A DNA stretch of 43,649 nucleotides from a virus. Of the stretch, positions 1-43,649 are shown in pieces. The first letter of the stretch is position 1; every line of letters begins with the position of its first letter. A model generated the notes under the pieces. The model saw only the letters and a list, made by a program, of their open reading frames with translations, had not been told where the DNA came from and did not search any database. The translations under genes and the position numbers were made by a program. The stretch spans positions 1-43,649 of the IMG/VR virus record IMGVR_UViG_3300046009_001268. The stretch is one strand, 5' to 3'.

Positions 1-1
1 G

Positions 2-436
2 GACTCCCCATTCCTTGCGGAGAGTAACAAGTACGGTGTGCTTGACCACTTCCACAAGAGAGGATACGATGGCTACTCTATGTATAACCCACTCGACCCC
101 GACTATATGAAGAAGTGGTCCAAGGGTTTCCGTGGTATTGCTATGACGCACACAGACAACAGAGAAGCCCTTATGAATATGACGCAGGCCTACATTATGG
201 ATTACGTAGGTTCTAAGGATGAGTTCGGTAACTGTGGGTTTATGCCATTCAACGAAGTCATCAGAGATTGGCAGAAGTTTGAGCCAGACAACTGGACTCC
301 CTTTGACTTGGCTGTAGCTTCTGGTATTACTATCATCGCTACTAAGAAACCTAAGATACAGGTTGAGGTTCGCTACCAAGCTAGTGATTGGTTGCCTAAG
401 TTCAACAACGATGGTAACCTCAGTAGACGTATGTAA
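2..436 (+). CDS. Large terminase subunit, C-terminal fragment (partial)
   Basis: The reading frame is open from the left edge of the window, so this is the last 144 residues of a longer protein whose start lies outside. A GTG at 38 is in frame but need not be the start. The fragment contains DPDYMKKW, a region ending in TPFDLAVASG and a basic tail. The aspartate in a hydrophobic 'FDLAVA' setting near the end is typical of the last part of the nuclease domain of phage large terminases. TerL cuts concatemeric DNA and powers packaging through the portal. The main support is position: it lies 57 bases upstream of a clear portal gene on the same strand, the usual TerL-portal order. No ATPase motif can be checked because that half is missing. 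Moderately sure. Confidence 0.6.
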   Translation, partial: DSPFLAESNKYGVLDHFHKRGYDGYSMYNPLDPDYMKKWSKGFRGIAMTHTDNREALMNMTQAYIMDYVGSKDEFGNCGFMPFNEVIRDWQKFEPDNWTPFDLAVASGITIIATKKPKIQVEVRYQASDWLPKFNNDGNLSRRM

Positions 437-465
437 TTTACAAAATCGTAACTTGACGTTGTTAA

Positions 466-473
466 TATCTTTG
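466..473 (+). promoter_or_regulatory. Bacteroidetes-type -7 promoter element (TATCTTTG) before portal
   Basis: TATCTTTG matches the Bacteroidetes sigma consensus TAnnTTTG and lies 20 bases before the portal ATG. A TTG at 453-455 is closer than the usual -33 spacing, so the -33 element is weak or absent. It would start transcription about 480, giving a very short leader. The match and its place in a short intergenic gap support it; no experiment does. Confidence 0.5.
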
Positions 474-492
474 CGTCAAATGCGCCCGAACT

Positions 493-2868
493 ATGGCTGA
501 GATTACAGATTACGGATATCCTTCTTCGTTTGTTCCTCCTGTTGAGAAGAATAGTCGTAAATATATTTTAGATTACGCCAAGACACTTTGGCGTGATGCG
601 CAACAATCTAGAACTACGTTCTCTTTCGAGTCTCGCAAGAGCCGCTATATCCAGAACAGAAAGTATTCAGAGGGTCTTCAGTCCATTGAGAAGTTCAAGC
701 AACAGTTCTCGACCACTGGAGACTCTACTTATTTGAATCTTGACTGGGGTGTGTCCACTCCGCTTCCAAAGATGGCGGAAGTTATTCGTGGACAGATGAT
801 TAACCAGCCGTACGTTCCTCAGTTCATTCCTGTTGACAGCACATCAATCACAGAGTTTGACAGAGAGAAGCAAGTACTCAAGGCGAAGATGAAGCTTCGC
901 GATAACCTCGGCAGCCTTAAAGAAGTTGGCGTACCAGTAGACTACAAAGATGCTCCCGAGAATGTGGAGGAACTTGAAATCTATATGGAGACTAACTTCA
1001 AGTTGGCTCAGTCTATTGCAATGGAGACCGTTACACGGGCAATCCTCCAAGACAATAACGTAGACAAGCTCAACGAGAAGATTGCTAAAGACCTGGTAGA
1101 CAACAAGATAGCTGGTCTTCGTATCTTGCTTGACGAGAATAAGAACATCCGCATTCGCTACGTTGACCCGTTGAATCTTGTAACTTCTTTTGTAACTGAA
1201 GATGACTTCTCTGATGCTAGACACATTGGTGAGTTAATCTTTGTTACTGTAGAAGACTTGCGAGTGCAGGCACAGGGACAGCTGTCAGAAGCAGAACTGT
1301 ACGAGGTAGCTAAGTCTGTTGCTGGTCGATACGACAACCCTAGCTGGAGCTATGGTTCTCACGTGTACTATAACAACGAAGTAGACAGCACAAAGTACGA
1401 CAAGTTCCGTGTGCGTGTTCTTGACTTCGAGTTCTTTAGTACGGATGAGGTTGTCTTCCAGAAGATGGAAGCTAAGAACGGAGGGTTCTACTTCCAAGAG
1501 AAGCCAGTGAACTTTGTCCCTCCCGCAAACCCTAAGCGTAAGCGTGAGATTATCCGCAAGAAAATAAAGAACGTATATCAGGCCAAGTACATTGTTGGTA
1601 CTGACTATATGTATGACTTCGGTAAGAAGCAGCACATCGTTCGTGAACGCATCAACGACAAGTATTCTACTAACACATCCCTTGGCTTTATTGTTTGTGC
1701 TCCCGATATCTACGATATGGAGAACAAGTCCAAGGTGGAAGAGATGATTCCGTTTGCTGACGAGATGATTCGTATCCAGCTGAAGATGCAACAGATTATC
1801 GCCAAGGCTGCACCTTCTGGATTTGCTATTGACATTGACGCCATCACTGGCGGACTGCAAGGTATGGGTATGGGTAACCTCAAGCCCGTTGATGCTCGCG
1901 CTATCCGCGACCAGATTGGTGACATCTACTACCGCTCGGTACGTGAGGATGGTACACCGATTACTAATACCCGACCAGTACAGGATTTGCCTAATGGTTT
2001 GGACCAATCTATTATGGTTCTTACCCAAGCATACAACGCTGCACTGGAGCGTATGAAAGAAACCATTGGACTCAATGATGCAGTCGATGGTTCGCAGCCA
2101 GATAAGAAGGCTTTGATTGGTGTGCAGAAGCTAGCCGTATCAGCCCACAGGAACGCCCTTAGAAGCCTTTACAGCGCATATCTCCGCATCAATGAGGAGA
2201 TGGTTCGTTACGTTGCTAATCTCGCGCAGCAGCTCATTAGAGACGGTATCAATGTGGACGTGTTCCAGAATATGGTAGGCAATGCTACAGTAGAACAGAT
2301 TGACTTGAACAAGCTGTCCTTGGCTGACTACGCTATCTCTGTTAAGATGTTGCCAGATGAAGAAGAGCGCGCTCGCGTTGAGCAGCTTCTGATGATGGGA
2401 CTGGAGACTGGCTTGCTGAATACTCAAGACGTATTCGCAGTTCGCCGCGTACTTAGAGAGGACGTAGACAAAGCAGAACAGCTTCTATCTATCCGTGAGG
2501 CTAAGCGTCGTAAAGAGAAGGAGCAATCATCTATGATGCTGCAACAGCAGAACGCACAGGTTCAAGCTCAGGCTGCACAGATTGCAGAGGGTGAGAAGCA
2601 GAAGACTATGCAAATGGAGATGCAACTCAAGTCTCAAGCTTTGCAGTTGGAGTATGACCTTAGACTGCGTAACGATAAAGAGATTGAGAATGAGAAGCGT
2701 AAGACTTCTGCCCTTGAGTCTCAGTATGACATCGAGAAGATTCAGTTGGCCTCGAAGCTCAAGGGGCAACCACAGCAGCAAAGCGGTGGCTACGACTTCG
2801 AGAAAGATTCAATCGTAAGAGAGGCTGGAAAGGTAGAGCCTAACATCTTCCCGCAAGAAGTTAAATGA
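493..2868 (+). CDS. Portal protein
   Basis: This 791-aa protein is the expected size for the large portal proteins of crAss-like and related podoviruses. The portal forms the dodecameric ring at one capsid vertex, through which TerL pumps DNA and to which the tail attaches. Visible features are an N-terminal region with a GVSTPLPKMAEVIRG segment typical of portal clips, a long helical stretch around residues 530-600 (GLNDAVDGSQPDKKA, then alternating helices), and a Gln/Lys-rich coiled coil about 655-760 (runs of QQQ and alternating E/K). This C-terminal 'barrel-like' helical region is common in portals of this type. It follows TerL and precedes a scaffold-like gene and the capsid gene, the canonical order. 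The ATG at 493 follows a TATCTTTG promoter element; no Shine-Dalgarno is visible. The 3' end overlaps the antisense regulator gene by 8 bases. Confidence 0.82.
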   Translation: MAEITDYGYPSSFVPPVEKNSRKYILDYAKTLWRDAQQSRTTFSFESRKSRYIQNRKYSEGLQSIEKFKQQFSTTGDSTYLNLDWGVSTPLPKMAEVIRGQMINQPYVPQFIPVDSTSITEFDREKQVLKAKMKLRDNLGSLKEVGVPVDYKDAPENVEELEIYMETNFKLAQSIAMETVTRAILQDNNVDKLNEKIAKDLVDNKIAGLRILLDENKNIRIRYVDPLNLVTSFVTEDDFSDARHIGELIFVTVEDLRVQAQGQLSEAELYEVAKSVAGRYDNPSWSYGSHVYYNNEVDSTKYDKFRVRVLDFEFFSTDEVVFQKMEAKNGGFYFQEKPVNFVPPANPKRKREIIRKKIKNVYQAKYIVGTDYMYDFGKKQHIVRERINDKYSTNTSLGFIVCAPDIYDMENKSKVEEMIPFADEMIRIQLKMQQIIAKAAPSGFAIDIDAITGGLQGMGMGNLKPVDARAIRDQIGDIYYRSVREDGTPITNTRPVQDLPNGLDQSIMVLTQAYNAALERMKETIGLNDAVDGSQPDKKALIGVQKLAVSAHRNALRSLYSAYLRINEEMVRYVANLAQQLIRDGINVDVFQNMVGNATVEQIDLNKLSLADYAISVKMLPDEEERARVEQLLMMGLETGLLNTQDVFAVRRVLREDVDKAEQLLSIREAKRRKEKEQSSMMLQQQNAQVQAQAAQIAEGEKQKTMQMEMQLKSQALQLEYDLRLRNDKEIENEKRKTSALESQYDIEKIQLASKLKGQPQQQSGGYDFEKDSIVREAGKVEPNIFPQEVK

Positions 2869-3106
2869 GATTATCAAGCTTCAAGTAGAAGTCTTTAATA
2901 GTCATCTCATAGAACGATAGTATATCACTAAGTGTTTTAATCTTAGGTACGCACTTCCCGTTCTCAACTCTTGACAGATAGCCAACGTCTTTCCCAGTCC
3001 AGCAAGCTAACTCTTCTAGTGTATAGCCCTTCATTCTCCTTAGTCCACGTAGCCCTTTCGCTATATGAATCTTATTGAAGGTAAACAGATTCTCTTTTGT
3101 TCCCAT
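2861..3106 (-). CDS. XRE-family helix-turn-helix transcriptional regulator
   Basis: This is an 81-aa protein read from the strand opposite to its structural-gene neighbours. The helix-turn-helix covers about residues 29-51: YTLEELACWTGKDVGYLSRVENG, where the LxRxExG ending is the signature of the XRE/Cro/CI fold. A short helical tail follows. I chose the ATG at 3104-3106 (MGTKEN) over an upstream in-frame ATG at 3277, because the longer form would read through the scaffold start and adds residues unlike the family. On this strand a TATCTTTG -7 element (3151-3158) lies about 45 bases upstream of the chosen start. The protein is a DNA-binding regulator, probably a repressor acting on its own gene and on the divergent scaffold-capsid promoter. 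Its 3' end converges on and overlaps the portal stop. Target and ligand are unknown. Confidence 0.82.
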   Translation of the reverse strand: MGTKENLFTFNKIHIAKGLRGLRRMKGYTLEELACWTGKDVGYLSRVENGKCVPKIKTLSDILSFYEMTIKDFYLKLDNLI

Positions 3107-3120
3107 AGTTTTTACAAATT

Positions 3121-3137
3121 CTTGGCAGTGAGCCAGG
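3121..3137. promoter_or_regulatory. Imperfect inverted repeat, candidate operator
   Basis: CTTGGC, five bases, GCCAGG: arms match at five of six positions. It sits between the XRE gene start and the plus-strand -7 element at 3140, where a repressor could block the scaffold promoter and lie in the leader of its own gene. Short palindromes occur by chance, so this is only a candidate. Confidence 0.25.
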
Positions 3138-3139
3138 TA

Positions 3140-3147
3140 TAATTTTG
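3140..3147 (+). promoter_or_regulatory. -7 promoter element (TAATTTTG) before scaffold and capsid genes
   Basis: TAATTTTG fits TAnnTTTG and lies 27 bases before the ATG at 3175. A TTG at 3122-3124, fifteen bases upstream, may serve as a -33 element, though the spacing is a little short. It faces away from the minus-strand element at 3151-3158. It probably drives scaffold and major capsid protein expression up to the terminator near 5727-5760. Confidence 0.5.
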
Positions 3148-3150
3148 TAT

Positions 3151-3158
3151 CAAAGATA
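3151..3158 (-). promoter_or_regulatory. -7 promoter element (TATCTTTG on minus strand) for the XRE gene
   Basis: The plus-strand bases CAAAGATA read TATCTTTG on the minus strand, a match to TAnnTTTG about 45 bases upstream of the XRE start. It is separated from the opposite-facing TAATTTTG by three bases, so two polymerases could not occupy both at once. No clear -33 TTG was seen. Confidence 0.45.
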
Positions 3159-3174
3159 ATAACACTTAACTGAA

Positions 3175-4251
3175 ATGACTGAATCGGATATCGCAAAGCA
3201 GTTCGCTGCCGCAGCAGGATTCGCACCATCGGAATCTCCCGCACAAACAGATGGAAGTTCTTTAGATAATACACCAACTGCGGAGCCTACACCCGCACCA
3301 CCAGTTGAGTCAGCTCACGCTGAACCAACGCCTATCGACCCTTCTACGGTTCATCCTCCTGTACAGCCTATGGCTGACGTGGATAAGATTCGCCAGGAGT
3401 ACGAAGCAAAGATTCGTGAATACGAAACCAAGCTGTCCACTCCTAAGGAAGAGTTCGCTAACGAGGCCATCAAGAAATTGAATGAACTCGCTAAGGCTGG
3501 TGTTGACGTAGACTCCCCAGATTTTTGGAAATGGCAATCGATTGATTTACAATCGTTTAACGTCGCGCAAAAGCGTGACGCTTTGGAATTGAAACGACTC
3601 GAACTAACGGTCGACAATCCAGAGTTGAATGTATCTCAAGTAGAGCGACTGATGAAACGTCAGTATCCCGCTTTGTTTGACGAGTCGTTCGACGTTAATG
3701 ATGATGAGTATATCGAGGCAATGGAAGACTTGTCAATTGATGCTACGAGAGCTAGAACTAAACTCTCTGAGCATAAGAACAAACTTCAACTGCCAAAGGT
3801 AGACCTTCAGTCAATTGAAAGTCAAAAGAAGGCTGACCAGGAAACACTCGCCAAGTTTAATATGCTTGTTAAACAAGAGGTGAATGCTTTCAATGAGCAG
3901 TCCTTCAAACTGTCCGACGATATGGAGATTAAGTTCTTCCCCAATGAAGATAGTAAGAGATTCATTGAGTCGTCCGTAGTCAACAGTTCCACGTTCTTTG
4001 TAGATAACTACTTGGACAAGGAATCAAAACAGATTAACTTCAATCGCTTAAAACGCGACCTGTTAATCCTAAGTGACTTTGACAGAATATCAAAAGCAAT
4101 CTACGACCAGGGCGTGTCGAAAGGTAAAGAGGCAGTTGTCTCGGGGTTGGAGAATAGTTCAGTGAACCTCCAGCAACAGAAACAAGACATCAGCAAAGAC
4201 CCATTCAGTCAGGCCATCGAACAGATTGCACTCTTGCAGAAACGTCGCTAA
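3175..4251 (+). CDS. Probable scaffold or head-assembly protein
   Basis: This 358-aa acidic protein lies between portal and major capsid protein, the usual place for a scaffolding protein. The N-terminus (about residues 15-65) is rich in Pro, Ala, Ser and Thr and looks disordered. A predicted coiled coil rich in Lys and Glu follows (about 68-110, DKIRQEYEAKIREYETKL), then a mainly helical, charged body, and a basic C-terminal end (LLQKRR). Disordered acidic N-terminus, coiled coil and basic C-terminus are the general features of phage scaffolds, which assemble the capsid shell and bind coat protein through a basic C-terminal helix-loop-helix. No sequence family was recognised and no protease is visible, so the role is inferred from position and shape. 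An alternative is a minor head protein. The gene has its own promoter element at 3140-3147. Confidence 0.5.
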   Translation: MTESDIAKQFAAAAGFAPSESPAQTDGSSLDNTPTAEPTPAPPVESAHAEPTPIDPSTVHPPVQPMADVDKIRQEYEAKIREYETKLSTPKEEFANEAIKKLNELAKAGVDVDSPDFWKWQSIDLQSFNVAQKRDALELKRLELTVDNPELNVSQVERLMKRQYPALFDESFDVNDDEYIEAMEDLSIDATRARTKLSEHKNKLQLPKVDLQSIESQKKADQETLAKFNMLVKQEVNAFNEQSFKLSDDMEIKFFPNEDSKRFIESSVVNSSTFFVDNYLDKESKQINFNRLKRDLLILSDFDRISKAIYDQGVSKGKEAVVSGLENSSVNLQQQKQDISKDPFSQAIEQIALLQKRR

Positions 4252-4270
4252 TAACTAACAAATTACTACA

Positions 4271-5713
4271 ATGGCTGTAGCAACAAAAACACCAAACATT
4301 ACGAAGGTAGCTACCGAGTATAACTACATTTCGTCTTTAGACCTTGCACAAGGTCTGCACAAGCCCGAGGTTGACCCGCAATACATTATGCGCTATGGTC
4401 GCCAAGACATCACTGGATTTATGGCGATGTTGGGTAATATGAATCCGATTAACGCAATCGAGTTCCATCACTACGAGCAAGACCGTATCCACGGTGTGTT
4501 CCGTTTGTCTGCTACTGCAGCTTCTGGCTCTACTCCTTTGGCTTCTACGGCTGCCGCAGCTTACAACTACAACTTCAGCGGTGATAGCCCCTATCCTACT
4601 GCTCAAGCGTACACCACCTTTATGCCTTCTTTGTATGATATCATCGAAGTAAAAGGATGGCAAGGTATCATCACTGCTGTTAACGGTGGAGCTTTCACTG
4701 CAACTTCTGTTGTATCTTCTGAGACTCGTCCCGCTATCGCTTTGACTGATGATATCATCATCTTGGGTAATGCAATGCCTGAAGGTTCTTCTGCTCCTGA
4801 GTCTCGCAACTCACAGCTGTTGTCCTACAGTGGTGCTCTGCAAATCCAGCGCCGTACGCACCGTGTTACCAACACTGAAATGGGTGTTAAAACCTGGATT
4901 GAGGTTGAAGGTAAGGACGGTCAGAAGGGTTACTTCTGGTACTTGCAAGGTATCAATGATGAGTACCACCGCTTCTTGAACGAGCGTGAGGCTGTATTGT
5001 TGGCTGGTAAGAAGTTGAATACTCCGTTGACTGGTGCTACCACCACGACTGGTATCAACAACGCAGCTACAATCACCACGACTGAAGGTTTGATTCCTCA
5101 AATCTCTGGTAACGGTAACGTAGAAAGCTACTCTTTGTCCACTGGATTTACCTTGACTGACGTCGAGAATATGGTGAAGGAGTTGCAGAAGTACCGTGGT
5201 GCTCGCGAGAATATGTTGGCCGTTGGTCACAACTTGAAGTTGGGTATCGACGCTATCTTCCGCGGTGGAACTGGACTTGGATTTTCAGCAGCCGCTAACG
5301 GTGGTGTTATCTTTAACGCATTCAACGGTGTACAAGAGCAGGCTATTAAGCTTTCTTTCGACGCCTTCGAATACGGTGGATTTAAGTTCGCTGTTAAGAC
5401 CTTGGATATCTTCTCTGACCCTAACTTCTTGGGTTATGCTGGTGGTATCTACAAGGACTTGGGTATGGTTATCCCGATGGATGACACTATCACCTACAAC
5501 AATATGAACTCCACTACTGGTGTTACTGTTCCTTCCTTGCGTATCAACTACCTGCAAAACGAAGATGGTGGTCGTGACTACCGCGAGTGGGTAACTGGCT
5601 ACGGTATGGGAGCTGCCAACTCTAACAACGACTTCTTTGAAGTTAATATGTTGGCACAGACTGGCTTGGAAGCCTTCGCACTAAACCGTTTCGGTTTGTT
5701 CGTAGGAGCCTAA
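4271..5713 (+). CDS. Major capsid protein
   Basis: At 480 aa this matches the size of HK97-fold major capsid proteins in crAss-like phages. It follows a scaffold-like gene and is followed directly by a strong terminator, as expected for the most highly expressed virion gene. Visible features are an N-terminal arm, a HYEQDRIHGVF segment, a long helix around residues 235-250 (HRFLNEREAVLLAGKK) that fits the spine helix, a Gly/Thr-rich loop (about 255-275), and a C-terminal region ending in EAFALNRFGLFVGA. Codon use is the most biased in the window (TTG for Leu, GGT for Gly, AAC for Asn), consistent with high expression. The ATG at 4271 lies 19 bases after the scaffold stop in an A-rich leader, with no own promoter seen. 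No decoration domain is obvious. Confidence 0.8.
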   Translation: MAVATKTPNITKVATEYNYISSLDLAQGLHKPEVDPQYIMRYGRQDITGFMAMLGNMNPINAIEFHHYEQDRIHGVFRLSATAASGSTPLASTAAAAYNYNFSGDSPYPTAQAYTTFMPSLYDIIEVKGWQGIITAVNGGAFTATSVVSSETRPAIALTDDIIILGNAMPEGSSAPESRNSQLLSYSGALQIQRRTHRVTNTEMGVKTWIEVEGKDGQKGYFWYLQGINDEYHRFLNEREAVLLAGKKLNTPLTGATTTTGINNAATITTTEGLIPQISGNGNVESYSLSTGFTLTDVENMVKELQKYRGARENMLAVGHNLKLGIDAIFRGGTGLGFSAAANGGVIFNAFNGVQEQAIKLSFDAFEYGGFKFAVKTLDIFSDPNFLGYAGGIYKDLGMVIPMDDTITYNNMNSTTGVTVPSLRINYLQNEDGGRDYREWVTGYGMGAANSNNDFFEVNMLAQTGLEAFALNRFGLFVGA

Positions 5714-5726
5714 TCAGCACGAGGGA

Positions 5727-5760
5727 GAGGGGGAGCTTAGGCTCCCCCTTATCTCTTTTT
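5727..5760 (+). terminator. Intrinsic terminator after the major capsid gene
   Basis: A nine-base perfect stem (AGGGGGAGC / GCTCCCCCT) with loop TTAG is followed by a T-rich run ending in five Ts. It lies 14 bases past the capsid stop. It would cap the scaffold-capsid transcript and reduce expression of the next gene, for which I found no promoter element, suggesting partial read-through. Confidence 0.85.
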
Positions 5761-5785
5761 AATTCAATTCAAAAATAAAAGTAAA

Positions 5786-6838
5786 ATGAAAAATCAACGA
5801 GAGCGTGAGCATTACACGTTCATCCTTTGCAACGAAGCGGAGAGCAACATCATCCGAGACCAGGCTGGTAACTTCCGTCGCTACCCAATTTCTTTATCTA
5901 TCCCAGCCGAGACTACGGCTATTGACGACACTGGTGACATCCGCACCATTCGTTACATCCCAGGACAGAAATCTGTTTTCAAAGACGAGCAGAAGATTGA
6001 TTCTGACCGCAACATCGTTAGACTTATTGCCAAGCCCAGCTTCCAGAATGGAGTACTGATTGTACCCCGTACTCAGAAGAACTTGCTTGAGTTCTTGCGC
6101 CTGCACCCAAGTAATGAAGCTAACCAAGATTGGAGACTCCCAGGACAGAGAGCTATGTTCCGTGAACACAACCCAGAAGCATTGGCTAAGAAGCAGAACG
6201 AGCAGACTCGTGCTGTAGTTAACGCAATCAAGATGGTATACGAAGCTCCCTTCCGTGAGAAGATTGTACCTCTTGCACGTTACTTGGGCTACGATGTAAA
6301 CAAAGAGTCTGACTTGATTCTTTATGATATCCAAGCCTTTGCACAGAACAACCCGCAAGACTTCATTGAGTTGATTGACAGTGCTGTTGTTCAACGCCAC
6401 GAGGAAGTAGTAGAAGCACGTGACCGTGGTATCATCCGAGTATTGGATGACCGCATCACTTGGGCTGATGGTCGTCAGATTACAGCAGTTCCCGCCAACT
6501 ACGATGCATTGGAGTATATGGCAGAGGTATCCTTTGACCAAGCCCACCGTACAACCTGGATGGAGATTCAACGTAAGATGAACAAGCAGACTGAGCGCAA
6601 GCCATCTGACGAAGCATTGGTTGAAGCTACACAGAAATCCTTGGGAGTTGAGTTGGCTGACTTGCCTACTGGCGACTTGGTAGAAGCTGCCCTAGAAGTA
6701 GGAGCAATTGAATCAAAAGGTCCTTTCTATCAGTTCTTTAACGAGAAGTACAAGGGTAAGGCTAAGTTGATTGAGGCTATTGACGCATCTGAAGAGTTGC
6801 GTAAGTCAATCATCGTAGCAGTGTCCTCTACTCTGTAA
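5786..6838 (+). CDS. Capsid-proximal protein of unknown function
   Basis: This 350-aa protein is placed between the major capsid gene and a fibre-like gene, and is bounded by terminators on both sides. It begins with a mixed strand region (about 1-120) containing several isolated hydrophobic strands, then becomes mainly helical (about 135-280). The C-terminal part, around residues 275-350, reads like a small helical domain ending in a Lys-rich FNEKYKGKAKLIEAI segment. I recognised no family. The position next to the capsid gene, in phages with TerL-portal-capsid order, usually holds a structural or head-associated protein. Its codon use resembles that of the capsid gene (many TTG and CGT codons), which hints at good expression. 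No signal peptide or membrane segment. A regulatory protein cannot be excluded. Confidence 0.5.
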   Translation: MKNQREREHYTFILCNEAESNIIRDQAGNFRRYPISLSIPAETTAIDDTGDIRTIRYIPGQKSVFKDEQKIDSDRNIVRLIAKPSFQNGVLIVPRTQKNLLEFLRLHPSNEANQDWRLPGQRAMFREHNPEALAKKQNEQTRAVVNAIKMVYEAPFREKIVPLARYLGYDVNKESDLILYDIQAFAQNNPQDFIELIDSAVVQRHEEVVEARDRGIIRVLDDRITWADGRQITAVPANYDALEYMAEVSFDQAHRTTWMEIQRKMNKQTERKPSDEALVEATQKSLGVELADLPTGDLVEAALEVGAIESKGPFYQFFNEKYKGKAKLIEAIDASEELRKSIIVAVSSTL

Positions 6839-6861
6839 GATACTGACACACAGTAAAGCAG

Positions 6862-6890
6862 AAGCCCCCACATCGGGGGCTTTTGTTTTT
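6862..6890 (+). terminator. Intrinsic terminator
   Basis: The stem AAGCCCCC / GGGGGCTT with a five-base loop is followed by a T-rich run (6881-6890). It lies about 25 bases after the 350-aa gene and just before the promoter element of the fibre-like gene, so it separates two transcripts. Confidence 0.88.
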
Positions 6891-6916
6891 ACAAAAAGGC
6901 CAGAGCTGTTGTGAGG

Positions 6917-6924
6917 TACCTTTG
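6917..6924 (+). promoter_or_regulatory. -7 promoter element (TACCTTTG)
   Basis: TACCTTTG fits TAnnTTTG and lies 27 bases before the ATG at 6952. It directly follows a terminator, which makes a new promoter here likely. No well-spaced TTG was found upstream. Confidence 0.5.
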
Positions 6925-6951
6925 CTTCATACTTCTAACACACATACTGAT

Positions 6952-9141
6952 ATGGCAATCTCAGTAAAATTTATCAAGAACGCTACCTCGGCTCAGATTG
7001 CCGTAACTGGTGGCGTTGGTGATACTGGAAAACTACAGATTCAGTTCAATGGGGCTGACATCTACAATAACTTAGCTGGTACTTTTAATGACATTAGCGC
7101 TGGTGCTTTGGGTGTTTCCCAACCCATTGCTCTTGCTCTTGATGCTACAGGAAACATTCCGCAGGGCGTATACTACGTAAACTTCGTAGCGTCTGCTGGT
7201 GTGAATGCTAATGCTACAGTAAACTTTAACATCAATCCTTTTGTTCCGTGCTTGGAGTCTTCTTATGACTGCTACACGCCGAACTTCTATGTTGAGGATA
7301 AGACTGGATATAGCTCTATTGGTACAGTAACTACTGCCTCTCGCTCACTTACACTCACGTATCCAGTTGGTAGTTCCGCATCTCCTGTTTTAGTATCTGT
7401 TGCTAATACCACGTCAAAGCTTTACATTGACACTGGCACATTGTGGACTGGTTCTATGCAGAGCACGATGTCTTATGACGTTACGTACTCCATCGCAGCG
7501 ATTGCCTCTTACGCAGCTTATGCATACCAGCAGATTGGAACAGCTTATGATGTTCAAGTTGTAGAGTGCGACAGCGCACTGTGCGACATCTACTGCTGCA
7601 TCGAAGGACTGCGCAAGAAGGTTGTTGGAGCTCAATCTAAGAACCGCTCTTACTACGCTGAGCTGTTGTCCACCTACAGTTATGTTGGTGCATTGATGAC
7701 TCAGTATAGAGAAGCCGCAACCTGTAAGAAGTATGAAGATTTACCGAAGATTTATGAGCAGATTAAACTCGCCGCTGGCTGCGAAGATTGCGACTGTGGT
7801 TGCGGTTCTGAAGAAACTGAGCAGGTACTTGGCTTTGCTAATAGTCCTTTCCTTCCTGTTGTTAATAACTACGCTCAAGCAGTTGTTTCTCAAGTGCGCA
7901 ATGCTTCTGGGGCGACTATCGACGCTGGTTCGGTCGTCTATATTAACGGGGCTACTGGGTCACTTCCGACTATAGCAAAAGCTCAGGCTAACTCTGAGGT
8001 AACCTCCAGCAAAACTTTTGGAGTAGTACTTACAAGCATATCTAATAACTCTAACGGATTCGTTGTAGTTCTTGGTCTTGTAAACAACATAGATACATCT
8101 GCATTTGCTGATGGTGCTTTGCTTTGGTTATCCGCAACAACAGCTGGAGCCTTAACTGCAACTAAGCCCATCCAGCCACTGAACTCTGTATTCATTGGTG
8201 TGGTTACCCGCTCTTCAAACAATGGGTCTATCGAAGTAAATATCCAGAACGGATACGAGCTTGATGAGTTGCACAACGTGTTGCTTACAGCCCCAGCAAA
8301 CAGCGACATTCTCGCATACGAGACGTCAACTGGATTGTGGAAGAATACTAAGACGTTTACTGGAACGCATACATTTGGTACTGTGTCCGCAACTGTTGTA
8401 AGTTCTACAACTGGTCTGTTTACTGATATTCGTGTTGATAGTCCTACGCTTTATGTAGACTCGACTACTGACAGAGTAGGTTTTGGTACCGCGTCCCCTA
8501 CCCGTAACAATGACTTTTTAAGTTCTGTTCGTTTCAGAGGCACTGTGTATGATGAAGCTGATACTGCTGGAGCGAGTGGTAACATAATGACAACTACTGG
8601 GACTGCTGTTCGTTGGCAGACAAAGGCTGACTTGGGAATCCCATCTACCACTTCTGCAACTACAAACAGAATCCCATTCTTCTCTGACGGTCCTGGCAAT
8701 ATTCTAACTGGTGCGAGTTCTTTCTATGCCAATGCTGGAGGAACTCAGTTTTCAGTAGGTGCGACGCTCCCAACTGGGACATTTTCACTTGCTGTGGGTA
8801 ACACCTTGATGCTGTTTGGAGGTGGTCCAACATTGATGTTTAGAAATAATGTATACGCAACTGATAGCCACTATACCTTCCAAACTGCAAACGGAATTGG
8901 CACAGCTCCTGGAAACTTCTCACTAGTCAGAACTATTTCTGGGTCGCCTGGAACTATTTTTGAATTTTTCGCAAGTGGGCTTACTAGATTCTATACTCAA
9001 TTCGTTGCAACAACATTGTCTACCGATATGGTAAACTATTGGCAGCTTGGAAGACATCTTGTTGGTTCTGTAACTCCAAACGGAAACTATGTTGAATTGA
9101 CTGTAAACGGAGTAGCCTACAAATTAGTAACTGCATCTTAA
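6952..9141 (+). CDS. Cys-rich fibre-like structural protein, possible head fibre
   Basis: This protein has 729 aa from the ATG at 6952. An in-frame ATG at 6883 is rejected because it lies inside the terminator and upstream of the TACCTTTG element. The N-terminal ~95 residues look like an all-beta domain. A segment about residues 95-290 holds about a dozen cysteines, including CDSALCDIYCC and CEDCDCGCG, around predicted helices. A beta domain about residues 300-430 (SGATIDAGSVVYINGATG, then GVVLTSI) resembles a fold often seen in phage tail fibres. The rest is a Thr/Ser/Gly-rich repetitive shaft and a C-terminal domain ending NGVAYKLVTAS. This architecture fits a capsid-attached or tail fibre. 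Because it lies before the connector genes and not with the other fibres, a head fibre is favoured. The cysteine cluster may bind metal or form disulphides. Confidence 0.6.
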   Translation: MAISVKFIKNATSAQIAVTGGVGDTGKLQIQFNGADIYNNLAGTFNDISAGALGVSQPIALALDATGNIPQGVYYVNFVASAGVNANATVNFNINPFVPCLESSYDCYTPNFYVEDKTGYSSIGTVTTASRSLTLTYPVGSSASPVLVSVANTTSKLYIDTGTLWTGSMQSTMSYDVTYSIAAIASYAAYAYQQIGTAYDVQVVECDSALCDIYCCIEGLRKKVVGAQSKNRSYYAELLSTYSYVGALMTQYREAATCKKYEDLPKIYEQIKLAAGCEDCDCGCGSEETEQVLGFANSPFLPVVNNYAQAVVSQVRNASGATIDAGSVVYINGATGSLPTIAKAQANSEVTSSKTFGVVLTSISNNSNGFVVVLGLVNNIDTSAFADGALLWLSATTAGALTATKPIQPLNSVFIGVVTRSSNNGSIEVNIQNGYELDELHNVLLTAPANSDILAYETSTGLWKNTKTFTGTHTFGTVSATVVSSTTGLFTDIRVDSPTLYVDSTTDRVGFGTASPTRNNDFLSSVRFRGTVYDEADTAGASGNIMTTTGTAVRWQTKADLGIPSTTSATTNRIPFFSDGPGNILTGASSFYANAGGTQFSVGATLPTGTFSLAVGNTLMLFGGGPTLMFRNNVYATDSHYTFQTANGIGTAPGNFSLVRTISGSPGTIFEFFASGLTRFYTQFVATTLSTDMVNYWQLGRHLVGSVTPNGNYVELTVNGVAYKLVTAS

Positions 9142-9145
9142 TAAA

Positions 9146-9274
9146 ATGGAAGACTTCAAAGTAATCGAAGCGGCTCTAGACCACGCCGCACAAAAGGGAG
9201 CGTTTAATCTTGCGCAGAGTGCTGAAATTATCAAGGCACTTGCCGCACTGAATGAGAAGTTGAATGTTCATTGA
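9146..9274 (+). CDS. Small protein of unknown function (42 aa)
   Basis: This short frame begins five bases after the fibre-like gene and ends inside the next gene, overlapping it by 11 bases. The tight spacing suggests translational coupling and a real gene. The product is mostly one or two amphipathic helices rich in Ala and Leu (for example SAEIIKALAALNEKL). No domain is recognised. It may be a small virion component or assembly factor, but the evidence is only length, spacing and codon use like the neighbours. Confidence 0.5.
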   Translation: MEDFKVIEAALDHAAQKGAFNLAQSAEIIKALAALNEKLNVH

Positions 9275-9965
9275 TAAAGTATACAAAGCTGTACAGCTCT
9301 TTGCTAACAAGTCTCAGGTGGGGGGATACATCTCCCCGCTTGAGTTCAATCGTTATGCAGAGTTTGCTCAGTTGGATTGGATTAACGAGAACTACAACCC
9401 ATCTACAAAGCTTGGGTATGAGAACAATTACCAGTCCTCTGACGACTTCTCTGAGCTGAAGACTAGTGTACCTATCACTGTATCATCTGGGCTCATTACA
9501 AAGCCTACAAACTACCTTCACTACAGTTCTGCATTCGCATATACAATGTTCGGAGATGAGGCGCGTCCAACTCCCGTACAGCTTATTAGAGATGTGGAAT
9601 GGTCAGAGCGTTTGATGTCTGAGATTAACAAGCCTACAAAGAACTTTCCTATCATTCGTTCTATTGCTGGGAACTTTGAGGTGCGTCCTACAAACATCAA
9701 TCAGGTAGTACTAAACTATATCAGAATCCCTGAGCAGCCTTGGTGGAACTACACCATTGTAAGTGGACAGCCTGTGTTCGCTGCAACTGGCGGTGTAACT
9801 ACTAACCCGAACGCTGGTGTTACCGCTGGAAACTCTACCAACTTTGTATTGGGTGAGGATAACTTTGGAGACTTAGTATTCCGCATCTGCCGCTACTTCG
9901 GTATTGAGGTACGCGAGCAGGAGCTCTATCAGTATGTTAACGCAGAAGCACAGCAAGAAGTATAA
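9264..9965 (+). CDS. Putative head-tail connector / ring protein 1
   Basis: This is the first of three overlapping genes of 205-252 codons that follow the head genes and precede the large tail protein. The N-terminus (residues 1-40) has the pattern NKSQVGGYISPLEFNRYAE, followed by AQLDWINENY. From memory, such an 'NK..GYisP.eFN.yA..AQ' start is common in connector proteins of Bacteroidetes podoviruses; I cannot verify this by search. The middle is beta-rich, and the C-terminus ends with a helix (REQELYQYVNAEAQQE). Such proteins stack below the portal and seal the head. The start ATG overlaps the preceding small gene by 11 bases. The stop overlaps the next start as TAATG. Confidence 0.5.
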   Translation: MFIDKVYKAVQLFANKSQVGGYISPLEFNRYAEFAQLDWINENYNPSTKLGYENNYQSSDDFSELKTSVPITVSSGLITKPTNYLHYSSAFAYTMFGDEARPTPVQLIRDVEWSERLMSEINKPTKNFPIIRSIAGNFEVRPTNINQVVLNYIRIPEQPWWNYTIVSGQPVFAATGGVTTNPNAGVTAGNSTNFVLGEDNFGDLVFRICRYFGIEVREQELYQYVNAEAQQEV

Positions 9966-10582
9966 TGGCTACGAAGTATAGAATGGGCGAGGAGGTTGTC
10001 AAGCTGTTCAACCAGACTGTGCTTGGTGGAAACATCACAGTGCAGGAGGCTATGCTTGTTGCCTCTCAGGCTGCAAATAAGTACATTAGAGAGTATATCT
10101 TTTCCAATAAGTCTATTGGTGAGCAGACGGTTCCGTACTCCTGTCTAAAGGAATATATAGAGCCAGTGCTTACCGATGGCTATGGTAAGTTCTATGCTAA
10201 CCTTCCAGTGAGAACTCTTGAAGGACTTCCTAATAATGGTGGCATCTTTCAAGTATCTCCCGCCAATGATGAATCGGAGTTAATCGCTCCGCTCAACACT
10301 GGCTTCTTTGGTATGTTCAAAGGTCTAGACTCCTACCAGTTAGAGGGTCGCATCGGATACATCCCTAAGCTAGATAAGATTTATCTATATGGAGTAGACA
10401 CCATCGCTGATGGATACTCTTTGAAGATTGTGGTTGTTCCAGACAGCACAGCTCTTGATGCTGCTGACGAGATGCCACTGCCAACAGATTGCGAGTACGA
10501 TGTAATCGCTATGGCAGTACAGATGGCACAAACCAAGATGGCATCTCCTCCAAACTTAGTAACAGATAACACGCCCAGGTAA
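9965..10582 (+). CDS. Putative head-tail connector / ring protein 2
   Basis: This 205-aa protein has a helical N-terminus (residues 1-45, including EEVVKLFNQTVLGG) followed by a mixed alpha/beta body with several short strands. It starts at the last base of the previous stop (TAATG), and its own stop overlaps the next start in the same way, so the three genes are very probably translated as a coupled set. No family motif was recognised. By position it would form part of the collar between portal and tail, as the stacked rings do in crAss-like phages. A tail completion or tail terminator role is possible. The assignment rests on order and size. Confidence 0.45.
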   Translation: MATKYRMGEEVVKLFNQTVLGGNITVQEAMLVASQAANKYIREYIFSNKSIGEQTVPYSCLKEYIEPVLTDGYGKFYANLPVRTLEGLPNNGGIFQVSPANDESELIAPLNTGFFGMFKGLDSYQLEGRIGYIPKLDKIYLYGVDTIADGYSLKIVVVPDSTALDAADEMPLPTDCEYDVIAMAVQMAQTKMASPPNLVTDNTPR

Positions 10583-11340
10583 TGCAGACAGCTAGTCTTG
10601 ATGAAGTCGTACGCGAGTACATTATCTCTGAGGGGCGTGACTCTATGCACAAGTACCCACAGTATTTACAGTTTGCTATTAGAGGCCTCAAAGAGCTTCA
10701 GTATGACGTTTACGGAGTGCCGAAGGTAGAAGTCCTCACCGTGGATACGTTATCGTCTGTAACGCTTCCGCAAGACGTTATACGGGTTATCCGTATGGGG
10801 TTCGTAGATGGCACTGGAAGATTCGTAGAGATTTACTCTGACAATACCTTGGTGGTAGATGCAGAAGGGAACTATAACTGTAGCACAGGAAACAATGAAA
10901 CACCAACTGTTAACGCAAGTGGTCAGCCGCTTTACTTCACATACGATGACTTACAGAACGTATTTAGAAATGGGCAGGTCGTTGGTCGCCAATATGGAAA
11001 TGCTGGTGGTGGTGTTTACTCCTATCGTGTAGACGAGACTAGAGGAACTATTCAGTTCTCTTCTAATGTAAGCGGGCAGATTGTATTGGAGTATCTGGCA
11101 GACCCTAATAAAGTCAATGGTCAGTTCCTCATCCACCCGTTCTTGATTGAGCCTGTTATGGCTTTCATCTACTACGCTAGTATGAGATACAACAGAGCAT
11201 TCTCTCCTGGGGAAAAGCAGTACGCCTTCACCCAATATGTCAACAAGAAGCACCACGCTAACTTACGCTTTACTTCTGAGTCTGTAGGAAGTTTGATTAA
11301 CGCATCAAGAAAGACATTCAACGGCAGCGCAAAATACTAA
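10582..11340 (+). CDS. Putative ring or tail tubular protein 3
   Basis: This 252-aa protein is the third connector-like gene. The N-terminus (about 1-60) has helices with a KYPQYLQFAIRGLKELQ pattern and then strands with SSVTLPQDVIRVIRMGFVDG. Such an arrangement is similar in outline to gp4-like/gp11-like tail tubular proteins of podoviruses, in which a helical base carries a beta domain. The C-terminal helix pair (MAFIYYASMRYNRAFSPGEK, then a Lys-rich region) is typical of the part facing the portal. The following 1469-aa tail gene begins five bases after the stop. Translation is coupled to the previous gene by TAATG overlap. No experimental evidence; the family assignment is tentative. Confidence 0.5.
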   Translation: MQTASLDEVVREYIISEGRDSMHKYPQYLQFAIRGLKELQYDVYGVPKVEVLTVDTLSSVTLPQDVIRVIRMGFVDGTGRFVEIYSDNTLVVDAEGNYNCSTGNNETPTVNASGQPLYFTYDDLQNVFRNGQVVGRQYGNAGGGVYSYRVDETRGTIQFSSNVSGQIVLEYLADPNKVNGQFLIHPFLIEPVMAFIYYASMRYNRAFSPGEKQYAFTQYVNKKHHANLRFTSESVGSLINASRKTFNGSAKY

Positions 11341-11344
11341 GTAG

Positions 11345-14300
11345 ATGATTGAAAAGCGTTCCTTCGAAGGCGGGATGAACCAAGATATGGAGGAGTCGTT
11401 GATTCCTGCTAACCAGTATCGCTTTGCCTTTAACATTAGAACAGGAGACTCTGGGCTAGGAGCCAAGGGTGTGGTCACTACCATTGAGGGAAACAGATTA
11501 GTTAGCACTACTCTGCCCGCTGGTGGTAATAGAGTTATTGGAACTGTTGACGATGACACGAACAACAGAACTGTATACGTTATCTACAACACAAGCGGTA
11601 ACAACAGAATCCTTCAGTACGACCACAGCGCTAACACCATCACCACCATCTACAACGACAGTGGCAATACGCTCAACCTAAATGTCAACTACCTAATCAC
11701 TGGTATTGACGTAGTAGTAGGAGAGCAAGATACATACTTGCTGTTCACTGATAACTACGGTGAACCTAAGAACATCAACATTGATGCAGGTATCCGCACC
11801 TTTGATACGGTAAAGAAGAAGTTCAAGGGATTGTGGGTAGCTGGTACGTTTGCTATACCTAATGATGTTTACTATATGGTCAAGCAGTTCCGCCAACCAA
11901 ACGGAACTAGCACCAACGTAAATGTTTACTATAGGTGTACTGCTGGTACGTCAGCAGACCCAGCCGCATCTGGAACACCAATGCCAAGTGATGGATGGGA
12001 GTTGTGTCCTTCTGGGTACATTTACACCGCTGTAAATGAGGAGTATACAACTGCTATCGTAAAGCCACCTCTAAGCCCTCCCGTGGTTCAGTACAGCACA
12101 AACTCAATAAAGGGATTTAACAACCTGACTGGTTCTTTGTGGCAATTCAAGTATTGCTATGTTGCAGAAGATGGTAGAGAGTCTGCTTGGTCTCCTGTTA
12201 GCACGTTTGTAAATCCATTTACTAGGGCTGATTCAAACTATTTTTCTGTTGTTCGAGAGCCTCAGTACAAGAACAACGAGCTTAATGTATTTGTTGAGGT
12301 TCCAGACTTCATCAAGTATAGATACATTAAAGTTGCCGTCAGAAAAAACAATGATGATAATGCACCTGGTGACTTCTACCTGACAGATAAGGTAGACATT
12401 TCAAACTTGGCAAACATTATGTCTACTGACCCAACTGGTGGTTCGAACTATAAGCTGTATGCTCGCGTTACGTTTGACAACTCTGGCAATCTACTTCCTA
12501 TAAATGCCCAGCAGTCTAATCAATTGTTTTCTTGGATTCCCGTAAAGGCAAAGGCTCAGGCCATTACCGACAAGAACAGAATCATTTACGCAAACATTAC
12601 TGAGGGTAGAGATTTAGACTTAGAGGGTCCGTACGGATTTAATAAGAGACCTCCAATTGCTGAAATGTTTGAACGGAGTAATCCGTTTCTGGTCCAGACA
12701 GTAACCAATCAGAAAACCACAAACGGGGGTTCTTCTGTGGCTTCATTGTCGTCAAATGAAATAGCTACAAACTTATACATACCTCAGCTATACAACTCGG
12801 GAGCTTCATTAAACGGTGCCGTTATTACTCTGCCTTCTACAATGACAATAGGTTTGCCAGTATCTCTTACTGTGATACTTAGGTATTCTTATATTGACCC
12901 AACATTATACAACCCATCATTTATAACTCAGTCTTATACTGAAACATATATACCAGCCACAACATCTACTACGGACGCGTTAAACTACTTTGTTAGCAGG
13001 TTTAACAATAACGTGATGTACAATTTCTCGGATGGTTTTCTTGGTCCCAACGAATTTACTGTATTTACATTAAGCGCATCTTCAGATACTGTAAACAGAA
13101 GATTGTTTTTATATCCAAGAGCTCCGCAGACCGTGTATACAGATAACGGCTTAAGCTCAACTGTATATACTGTACTGAGTGACTTGGTAATTCTAAATAG
13201 AGATTACCCAATCCAGTCATTCAAGCGGGGTGCTATGCACGAGTTTGGAATTGTGTATAGTGATAAGTATGGAAGACTGTCTTCTGTAGTTACTAGTGAC
13301 GCTCTTAAGTTAAGCTCAAGATGGTGGAGAGACAGAACCGTAAGTGGTGCATCTGTTGGTATTGCTGGCAATGTCTTAAATGATATAGGTCAGCGATATG
13401 TTAAACTAAGTCTCAATCACGATGCTCCAGAATGGGCTGAGAAGTTCTATATCGTTAGAACAAAAAGGAATGGACTGAAGAGATACGTTTCTTTGGCTAT
13501 GGCTAAGCAGACTTTTCTTGGTAAGAGGGCAAGTAAAAAGAAAGACCAAGAGAACTCCATAGTTTTCAATGAACTTAGTGGTAAGTTTTTCTATAGAGGT
13601 TATATCGCGGGTAACTCAGTTGAAGTCCCAGGAACTGCTACTTCTTATACCCCAACAACTGCCACATCTCTTGCTGGGTTTGAGGCAATATACATTCCCC
13701 TTAACTCTCTTACTAATCTTTACAACGCTTCTTATAGCGACATAGCAGATACACAGATAGGTTACTCATTTACTCCTGGTGATAGGCTTAGGTTTGTTTA
13801 CAGATTTGCATCAACAAATGGTAACCCAAATAACTCCAACAACTTTGCTGAAACAAATCTAGATGTAGAAATACTTTCCTACTTCCCAGAATTAAACTGT
13901 ATAGCAATAAGGTCGTCAGACCTACCAGCTTATGTACTTAGCGGAGGTTCTGCAGGTCAGACGATGGATGATGTGTTCAACAAAAATAACGAATCTGACT
14001 ATACAGCTGTTGGTAATGTATTGTTTGAGATATACACACCAGACAATGACTACACATCTGAGTACTACTATGAGATGTACTCTGGTGATATTGACAAGTC
14101 TGTTCCTGGTAGGTATCTTCACAAGGGCAATATAACAAATCAGTCAACATCAACACCAGCCGTTATTGAGCTGGCAAATGGTGACACGTTCCTAAAGTTA
14201 CGTACGTATATAGTAAACCTTGACAATACATCTTCTTCTGCTGTGTCCGCATCTAACTCTAAGAACTTCTACTTAGAAGATGCGAACTACTACGATAAGA

Positions 14301-15754
14301 CTTCATCTAAAAGTTGGGGAGCTGGAAGACCTAATGTTATTATAAAGAACTCATCTCAGACTGACGAGTATGCTGGTACTATCAAGGCATACACCCGCCC
14401 AACAACGATGAGGTACTCTGAACCATTGCTACCCAATCAGGGATTCAATGGACTCGGAACAATATACGACACATCATTCGAGGATGCGAATCCATCGCTT
14501 CGCTCTATTCAGTTGTTGCATACTGACGGGGGAAAGACGTTTGTATTCCACGAGGATGCTGTTGGCGTAATGCAGAATGACAGACAGGTGATTACCACTG
14601 TTGATGGACAGAACCTCAGCATCGCAGCGAATACTCCTATCTCTGACATTACCTACTACAATACACGTGCTGGCATCGGGACCAATCCCGAGAGCTTCGC
14701 GTATATGAATAATAGAAAGTATTTCTTTGATGTCGACCAAGGACAGGTCTGCCGCCTATCAAATGATGGGATTACTCCTATCAATATGTACGGTATGGAC
14801 AGATACTTCAAGCAAGTATCTCGTGGAATGAATACAAATGCTGTTGCTGACTATGCCTTCGGTGGTTACGACAAGAGATTCAATGAGTATATCCTTTCCT
14901 TTAGAATAGGTGGATTACTTACATACACCCCAGGAGAAACTTCTTTGGGTCCAGATAGGATTACTATAAATATTGATAGGTCAATATTCGATGTGTTCAT
15001 TGGACAGGTAACTAAAATTTACCTACCAGCAGTTCCAGCATCTACACAAGCTCCAGTTGAATACGAGATATTTGCATCTGCCCTACCTGGGACAAGTGGA
15101 GTCACGTATACAATGTCTGTAAAAGCATTCTTGGACTTGGGTGTAGTGCTTACTGCTGGACTTAATTATCAAATCGGAGTATACACTAACCAGACTGTAG
15201 CCTTCAATGAAGATGCTAATGCTTGGTCCTCCTTCTATAGTTACATCCCAGATATGATTTCATCTGCTGGTGTTGAGCTTGTTACTTACAGAGCTGGTGC
15301 TTTGTATGTTCACGATGCACCAAGCAGCCCTATGAACTTCTACGGTGTGGCTCAAGACGGATACATTGACATTGTGTCTAATGCACAGCCCGCACAAGTA
15401 AAGGTGTGGAACACTATGTCACTCAACACTCTGTTCACTAACGAGACTGGTGTAGATACTATGTCTATACCATCCACGTCAGCAACAATTGTAGACCAAG
15501 CTATGCTATCTGGAGTTGTAACTAGTAATGGCTTATGGACTTCTGGCACTGGCTTCACCTATAAAGAACAGCAGGCGTTCACAGACTATATGAGAACCAT
15601 CAGTAGACCTACTGGACTGACTAACTTTATTGAAGGTGAGAAGGTTCGTGGCTTCTGGCAGAAGACTCGTATCAAGTTCGCTGCTGGTCAGATAACTGCA
15701 GCTAGAATTATCTCAGCTACATTTAATTATTTTATGTCTAATTATACAAGATAG
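11345..15754 (+). CDS. Giant tail protein, tail stabilisation / muzzle candidate
   Basis: This 1469-aa, beta-rich protein is rich in Thr, Ser, Asn, Tyr and Gly. Its start, FEGGMNQDMEESLIPANQYR followed by FAFNIR, is a pattern I associate with the large tail stabilisation or 'muzzle' proteins of crAss-like and other Bacteroidetes phages. Residues 1-200 contain repeated short strands with GDDD/N and TVYVIYNTS motifs, suggestive of a beta-propeller-like domain, which fits the family's tail hub. The middle (200-1000) is long and mixed. The C-terminal part again has propeller-like strands (for example PGRYLHKGN and later GGKTFVFHEDAVGVMQND). A role in the tail tube tip or hub that closes the channel until DNA ejection is expected. 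It follows the ring genes directly. No catalytic motif was seen. Confidence 0.6.
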   Translation: MIEKRSFEGGMNQDMEESLIPANQYRFAFNIRTGDSGLGAKGVVTTIEGNRLVSTTLPAGGNRVIGTVDDDTNNRTVYVIYNTSGNNRILQYDHSANTITTIYNDSGNTLNLNVNYLITGIDVVVGEQDTYLLFTDNYGEPKNINIDAGIRTFDTVKKKFKGLWVAGTFAIPNDVYYMVKQFRQPNGTSTNVNVYYRCTAGTSADPAASGTPMPSDGWELCPSGYIYTAVNEEYTTAIVKPPLSPPVVQYSTNSIKGFNNLTGSLWQFKYCYVAEDGRESAWSPVSTFVNPFTRADSNYFSVVREPQYKNNELNVFVEVPDFIKYRYIKVAVRKNNDDNAPGDFYLTDKVDISNLANIMSTDPTGGSNYKLYARVTFDNSGNLLPINAQQSNQLFSWIPVKAKAQAITDKNRIIYANITEGRDLDLEGPYGFNKRPPIAEMFERSNPFLVQTVTNQKTTNGGSSVASLSSNEIATNLYIPQLYNSGASLNGAVITLPSTMTIGLPVSLTVILRYSYIDPTLYNPSFITQSYTETYIPATTSTTDALNYFVSRFNNNVMYNFSDGFLGPNEFTVFTLSASSDTVNRRLFLYPRAPQTVYTDNGLSSTVYTVLSDLVILNRDYPIQSFKRGAMHEFGIVYSDKYGRLSSVVTSDALKLSSRWWRDRTVSGASVGIAGNVLNDIGQRYVKLSLNHDAPEWAEKFYIVRTKRNGLKRYVSLAMAKQTFLGKRASKKKDQENSIVFNELSGKFFYRGYIAGNSVEVPGTATSYTPTTATSLAGFEAIYIPLNSLTNLYNASYSDIADTQIGYSFTPGDRLRFVYRFASTNGNPNNSNNFAETNLDVEILSYFPELNCIAIRSSDLPAYVLSGGSAGQTMDDVFNKNNESDYTAVGNVLFEIYTPDNDYTSEYYYEMYSGDIDKSVPGRYLHKGNITNQSTSTPAVIELANGDTFLKLRTYIVNLDNTSSSAVSASNSKNFYLEDANYYDKTSSKSWGAGRPNVIIKNSSQTDEYAGTIKAYTRPTTMRYSEPLLPNQGFNGLGTIYDTSFEDANPSLRSIQLLHTDGGKTFVFHEDAVGVMQNDRQVITTVDGQNLSIAANTPISDITYYNTRAGIGTNPESFAYMNNRKYFFDVDQGQVCRLSNDGITPINMYGMDRYFKQVSRGMNTNAVADYAFGGYDKRFNEYILSFRIGGLLTYTPGETSLGPDRITINIDRSIFDVFIGQVTKIYLPAVPASTQAPVEYEIFASALPGTSGVTYTMSVKAFLDLGVVLTAGLNYQIGVYTNQTVAFNEDANAWSSFYSYIPDMISSAGVELVTYRAGALYVHDAPSSPMNFYGVAQDGYIDIVSNAQPAQVKVWNTMSLNTLFTNETGVDTMSIPSTSATIVDQAMLSGVVTSNGLWTSGTGFTYKEQQAFTDYMRTISRPTGLTNFIEGEKVRGFWQKTRIKFAAGQITAARIISATFNYFMSNYTR

Positions 15755-15770
15755 ACCTCACATTAAGTAT

Positions 15771-15778
15771 TAAATTTG
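15771..15778 (+). promoter_or_regulatory. -7 promoter element (TAAATTTG)
   Basis: TAAATTTG fits TAnnTTTG and is only seven bases before the ATG at 15786. Transcription would start nearly at the start codon, so a transcript from here could be leaderless. An identical octamer lies before the fibre genes (28019-28026). No upstream TTG at the usual distance. Confidence 0.4.
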
Positions 15779-15785
15779 TAGACGT

Positions 15786-16391
15786 ATGGACCCAATCACA
15801 CTAGGACTATTGATTAAGGCAGCGCCAGCTTTGATTAAGGGCGGAACTGGTTTAGTAAACTCAGTAGTCGGAGGGATAAAGACAGGTCAGGCTCTAGACG
15901 AAATGGAGAGCACTGACTATAACGATTATACTCAGCAGTATTTCAACGAGTTACAAATGCGCGCGCGTCAAGGGCTACCTACTGAGTCTATGGACTACGC
16001 AGAGACTGGTGTTGACAGAGCCTTTGGCGCCGCGCAAAATAATATGGAGGACAGAAGAGCAGGACTGATTGGTCTTGGTCAAAGCTCTATGGGATTAGCT
16101 GACGCCTACAGACAACTGGCGGCACAGGACGCAGAGATGCGTGTGCAGAACCAACAGCAGATGTTGGGCGAGATGTCCAATAGAGCAACCAATACATATA
16201 ACGAAGATATGGGTATGGCTAACGTCCGCTTAGCTTTGGCTCGCGGTCAGCGTCAAGAAGGATTGGCTGGCACGGGTGCTGGTATGCAGACTTCTGTTAA
16301 CCAAGCTGGTGCAGCTATGGGACTTGGAGAAGACAATGGCGCTCTTGTTGATTTGTTTACAAAATTGTTCACGCAAAATAAAACTGCCTAA
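15786..16391 (+). CDS. Putative internal virion (ejection) protein
   Basis: This 201-aa protein starts with a hydrophobic, Gly-rich stretch (PITLGLLIKAAPALIKGGTGLVN, then VVGGIKTG) that could insert in membranes, followed by a mostly helical, Gln/Met/Ala-rich body (about 60-190). This composition and size resemble the small internal or ejected proteins of podoviruses (the T7 gp14 / P22 gp7 class), which line the channel into the cell during DNA entry. It is the first of three genes (201, 487 and 3381 aa) placed after the tail protein and before fibres, where ejection proteins are found in P22-like and T7-like phages. It is a family-type inference and was not matched by motif. Its start lies seven bases after a TAAATTTG element. 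Confidence 0.5.
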   Translation: MDPITLGLLIKAAPALIKGGTGLVNSVVGGIKTGQALDEMESTDYNDYTQQYFNELQMRARQGLPTESMDYAETGVDRAFGAAQNNMEDRRAGLIGLGQSSMGLADAYRQLAAQDAEMRVQNQQQMLGEMSNRATNTYNEDMGMANVRLALARGQRQEGLAGTGAGMQTSVNQAGAAMGLGEDNGALVDLFTKLFTQNKTA

Positions 16392-16396
16392 ACGAA

Positions 16397-17860
16397 ATGG
16401 CTACACCAGATTCGCAACAGGCTATACAGACTATTCTAGCCACACGCAATACACCTACTGCTATTGACTACACTCCTATTGAGCGTGGTGCGGCAGTAAA
16501 GAGAGAGGCTGCTGGAAAGCAGATGGAGAAGATGAACGCCCTTATCGCACTGACTGCGCAGGAACTCCCTGCCCAGATGCAGGGGGATTTAACATCTAAT
16601 GTTAACTTACTTCTCCAAGATGTAAAAGACGGTAAGCTTAAACCAGATGATATTGACTTTACTACTCGTATGTATCAGCTTACTGCGAAAGCTGGTACGT
16701 ATAAGGCGAACTGGGAAAGAATGAAGGGAAGCCTTGCTGTTGACCCAACGACAGGAAGGAAGAAGTCATTAATCACTTTTGATGAAAGAGGGAATCCAGT
16801 TGACAAGATTGGTGACCTAGAGGCTGGACTTCTGACACTAAACAAGTACGACCCAAATATCAACACACAGGACTTTGTTGCTGAGCTTGATGGACTTGCA
16901 ACTAATGCATTGTACCCTATTCCGTTTTCTACTGACAATGTATTAAAAGATAGTAAGTCTTACTTCGACTTGAATGCGGATAAGTTAGCAAGCACAGCCA
17001 GGCTTGGTGTTGGTAAGGATAGAGAAACTACTGTTTCTATGCTTACTCCAGGGGATTATACTACATATGTAGGAACTTTAATAGACGCAAACAGGGCATC
17101 ATTAGCTGCTATGTATGCTCAAGATAGAGCGAATGGTAAGGTAGACCCAGAGAAGATGCCGTTCGATGACTACGCATATATGAAAATTTCTACTATTGTT
17201 CCGCAAAGAAGAACTGAGCAGAAGATTACTAGCACTCAATACTCACCGTTTGAAGTAAGTATGCAATCTGCTCTTGGTGCTGGTATGGGTCAGCGCCAAC
17301 TCGAGGGTGGCTTTGTTGCAGACGAGACTCCTATTGGAAACATACCATATGTTGCTCCAACTACACCTGGTAAAAGCCCTACAGTTCCTAAGGATGTTAA
17401 CAACTACTGGCGCTCAGCTGGTTTAAGTTTTGCTGACCCGAAAACTGGGGAAACAGTCTGGAGATATACTGTACAAGGCCAAGACCTTAATACCCAGGAA
17501 AAGACTACTGCTGGGCAGTTCAAGAACGTAACCATCAGTGCGCCTCCAGGTGTAAAGGAGAAGACGCTCAAGGTTACTACTGTTGATGGAGAAGTTGTTG
17601 ACGTATCTCCAAAGAATATCGTAGTAGACAAAAATGGTCGCGGTGTTCTTGTTGGTGTAAGTCAGGCAAAAGTAACCGAGAAGGGTGCTGTTGGTAAATC
17701 AAAAGATGGGGCTGATTTTGTCCCCACTGAAGCCACCAGAGAAAGTGCCGTGTTAAAAGAACACGTCATTAAGATGACCCCTGCTCTAATCAAGCGTGTC
17801 AATAGTACATTTGGAACTGATATTCTACAGGACAATAACGACCCATTTGGTATCCGATAA
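16397..17860 (+). CDS. Putative internal virion / cargo protein
   Basis: This 487-aa protein begins five bases after its neighbour. The N-terminal part (about 1-120) is helical and rich in Ala, Gln and Glu (for example ALIALTAQELPAQM). The middle is mixed and includes several repeated Asp/Asn-rich turns. The C-terminal ~150 residues look beta-rich (KTLKVTTVDGEVVDVSPKN). No signal peptide, metal site or enzymatic motif was recognised. Position between two putative ejection proteins suggests a cargo or internal head protein. Large internal proteins of podoviruses often come in threes of increasing size, as here (201, 487, 3381 aa). The role is inferred from context alone. Confidence 0.45.
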   Translation: MATPDSQQAIQTILATRNTPTAIDYTPIERGAAVKREAAGKQMEKMNALIALTAQELPAQMQGDLTSNVNLLLQDVKDGKLKPDDIDFTTRMYQLTAKAGTYKANWERMKGSLAVDPTTGRKKSLITFDERGNPVDKIGDLEAGLLTLNKYDPNINTQDFVAELDGLATNALYPIPFSTDNVLKDSKSYFDLNADKLASTARLGVGKDRETTVSMLTPGDYTTYVGTLIDANRASLAAMYAQDRANGKVDPEKMPFDDYAYMKISTIVPQRRTEQKITSTQYSPFEVSMQSALGAGMGQRQLEGGFVADETPIGNIPYVAPTTPGKSPTVPKDVNNYWRSAGLSFADPKTGETVWRYTVQGQDLNTQEKTTAGQFKNVTISAPPGVKEKTLKVTTVDGEVVDVSPKNIVVDKNGRGVLVGVSQAKVTEKGAVGKSKDGADFVPTEATRESAVLKEHVIKMTPALIKRVNSTFGTDILQDNNDPFGIR

Positions 17861-17875
17861 TAACTGAATCAAAGT

Positions 17876-20800
17876 ATGGCTGAGCCTAAAAAATCTGTAC
17901 AGGAATTCGCACAAGCTATTAAGGCTAAGTATCCACAGTACAAGGATATTGATGACTACACCCTAGCTAAGAAGATTGTAGCCAAGTATCCTCAGTACGC
18001 TGATGCTGTCGAGTTCGACGAAAAAAAAAAAGCTTCTGGCGAACCGTCAGAGGAATCCGCTTCCGCTCCCCAATCTACTTTACCTAAGACTCTTGCAGAG
18101 ACTCGCCCGTCTGTTGCGCCGATTCAAGAGGTTGAGGAGGTTGATGAGTTTGCGAAGAATGTAGTAGACAGAAAGGCTGAAGCTAAGAAGGCTAACTTTG
18201 AAACCTCTGGTAGTATCAACACCAGAGTAAGACCCACCGCACTTCCTACTGGGGAAACCAAGGAAGAGGAGGATTACTTTACTGGAGGGTTCGGTCAGTT
18301 CTTGACCGCTATGAAGAGCCCCTTTAATCCAGTTGGTTCAGCTATTGCTGACTTCGTTGATGATATGGGTCGTGCTGTTGGTGCTGGTATGCAGACCTCG
18401 GCAACGGTGTCTCCATCTATGGAGCTTCTTGAAAAAGGCAGGAAGACTAGTGATGAAGATATCAATAAATATATTGAGGTAGCAAAGTCAGCACAGAAGA
18501 TTAAACCTTCTGATGAAATGCAGAGCTTTACCGACATCTACGAGAAAGAAGGTAAGGGTATATTTGGAGTTCTAAAAGGATTGGCAAACAATCCAACTGT
18601 TATCCCAGAGGTGATGGTGTCCAGTATTGCTGGTATGATAAACCCCAATTCTCTTGCTTCTGCTGGAGCTGTTATTGGTGGAGCTACTGCAGTTGGCGCT
18701 GCCACCACTGGGCCTGGTGCGCTAGTTGCTGCTGCAGGTTCATTGCCATTTGCTATGGGCGCAGCAACTGCTACTATGGAGGCTGGTCTTACATTCTCTG
18801 AGCTTCTTAATGAAGAGCTCACCAAGAGAGGTATGGACTTTACAAAGGATAACGTAAGAACTCTTTTGAATGACGAAAAGCTTGTGAGCAGCCTTCGTAT
18901 GCGTGCACTTGGTCGTGGTATGACCATCGGTGTTGTAGACGGTATGACTGGTCAGCTAGCTGGTAGTGTTGGAGCTAAGGCTGCTACTACAACAGCAGGA
19001 AAGGCTGGTCGTATTGCAGCAGCAGGTGGTATAGAGATGGCTGGTGGTTCTGCTGGTGAGGTTGCTGGTCGTGCTGTTGCTGGTCAGGAGATGGACGTTG
19101 CTGAGATTGCACTTGAAGGTATCTCTGAAGCTCCTGGTACAGTCGTTGACATTGCTTCCGTTGTTGGTAGTAGACCTAGCTACGTAGTAAACGGAGAGAA
19201 GATATCTGAAACAAAGATGCGTGACATTATGGACAACGCATCTCCAGCTGACTTGGCTGGTATGGACATCAAGATTAAGAACGACGTAAACAAATACGGA
19301 GAGAAGATTACTGATGCTGTTGAGACTGATGCCATTACCAAAGAAGTAAAGGCTACAGTACCAAACATCAGTGAAGAGAACGTCTCCCGCATTGTAGGTC
19401 TTGAGAAAGAACTAAAGAAGCTATCCACCGCCACCACGCAAACAGCTAAGGATAGAGTATCTGAAATCAAATCTGAAATTAAGTCCTTGCGTGAGCCTGC
19501 TGCACAGCCAGAAGCTGAGGTAGCATTAACCACTAAACAACAACAAGATGCCGTTCAAGAGCAAGCAGCAGGTGAAGTACCTGTACAGCCAGAAGCCGAA
19601 GCTGGCAGAGAAGTGGCGCAAGGAGAACCCCAAGCAGAACCTCAAGTCGCTACCCAAGAAGGTCTCACGGAAGAAGTCCAAGTAGAGACTCCAGCAGTTG
19701 ATGTAACTATTGAATCTCCGTTTGATGAGTTTGGTGAACCAGATTACGATGCGGAAGATGCTGTAAGAGAGATTGCAAAACAGCGCGACTTAGGAATTAC
19801 TAGTGATAGAGAACTTGCTACTGTTGCGCGAGACGCTAATGGCAATGTTATCGGAGGTGCGTTTACGTCATATGACAATAACACTGGAGAGTATACGTTT
19901 GATGTAGTTGTTTCTGAAGACGCCGAAGGAAAGGGCGTTGGCAGCAAACTGCTTGATGCTGTGAAGGATTTGCCTGGAGATTTACAGGATATGAATCCTG
20001 ATGCAAAGGTTAAGGTTGATGTTGTCAACCCTAATATGCAGAAGATGCTTGAGAAGCGTGGCTTCGTGGTAACTGAAAAGACTGGAGAGGATAGGGTTAC
20101 TATGGAGCCGTCTAGCCAAGTCAAGGAGCAGAAGACAGCAAAGCTAACCACTAAGAAATCTCCCGCACCTAAGGTTAAGAAGACTCAAGAAGAACTTGAC
20201 CTAGAGGCTCAAGAGCAACAGCTAAGAGCACTAGAGGATGACATCCAGATTGAGAAGGATAACTTCGTAGAGCGCAAGGCAGAGATTGCTGAGCAGATAA
20301 AGGAAGCTAGAGCCAGCAAACTTTCAGCGCCAGAGAAGGCGGAGCTTGTAGCAAGTTTAAGGGCTGAGCTGGAGGATGCGAAGAACGAATCTAACGCTAT
20401 CATCGGTCAGTACAGAGAAGATGCTAAGGCGCTTAAAAAAGATGTAGGTAAGGCGAAGGCCAAGCTACAAAAGAAAGTGCAGCAGGCGGCTCCTAAAGCA
20501 GCCGTAGAGCCTGTTGCTCCAGCTGCTCCAACTATGGAAGTTCCAACTATGGAAGCTCCTGCTGTTGAGGCTCCTGCTGTTCAACCATTCGCTCGCCCTG
20601 GTGTATACAGTCCTGCATACATCAAGACTAAGTTAGCTGAGGCGTACAAGAAACTTCCCACAAAGAAGTTCGTTGAGTTATTCAATAAGCACGTAGACTC
20701 TGGACTAACGGAAGATATTGCCAAGACATCCATTGGCAGAGACGGCTACGTCAACCTGTTCAACAGTGATGACTACGTTAAGTTCTTTAAGGATGCTGGT

Positions 20801-23800
20801 GTTCAGTTAGCTAAGGAGGAAGCTCCAGTAGTTACGGCTGAAGAACCAACTACCTCCCGCAAGACAGAAGCGGAGAAGCTAAGAGAAGCACAGAGAGCTC
20901 TCTTGCTAAAGTCTGGTATCAACCCAGACGTCCTCAACAGAAGAAGAATGGCTGACGGAACTCCCACGTTCAAGAAGCTTAGTAAGATAGCAGAGACGGC
21001 AAGAAAGGCAGTAGCCAAGATTATGCCCGACCTAAAGATTGTAGTATACAATGACGTAGCTGAATACTCCAGAGCTACTGGAGATGCTGAGCACGGACAA
21101 TACAATCCATCTACCAAGACTATCCACATTAACGGTACTCGTGCTACTCCATCTACGATAGCACACGAAGTATTCCACGCCGTATTCTTAAATAAAGTAA
21201 AGAACGACCCCACTGCCCAGCGCATCGCTAGCACTATGATAGAATCTATCAAGCGCATAGTAGGCAAGGACAGCGAAATCTATAACTTCCTAGAGGACTT
21301 CTCTAGCCAGTACAAGGATAACTTCAAAGACGAGGAGAAGCTAGCTGAGCTTGTTGCTATCCTGTCTGACTTCTACGCTGGCAACAGAACCTATGGCCTG
21401 TCTGAGAAGGCGATTCAGTCATTCAAGAATGCAATCAAGAAGTTCATCCAAGACTTTGCTGATGCATTTGGCATTGACCTGCAGACAAAACTTGACGATG
21501 CGCAGGTGATGGCTATGCTTAACACCATCGCCCGCAAGACAATATCGGGGAAAGAGATTACCAACGAGGACTTGGCTATCATTGACAAGTTGGTAGACAC
21601 TCCAGTAGGAGAGCAGGTACGTAAGGACGCACGTCAGCGCAAGGGACTTATTACATTAACAGAAAAGGATGTAATCAAGTACTCCAAGATTGGCGTAGTT
21701 GACCAGCGTATGGCTCAGGCTATGGAGAGCATCGGTCTGTCTGGAGTTAAGTTCACAGAGACTGGTGTCAAGGAAGCTGTGTCCAAGAAGTTCCTTGATG
21801 TTAGAGATGAGTATCTGAACAATGAAACCTATGAGGGTGAGATTCCATTCATCCACAAGGGGGGTCAGGCGATGAAGGAGTCCATCATCAACGAGGCAGA
21901 GACTGCATATGAGAGAAGTGATATCAGCGAATCCAAGAGAGATTCATTAATAAGAAATTCTGGAGATGAGATTTTCCAGAGAAAATATGTTGAAGAATAT
22001 GCGAAAACTCAGAAGCGTGAGATAGAGCGTTGGATTAAGTATCTTGAGCAGTCTAGCTATGACGATGCTTTCAAGTATATGATTTTTGATGCTGTTCTCA
22101 CATTTAACTACGACCTTAACACTGGGCAATACAAGAAGCGAGCTGCAGACACGATGCGTGGTATAACTACGTTCGACTCTGGTGTCCTGGCGAAACTGTA
22201 TGAGTCCGACTCCAAGGAACTGCTCAAGTCCTATGTTGAGTTAATGCAGCAAAACTCTGTTAATGTTGTTAAGGAGCACAAGTACCAGAGCACAGACAAG
22301 GGCACGTGGGTTAAGTTTGAAGGAGGTAGCAAAAATCCAGACCTTAATGAGGAGGCATCAGCTCTTTCTCAAATGGTTCAAGAGACTCCTTGGTGCACTA
22401 AAGAACTTGCTTACTCTCAGTTGAGTGGCGGTGACTTCTACGTATTCGTAACTGGTGAAGATAATCCAAAGCCAAGAGTTGCAGTTAGAATGTCTGGCAA
22501 AAGGGTTGGTGAAGCCAGAGGAATAGAGGGTGGTTCAAGTCAAGTTATTGAGGAAAGTATGCAAGATACCGCAGATAAGTTCCTACGTGAGGAAGTTACT
22601 GGCGGTGAGGAATACATACGCTCTATAGCATTTGCTAAAAATTTCAAGGCCCTAAAAAGTGACAACCCAAGGTTAACGAGAAAGACAATTGAAGACATCA
22701 AAGAGCTTTATAAATCAAGCAAGGTTGATTCTTCCAAGGTGGCAACATTCGTAAAAGATAAAATAAAGAATGATGAGGTAGACGAGGAAATTAAAGATGA
22801 GATTTTCTTTATGGATACCTCATCTGATATGCCTGGACCTAAGGTAAAATACATATTCAATGAAGCTGATGGTGCCCCGCTGACATTCTTCGGTATATCT
22901 GGAGAGTTTCAATTCGATGGTATTGAAGCATTCTTTGGTGACTTTATAGACGATTCTGGGGTAATCGGTACAGAGTTAATGTTCAATAACCTCACAGCTA
23001 TTTATGGTAATTTCAAAATAGATGCTGGGGGAACTATGAATTCAGAAGAGGCATTTATTCTACCTAAATTAAAAACCGTATATGGAAATTTAGAATATCA
23101 GGGTTCAGCTCCTTTAGAATTAACGCAGCTTGAGTCAATAAGTGGGAATCTAATCCTTAGAGATGGGAATCTAAATAAACGGTACGACGACTGGATTCGA
23201 GAAGATATCTTCCCTGTAGAGGATTTCAAATTAGAGAAACTTCCCGTGCTACTTCCATCTCTGAAGAGCGTTGATGAAGTTGTAATCTCTAACTTCAGTG
23301 TAGACCTAAACTATTTAGAGACTGTCAATTCAATAAGCGTAGATAACTCAACGCTAAAAAAAATAGGCATTGAAGATTACTCTGTCGCATTGCCGTCATT
23401 AAAGAGCATTAATGAAATAGATTTCTTTTCGTCTAGATTTATATCTGACTTGTCCTCTCTTAAGAAAGCTGAAAGAATCTATGTCTACAGTGGTGTCAAG
23501 CTTGACTCTCTTGAGTCTGTAAAAGAACTTAGGATAGAGTACGCAGATAATATATATGGAACAGATGATATTAGAAAATTATTAAATAATTTATCAACTT
23601 CCGATTCGAGCACTAGAGAAGAGGTACTGAAGAATCTATATGAGTACGTTGATGCTAATAACCTGTCACTTGAACTTCCGTCATTAAAAGAAGCTCAATC
23701 AATTTATGCAAACAACTCCTTGCTTAAGTCTCTTGGTGACCTTAAGTCAGTTGGTAATATATCTGTAGCTTTTTCGGAATCACTAGTTAATCTTGAATAT

Positions 23801-26800
23801 GTTTCTGGGGACCTGAACATATTAAAATTAGTTGGAGGGTCTATTGGTAAGCTTAGAGAAGTAGGAGGATTGTTTTATGTTTCTGGTATTAGCAGATTAA
23901 AAACTCCGTCTAAGCTTGAGAGGATTGGACGATTATTCTTGCCCCATAACGTAACTGGGGGTGGTATTTTCCCCGCCCTTAAGTCAATTGGTTCATTTGA
24001 TTATTACCCCTCAAAAAAACCATTCGCTGATATTTTCCCGTCTCTTGAAGAGATTGGACTACCTAACTTCCCTACTGTTGATATAACAACGATACTCAAT
24101 CATCAGTCAGAGAATCCAGAGGAGGCTCAGAGACTACTTGAGTCAAACAGAAAGCTGTATTTAGAGGCGGCTAAGGTAGAGAATAAAGAATACCTTGAAG
24201 ACATTGCAAACAAGACCTTCGACGCTCAGGTTGAACTGATTAGAACTGGTATTGAGTTAAATACTCAGGCACCACGCCAGCGTAAAGCGGACGGTAAGGC
24301 ACCACTCAAGCAGCGCATTGAAGAGATTCGTAAGGCAGCAGAATCCAAGCGTAACGAACGTATGGCTGCCCGAGAGAAGGGTATGAGTGAAGCTGCTCGT
24401 AAGTTCAAAGCAGAGCAAGAGGCTAAAGCTAAAGTCAAGCAAGAAGCTAAAGAGCAGAAGGCTAAGATAGAGACAGCAATGGATGGCTACATCAATGCTA
24501 TCCTTGAGTCTGGCAACGCTAAGACTATTGCTGCAGCATTCAAGAACTTCCAAGAGGTGGCAGGTAAGCTTGACAAGACTGAGTTCGTTCAGCAGTTAAG
24601 AAGAACCATTGCTAAACTCAAAGAGGATAAGCATATCAGCACCGTATCTGCTGGCAACCTTAACAGAATCCTACGTACCATTGAGCGTGTATCTCCCGCA
24701 ACCTATGCATTGGAGGTAGACAGAGCAATGAACGCAGTCAAGAAGGAGATTAACACTCAGCTAAGAAAGCAGCTGAACACCAACAGAAAGAAAGCACTGA
24801 AGAACATTCAGTCTGGACGCATTGGTAACTCCACCATCAAGCCACTGTTCCAACGTGTGCTGTCTATTGACGCCTCTATGATTCCTGATGAGTCCTTTGA
24901 TGACTACATCGCTATCGTTACACGCCTTGGTGCTAAACAGACTGTCCTCCCACTTGCTGATAGAAGAGCAATGGAGACTACGCTGAACAATATCCTTAAT
25001 AACATCGATGCAGAAGCTGGACGCCTCATTGAATTGGGTGAGATGTACAACGACTTTGTATCCTCTCGCAACTTGGGTGATACTCCGTATTCTGAAGTCA
25101 TCAATCAAATGAAGGGTGAGGGCTTAATTACCGAGGATGAGGTGAAGATGATGAAGCGTTACAAGTCCATCATCCTCAGTGAAGCTAAGGTAGCAAAGGC
25201 TGGCAAGAGAGCGGAGAGTCCAGAGGCACGTGCTGCCCTTGAAGAGGAGCTTTCCAACATCGACATCAACGTAAGAGCGCTAGAGAACAGAGACGACAGA
25301 GCTATCGCTACAGCTATTCAAGACAACCTGGATGCGGCTAGTGAGATGACCAGTCAAGACTTGCGCAAGTTACTGTTGGTAATAGACAACATCAACAACG
25401 GATTCCTTCCCCATATGGGTGAGGTTGTTCGTCGCAAGTTGGTGAGCATCAACGATGGTAAGAAGTTAGCGTCCGCACTGAACAAGGTATCTCTCCCACT
25501 TGGTGAGAAGATTATTGTAAACGTCAAGGGAGCCTTGATGCGCCTTATGGGTAGAAAGTCTACGGAGACTGGAACTGTTAGTCTTGCTGCTGAGCGTAAC
25601 CCCGCCGCATTCATTGATGAGGTATTTGGTAACTTCAAGACCACGCCTATCTATGACACGCTTATCCGCCCAATGGCTAGTGCGTTCTCTAGATTCCAGC
25701 GCGACTTTGATGTAGCTGTCAATAAACTAAACGCAGCCGAAAGAAAGCTATACGACTCCAAGAAAACAGACAACGAGTTCCGCTCTTCTATGTATAAGAT
25801 ACAGATGTACCTTATCCAACGAGAGTACGAGAGCAACGTAGGTAACCCAGAGGTTAGTCCCGCAACAAAGTGGATTAAGGCTACAATCGATGCTATTGAT
25901 GCTGGTAATATCTACAATGAAGCAACCGCTTCCGAACTAAGAGAACAGCTAACTAAGTTCTCTGAGGATGGTGAGGTATCCATAGAGAAGATAGAGAAGA
26001 GCTTGACTCCAGCGGAGAAAGGACTCATCAAAGCTATCGATGAGGTTAATGGCTCTATTAGAGATAAGGCTGTTCACGTATCTGATGTCATTCGTGGTGA
26101 GGGCATTGAAGCTCGTGATAACTACGTACACATTCAGGTTTATGGTGATGGTAAAGGAAGTCCGCTAGATGAGATAAGCAATTTCACTAATCGGTACACT
26201 CCATCTACCAAGGCAAAGTCTTTGATTACCCGTACTGGTCAGGTGAACCCAATCAACCTTGACCCATATCAAACTGCAGTACGCGGTTTGAAGATGACGT
26301 TGTTGGATTACTATATGACCCCCGCTATCAAGCAGGTTAATGGCACACTTGCCGAATCAAAGAATTTAATAGATTCTGGCTCAGAAAAGAATCTAACGGC
26401 AGTCAGTGAATTGATGAAAGGATTTAACCAAGGCGTTCTTGAAAACGCTGTAGGCTCTTCTGTATCTCCAGACATCACTGACACCTTGGTCACAAATGGT
26501 TACCGTGCTGTACTTGCTTCTGTACGCAGAGCAATCGCAGAGACTGCATCTAACATAACATTTGCTCTCGCTAACCCAGCGCAGTTTACTGCTGGTGTCA
26601 AGTCTTACTATAAGTTAGACAGCGATATCTCTGCTGGTGATGTACTGCGTAACGTGGGTTCTGTTCACACTACTAGATTGTTTGGCGGAGAGACACTCAC
26701 TAGCCCGATGGTAGAGAAGAGTGGATTCAGAAACACGGGTGGAGTTAAGACCGAGATGCAGCCTGATGTAATCAACAAGATGGCTAGAATCTCTAAGCTT

Positions 26801-28021
26801 GGAAGAATAGCAACTAACAAGATAGCTGATGTAGCTGACTTCTTAATGTCTACTCCTGATGCTATGGTCTCCCGCCCCATCTGGTTTGGAGCATTTGAGA
26901 ACAACTTCAAAGAACTCACTGGCAAGGAGCCAGACCTCAAGAAGATTTCCGACAACGATGAAGCTTATATGGAAGCTAACAGAGACTCCATCAAGAAGGC
27001 GTCTAAGGAAGCGGATAAGCAAGTAACTCAAGCAGCAGCTAGTAATAACCCATACGAGACTATTGCTAAGCTTAGAGTAAACGAAAAGGATACTAGCAGC
27101 AAGAAGATATACAAGGCAGTGAATGGTTTCATCTCCCGCTTTGCAATCTTTGAGTACAACACAGCAAGACGTGCCATCTACGCAATGATAGGCAATGGCT
27201 CCATCTCTAGAAAGGAAGGCGCCGCATTACTTACAGGGGTAGCTATGCGTTCTATCGTATACGTTATGGCCTCTAGCTACATCGGTGGTATAATGTCTGC
27301 ATTGGCTCAATCTGCTTTGGCAAACCTTGGATGGGCAGGACTAGAGGAAGAGGAAGAAGAAGATGACTTGATGGAAGCTATCTTGCCAAACGCAGATACT
27401 CTACCCAAGCTATACCGCTCTATTGGTGGCGCTCTTGCTAACATCTTCATTAACAGGAACTTCGGTAACGTAATCAAGAACATCAATGGTATGTTGGTGG
27501 AGACTGCTAATGAAGAGTACGGTCAGTTCTTACGCAACGGTAAAGACTATGACCCATTCGAGAACAACATACTTATGAATCAGCTGTCATCAGCGATGAC
27601 CCCAGGCAACTCTAACGAAAAGATTGCAAGCTTTGTTGCTGCATTCGCTGGTCCACTCAGTCCTGTGGCTAGAACATTCATTAGTACGTTCAAACTTGCA
27701 AACAGTGCGATAAACAACAAGACAGCTGCCAGTCGCAAGGAGAACTTAGACGAACTAAAGATTCGTGTTCCTTTGGAGTTTGCTGGTAACCTAGGTCTTG
27801 TCCCAGTTTACAATGATGTGCGTAAGATGACTTTGGATTATTTTCGTGACGACCTCAATAAAGAGAAGGACTTCCGCCAAGAAGTAAAGAGGTTAATTAA
27901 TCAGTACCCTAACGGTGGAGAGAAGTTCGAAAAGGAGATGGACAAGACGTTCGCCAAGTACACCAGATTCAAAACTAGACAAGCTATAAATAAACAAAAA
28001 GAACTGCTAGAGGATAACTAA
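17876..28021 (+). CDS. Giant polyvalent virion protein with GNAT, zinc peptidase and LRR-like regions
   Basis: At 3381 aa this is by far the largest gene. Regions in order: two KAKYPQY/VAKYPQY repeats (residues 17-41); a Gly/Ala-rich hydrophobic segment (about 240-305); a GNAT acetyltransferase-like domain (about 614-745) with the acetyl-CoA loop-like EDAEGKGVGSKLLDAV near 680; a charged coiled coil (about 765-880) and a Pro/Ala linker; an HEVFH zinc site (1097-1101) with a likely third ligand in DEEKLAELVAIL; a module with TPWCTKEL and GGDFYVFV (about 1490-1540); LRR-like or beta-solenoid repeats (about 1658-2067); long helical coiled-coil regions; and hydrophobic segments near 3120. Combining such unrelated domains in one chain is the mark of 'polyvalent' proteins injected with phage DNA to act on the host. 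The specific activities are predicted, not shown. The gene follows two ejection-protein candidates. Confidence 0.65.
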   Translation: MAEPKKSVQEFAQAIKAKYPQYKDIDDYTLAKKIVAKYPQYADAVEFDEKKKASGEPSEESASAPQSTLPKTLAETRPSVAPIQEVEEVDEFAKNVVDRKAEAKKANFETSGSINTRVRPTALPTGETKEEEDYFTGGFGQFLTAMKSPFNPVGSAIADFVDDMGRAVGAGMQTSATVSPSMELLEKGRKTSDEDINKYIEVAKSAQKIKPSDEMQSFTDIYEKEGKGIFGVLKGLANNPTVIPEVMVSSIAGMINPNSLASAGAVIGGATAVGAATTGPGALVAAAGSLPFAMGAATATMEAGLTFSELLNEELTKRGMDFTKDNVRTLLNDEKLVSSLRMRALGRGMTIGVVDGMTGQLAGSVGAKAATTTAGKAGRIAAAGGIEMAGGSAGEVAGRAVAGQEMDVAEIALEGISEAPGTVVDIASVVGSRPSYVVNGEKISETKMRDIMDNASPADLAGMDIKIKNDVNKYGEKITDAVETDAITKEVKATVPNISEENVSRIVGLEKELKKLSTATTQTAKDRVSEIKSEIKSLREPAAQPEAEVALTTKQQQDAVQEQAAGEVPVQPEAEAGREVAQGEPQAEPQVATQEGLTEEVQVETPAVDVTIESPFDEFGEPDYDAEDAVREIAKQRDLGITSDRELATVARDANGNVIGGAFTSYDNNTGEYTFDVVVSEDAEGKGVGSKLLDAVKDLPGDLQDMNPDAKVKVDVVNPNMQKMLEKRGFVVTEKTGEDRVTMEPSSQVKEQKTAKLTTKKSPAPKVKKTQEELDLEAQEQQLRALEDDIQIEKDNFVERKAEIAEQIKEARASKLSAPEKAELVASLRAELEDAKNESNAIIGQYREDAKALKKDVGKAKAKLQKKVQQAAPKAAVEPVAPAAPTMEVPTMEAPAVEAPAVQPFARPGVYSPAYIKTKLAEAYKKLPTKKFVELFNKHVDSGLTEDIAKTSIGRDGYVNLFNSDDYVKFFKDAGVQLAKEEAPVVTAEEPTTSRKTEAEKLREAQRALLLKSGINPDVLNRRRMADGTPTFKKLSKIAETARKAVAKIMPDLKIVVYNDVAEYSRATGDAEHGQYNPSTKTIHINGTRATPSTIAHEVFHAVFLNKVKNDPTAQRIASTMIESIKRIVGKDSEIYNFLEDFSSQYKDNFKDEEKLAELVAILSDFYAGNRTYGLSEKAIQSFKNAIKKFIQDFADAFGIDLQTKLDDAQVMAMLNTIARKTISGKEITNEDLAIIDKLVDTPVGEQVRKDARQRKGLITLTEKDVIKYSKIGVVDQRMAQAMESIGLSGVKFTETGVKEAVSKKFLDVRDEYLNNETYEGEIPFIHKGGQAMKESIINEAETAYERSDISESKRDSLIRNSGDEIFQRKYVEEYAKTQKREIERWIKYLEQSSYDDAFKYMIFDAVLTFNYDLNTGQYKKRAADTMRGITTFDSGVLAKLYESDSKELLKSYVELMQQNSVNVVKEHKYQSTDKGTWVKFEGGSKNPDLNEEASALSQMVQETPWCTKELAYSQLSGGDFYVFVTGEDNPKPRVAVRMSGKRVGEARGIEGGSSQVIEESMQDTADKFLREEVTGGEEYIRSIAFAKNFKALKSDNPRLTRKTIEDIKELYKSSKVDSSKVATFVKDKIKNDEVDEEIKDEIFFMDTSSDMPGPKVKYIFNEADGAPLTFFGISGEFQFDGIEAFFGDFIDDSGVIGTELMFNNLTAIYGNFKIDAGGTMNSEEAFILPKLKTVYGNLEYQGSAPLELTQLESISGNLILRDGNLNKRYDDWIREDIFPVEDFKLEKLPVLLPSLKSVDEVVISNFSVDLNYLETVNSISVDNSTLKKIGIEDYSVALPSLKSINEIDFFSSRFISDLSSLKKAERIYVYSGVKLDSLESVKELRIEYADNIYGTDDIRKLLNNLSTSDSSTREEVLKNLYEYVDANNLSLELPSLKEAQSIYANNSLLKSLGDLKSVGNISVAFSESLVNLEYVSGDLNILKLVGGSIGKLREVGGLFYVSGISRLKTPSKLERIGRLFLPHNVTGGGIFPALKSIGSFDYYPSKKPFADIFPSLEEIGLPNFPTVDITTILNHQSENPEEAQRLLESNRKLYLEAAKVENKEYLEDIANKTFDAQVELIRTGIELNTQAPRQRKADGKAPLKQRIEEIRKAAESKRNERMAAREKGMSEAARKFKAEQEAKAKVKQEAKEQKAKIETAMDGYINAILESGNAKTIAAAFKNFQEVAGKLDKTEFVQQLRRTIAKLKEDKHISTVSAGNLNRILRTIERVSPATYALEVDRAMNAVKKEINTQLRKQLNTNRKKALKNIQSGRIGNSTIKPLFQRVLSIDASMIPDESFDDYIAIVTRLGAKQTVLPLADRRAMETTLNNILNNIDAEAGRLIELGEMYNDFVSSRNLGDTPYSEVINQMKGEGLITEDEVKMMKRYKSIILSEAKVAKAGKRAESPEARAALEEELSNIDINVRALENRDDRAIATAIQDNLDAASEMTSQDLRKLLLVIDNINNGFLPHMGEVVRRKLVSINDGKKLASALNKVSLPLGEKIIVNVKGALMRLMGRKSTETGTVSLAAERNPAAFIDEVFGNFKTTPIYDTLIRPMASAFSRFQRDFDVAVNKLNAAERKLYDSKKTDNEFRSSMYKIQMYLIQREYESNVGNPEVSPATKWIKATIDAIDAGNIYNEATASELREQLTKFSEDGEVSIEKIEKSLTPAEKGLIKAIDEVNGSIRDKAVHVSDVIRGEGIEARDNYVHIQVYGDGKGSPLDEISNFTNRYTPSTKAKSLITRTGQVNPINLDPYQTAVRGLKMTLLDYYMTPAIKQVNGTLAESKNLIDSGSEKNLTAVSELMKGFNQGVLENAVGSSVSPDITDTLVTNGYRAVLASVRRAIAETASNITFALANPAQFTAGVKSYYKLDSDISAGDVLRNVGSVHTTRLFGGETLTSPMVEKSGFRNTGGVKTEMQPDVINKMARISKLGRIATNKIADVADFLMSTPDAMVSRPIWFGAFENNFKELTGKEPDLKKISDNDEAYMEANRDSIKKASKEADKQVTQAAASNNPYETIAKLRVNEKDTSSKKIYKAVNGFISRFAIFEYNTARRAIYAMIGNGSISRKEGAALLTGVAMRSIVYVMASSYIGGIMSALAQSALANLGWAGLEEEEEEDDLMEAILPNADTLPKLYRSIGGALANIFINRNFGNVIKNINGMLVETANEEYGQFLRNGKDYDPFENNILMNQLSSAMTPGNSNEKIASFVAAFAGPLSPVARTFISTFKLANSAINNKTAASRKENLDELKIRVPLEFAGNLGLVPVYNDVRKMTLDYFRDDLNKEKDFRQEVKRLINQYPNGGEKFEKEMDKTFAKYTRFKTRQAINKQKELLEDN
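18021..18031 (+). repeat. A11 homopolymer in the giant gene
   Basis: Eleven A bases encode the end of Glu49 and Lys50-Lys52 of the giant protein. Such runs are prone to transcriptional slippage and sequencing error. A shift by one base either way gives a stop within a few dozen codons, leaving a short product that carries only the two KYPQY repeats. Confidence 0.9.
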
Positions 28022-28026
28022 ATTTG
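28019..28026 (+). promoter_or_regulatory. -7 promoter element (TAAATTTG) before fibre genes
   Basis: This is the same octamer as at 15771-15778, overlapping the stop of the giant gene and lying 49 bases before the ATG at 28076. It would start the fibre and lysis transcript. No upstream TTG with good spacing was found. Confidence 0.45.
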
Positions 28027-28075
28027 TACCTGCATAGCATTGCACCTTGACCCTTGAACCTAAAAAATATTGGCT

Positions 28076-28342
28076 ATGGCATTTGAAAACATTAACGCAG
28101 CCCCCAACTACTTCCGACAATCGTTCGGACAGAAGGGCTTTAGACTGATTACTTCCTCGTTCACGCCAGTAGCAGGAGAGGAGTACCGTGTTATCGTACC
28201 CTTGGTAGACTCTGTAGTAAGTGCTACTGCACTTGCAGGTGATAGCTTAACTGCTGCCACCCTGCCTACAGGTTTAGGGGTATATGGTCTCTTCTCCTCC
28301 GTAACTGTAACGTCTGGAACTGTATTAGCGTACATAGCCTAA
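28076..28342 (+). CDS. Small beta-rich tail or fibre-base protein
   Basis: This 88-aa protein starts at the ATG at 28076; an in-frame TTG at 28070 is less likely, because the paralogous next gene starts at the equivalent Met. It aligns by eye with the first ~90 residues of the 722-aa fibre: A-N-I, F/Y-RQS, DSVVS.T, GDSL and YGLFSSVT.SG are shared at matching spacings. This looks like a duplicated domain, present once alone and once fused to a fibre. A small adaptor or baseplate-type beta domain that anchors fibres is a reasonable guess. There is no signal peptide. The next gene starts seven bases after its stop. Confidence 0.6.
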   Translation: MAFENINAAPNYFRQSFGQKGFRLITSSFTPVAGEEYRVIVPLVDSVVSATALAGDSLTAATLPTGLGVYGLFSSVTVTSGTVLAYIA

Positions 28343-28348
28343 TTAGTT

Positions 28349-30517
28349 ATGGGCTACGCAAACATACAGGCGGATAGTAACTTCTACCGCCAGAGTCTTA
28401 ATGCTGATGGTATTAAGGATGTAACTGGACCGTACACTTCTCTATATGAGGATGTGTTTCGTGCTATTACTGTTACTACCGATTCTGTAGTCTCTGTTAC
28501 TTCCTATGTGGGAGATAGTCTGTCCAGTCAGTTCTTGTTTGCGGGCACGGAGATTTATGGTTTGTTCTCGTCCGTAACTATTCATAGTGGTAATGCTATC
28601 TTGCACCTTGCTGGCGCATCATATATATCTGAGATTGTAAACCAGTACTCAGCGTCAGGTATTCCTTTAGGATTTTACGAGGAGGGTACTCAGTGCTTGA
28701 GTCAGAAGATTAGTGCACTGCTAACCCAGGGTGTCTTTGACGATGCGAGTTGGGTTATGGTTCCATCTCAGTATGAGGAGGATTGGGTACGTGCGTTTAA
28801 GCCTACGAGTGAGTTAGGTAACCTTGCCTTCACACGAAGTTCTGATGCTACGTTTACTGACTCTACTGGAGTTGTAAGACGTAGCCCCTGGAATTTGGTG
28901 ACGTTTAGTGAGCAGTTTAATAATGCTGCTTGGACAAAAGACAGAGTAACGGTAACGGATAACGTAACTACCGCCCCCAATGGTACATTAAGTGCGGATA
29001 AGATAGTAGATACTTTACAAGGCAATAACGCCTACCGTGTTTACAATGCAGTTACTCTTTCAGCAATCTCGTACAGCGCAAGTTTTTATGTAAAGGCAGC
29101 AGAGTATAGTTGGGTTTACATTCGCATCGGAAACAGCTTACGAGTTTGGTTTAACGTAACGACTGGAGTAGTAGGTGGTGCGGATAGTGGTATTGCTGGT
29201 AGAATTGAAAACGCAGGAAATGGCTGGTACCGATGCACCGCAATTATTACAACCGCAACAGCGGGAGGCGGCTTTGCTTTGCTTGGCCTAACAAATGCTA
29301 ACAACGTAGAAAGCTACACGCCAACCACTGGAGGTCAGGGCGTTTTTGTATGGGGCGCCCAACTCGTTGAAGGTACCGAAGCCCTACCTTACTTTGCTAC
29401 TACTGACAGATTAAATGTCCCCCGCTTAGACTATAGTAATGCAGACGGAACTCTGTCCACCTGTCCAAGATTACTATTAGAGCCACAGAGAACGAATAGT
29501 ATTCGTAATAGTTCTATGGTGGGAGCGGTGGCGGGTAGTCCTGGGACTTTGCCTACGAATTATACGAGTACTTCTGGCACATTAGGTTTAACCCGAACTG
29601 TTGTAGGCACTGGAACTGAAAACGGTTTACCATATCTTGAAATGCGTTTTAACGGAACCGCTTCAAGCACTGGGTCTATAAGAATTGCATTTGACGCAAC
29701 TACTGGAATTGCGGCTACAAATGGACAAACTTGGTCATTATCTACATATGTAAAAATAGTATCAAGCCCCAACGCACCTAATTCGTACGCTTTAATTATT
29801 CTTGAAAGAAATTCTTTTGGCAGCGGACTTGCTGAGGGTAGTGCTACAATTGTACCAACCACCTCGCAGCAAAGATTCACTTACACAAGAACAAATGCAG
29901 CTGGTGCCTGTGCGTTTGTAGAAACATTGATTGGTTTTGCACTTACAAGCGGAGCAACCTACGACTTCACCATCCGCATAGCTGCTCCTCAGATGGAACT
30001 CGGAGCCTATGCTACCACTTGGGTACCAACTACTACTGCTGCTGTAACGAGGATTGCAGACGCTGCCAGTAAGACGGGCGTTTCTTCTTTGATTGGGCAG
30101 ACGGAGGGGACTTTATTTGCGGAATTTGCTGTACCATTAAACGAGTCTATAACCCGTTCGCTTGTATTAAGTAGCTCTACCGTTGCTAATCGTGCTGCTA
30201 TTTCCACATTTGCGGGTAGTGTTTTTGCTCGTGTGGACGTTGGCGGAGTGAATCAAGTCAACTCCAATGCGACAATGACAGTTACAAATATGAATAAGGT
30301 GGCATTTCGTTACAAAGAAAACGACTTTGCCGTTTATGTCAATGGAGTTAAGGTAATTACCGACACAAGCGGTATCACTTTTCCAGCGGGAACATTAGAC
30401 CGATTTGCTTTCATCCAACCAGATTCGACATCTGCCTTTAATGGTACAGTGTCTAAAATTGCGTTTTATAAAACAGGATTAATTGATAGTCAACTTCAGG
30501 CACTCACAACTCTATAA
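28349..30517 (+). CDS. Tail fibre / receptor-binding protein 1
   Basis: At 722 aa this is the first of three related fibre genes. Residues 1-90 duplicate the preceding 88-aa protein. About 150-350 is a carbohydrate-binding-type jelly-roll region with WNLVTFSEQFNNAAWTKD and APNGTLSADKIVD. About 360-405 is a conserved cassette (PRLLLEPQRTNSIRNSSMVG). A variable region follows, then a second conserved cassette (about 535-592, TYDFTIRIAAPQMELGAYAT and SLIGQTEG). A LamG-like C-terminal domain ends LIDSQLQALTTL. The same layout is in the next two genes. Such 'SEQFDNAAW' and LamG-like domains occur in phage fibres that bind glycans. The variable segments between cassettes are the likely receptor-specific parts. 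No chaperone gene is recognised. Confidence 0.65.
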   Translation: MGYANIQADSNFYRQSLNADGIKDVTGPYTSLYEDVFRAITVTTDSVVSVTSYVGDSLSSQFLFAGTEIYGLFSSVTIHSGNAILHLAGASYISEIVNQYSASGIPLGFYEEGTQCLSQKISALLTQGVFDDASWVMVPSQYEEDWVRAFKPTSELGNLAFTRSSDATFTDSTGVVRRSPWNLVTFSEQFNNAAWTKDRVTVTDNVTTAPNGTLSADKIVDTLQGNNAYRVYNAVTLSAISYSASFYVKAAEYSWVYIRIGNSLRVWFNVTTGVVGGADSGIAGRIENAGNGWYRCTAIITTATAGGGFALLGLTNANNVESYTPTTGGQGVFVWGAQLVEGTEALPYFATTDRLNVPRLDYSNADGTLSTCPRLLLEPQRTNSIRNSSMVGAVAGSPGTLPTNYTSTSGTLGLTRTVVGTGTENGLPYLEMRFNGTASSTGSIRIAFDATTGIAATNGQTWSLSTYVKIVSSPNAPNSYALIILERNSFGSGLAEGSATIVPTTSQQRFTYTRTNAAGACAFVETLIGFALTSGATYDFTIRIAAPQMELGAYATTWVPTTTAAVTRIADAASKTGVSSLIGQTEGTLFAEFAVPLNESITRSLVLSSSTVANRAAISTFAGSVFARVDVGGVNQVNSNATMTVTNMNKVAFRYKENDFAVYVNGVKVITDTSGITFPAGTLDRFAFIQPDSTSAFNGTVSKIAFYKTGLIDSQLQALTTL

Positions 30518-30520
30518 CAT

Positions 30521-32575
30521 ATGTTAGGATTAGGACTATCACTACAGAAGGGCATCTCTGCATTTAACGCAGGGAGAGCATTAGTATCCTCATATATCAG
30601 AAGAGTAACAGAAGCTGGTGGAGTACTACAGAACACTGCCTGTGACGCTGCTGCTATTAATGAGTTGAACCAAGACAGACTGTTAGAACCTGCATCTTGG
30701 GTACTTGTCCCAGATGGAATAAAGGAAGACGTAGTATTTGCCCAAAAGCCCACCAGCGGATTGGGTGACCTCCAGTTCACCCGTGCCTCTGATGCCACCC
30801 GTACCAATAGTGCAGGGGTGATTGAACGGACTCCGTGGAATTTGTTGCAGTTTAGTGAACAGTTTGATAATGCAGCTTGGACTAAACTAAACATAACCAT
30901 AACTTCCAATGAAGCAGTTAGCCCTACAGGAACATTGACTGCTGATAAAGTTGTGCAAAGTGTAAATATTGGCTCCGATTTACGTACGACATCTACTTTT
31001 AGCTTGGTTAGTGGCAACACATACACTTGGAGTATTTATGCTAAAAATGCTGGCTATAAATACGTTCGTCTTATTGCTTGGTCAAGTGATGACCCAGTTA
31101 CAACTTACGATTTAGACTCTATTTCTGTAGTTTCTGAATCAGGTCCAGCGCACACATCTACAATACAAGACGTTGGTAACGGGTGGAGACGTTTAACTAT
31201 AACAAGAACAGTATCAAGTGCTGTTGGATGGGTTCGTTGTGTTCCACTTTCAACAGCTAATGGTTCGGGGACTCCAAACAACATTGATGGTGTTTATCTC
31301 TGGGGCGCACAAGTGGTAGAAGGCACAGACGCAAAGCCCTACTTCGCAACTACCAACAGACAAGATGTACCACGACTGGACTACCGCAATGCAGATGGGA
31401 CATTGAATAGTTGTCCTCGGCTCTTGCTTGAACCGCAACGCACCAACTCCATCCGCAACTCAACCAACGTTGGGGCGGTGGCTGGTAGTCCTGGGACTTT
31501 TCCTACGAATTGGACAAGCTTTAATATACCCAACTTGACTAATTCGGTGGTAGGTCTTGGGGTAGAAAATGGACTGAATTATATAGATTTACGAGTGACT
31601 GGAAATTGTACAATTAGTTCGGCACATAGGTTTGCTTTTGAACAAAATACTGGAATTGCCGCCACCAATGGTCAAACCTGGACTTCGTCTGGTTATTTTA
31701 AGTTAATAAGCCAAATCGGAGCAGCTCCTACTTTTGGATTAAGAATTACAGAAAGAACTTCAGCTGGTGCAAGTTTAATTAGCGGTAGTACACCAATTAA
31801 CTTGACATCTTCTATTTTGAGATATTCCTTTACAAGGACGTTGAGCGGTGGAGCGACTACTGCATTTGCTATTCCAGAATTAGAAATAAATGTTCAAGGC
31901 TCAACAACATACGACTTCACCATCCGCATCGCTGCTCCTCAAATGGAATTGGGGGCTTATGCAACTACGTTCATTCCTACCACTACGGCAGCGGTGACGA
32001 GGATTACGGACGCTGCAAGTAAGACGGGTATTTCTTCGCTTATTGGGCAGACCGAGGGCGTTATTTTTCTTGACTTTGTATTTAGAACGCCAGCAACTGC
32101 CACTGGTGGGCAAATATCTATAACCGACCAAAGCGCACCATTTGACCGAGTTTTGATTTGGAACAATTTTACTTTGAACACACTTGCGGCAAACCTACAA
32201 GCAAGTGGTTCAACCATTTTTAGTACGTCATTGGGTACGTTTGTAGATGGTCAACGCTACAAAATAGCAATTGCATACAAAAGCGGCAGCAATGCTGGAT
32301 ACGTTAACGGAACGCAAATCTTTACAAATACCAATACGTTTACGTTTGCATCTACTATGACGGATATCTTTTTAGGAGCTTATGAAGCGGTAGGGATGGC
32401 TCCTCACCAATTGCTTAACCAAGCCGCCCTATTCAAGACCCGATTGACAAACGCCCAACTCGTTGACCTCACAGGTGGACGTATCTACTACAATCCAGTA
32501 GAGGCATACTACGCCTACTACCTTACACCTGAGATTCCATCAGCAGTAATAACTTCAGTAAATAGCTTCTTCTGA
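30521..32575 (+). CDS. Tail fibre / receptor-binding protein 2
   Basis: This 684-aa protein starts three bases after fibre 1. The N-terminus differs from fibre 1 (MLGLGLSLQKGISAFNAGRA), but from about residue 65 it shares the sequence ASWVLVP, then FTRASDATRTNSAGVIERTP and WNLLQFSEQFDNAAWTK. It has the PRLLLEPQRTNSIRNS cassette (about 300) and the TYDFTIRIAAPQMELGAYAT cassette (about 465-520). The C-terminus is unlike the other two: it runs to YYAYYLTPEIPSAV and ends SVNSFF, without the LTTL ending. So the distal domain has been exchanged or lost, or the protein ends differently at the tip. It is expected to bind surface glycans. The N-terminus differs from those of the neighbours and may attach to a different place on the tail. 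Confidence 0.6.
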   Translation: MLGLGLSLQKGISAFNAGRALVSSYIRRVTEAGGVLQNTACDAAAINELNQDRLLEPASWVLVPDGIKEDVVFAQKPTSGLGDLQFTRASDATRTNSAGVIERTPWNLLQFSEQFDNAAWTKLNITITSNEAVSPTGTLTADKVVQSVNIGSDLRTTSTFSLVSGNTYTWSIYAKNAGYKYVRLIAWSSDDPVTTYDLDSISVVSESGPAHTSTIQDVGNGWRRLTITRTVSSAVGWVRCVPLSTANGSGTPNNIDGVYLWGAQVVEGTDAKPYFATTNRQDVPRLDYRNADGTLNSCPRLLLEPQRTNSIRNSTNVGAVAGSPGTFPTNWTSFNIPNLTNSVVGLGVENGLNYIDLRVTGNCTISSAHRFAFEQNTGIAATNGQTWTSSGYFKLISQIGAAPTFGLRITERTSAGASLISGSTPINLTSSILRYSFTRTLSGGATTAFAIPELEINVQGSTTYDFTIRIAAPQMELGAYATTFIPTTTAAVTRITDAASKTGISSLIGQTEGVIFLDFVFRTPATATGGQISITDQSAPFDRVLIWNNFTLNTLAANLQASGSTIFSTSLGTFVDGQRYKIAIAYKSGSNAGYVNGTQIFTNTNTFTFASTMTDIFLGAYEAVGMAPHQLLNQAALFKTRLTNAQLVDLTGGRIYYNPVEAYYAYYLTPEIPSAVITSVNSFF

Positions 32576-32576
32576 T

Positions 32577-34370
32577 ATGCCTACTCCTAGTTTTATATTA
32601 CCTACCTCTGTACCTGTAGTTGATGCTTCTGTTGAGGCGTTAAGAGTTTATGATGGTAGCCCTGCTGGGTTTGATGTACTCCCTATGAGTTTTACACGGG
32701 CGAGTACTGCTACTCGTACAGACTCTGCGGGGAATGTGGTTAGTGCTGTGCCTTATAACTTGGTTCAGTACAGCGAACAGTTTGATAATGCTGCTTGGAA
32801 TAAAGGAGCAACTTCTATTTCTGCAAATACAACTACTGCGCCAAATGGAACGCTTACAGCTGATAGTTTAATTGAAGACTCCACTAATGCGCTGCATCAA
32901 TTACTTCAGACAACAAGTTCCGTAGCAGGTATTTACACGGCAAGTGTTTACGTCAAACCAAACGGACGAAATTGGTTTTCTCTAAACATTGCAGGTGCAG
33001 CAAATTACGCAGCTTGGTTTGATGTTCAAAATGGGGTTGTTGGAAGTTTACAATCTAACATTACATCCGCTACTATTACAGGTGTAGGTAACGGGTGGTT
33101 CCGATGTTCAGTTACCGCCAATACTGGAAGCCTTGCACCACGGGTGGCTATAAACCTCGCTACTGCAAACAATATATTTGGATATTTAGGAAACGGAACC
33201 GATGGCGTTTACATCTGGGGCGCACAACTTGTAGAGGGAACACAACCTCTACCATACCAAGAGACAGTTACTCGTCTTGCTCTTCCAAGATTAGATTACA
33301 GAAATGCAGATGGTACTCTGTCATCTACTCCTAGATTATTGCTGGAGCCACAGAGGACGAACAGCATTAGGAACTCCACTATGGTTGGGGCGGTTGCTGG
33401 TACGCCTGGGACGTTGCCTACGAACTACCTTCAATTAGGTGGAGGAGGTTTAACAAGAACCGTATCATTGGGGGTAGAAAACGGACTGCAATACGTTGAT
33501 TTAAGGTATCAAGGAACTGCGACTGAAGCATTTATTGAATGGCGTTTAGACACAACAACTGCAATAGCTGCGCTACCAAGTCAGGTGTGGTCATTCACAA
33601 ATTATTTAAAATTGGTATCTGGCACAATGCCTAATGCGTTTACGTTGAATGTCTACGCAAGAAACGCTGCCGCTGGAGTTTTGCAAACTTGGAATACGCC
33701 AGCGTCTATCACTTCCAGCTTGAATCGTTTTCAGAATATAATAACCGCAACTCCTGCAAATACTGCATTTATTCAAAATGCTATGTTTTTGACGATTACA
33801 AACGGAGCAGCATACGACTTCACCATCCGTATTGCAGCACCGCAGATGGAGCTTGGAGCATACGCAACTACGTTTATACCAACAACTACTGCTGCTGTTA
33901 CAAGACTTGCTGATACTTGTTCTGTGACTGGTGCTTCTTCTATCATTGGGCAGACGGAGGGGACTTTGTTTGTGGACGTTGATAACAACGAATCTGAAAC
34001 CGCTGTGTTTATTTCTTTGTCCAATGCTTCCGCTTCGGTAAATAATCATATTTGGCTTGGTCAGGTGGGAACAAACATAGCTTTATTTGTCAGAAGTGGT
34101 GGTACTTATAGCATTTTAGCTTCGAGCATTACAAGCGTAACAGGAGTTAAAAAAATAGCTCTTGCTTATGGGGCTTCTTTTGCAAGAATATATGTAAATG
34201 GAACGCAAGTTTTTGACTCAACTGCCGCAGTAATTCCGAGCGGGATGGACAAAATTGAGGTCAACAACTTAAACACATCTATTGATGTTGGTCGGGTTTC
34301 ATTAGCTCAAGCCGCCCTATACACCACTCGCCTTTCTAACTCTGAACTTCAGTCCCTCACAACTCTCTAA
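32577..34370 (+). CDS. Tail fibre / receptor-binding protein 3
   Basis: This 597-aa protein starts one base after the previous stop. Its short N-terminus (MPTPSFILPTSVPVVDASVE) lacks the 90-residue domain of fibre 1. The same cassettes follow: FTRASTATRTDSAGNV, YNLVQYSEQFDNAAWNK, PRLLLEPQRTNSIRNSTMVG and YDFTIRIAAPQMELGAYAT, in the same order and at nearly the same spacing as in fibres 1 and 2. A LamG-like C-terminal domain ends LSNSELQSLTTL, as in fibre 1. With fibres 1 and 2 it forms a tandem paralogous set. Likely roles are receptor binding, one of several fibres on the same virion, or an alternative attachment specificity. Confidence 0.6.
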   Translation: MPTPSFILPTSVPVVDASVEALRVYDGSPAGFDVLPMSFTRASTATRTDSAGNVVSAVPYNLVQYSEQFDNAAWNKGATSISANTTTAPNGTLTADSLIEDSTNALHQLLQTTSSVAGIYTASVYVKPNGRNWFSLNIAGAANYAAWFDVQNGVVGSLQSNITSATITGVGNGWFRCSVTANTGSLAPRVAINLATANNIFGYLGNGTDGVYIWGAQLVEGTQPLPYQETVTRLALPRLDYRNADGTLSSTPRLLLEPQRTNSIRNSTMVGAVAGTPGTLPTNYLQLGGGGLTRTVSLGVENGLQYVDLRYQGTATEAFIEWRLDTTTAIAALPSQVWSFTNYLKLVSGTMPNAFTLNVYARNAAAGVLQTWNTPASITSSLNRFQNIITATPANTAFIQNAMFLTITNGAAYDFTIRIAAPQMELGAYATTFIPTTTAAVTRLADTCSVTGASSIIGQTEGTLFVDVDNNESETAVFISLSNASASVNNHIWLGQVGTNIALFVRSGGTYSILASSITSVTGVKKIALAYGASFARIYVNGTQVFDSTAAVIPSGMDKIEVNNLNTSIDVGRVSLAQAALYTTRLSNSELQSLTTL

Positions 34371-34381
34371 ACAAAAACACT

Positions 34382-34753
34382 ATGAATACGTATAGAAAAC
34401 TAGGATTCACCTCACAAGAATCTTTCTACACCTTGATGGACGCAGCTGGTCTGCGCCAAGAAAACGAAGGAGAATACTCCTACGTCAACTGTGCCGTACA
34501 CGAAATAGGAAAGGTATGTATCGCCTACGAACAAGGTGAGAACGGACCTACCTGTACAGAGTACGACCCTCGCTACGCTGTAGACATTATCTTCTTTGAA
34601 GAAATCCCTGCAACGTTTGAGTCAGCTATCGTATGGCCCGATCCCGACAGCTTCGTCCACATCTTCGCAGGCTATGAAGCTCAGTACCTTGCAGACTTTT
34701 GTGCAAACAATCCTACTTCCTCATTTTGTACCTTAGCCACTCCAACTGAGTAA
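34382..34753 (+). CDS. Unknown protein between fibre and lysis genes
   Basis: This 123-aa acidic protein (pI clearly low; many Glu and Asp) has two central Cys and several aromatic residues, including YSYVNCAVHEIG, CIAYEQGE and EIPATFESAIVWPDPDS. No signal peptide or membrane segment and no known motif were seen. It lies 11 bases after fibre 3 and two bases before a small membrane gene, so it is part of the same transcript. Possible roles are a fibre-associated assembly factor or tail tip protein. Neither can be preferred from the sequence. Confidence 0.45.
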   Translation: MNTYRKLGFTSQESFYTLMDAAGLRQENEGEYSYVNCAVHEIGKVCIAYEQGENGPTCTEYDPRYAVDIIFFEEIPATFESAIVWPDPDSFVHIFAGYEAQYLADFCANNPTSSFCTLATPTE

Positions 34754-34755
34754 CG

Positions 34756-34917
34756 ATGAAAGACCAAAGCACAGAAGCAGTAGCAGCCTCTTGGGGCCTC
34801 ACTATAGGAGGGTTAACACTGGCGCAAGTACACCAGATTGCAGGACTCTTTGTAATGATTATCTCATTCTGCTATACTCTATGGCGGTGGCATAAGGACA
34901 TCAAACAAGGGAAGTGA
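34756..34917 (+). CDS. Putative holin (small one- or two-TM protein)
   Basis: A short frame of 53 aa, two bases after the 123-aa gene. It has a hydrophobic helix about residues 25-43 (HQIAGLFVMIISFCYTLW), followed by an Arg/Lys/His-rich C-terminus (RWHKDIKQGK) that would stay in the cytoplasm. A weaker hydrophobic stretch (about 12-22) could give a second passage. Small size, one strong TM segment with a basic tail, and a place immediately upstream of a membrane gene and an endolysin are typical of phage holins, which make holes in the inner membrane at lysis time. Its stop overlaps the start of the next gene by four bases (GTGA). Confidence 0.55.
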   Translation: MKDQSTEAVAASWGLTIGGLTLAQVHQIAGLFVMIISFCYTLWRWHKDIKQGK

Positions 34918-35126
34918 ACTTGCTTATAGAACGCATCTTCAAGAACTGGAAGACGACACTTCTGGGGCTGGCTATGATTATAGCCTGCTTCGTACTTGTC
35001 TTCATAGAGAAAGCCACACTGACAGAAGCATCTGTATTTATCGTAGGTGGGTTCACGATGCTGTTCCTAAGAGATAGTGCAGACTCAGTAAAGCAAGACG
35101 TTAAACGCAAGTACGATGGAGAGTAA
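34914..35126 (+). CDS. Putative holin / membrane protein (two TM segments)
   Basis: This 70-aa protein starts with GTG in a GTGA overlap with the preceding gene. Two hydrophobic segments are clear: about residues 14-31 (TTLLGLAMIIACFVLVFI) and 36-53 (LTEASVFIVGGFTMLFLR), with charged N- and C-termini and a basic C-terminal tail. This two-helix hairpin is the topology of class II holins. It lies next to another small TM protein and just before the endolysin, which it overlaps by 11 bases. The two small proteins may be holin and antiholin. Which is which cannot be decided from sequence. Confidence 0.6.
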   Translation: MNLLIERIFKNWKTTLLGLAMIIACFVLVFIEKATLTEASVFIVGGFTMLFLRDSADSVKQDVKRKYDGE

Positions 35127-35598
35127 GTACTTCCATAGGTCTGAGGTAGAGAAGTCTCATACAGCAAAACGACTGGGCATCTCCAACAGTTTGACTGCCG
35201 CCCACCTTGCTAATGCAGAGTACCTCGCTAAGACTGTCTTAGACCCCGTTAGAGAGCGTTTCAATACTGCTGTATACATTTCCTCTTGGTACCGCTCAAG
35301 TGCTCTTAATAAGGCTGTAAATGGTTCTGCTACGTCTTTCCACGTAACAGCTTCTGCTGCCGACATAGATATGGATGGACGCAACTCTATTCCTAACAGA
35401 GACATCTTCCACTACATCAAGGATAACCTACCCTTTACTGAGTTAATCTTAGAACACCCTGATGCATATGGTAACCCTGCTTGGGTACACGTAGGCATCG
35501 TCAAGGGAAGGGAAGAAGAGAAAGAAATATTAGTAGCAAAAAGAAACTCCAATGGTAAGACTTATTACATCCCTTATTCTGATTGGGCTAATCAGTAG
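35116..35598 (+). CDS. Endolysin, M15-family peptidase
   Basis: This 160-aa protein has the zinc peptidase pattern of family M15 (VanY / D-Ala-D-Ala carboxypeptidase type): SSWYRSSALN (about 56-65), then SFHVTASAADID with ligands His76 and Asp83 (the usual SxHxxGxAxD motif, here with Ala in place of the Gly), and WVHVGI with His125. Glu113 fits the catalytic residue. It cuts the peptide part of peptidoglycan at lysis. There is no signal peptide, so export depends on a holin, of which two candidates lie just upstream. Its C-terminal 47 bases overlap the start of the spanin-like gene, in another frame. Length fits M15 endolysins of Gram-negative phages. Confidence 0.75.
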   Translation: MESKYFHRSEVEKSHTAKRLGISNSLTAAHLANAEYLAKTVLDPVRERFNTAVYISSWYRSSALNKAVNGSATSFHVTASAADIDMDGRNSIPNRDIFHYIKDNLPFTELILEHPDAYGNPAWVHVGIVKGREEEKEILVAKRNSNGKTYYIPYSDWANQ

Positions 35599-35980
35599 CT
35601 GTTCTGCTGAGTGGCATATGCGTAAAGCCATTCAGAAAGACCCAGACATTATCGACACACGTATCGTCTACAAGTTTGATACGCTGTGGACTAATGCTAT
35701 TAAGTTCAAGGACTCTGTCAACGTGAACTTCAAGGACAGCGTAGTAATTACCAATGATACTATTGTCACCACATTAAAGAGAGGCGGGAAGGGTAAGCTC
35801 GTTGTTCAGACGGTGGTCAAACCCTATCCTATCTACCGTAAGGTAACGGTGTATAAGAGCATCATCCGCTGCGATAAGAACAGAATCAACAGAGTGCTAT
35901 GGATGGTTGTGGCTACTGTTGTTTTGGTTATGGGTACTGCAAGATTAATTGATAACCTAACTGCACGTGGCAAAGATTAA
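35552..35980 (+). CDS. Putative unimolecular spanin (lipoprotein with C-terminal TM)
   Basis: This 142-aa protein overlaps the endolysin by 47 bases. It has an N-terminal lipoprotein signal (MVRLITSLILIGLISSC, cysteine 17 as the lipid site) and a C-terminal membrane helix (about 114-130, RVLWMVVATVVLVMGTA), with a polar, beta-strand-rich middle. An outer-membrane lipid anchor at one end and an inner-membrane helix at the other is the topology of unimolecular spanins such as T1 gp11, which fuse the two membranes in the final lysis step. Placement after endolysin and holins supports this. The alternating V/I/T strands (for example KFKDSVNVNFKDSVV) fit the beta-rich u-spanin type. A lipoprotein with another function is possible, but the topology and cassette position make spanin the best call. 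Confidence 0.6.
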   Translation: MVRLITSLILIGLISSCSAEWHMRKAIQKDPDIIDTRIVYKFDTLWTNAIKFKDSVNVNFKDSVVITNDTIVTTLKRGGKGKLVVQTVVKPYPIYRKVTVYKSIIRCDKNRINRVLWMVVATVVLVMGTARLIDNLTARGKD

Positions 35981-36101
35981 AGAAGTTACTACCTTCAGCA
36001 AGAAGTCTAAGGTAGCACGTCCTGGAGTACACTCCAAGAGTAAGACATCAAAGCTTAAATCTAGTAAGCTATACAAGAAGAAGTATAGAGGTCAGGGTTA
36101 A
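35967..36101 (+). CDS. Small, very basic protein (44 aa)
   Basis: This GTG-started frame overlaps the end of the spanin-like gene by 14 bases. About 40% of the residues are Lys, Arg or His, and the second half is a Ser/Lys run followed by YKKKYRGQG. It is the last gene of the plus-strand block, and its stop overlaps the last gene of the minus-strand block by three to four bases. I have seen such small K/S-rich proteins ending in 'YRGQGR'-like motifs in Bacteroidetes phage genomes, but cannot verify this by search. It may be a nucleic-acid-binding or DNA-condensing protein. Function unknown. Confidence 0.5.
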   Translation: MAKIKEVTTFSKKSKVARPGVHSKSKTSKLKSSKLYKKKYRGQG

Positions 36102-36364
36102 GCGACATACATAAGTAGTCGCTTCCCCATCTCTTCGTTCAGAGTTTTAATAAGTCTATACAGTTTGCGGGACTGGGTCTTGACCTTCTCCCGCTCTGTT
36201 TTTGTAGACTCTTTGCCGAGGTTCTGATACATCTGTGCATCTAGGTGCAACAGCGCATCTACCTTAGCTCTGTCAACAGCCTGTGACTGCATAACTTTCT
36301 CTGCGATATCCTGCACCCTATCTACGGGCACATAATACTTGTCGTTAATGAGGTCTGTACTCAT
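36098..36364 (-). CDS. Unknown helical protein (88 aa)
   Basis: This is the last gene of the minus-strand operon. It is a mostly helical protein (two or three helices) with Gln, Lys and Arg in the middle (KTEREKVKTQSRKLYRLIK). No metal site, Cys cluster or membrane segment was seen. It overlaps the preceding phosphoesterase gene by four bases, so it is co-translated with it. The 3' end overlaps the convergent plus-strand gene by a few bases. Function unknown. Confidence 0.55.
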   Translation of the reverse strand: MSTDLINDKYYVPVDRVQDIAEKVMQSQAVDRAKVDALLHLDAQMYQNLGKESTKTEREKVKTQSRKLYRLIKTLNEEMGKRLLMYVA

Positions 36365-37542
36365 AATGAATAATCCAAAGTGTTTGGTTTACCTGCTCCG
36401 TTGTCCTCAATGATGACAAAACCAGCGTTGGTTGTCCAGCCATTGGACTCGGAGTAAAAGTTTCCTGTGAAAAATGAGGGGAGGACGTAACGTGTGAAGT
36501 CCAATGAGTCATCCCTTTGTACCTTGTGGTCTCTTGCAAGTTTCTTGATTCTACTGTGAAGGTGTCCCTCACAAATGTAATTAAAATATCCCTTCTCTCC
36601 GTACTCCCATACGATGTCACGAGTACCGAGTCTTGAGATTCCGTGATGTCCGTGTGTTAGGATGTGACATATCCCGTCTACCTTATGGGTGATAACGATA
36701 GGGTTGAACTCTACGTCATAGCCCATCAAGGACAGACCCCAAGCTACTAGCTCTGCTGCCTGCCCCGTCATATCCTCTTTGTTGGAGGATGATATTCTGT
36801 CGTGGTTACCTGCTACAATCTTTACTGTCTCCAGATTATGGATGCGGGAGAGGAAGTGTTTGTGCAGTATGCTAGCCACAACCTTAACAGCATTAGCACC
36901 GTGGATACCGTGCTCCATTTCCTTCCACGAGGTGGGGTGATTTAATCCAGTGAAGGATTCTATAAGGTCACCAAGAATATGTACGTGTACGGTCTTGTAA
37001 GCAGCGTTGTTGACGATGTTAGCAGCCTGCCGCAATCGGTAGACAGCAACGTCTAACGAGTAGTCTTGAGTGCGAATCATATCACGAACGAAAGCACCGA
37101 TGTGCAGGTCGGATATCTTCACCACTCCAGCGCCATCGCCAGGAGCAAACGATGGAGTGTGCAACTCATCGCTCTTAGAGACAGCATCCATCACTGCCTC
37201 CCAGTTAACCTCCTCTTGCTTGTCTGTCTTGTTATCAATCAGTACATTGAAGGTCTCTTTGCCTGAGTGTGTGATGTACTTAGCAGATGTTACTCTGTCG
37301 TACGGTAGCCCGTGGTCATCACAGAACTTACGCAGTGCATTCTCATACTGCTGTCCCGCACTATCTACTTTGGGGATATTAATACGCTCACGCATACGTT
37401 GAATATACTTACGCAAGGAGTTCAACTCATAAGCGTCAAGCTCAGGAGCAACAGCCTTAGCAATATCTATATTCTTTAATGCGGAGGATAGGAAGGGTAC
37501 GATGTGGTTCTCTAGCTCTGACCACTTACTTTGAATCGGCAT
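36361..37542 (-). CDS. SbcD/Mre11-like metallophosphoesterase
   Basis: This 393-aa protein contains the calcineurin-type phosphoesterase signature in order: D145-L-H147 (SDLHIGA), G191-D192 (ILGDLIE), G245-N-H-D248 (VAGNHDR), H297-x-H (THGHHG) and G326-H-x-H329 (EGHLHS). These residues bind two metal ions. SbcD/Mre11-type members are nucleases that process DNA ends. Residues 1-60 form a helix-turn-helix-like region, and 60-135 are a linker with no known motif. It lies in an operon with four nuclease-type genes and a recombination-like HNH protein. No SbcC-like ATPase gene is adjacent, so it may work alone or with another partner. Start ATG at 37542 overlaps the next gene by 17 bases. Confidence 0.78.
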   Translation of the reverse strand: MPIQSKWSELENHIVPFLSSALKNIDIAKAVAPELDAYELNSLRKYIQRMRERINIPKVDSAGQQYENALRKFCDDHGLPYDRVTSAKYITHSGKETFNVLIDNKTDKQEEVNWEAVMDAVSKSDELHTPSFAPGDGAGVVKISDLHIGAFVRDMIRTQDYSLDVAVYRLRQAANIVNNAAYKTVHVHILGDLIESFTGLNHPTSWKEMEHGIHGANAVKVVASILHKHFLSRIHNLETVKIVAGNHDRISSSNKEDMTGQAAELVAWGLSLMGYDVEFNPIVITHKVDGICHILTHGHHGISRLGTRDIVWEYGEKGYFNYICEGHLHSRIKKLARDHKVQRDDSLDFTRYVLPSFFTGNFYSESNGWTTNAGFVIIEDNGAGKPNTLDYSL

Positions 37543-37972
37543 CCTGTGTTTCTTTTAGAAGCTCTTCCTTGAGCTTATAGATTGAATTCCAGTCACAAAG
37601 ATACTCCTTAGCGTACCTTTCTCTTTGTTCTTTCGTACCTGCGTCAAGCAAGGTATGCTCTTCTTGCGTTAAGAAGATGATATTCCTATCATACAAACGC
37701 AGCTTAGGGTACTTAGATTTAGGTAGCACGTGTGCGAAGGTAGAGGGGGAAAAAGAAACGGGCTTCCCTGATAAGAAGGAAACCCGCTCTCTTACATTCC
37801 ATAGTGTCTCGAAGAATGCCATCTCACCTGTCGGCTTACGAGATGTACTCATCTTTGTCTTCTTCAGTTTTGGGGTGGAGGAAGCAGCTGCGCAGTACTT
37901 GCACATCCCCTTGCTCCAGATGAGGGTTAGCTCACCACACCCAAGACACTCTTTAGGCTTTGCTCTCAGCAT
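37526..37972 (-). CDS. HNH endonuclease with N-terminal zinc finger
   Basis: This 148-aa protein begins with two CxxC pairs (C9-C12 and C24-C27), a compact zinc site. A helical Ser/Lys-rich stretch follows, and then a ββα-metal HNH motif: H81 in AHVLPKSKYP, N97 in RNIIFL and H106 in EEHTLLD. This combination resembles NinG-like recombination nucleases of phages, which act on branched DNA. It overlaps its neighbours by 17 and 20 bases. It probably acts in replication-linked recombination together with the other nucleases of this operon. Mobile homing HNH enzymes are an alternative, but the tight overlap and operon position argue for a resident gene. Confidence 0.7.
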   Translation of the reverse strand: MLRAKPKECLGCGELTLIWSKGMCKYCAAASSTPKLKKTKMSTSRKPTGEMAFFETLWNVRERVSFLSGKPVSFSPSTFAHVLPKSKYPKLRLYDRNIIFLTQEEHTLLDAGTKEQRERYAKEYLCDWNSIYKLKEELLKETQDADSK

Positions 37973-38312
37973 CTTCAGAGATGATATTGTTTACGTCATT
38001 AACAAACTCCTTCATTACTTCTAACATTGCATTAGACAGCTCAGCTACTATCGGCGCTTCGAAGGCGTCCTTGTAGAAGGTGAACATTCTGTTGAACCGC
38101 TCATTGATTTGGTTCATAACATACTTATCTGTTTGATACAGAGAAGGACCTACTTCTTGGTACATATCCCGCATTGTTTTAGCGAGAGCCATATACACAA
38201 TCAGATTAGATGCGCTAAGGTTAGCGGCCTGCAGCTTGGGGGCATTGGTACCTGAATCCACAGAGGTTTCCGCAGTAGAATCTGTCTGGTTTTGCTTGGT
38301 GCGTTTCGGCAT
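37953..38312 (-). CDS. Unknown helical protein (119 aa)
   Basis: This small protein has a Gln/Ser/Thr-rich basic N-terminus (MPKRTKQNQTDSTAETS) and a helical body with Met, Phe and Tyr (about 35-110). The start codon at 38312 has an A-rich upstream stretch, but it lies inside the nuclease gene, overlapping its last 92 bases in another frame. An alternative internal start at 38192 (MALAKTM) would avoid that. No family recognised. It lies between a Cas4-like nuclease and an HNH protein and may be a small partner of one of them. Confidence 0.5.
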   Translation of the reverse strand: MPKRTKQNQTDSTAETSVDSGTNAPKLQAANLSASNLIVYMALAKTMRDMYQEVGPSLYQTDKYVMNQINERFNRMFTFYKDAFEAPIVAELSNAMLEVMKEFVNDVNNIISEDAESKA

Positions 38313-38958
38313 TTTGAATCTTGTTTATTTCTAGTGATAGCCACTCCCACGCTTCGTGATAGTCCGCTTCGTTAAACGGAATCTGAATGTATGAGTTAGC
38401 TTTAATAAAGTAAAAGTACATAAACTTTGGGAACTTACCAAACTTTTCTTTGGTAGCCCGTGAATAAAGGTACAACTGCCTACGTTTCTTCTTCAGTTCA
38501 TCACCCTTAAATGGGTTACTAATCTTGTAGTCTACGTTGGTATAGTTCTCCCCATCAAAGGTCTCGAGGTCAATGAATCCACGCAGATAGTTATTGCCTT
38601 CTATGTGCATCTTGAAGTCACGCTCTACGCCTACAACTTCTGTAGAGAATCCCTTGAAGTTCTTGAAGAACTCATAGCATTCGTGTCTGTACTTGACAGC
38701 TAAGTCTGTTCTGCCCAGCGTAGGGAAGACAGGTTCGGGATAGTTAGAGACGTAGTACTCCACCATCTGTGGTATGGACAGCTGCTTCTTAGCGTAGAGT
38801 TCTAGTATCTCGTGGCAGTAGCTACCTAGTACACCCCATCCATTACCCTCCTCTTCAAACCCATCGATGTACTTCATCTTGTATTGAAGCGGGCACTGTT
38901 CGTGAGAGGTAACCCTAGAGAAAGACCACAGGTTTATTGATTCAGTTTCTTCTGACAT
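38221..38958 (-). CDS. Cas4/RecB-like PD-(D/E)XK nuclease with Fe-S cysteine set
   Basis: This 245-aa protein has the PD-(D/E)XK nuclease pattern: H49 in GSYCHEILELY, D130 in GFIDLETF, and D143-Y-K145 in NVDYKIS. Four cysteines are placed as in Fe-S nucleases of the Cas4/AddB/RecB type: C22 (EQCPLQY), then C229, C233 and C239 (YCGNLCGFRYQC) near the C-terminus. Such enzymes resect DNA from an end, giving single strands for recombination or replication. In phages, Cas4-like proteins often stand alone without CRISPR genes, as here. The gene overlaps Hjc-like and unknown genes by 25 and 92 bases. It probably works with the phosphoesterase and Hjc-like nuclease in recombination and DNA processing. 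The family is clear; the exact substrate is not. Confidence 0.8.
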   Translation of the reverse strand: MSEETESINLWSFSRVTSHEQCPLQYKMKYIDGFEEEGNGWGVLGSYCHEILELYAKKQLSIPQMVEYYVSNYPEPVFPTLGRTDLAVKYRHECYEFFKNFKGFSTEVVGVERDFKMHIEGNNYLRGFIDLETFDGENYTNVDYKISNPFKGDELKKKRRQLYLYSRATKEKFGKFPKFMYFYFIKANSYIQIPFNEADYHEAWEWLSLEINKIQNAETHQAKPDRFYCGNLCGFRYQCPQAAGR

Positions 38959-39284
38959 TGCAGTAGTTGTTTTATAATATGATAGAAGTCTTTCTTACTT
39001 AGTACTACTACTTCCCCTTTGTTTGGTTTCTTCCAGAAGATAGTATTGATATCTCCATCTGCTGGCATAGAGCCCAGAACCTCAAACAGATTGGGAGTAT
39101 TCTTGTATCTCTTGCACTGAATGTTGAGTCCGTACTTCTGTGTTCCTGCGATGTCGACTTTGTTGTCGTCAAGTTCTTTCGAGGCATAACGGGATGTTTT
39201 AATCTTGGCATCTCCGAGCAGCTCTCTTAACTCCTTAGCAACATCACGTTCGTACTGATGTCCTACACGTCTCGCGTTTGCCAT
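38934..39284 (-). CDS. Hjc-like Holliday junction resolvase / VRR-type nuclease
   Basis: This 116-aa protein has a compact PD-(D/E)XK fold: E12 in GHQYERDVAKEL, D44 in NKVDIAG, and Q56-C-K58 in NIQCKRYK, which takes the place of the usual ExK. This order and the short length fit archaeal Hjc-like resolvases and small phage relatives, which cut branched DNA. The Glu-to-Gln change in the last motif also occurs in other PD-(D/E)XK families. It overlaps the Cas4-like gene by 25 bases and the DnaA-like gene by 22 bases. Resolution of branched replication or packaging intermediates is likely. Confidence 0.7.
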   Translation of the reverse strand: MANARRVGHQYERDVAKELRELLGDAKIKTSRYASKELDDNKVDIAGTQKYGLNIQCKRYKNTPNLFEVLGSMPADGDINTIFWKKPNKGEVVVLSKKDFYHIIKQLLQCQKKLNQ

Positions 39285-39745
39285 ATTTGGTTGGCTTTAT
39301 CATTGAGCATATCCACTAGTATTTCTTTTCTAGTTCTCGTGCCTAACAGCATAGGGACACGCTCAAGGTTCTCGTTAATAAAATCGTCAAGTAAATCCTT
39401 GACTAGAGTGACACGTTCGTAATCTGTCATCTCCTCTACTCCCATATCATAAAAGTAATTAGATGTTAACATTTCTATGCGTCTCCACAAAGATACAGTA
39501 TATGGGTCTTCTATATACATCTTCCCCTTGATGTCCTCTACCCAGTAGTGGATGTTTGTTCTGTCAAACTTGAAGGCTATGCCCATCATAGTCTTAGTAA
39601 CGCCACGCTGATGCAAGCAGTATGCTGCTATCTTCTTAATCATCATAACGCGGGCGAACCTACGTCGTGTGTTCAAGTCTATGTCAAACTCTTTGGACAG
39701 CTCTAGTATGTATTGGCGTAGGCTAAGTACAGTAAATTTTCTCAT
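39263..39745 (-). CDS. Standalone DnaA domain IV-like DNA-binding protein
   Basis: This 160-aa protein contains a pattern typical of the DnaA C-terminal DNA-binding domain (domain IV): residues about 30-73, ARVMMIKKIAAYCLHQRGVT, then FDRTNIHYWVEDIKG, corresponding to the helix-turn-helix and the 'DHTTV' signature region that binds the DnaA box. The AAA+ ATPase domain of full DnaA is absent. Residues 75-160 are helical and unlike DnaA. It is read in the replication operon beside a primase-helicase. A phage replication initiator that recognises the origin, or a regulator that competes with host DnaA for boxes, are both plausible. The start ATG overlaps the next gene by four bases. Confidence 0.6.
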   Translation of the reverse strand: MRKFTVLSLRQYILELSKEFDIDLNTRRRFARVMMIKKIAAYCLHQRGVTKTMMGIAFKFDRTNIHYWVEDIKGKMYIEDPYTVSLWRRIEMLTSNYFYDMGVEEMTDYERVTLVKDLLDDFINENLERVPMLLGTRTRKEILVDMLNDKANQIWQTRDV

Positions 39746-40143
39746 TTAATAAATTGATTAAACTCTTGCTCTCTTCTCATAATAGATATGCGTTGAGAGA
39801 TGGCATCTATAATTTTACTGATAGTCTCCTTGGCTGAGCGGTGTGCCTTGAACTCGTGCAGTGCAGAGATAACTTCGTAGTGTTTATCAACAGCAGCAAG
39901 TCGTGACTCTTGGTCTGCCATCTTCTCTGTTGTACCACTTTTGCGTAGGAACACAAAGGTCTCGCTCTTAATCTTGTCGTACTCCATCTCAAGACCTTGG
40001 CTAACCTTAGACCAGTCAGCTTCCATCTGTCCGTGGTAGTACAGCATACCAATGAAGTAGTCCTTCATCTTCAACAGTGACTCTACGTTTGCGCTCTCCG
40101 CCACTTCCTTATAGCGGTCAATAGCTTTCTTTAATTCATCCAT
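39742..40143 (-). CDS. Unknown helical protein (133 aa)
   Basis: A highly helical, charged protein (Lys, Glu, Ala) with no cysteines and no known motif: for example MDELKKAIDRYKEVAESANV at the start. It begins one base into the primase-helicase stop and ends four bases into the DnaA-like gene, so it is co-translated with both. A coiled-coil accessory or helicase loader function is possible in such a position, but nothing in the sequence proves it. Confidence 0.5.
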   Translation of the reverse strand: MDELKKAIDRYKEVAESANVESLLKMKDYFIGMLYYHGQMEADWSKVSQGLEMEYDKIKSETFVFLRKSGTTEKMADQESRLAAVDKHYEVISALHEFKAHRSAKETISKIIDAISQRISIMRREQEFNQFIK

Positions 40144-41936
40144 TAGAATACAATGTCTTCAGGTTCAACGGGTTCAATCCTAGGAGCAGCATTCATAGCG
40201 TAGTAGTTCTGCCACGTGTTGAGTACTGGGTCGTAGTCATCCATAGTAAATCCGCATTGGTCTCTGTTGGCTCTCACCATAACAGGGTCACCCGCACGTG
40301 TAGGTCTACCACCAGTCTCAGTGTCTTTCACTTTAACTACGTTTACCTGACCATACATCCACAGCTCTGGGTGGTTGGTAACACGGTGATAGATAATCAT
40401 ATCGTCAGCACGGTTAGCGAATGGCTGTCCACCTTCAATGTCTGCCTTGCTTGGTGTCTTGATGAAGCCATCTCCATCTCTGTTGCGGGCAGCACCAGAC
40501 TGAATGTGAGCACAAACCCATACAGAAGCATACGTCTGAGCGAACAGACGAATCTCAGATAGGTTCTCGTAGTCCTTGTTGTAATCACCGCCACCCTTGA
40601 GTGAGTTGTAAGGGTCGATGATGATGCAGTCGTACGCTCCCCAAGCTTGGTCATAAAGTACCTCTCCCATATCCAGCACGTCTCTGCAACTGTAGATACT
40701 ACGTGCAGAAGAGATGATTCTGAAGTGGTCACGGAAGAATGTCATTGCCTTTTCAAAGTCCTCCCTGCTTACCGTAGCGATAGGTCTGCCTAGGTAGAAC
40801 TCCATTATCTTCTTCTTAATCTGTCCATCCTTGTTCTCGGAGGAGAAGATTACGAACTTCCAGTCGTGGAACATAGCGGCAATGGTGGCTAAGTACCACA
40901 CAAAGAACGACTTACCAGTGTTGTCAATACCAGCGACAAGCATAAATGTATTCTTCTTCAGTCGGAAGTAGTCATCGAGTTTACCTACGTGTGTTGGTAA
41001 CCCCATCTCTATTCTCCCGCCGATGAAGTCTTGGAGATACCTATCCATATCTTGGTCACTAGCAAGGAAGCTAAACCTACCATCCTCCTCACGAATGAAC
41101 CGAGTCTCACGCTCAATCTTCTTCGCTTCAGAGATAGGCATACGCTTACCGTAGTCAATGCCATCACGGATAGTCTTCTGTGCTTGTGCAAAGCTGTGTG
41201 GATTCTTAGCTTGAATCTCTGTCTCTAGCACACGGATAGCCTCAGACTCCTCTATCTTCTTGATGGCGATGTAACCACCCATAAGCTTAGCAGCTTTCAG
41301 TAGGGTGATGTGTTTCTCTCCATCGATGCTATCACGCACCATCTGAACAGCGATGTTAACCTTTGAGTAGTCAGTACCTACGACAGGCTTAGGCTGCTCG
41401 GGTTTCTCTACGTGTATATCAGTAAAGATGGTGGCGTTAGGATTGATGTAGATGTCAGGGTCGTACGAGAAGAAGCACGCACGGCTGATGTCCTTACCTG
41501 ATGGGTCGATGCCTGGAACCTTGGAGAAGATGCCATTGAAGTATGATTTGAACTCAGCATCGTCCTTTACTTTAGGTATGTGAACAAGAGCTTTGAGTCC
41601 GCTTCCACTTGGCGAGGTGAACACACTGTACATATAGGGCAGTGAGCATAGTTTATCTCGCGTCTCCTGCATCTTCTCCACGTGGTCGAAGTCAAGTACC
41701 ATCAAGCCACTTGCGTTCGTTAGAGAGGCTTTATTGCGAGCGGAGAAAGTCCCGCCAAAACAGATGACGGGTAGCTTTCTCTTCTCTGCATTTAGTCCAG
41801 CCTTATCCATCGTCCGCATAGTGAGGATGGTGTTCTTATGCATACCACCACTGCGTATCTTCTCAAGCACAGCATTAACAGTTGTAATCTGTGGGTTGGA
41901 AGTATCAGTAACGGTGGCGAAGATAGATACAAGCAT
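40143..41936 (-). CDS. Primase-helicase (BT4734/VirE_N-type domain plus DnaB-like RecA fold)
   Basis: This 597-aa protein has two parts. Residues 1-180 resemble the BT4734-like VirE N-terminal domain of the primase-polymerase superfamily, with an acidic pair D82-F-D84 (MVLDFDHV), a SPSGSGLKALV loop (108-118) and a later D160 (SYDPDIY). Residues about 310-540 form a RecA-like ATPase, with Walker A AGIDNTGKS (335-343) and Walker B CIIIDP (437-442). This combination makes primers and unwinds DNA at the fork. It is the main replication protein in the window. The start is four bases from the next gene's coding end. The lack of a DNA polymerase in this window means the phage either encodes it elsewhere or uses the host's. 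Confidence 0.72.
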   Translation of the reverse strand: MLVSIFATVTDTSNPQITTVNAVLEKIRSGGMHKNTILTMRTMDKAGLNAEKRKLPVICFGGTFSARNKASLTNASGLMVLDFDHVEKMQETRDKLCSLPYMYSVFTSPSGSGLKALVHIPKVKDDAEFKSYFNGIFSKVPGIDPSGKDISRACFFSYDPDIYINPNATIFTDIHVEKPEQPKPVVGTDYSKVNIAVQMVRDSIDGEKHITLLKAAKLMGGYIAIKKIEESEAIRVLETEIQAKNPHSFAQAQKTIRDGIDYGKRMPISEAKKIERETRFIREEDGRFSFLASDQDMDRYLQDFIGGRIEMGLPTHVGKLDDYFRLKKNTFMLVAGIDNTGKSFFVWYLATIAAMFHDWKFVIFSSENKDGQIKKKIMEFYLGRPIATVSREDFEKAMTFFRDHFRIISSARSIYSCRDVLDMGEVLYDQAWGAYDCIIIDPYNSLKGGGDYNKDYENLSEIRLFAQTYASVWVCAHIQSGAARNRDGDGFIKTPSKADIEGGQPFANRADDMIIYHRVTNHPELWMYGQVNVVKVKDTETGGRPTRAGDPVMVRANRDQCGFTMDDYDPVLNTWQNYYAMNAAPRIEPVEPEDIVF

Positions 41937-42373
41937 CAGAATCGTACTGTAATGCTAGGCTTGTTTTGAATGTACTTGGCTGGCTCGACAATCTCACCAT
42001 CACCTGTAACAAAGTTAGCACCAGCCTTGTCTGCTTCGTATGCCTGCTTCATAGCATCTTGAATAGACTTGATGCGGGCAGACAGCTCCTTGATTTCGCT
42101 GTTGCTGGAGTAGTCGTAACGACCACCCGCATTCTTGTATACCTTGATGCCGTTGATATCAAGTGAGGTCTCACCTGTAGCTTCTAGCTGTTCGATGGCT
42201 GCCCCGAGGTACATCTCCTCAAGCTTTTCCATTGCGTCCCGCATAGCCTTGAGGCGCACAATAACAGACAGCGGAGTGATACGTCCGCTCTGCACTTCGT
42301 TGTTGACGTGGTTGACAAGTTCTGATGACTGTACCTTATAGGACACAAGCTCATCGTATTTCAGTAGCTCCAT
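41936..42373 (-). CDS. Unknown helical protein (145 aa)
   Basis: I chose the internal ATG at 42373 (MELLKYDEL) over the longer frame from 42472, because upstream there is an A-rich leader and the extra N-terminal residues look unlike coding sequence. The product is a helical protein with a central short strand region (TSLDINGIKVYKNAGGRYDY), charged coiled-coil segments on either side, and a basic end (ITVRF). It lies between the ssDNA-binding candidate and the primase-helicase and overlaps the latter by one base. Function unknown; a replication accessory role is suggested by place only. Confidence 0.55.
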   Translation of the reverse strand: MELLKYDELVSYKVQSSELVNHVNNEVQSGRITPLSVIVRLKAMRDAMEKLEEMYLGAAIEQLEATGETSLDINGIKVYKNAGGRYDYSSNSEIKELSARIKSIQDAMKQAYEADKAGANFVTGDGEIVEPAKYIQNKPSITVRF

Positions 42374-42494
42374 TTTCTTTCTAATCTTTCGTGGATAATT
42401 AATAATAAAACGAACGGTAGCAATAGCCACAAGTTCTGAAGTAAGATAACAAGGGTGGGTAGCGGCAAACAAGCTGCACTAATACAATTGAGTA

Positions 42495-42878
42495 TCACTC
42501 GTTTTCGTCTAACCATTTCTTGAAGGCGGAAGCCACTGCAAGAATCATCTTAGAGTCTACGTCTGCACCTGCTGTCATCTTAGCGATGCCGAAGTCCTTA
42601 GCGTAAGACAGAGCGAACGATGCGTTGCCACCACGTGAACCACCACGCATACCACCTCCACCGCCAAAGGGTTTCTGAGTTACACGCTTAATCTTATCCC
42701 CGTCAATATCGTACTCCATAGTAGCACCTACTGCTAACCAAGCGGGGTTCTGCTCTTTGGAACCTACGGAACCGCTGTCCCCGTTGTCCATTGTGATTGA
42801 GTGGTAGTAGAACACTTGACCCTGTGGGTTAGTCCAAGTGCGCTGACCGTTGATGATTGAAATCTTTGCTGTTTTCAT
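42495..42878 (-). CDS. Putative single-stranded DNA-binding protein
   Basis: The start at 42878 (MKTAKISI) is preferred over a longer frame from 42953, since it follows an A/T-rich leader and opens a compact protein of 127 aa. The first ~70 residues have beta strands (KISIINGQRTW, VFYYHSITMDNGDSG) and could form an OB-like fold. A Gly-rich linker (GGGGGMRGGSRGG) follows, then a C-terminal helix with acidic end (KKWLDENE). Strand-rich N-terminus, flexible Gly-rich middle and acidic tail are the general shape of phage ssDNA-binding proteins. I could not confirm the OB fold from sequence. Position beside a primase-helicase supports the call. Confidence 0.5.
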   Translation of the reverse strand: MKTAKISIINGQRTWTNPQGQVFYYHSITMDNGDSGSVGSKEQNPAWLAVGATMEYDIDGDKIKRVTQKPFGGGGGMRGGSRGGNASFALSYAKDFGIAKMTAGADVDSKMILAVASAFKKWLDENE

Positions 42879-42889
42879 TTGTTTGTTAA

Positions 42890-43105
42890 TTAGATTTCTA
42901 GGTTGTGTGATTGTAATAAGGTTCTTATCTCGTCTCGTACTTCTTGGTAACACTTGCTCTCACATTCTGTAAGAGTGCCGTGCTTCAACTTGCCTCGCAA
43001 GTCTTGGTCAAGTTTCCATAGGATGTGCTTAAACATTCCTCCGTTAACCGCTTCCATAAACTCCTGCTCTTCCTCGGGTATTTGGAACTCAAGTATTGCT
43101 TTCAT
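42890..43105 (-). CDS. Unknown small protein (71 aa)
   Basis: A small helical protein (for example EEEQEFMEAVNGGMFKHIL) with two Cys near the middle (ECESKCYQE) and an acidic N-terminal half. It lies 11 bases before the ssDNA-binding candidate and six bases after the MazG-like gene, which points to a shared operon. No family recognised. A regulatory role in nucleotide or replication control is conceivable but unproven. Confidence 0.5.
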   Translation of the reverse strand: MKAILEFQIPEEEQEFMEAVNGGMFKHILWKLDQDLRGKLKHGTLTECESKCYQEVRDEIRTLLQSHNLEI

Positions 43106-43111
43106 TTGATG

Positions 43112-43504
43112 TTAAATAGGTTTACCACATCTACCGCACATAAAATCAAAGTTCTCATTTACCGTACGTGTAAACTGCGCTTTCTTGCACGAGCACTTCT
43201 CTCCCTCTTTGATGAATACTCCATCAACCATCTTACCCTTGCGTCCTTTAATCTCTTCGTATGCTAGGTAAGCACACTCCTCTATAGAGGTGCCACACTG
43301 AGCAGCGAGGATGACTAGAGTTACAAACGTATCTCCGATAGCATCTTTCAGTTCTTCATCTTTACCACGGGCGAGTGCTGCTGCAATCTCCCCGAACTCT
43401 TCGGCTACCTTTAAGAACTGCCTGCTAGGGTCAGCCTTGTCGATGCCACGTGCCCGTGCCCAAGCACGAATGTTCACGGTTAGTTGTTCAATTCCTGGAT
43501 TCAT
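43112..43504 (-). CDS. MazG-like NTP pyrophosphohydrolase with C-terminal zinc ribbon
   Basis: This 130-aa protein has the MazG-type metal motif: E35-E-x-x-E39 (VAEEFGEIA) and E51-x-x-D54 (EELKDAIGD). It hydrolyses nucleoside triphosphates to monophosphates, either cleaning the nucleotide pool or lowering (p)ppGpp-type signals, as in many phages. A C-terminal extension holds CxC (C104, C106) and CxxC (C123, C126), a zinc ribbon. This fusion is unusual and could give nucleic-acid or protein contacts. It sits at the start side of the visible operon, upstream in transcription of the ssDNA-binding and primase genes. Confidence 0.72.
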   Translation of the reverse strand: MNPGIEQLTVNIRAWARARGIDKADPSRQFLKVAEEFGEIAAALARGKDEELKDAIGDTFVTLVILAAQCGTSIEECAYLAYEEIKGRKGKMVDGVFIKEGEKCSCKKAQFTRTVNENFDFMCGRCGKPI

Positions 43505-43642
43505 TTACGACATTTGTTGTTGGTCATTCTCTATGTAGTCCTCCTTACTGCACTCAACGATGAGGTGTTCATAGTTACTCTTAAGTATCCTATACCTATG
43601 CTCGACTTCCTCAATCCTGTTCTTGAACCATCCCTGATTCAC
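43505..43642 (-). CDS. Partial or short unknown protein at the window edge
   Basis: The last frame on the minus strand ends at 43505 and is open to the right edge. A GTG at 43642 would give 45 aa (MNQGWFKNRIEEVEHRYRIL and onward), a charged helix with one Cys. It could equally be the C-terminal end of a longer gene, because no stop is seen between 43642 and 43649. It overlaps nothing and is adjacent to the MazG-like start. Function unknown. Confidence 0.45.
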   Translation of the reverse strand: MNQGWFKNRIEEVEHRYRILKSNYEHLIVECSKEDYIENDQQQMS

Positions 43643-43649
43643 ATTTTTC

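Follow-up and report, generated by a model that had tools for sequence, protein, structure and literature searches.

An IMG/VR virus record of 43,649 bases, analyzed here over its whole length (the window), encodes in its virion gene cluster a 3381-aa modular protein, in which conserved scaffold segments and a zincin-like peptidase are combined with cassettes that differ between close relatives by insertion and exchange. We consider it likely that this giant is an internal virion protein that is ejected and carries swappable effector cassettes, in a podovirus with relatives among the phages of Bacteroidota. Judging from gene position only, it is probably injected together with the phage DNA. 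The window portal shows ~27% identity to portals of Cellulophaga, Flavobacterium, Tenacibaculum and Maribacter phages, which makes a host among the Bacteroidota probable. The giant gene and its upstream neighbors are:

11345..15754, + strand: virion structural protein of 1469 aa, followed by the three genes that form the trio (phrog_14478, E=2.3e-49)
15786..16391, + strand: small protein, 201 aa, in a gp14-like position (positional equivalent of phi38:1 gp99)
16397..17860, + strand: medium protein, 487 aa, in a gp15-like position (position and size conserved)
17876..28021, + strand: giant modular (polyvalent) protein gene, 3381 aa (ATG-to-stop open frame; syntenic giants in the elemo, phi38:1, Panino and ctfjg026 phages)

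The giant frame delineated in the initial annotation is uninterrupted from its ATG to its stop codon. Family scans placed the portal and other virion families upstream of it and tail families downstream. Three adjacent tail-like genes (28349-34370, + strand) contain related phrog_5939/phrog_34853 segments, as if duplicated, and a replication block with two exonucleases and a primase/helicase (36361-42472, - strand) is convergent to the virion block. Where the upstream DNA is long enough, most loci have a small and a medium gene ahead of the giant, and in 54 of the 86 loci a homologue of the 1469-aa virion protein lies close to it. The same small-medium-giant order is present in the elemo, phi38:1 and Panino phages, with further genes lying between in ctfjg026. 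In three loci (L069, L072, L083) giants of ~1,930-1,990 aa are preceded by ORFs of ~925 and ~165 aa in place of the usual pair. For the medium protein of the window, no family match above cut-off was obtained.

A search with the zincin profile matched 168 viral stretches, and the family counts given here are based on the best 80 of these 168 loci. In all 80 the zincin lies inside a giant ORF of 1,586-3,939 aa, some of these ORFs ending at the edge of the stretch. The family is thus large, with at least 80 IMG/VR loci sharing the same zincin in a giant ORF; a keyword search of the literature found no description of it. Among 31 scanned sister proteins, we detected the named domains LPD23 (7/31), DUF7178 (6/31), DUF3293 (3/31) and ART-PolyVal (2/31). 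One family member, L004 (4253-12406), contains an N6/N4 DNA methylase, and the zincin was not detected in it. Within the window giant, we distinguished the following segments:

17876..19522, + strand: scaffold at the N-terminus, aa 1-549, part of which (~aa 100-450) was exchanged (common to L003, L004, L032, L070, L081 and L084)
19709..20161, + strand: GNAT acetyltransferase cassette, aa 612-762, with EGKGVG at 684-689 (PF00583 above cut-off; missing from L003, where its flanks are joined)
20933..21595, + strand: zincin-like metallopeptidase domain, aa 1020-1240, with HEVFH at 21164-21178 (family alignment, AlphaFold2 model, fold match)
21863..22795, + strand: WCT module, aa 1330-1640, with TPWCT at 22385-22399 (shared with 13 further distinct ORFs; AlphaFold2 model; a distant PcfJ-like fold is possible)
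22823..24115, + strand: LRR-like repeats of a degenerate LxxLxxV type, aa 1650-2080 (more repeats than in any of 1000 shuffles)
24266..25135, + strand: helical coil segment, aa 2131-2420 (L003 has a second GNAT-like cassette inserted at the upstream edge of this segment)
25124..27892, + strand: all-helical scaffold at the C-terminus, aa 2417-3339 (phrog_32588, E=4e-116, aa 2575-3328)

The zincin is the fixed hub of this architecture. The HEVFH motif at aa 1097-1101, previously read as a zinc peptidase signature, indeed belongs to a zincin-like core: its H, E and H residues are each conserved in 80/80 aligned family rows, and two candidate ligands downstream of HExxH, E1153 and E1154, are conserved in 77/80 rows each. 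The best fold match in the PDB was a weak one (E=0.54, prob 0.72) to selecase, which we take to be a minigluzincin of the zincin group; the fold search gave no match under E=0.001, and no credible match was obtained in a PDB sequence search with the zincin profile. The AlphaFold2 model of aa 1020-1660, with pLDDT mostly 78-93 near the motif, comprises one helix, three strands and the HExxH helix, along with additional helices, and thereby reproduces the helix, three strands and two helices of the zincin core as described in PMC5512222. In the fold test that had been set in advance, the zincin core was therefore seen by structure prediction, and the GNAT domain was recognized by profile. Among proteins whose N-terminus is complete, the zincin is found at places ranging from ~aa 470 to 1540.

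The acetyltransferase-like domain, originally placed at about aa 614-745, was recovered by the Pfam profile PF00583 at aa 636-730 (E=1.4e-5, 25.8 bits, above the curated cut-off of 20.7 bits), in agreement with the PHROG acetyltransferase families. The acetyl-CoA signature of GNAT proteins is Q/R-x-x-G-x-G/A; here both glycines are kept and E684 occupies the usual Q/R position, so that acetyltransferase activity is uncertain. The cassette was not found in any other examined member of the giant family. In L003, the nearest relative, whose C-terminal protein region is 92% identical, the two flanks of the cassette join directly, with DNA identities of 85.6% and 96.0%, and relative to this genome the window GNAT is a clean insertion in the aligned sequences. 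L003 has inserts of its own: one of ~115 aa precedes the zincin, and another, of ~210 aa, follows the repeats and is labeled GNAT-like by its GKGxG motif only, with no Pfam match.

Synonymous divergence between the window giant and L003 changes abruptly along the chain. The dS value is 0.09 over the zincin segment (aa 894-1317), rises to 0.87 over the WCT segment (aa 1318-1600) and to ~1.6, near saturation, in the LRR-like repeats, and falls to 0.17 in the coil. A smaller jump occurs in the N-terminal scaffold, where dS runs 0.05 / 0.43 / 0.08, with the middle value at ~aa 100-450. Because synonymous divergence jumps locally, the comparison points to exchange of the WCT-LRR cassette by recombination with a divergent allele. 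The dN/dS ratio is 0.14-0.29 over the compared segments and 0.17-0.29 in the exchanged modules, and such low values (<0.3) indicate that the WCT-LRR cassette is under purifying selection. Simple diversifying selection on the LRR-like repeats was rejected, since their dN/dS is 0.29 and the dS jump points to recombination.

The TPWCT/GGDFYVF module proposed in the initial annotation holds as a conserved unit, and its extent is about aa 1330-1640 and not 1490-1540. TPWCT (aa 1504-1508) and GDFYVFV (aa 1519-1525) are both retained in 13 further distinct ORFs (L003, L016, L047, L077, L091-L093, L096, L097, L100-L102, L103), and the strand core was modeled with a pLDDT of 77-95. The long LRR-like repeats suspected after it are likewise real in the sense that they exceed chance, with 6 pattern matches at aa 1650-2090 against 0.22 expected and a maximum of 3 in shuffled sequences (n=1000); they are of a degenerate LxxLxxV type without a Pfam LRR match. 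Repeats come after the WCT module in most copies, including regular LGNLxxIGG arrays in L047, L077, L091-L093, L096 and L103, and none are obvious in L100. The largest giant seen, a 4577-aa ORF in L091 (1791-15524), contains a zincin, the WCT module and long regular repeats. L103 (5227-7452) is a Clostridia MAG contig that may be a prophage; its WCT module and LGNL-type repeats lie in an ORF truncated where the contig ends.

Scans of Pfam, NCBIfam and PHROGs returned no named family for the WCT module and the LRR-like repeats. PcfJ-like proteins were among the viral fold matches to WCT, and the WCT core has the strand order of the PcfJ family (PF14284) and, when aligned with it by hhalign, keeps the register expected (P=7e-4, above 30 column shuffles, with a probability of only 26%). 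In contrast to PcfJ, the module has WCT in place of HCV, and Pfam PcfJ gave no match in the giant at E up to 5. We therefore treat a distant PcfJ-like fold as possible and as a lead only. In tblastn searches against 50,697 phage records, neither the GNAT cassette nor the WCT-LRR region had a match. Together with the absence of the GNAT from other examined family members, this agrees with the earlier impression that the exact set and order of domains had not been described, within the sources searched.

The remaining parts of the chain are the scaffold segments, which are common to the window giant and L003, L054, L062 and L084. The model of the C-terminal part is all-helical but of low confidence (mean pLDDT only 58). 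A viral fold search with this low-confidence model returned mostly unnamed or polyvalent-labeled giants, and a PDB sequence search with the C-terminal profile gave no credible match.

From these data we infer packaging, ejection, self-cleavage, acetylation and target binding for the giant. The conserved, largely helical scaffold (N-terminal part, coil and C-terminal part) would serve to package the protein and to send it out of the virion before the DNA, and slots between the scaffold pieces would hold interchangeable cassettes, the GNAT in slot 1 and the WCT and LRR-like modules in slot 2. Lying between the slots, the zincin would cut the chain and free the cassettes in the cell (or earlier, at packaging), after which a host protein would be the substrate of the GNAT, and the WCT-LRR module would serve to bind a target in the host. 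This reading is favored by the invariant H-E-H of a zincin always found in a giant ORF, by the virion neighborhood and the conserved trio, and by the name ‘structural protein’ of the elemo ortholog, which is an annotation label there and in phi38:1. It is also favored by the shared scaffold, by the likeness (below cut-off) of the phi38:1 small protein to T7 gp14, by cassettes that change between near-identical flanks, by dS jumps accompanied by low dN/dS, by LPD23 and ART-PolyVal in sister proteins and by the DNA methylase of L004. Precedents exist for ejection of the N4-like vRNAP (PMC10925440) and, as a proposal, for zincin processing (PMC5512222). Counted against this reading are a window small protein unlike the gp14-like family, E684, the low C-terminal pLDDT and the weak fold match of the zincin.

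For the zincin in particular, processing of its own chain appears as likely as an attack on the host, and PMC5512222 allows both roles for polyvalent proteins. That the domain is an effector cleaving host proteins and not a processor of the giant chain is a tentative alternative, consistent with its quite different neighbors and variable place in the chain. However, it is the most strictly conserved element while the adjoining cassettes change, as expected of a shared processor, and it has no known host target. A purely structural or core protein, with GNAT and WCT-LRR as inactive decorations or folding ballast, is improbable: the degenerate GNAT signature and the large all-helical scaffold would fit it, but purifying selection on WCT-LRR, the invariant zincin and the enzyme-type cassettes of sisters (methylase, ART) argue otherwise. 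We also regard it as unlikely that WCT-LRR is a receptor-binding or tail module. Although its divergent alleles are swapped as for host-range genes, and the L103 repeats are similar to a protein of a Synechococcus phage that has a tail fiber annotation, the window has separate tail/fiber-like genes (28349-34370), and WCT-LRR lies mid-chain, after the zincin and between scaffold parts. Returning to an ejected chain with swappable cassettes, we further suggest, speculatively, that WCT-LRR might be a new recognition-effector cassette, common to phage groups and the Clostridia MAG contig and traded within a self-cleaving injected protein. If so, close relatives would deliver different effectors.

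Among known systems, the co-oriented trio is comparable with T7 gp14-gp15-gp16, and with gp73-gp72-gp71 of the N4-like phage DEV, in which the giant vRNAP (gp71; 3,398 aa) was found to be ejected (PMC10925440). The likeness of the window giant to the vRNAP is one of position, order and size; no homology to gp16 was found at meaningful confidence, and no RNA polymerase or transglycosylase family was matched in the giant. The small protein of phi38:1 (gp99) matches Pfam T7_gp14 end to end, below the cut-off (E=0.0059), and the window small protein had no family match and was not found by a profile of its relatives' small proteins; we therefore suggest a similar role to the T7 and DEV ejection sets, not membership in them. 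Crassvirus cargo proteins (PMC10172136) are large helical proteins of a Bacteroidota podovirus and are stored in its virion, as the window giant would be; they include RNA polymerase-related proteins, and no such domain was found here. The syntenic Flavobacterium elemo phage protein (QMP85339.1, 3694 aa, labeled structural protein) shares the zincin, at 34.6% identity over aa 1033-1236, and a related C-terminal part; it has DUF3293, and GNAT, WCT and LRR were not detected.

The closest parallel is with polyvalent proteins (Iyer et al. 2017, PMC5512222), as the initial annotation had supposed, and this assignment is well supported. The window giant is a very large phage protein with several functionally unrelated domains in one chain (GNAT, zincin, WCT, repeats), its gene lies among late/virion genes, its cassettes are swapped around a zincin hub, and its sisters carry LPD23, ART-PolyVal and a DNA methylase. 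The two GNAT families of PMC5512222, compared by their reported occurrence, come from other bacterial groups, and the WCT-LRR cassette differs in matching no named Pfam, NCBIfam or PHROGs family. The class of polyvalent proteins is already known; what the sources searched did not contain is the WCT-LRR cassette, its exchange and the present architecture. They define an unnamed module in a large and barely described family of giant virion-cluster proteins of environmental phages, and the comparison of two close relatives shows, within one polyvalent protein, both the insertion of a cassette and the exchange of alleles, which makes the idea of swappable effectors testable.
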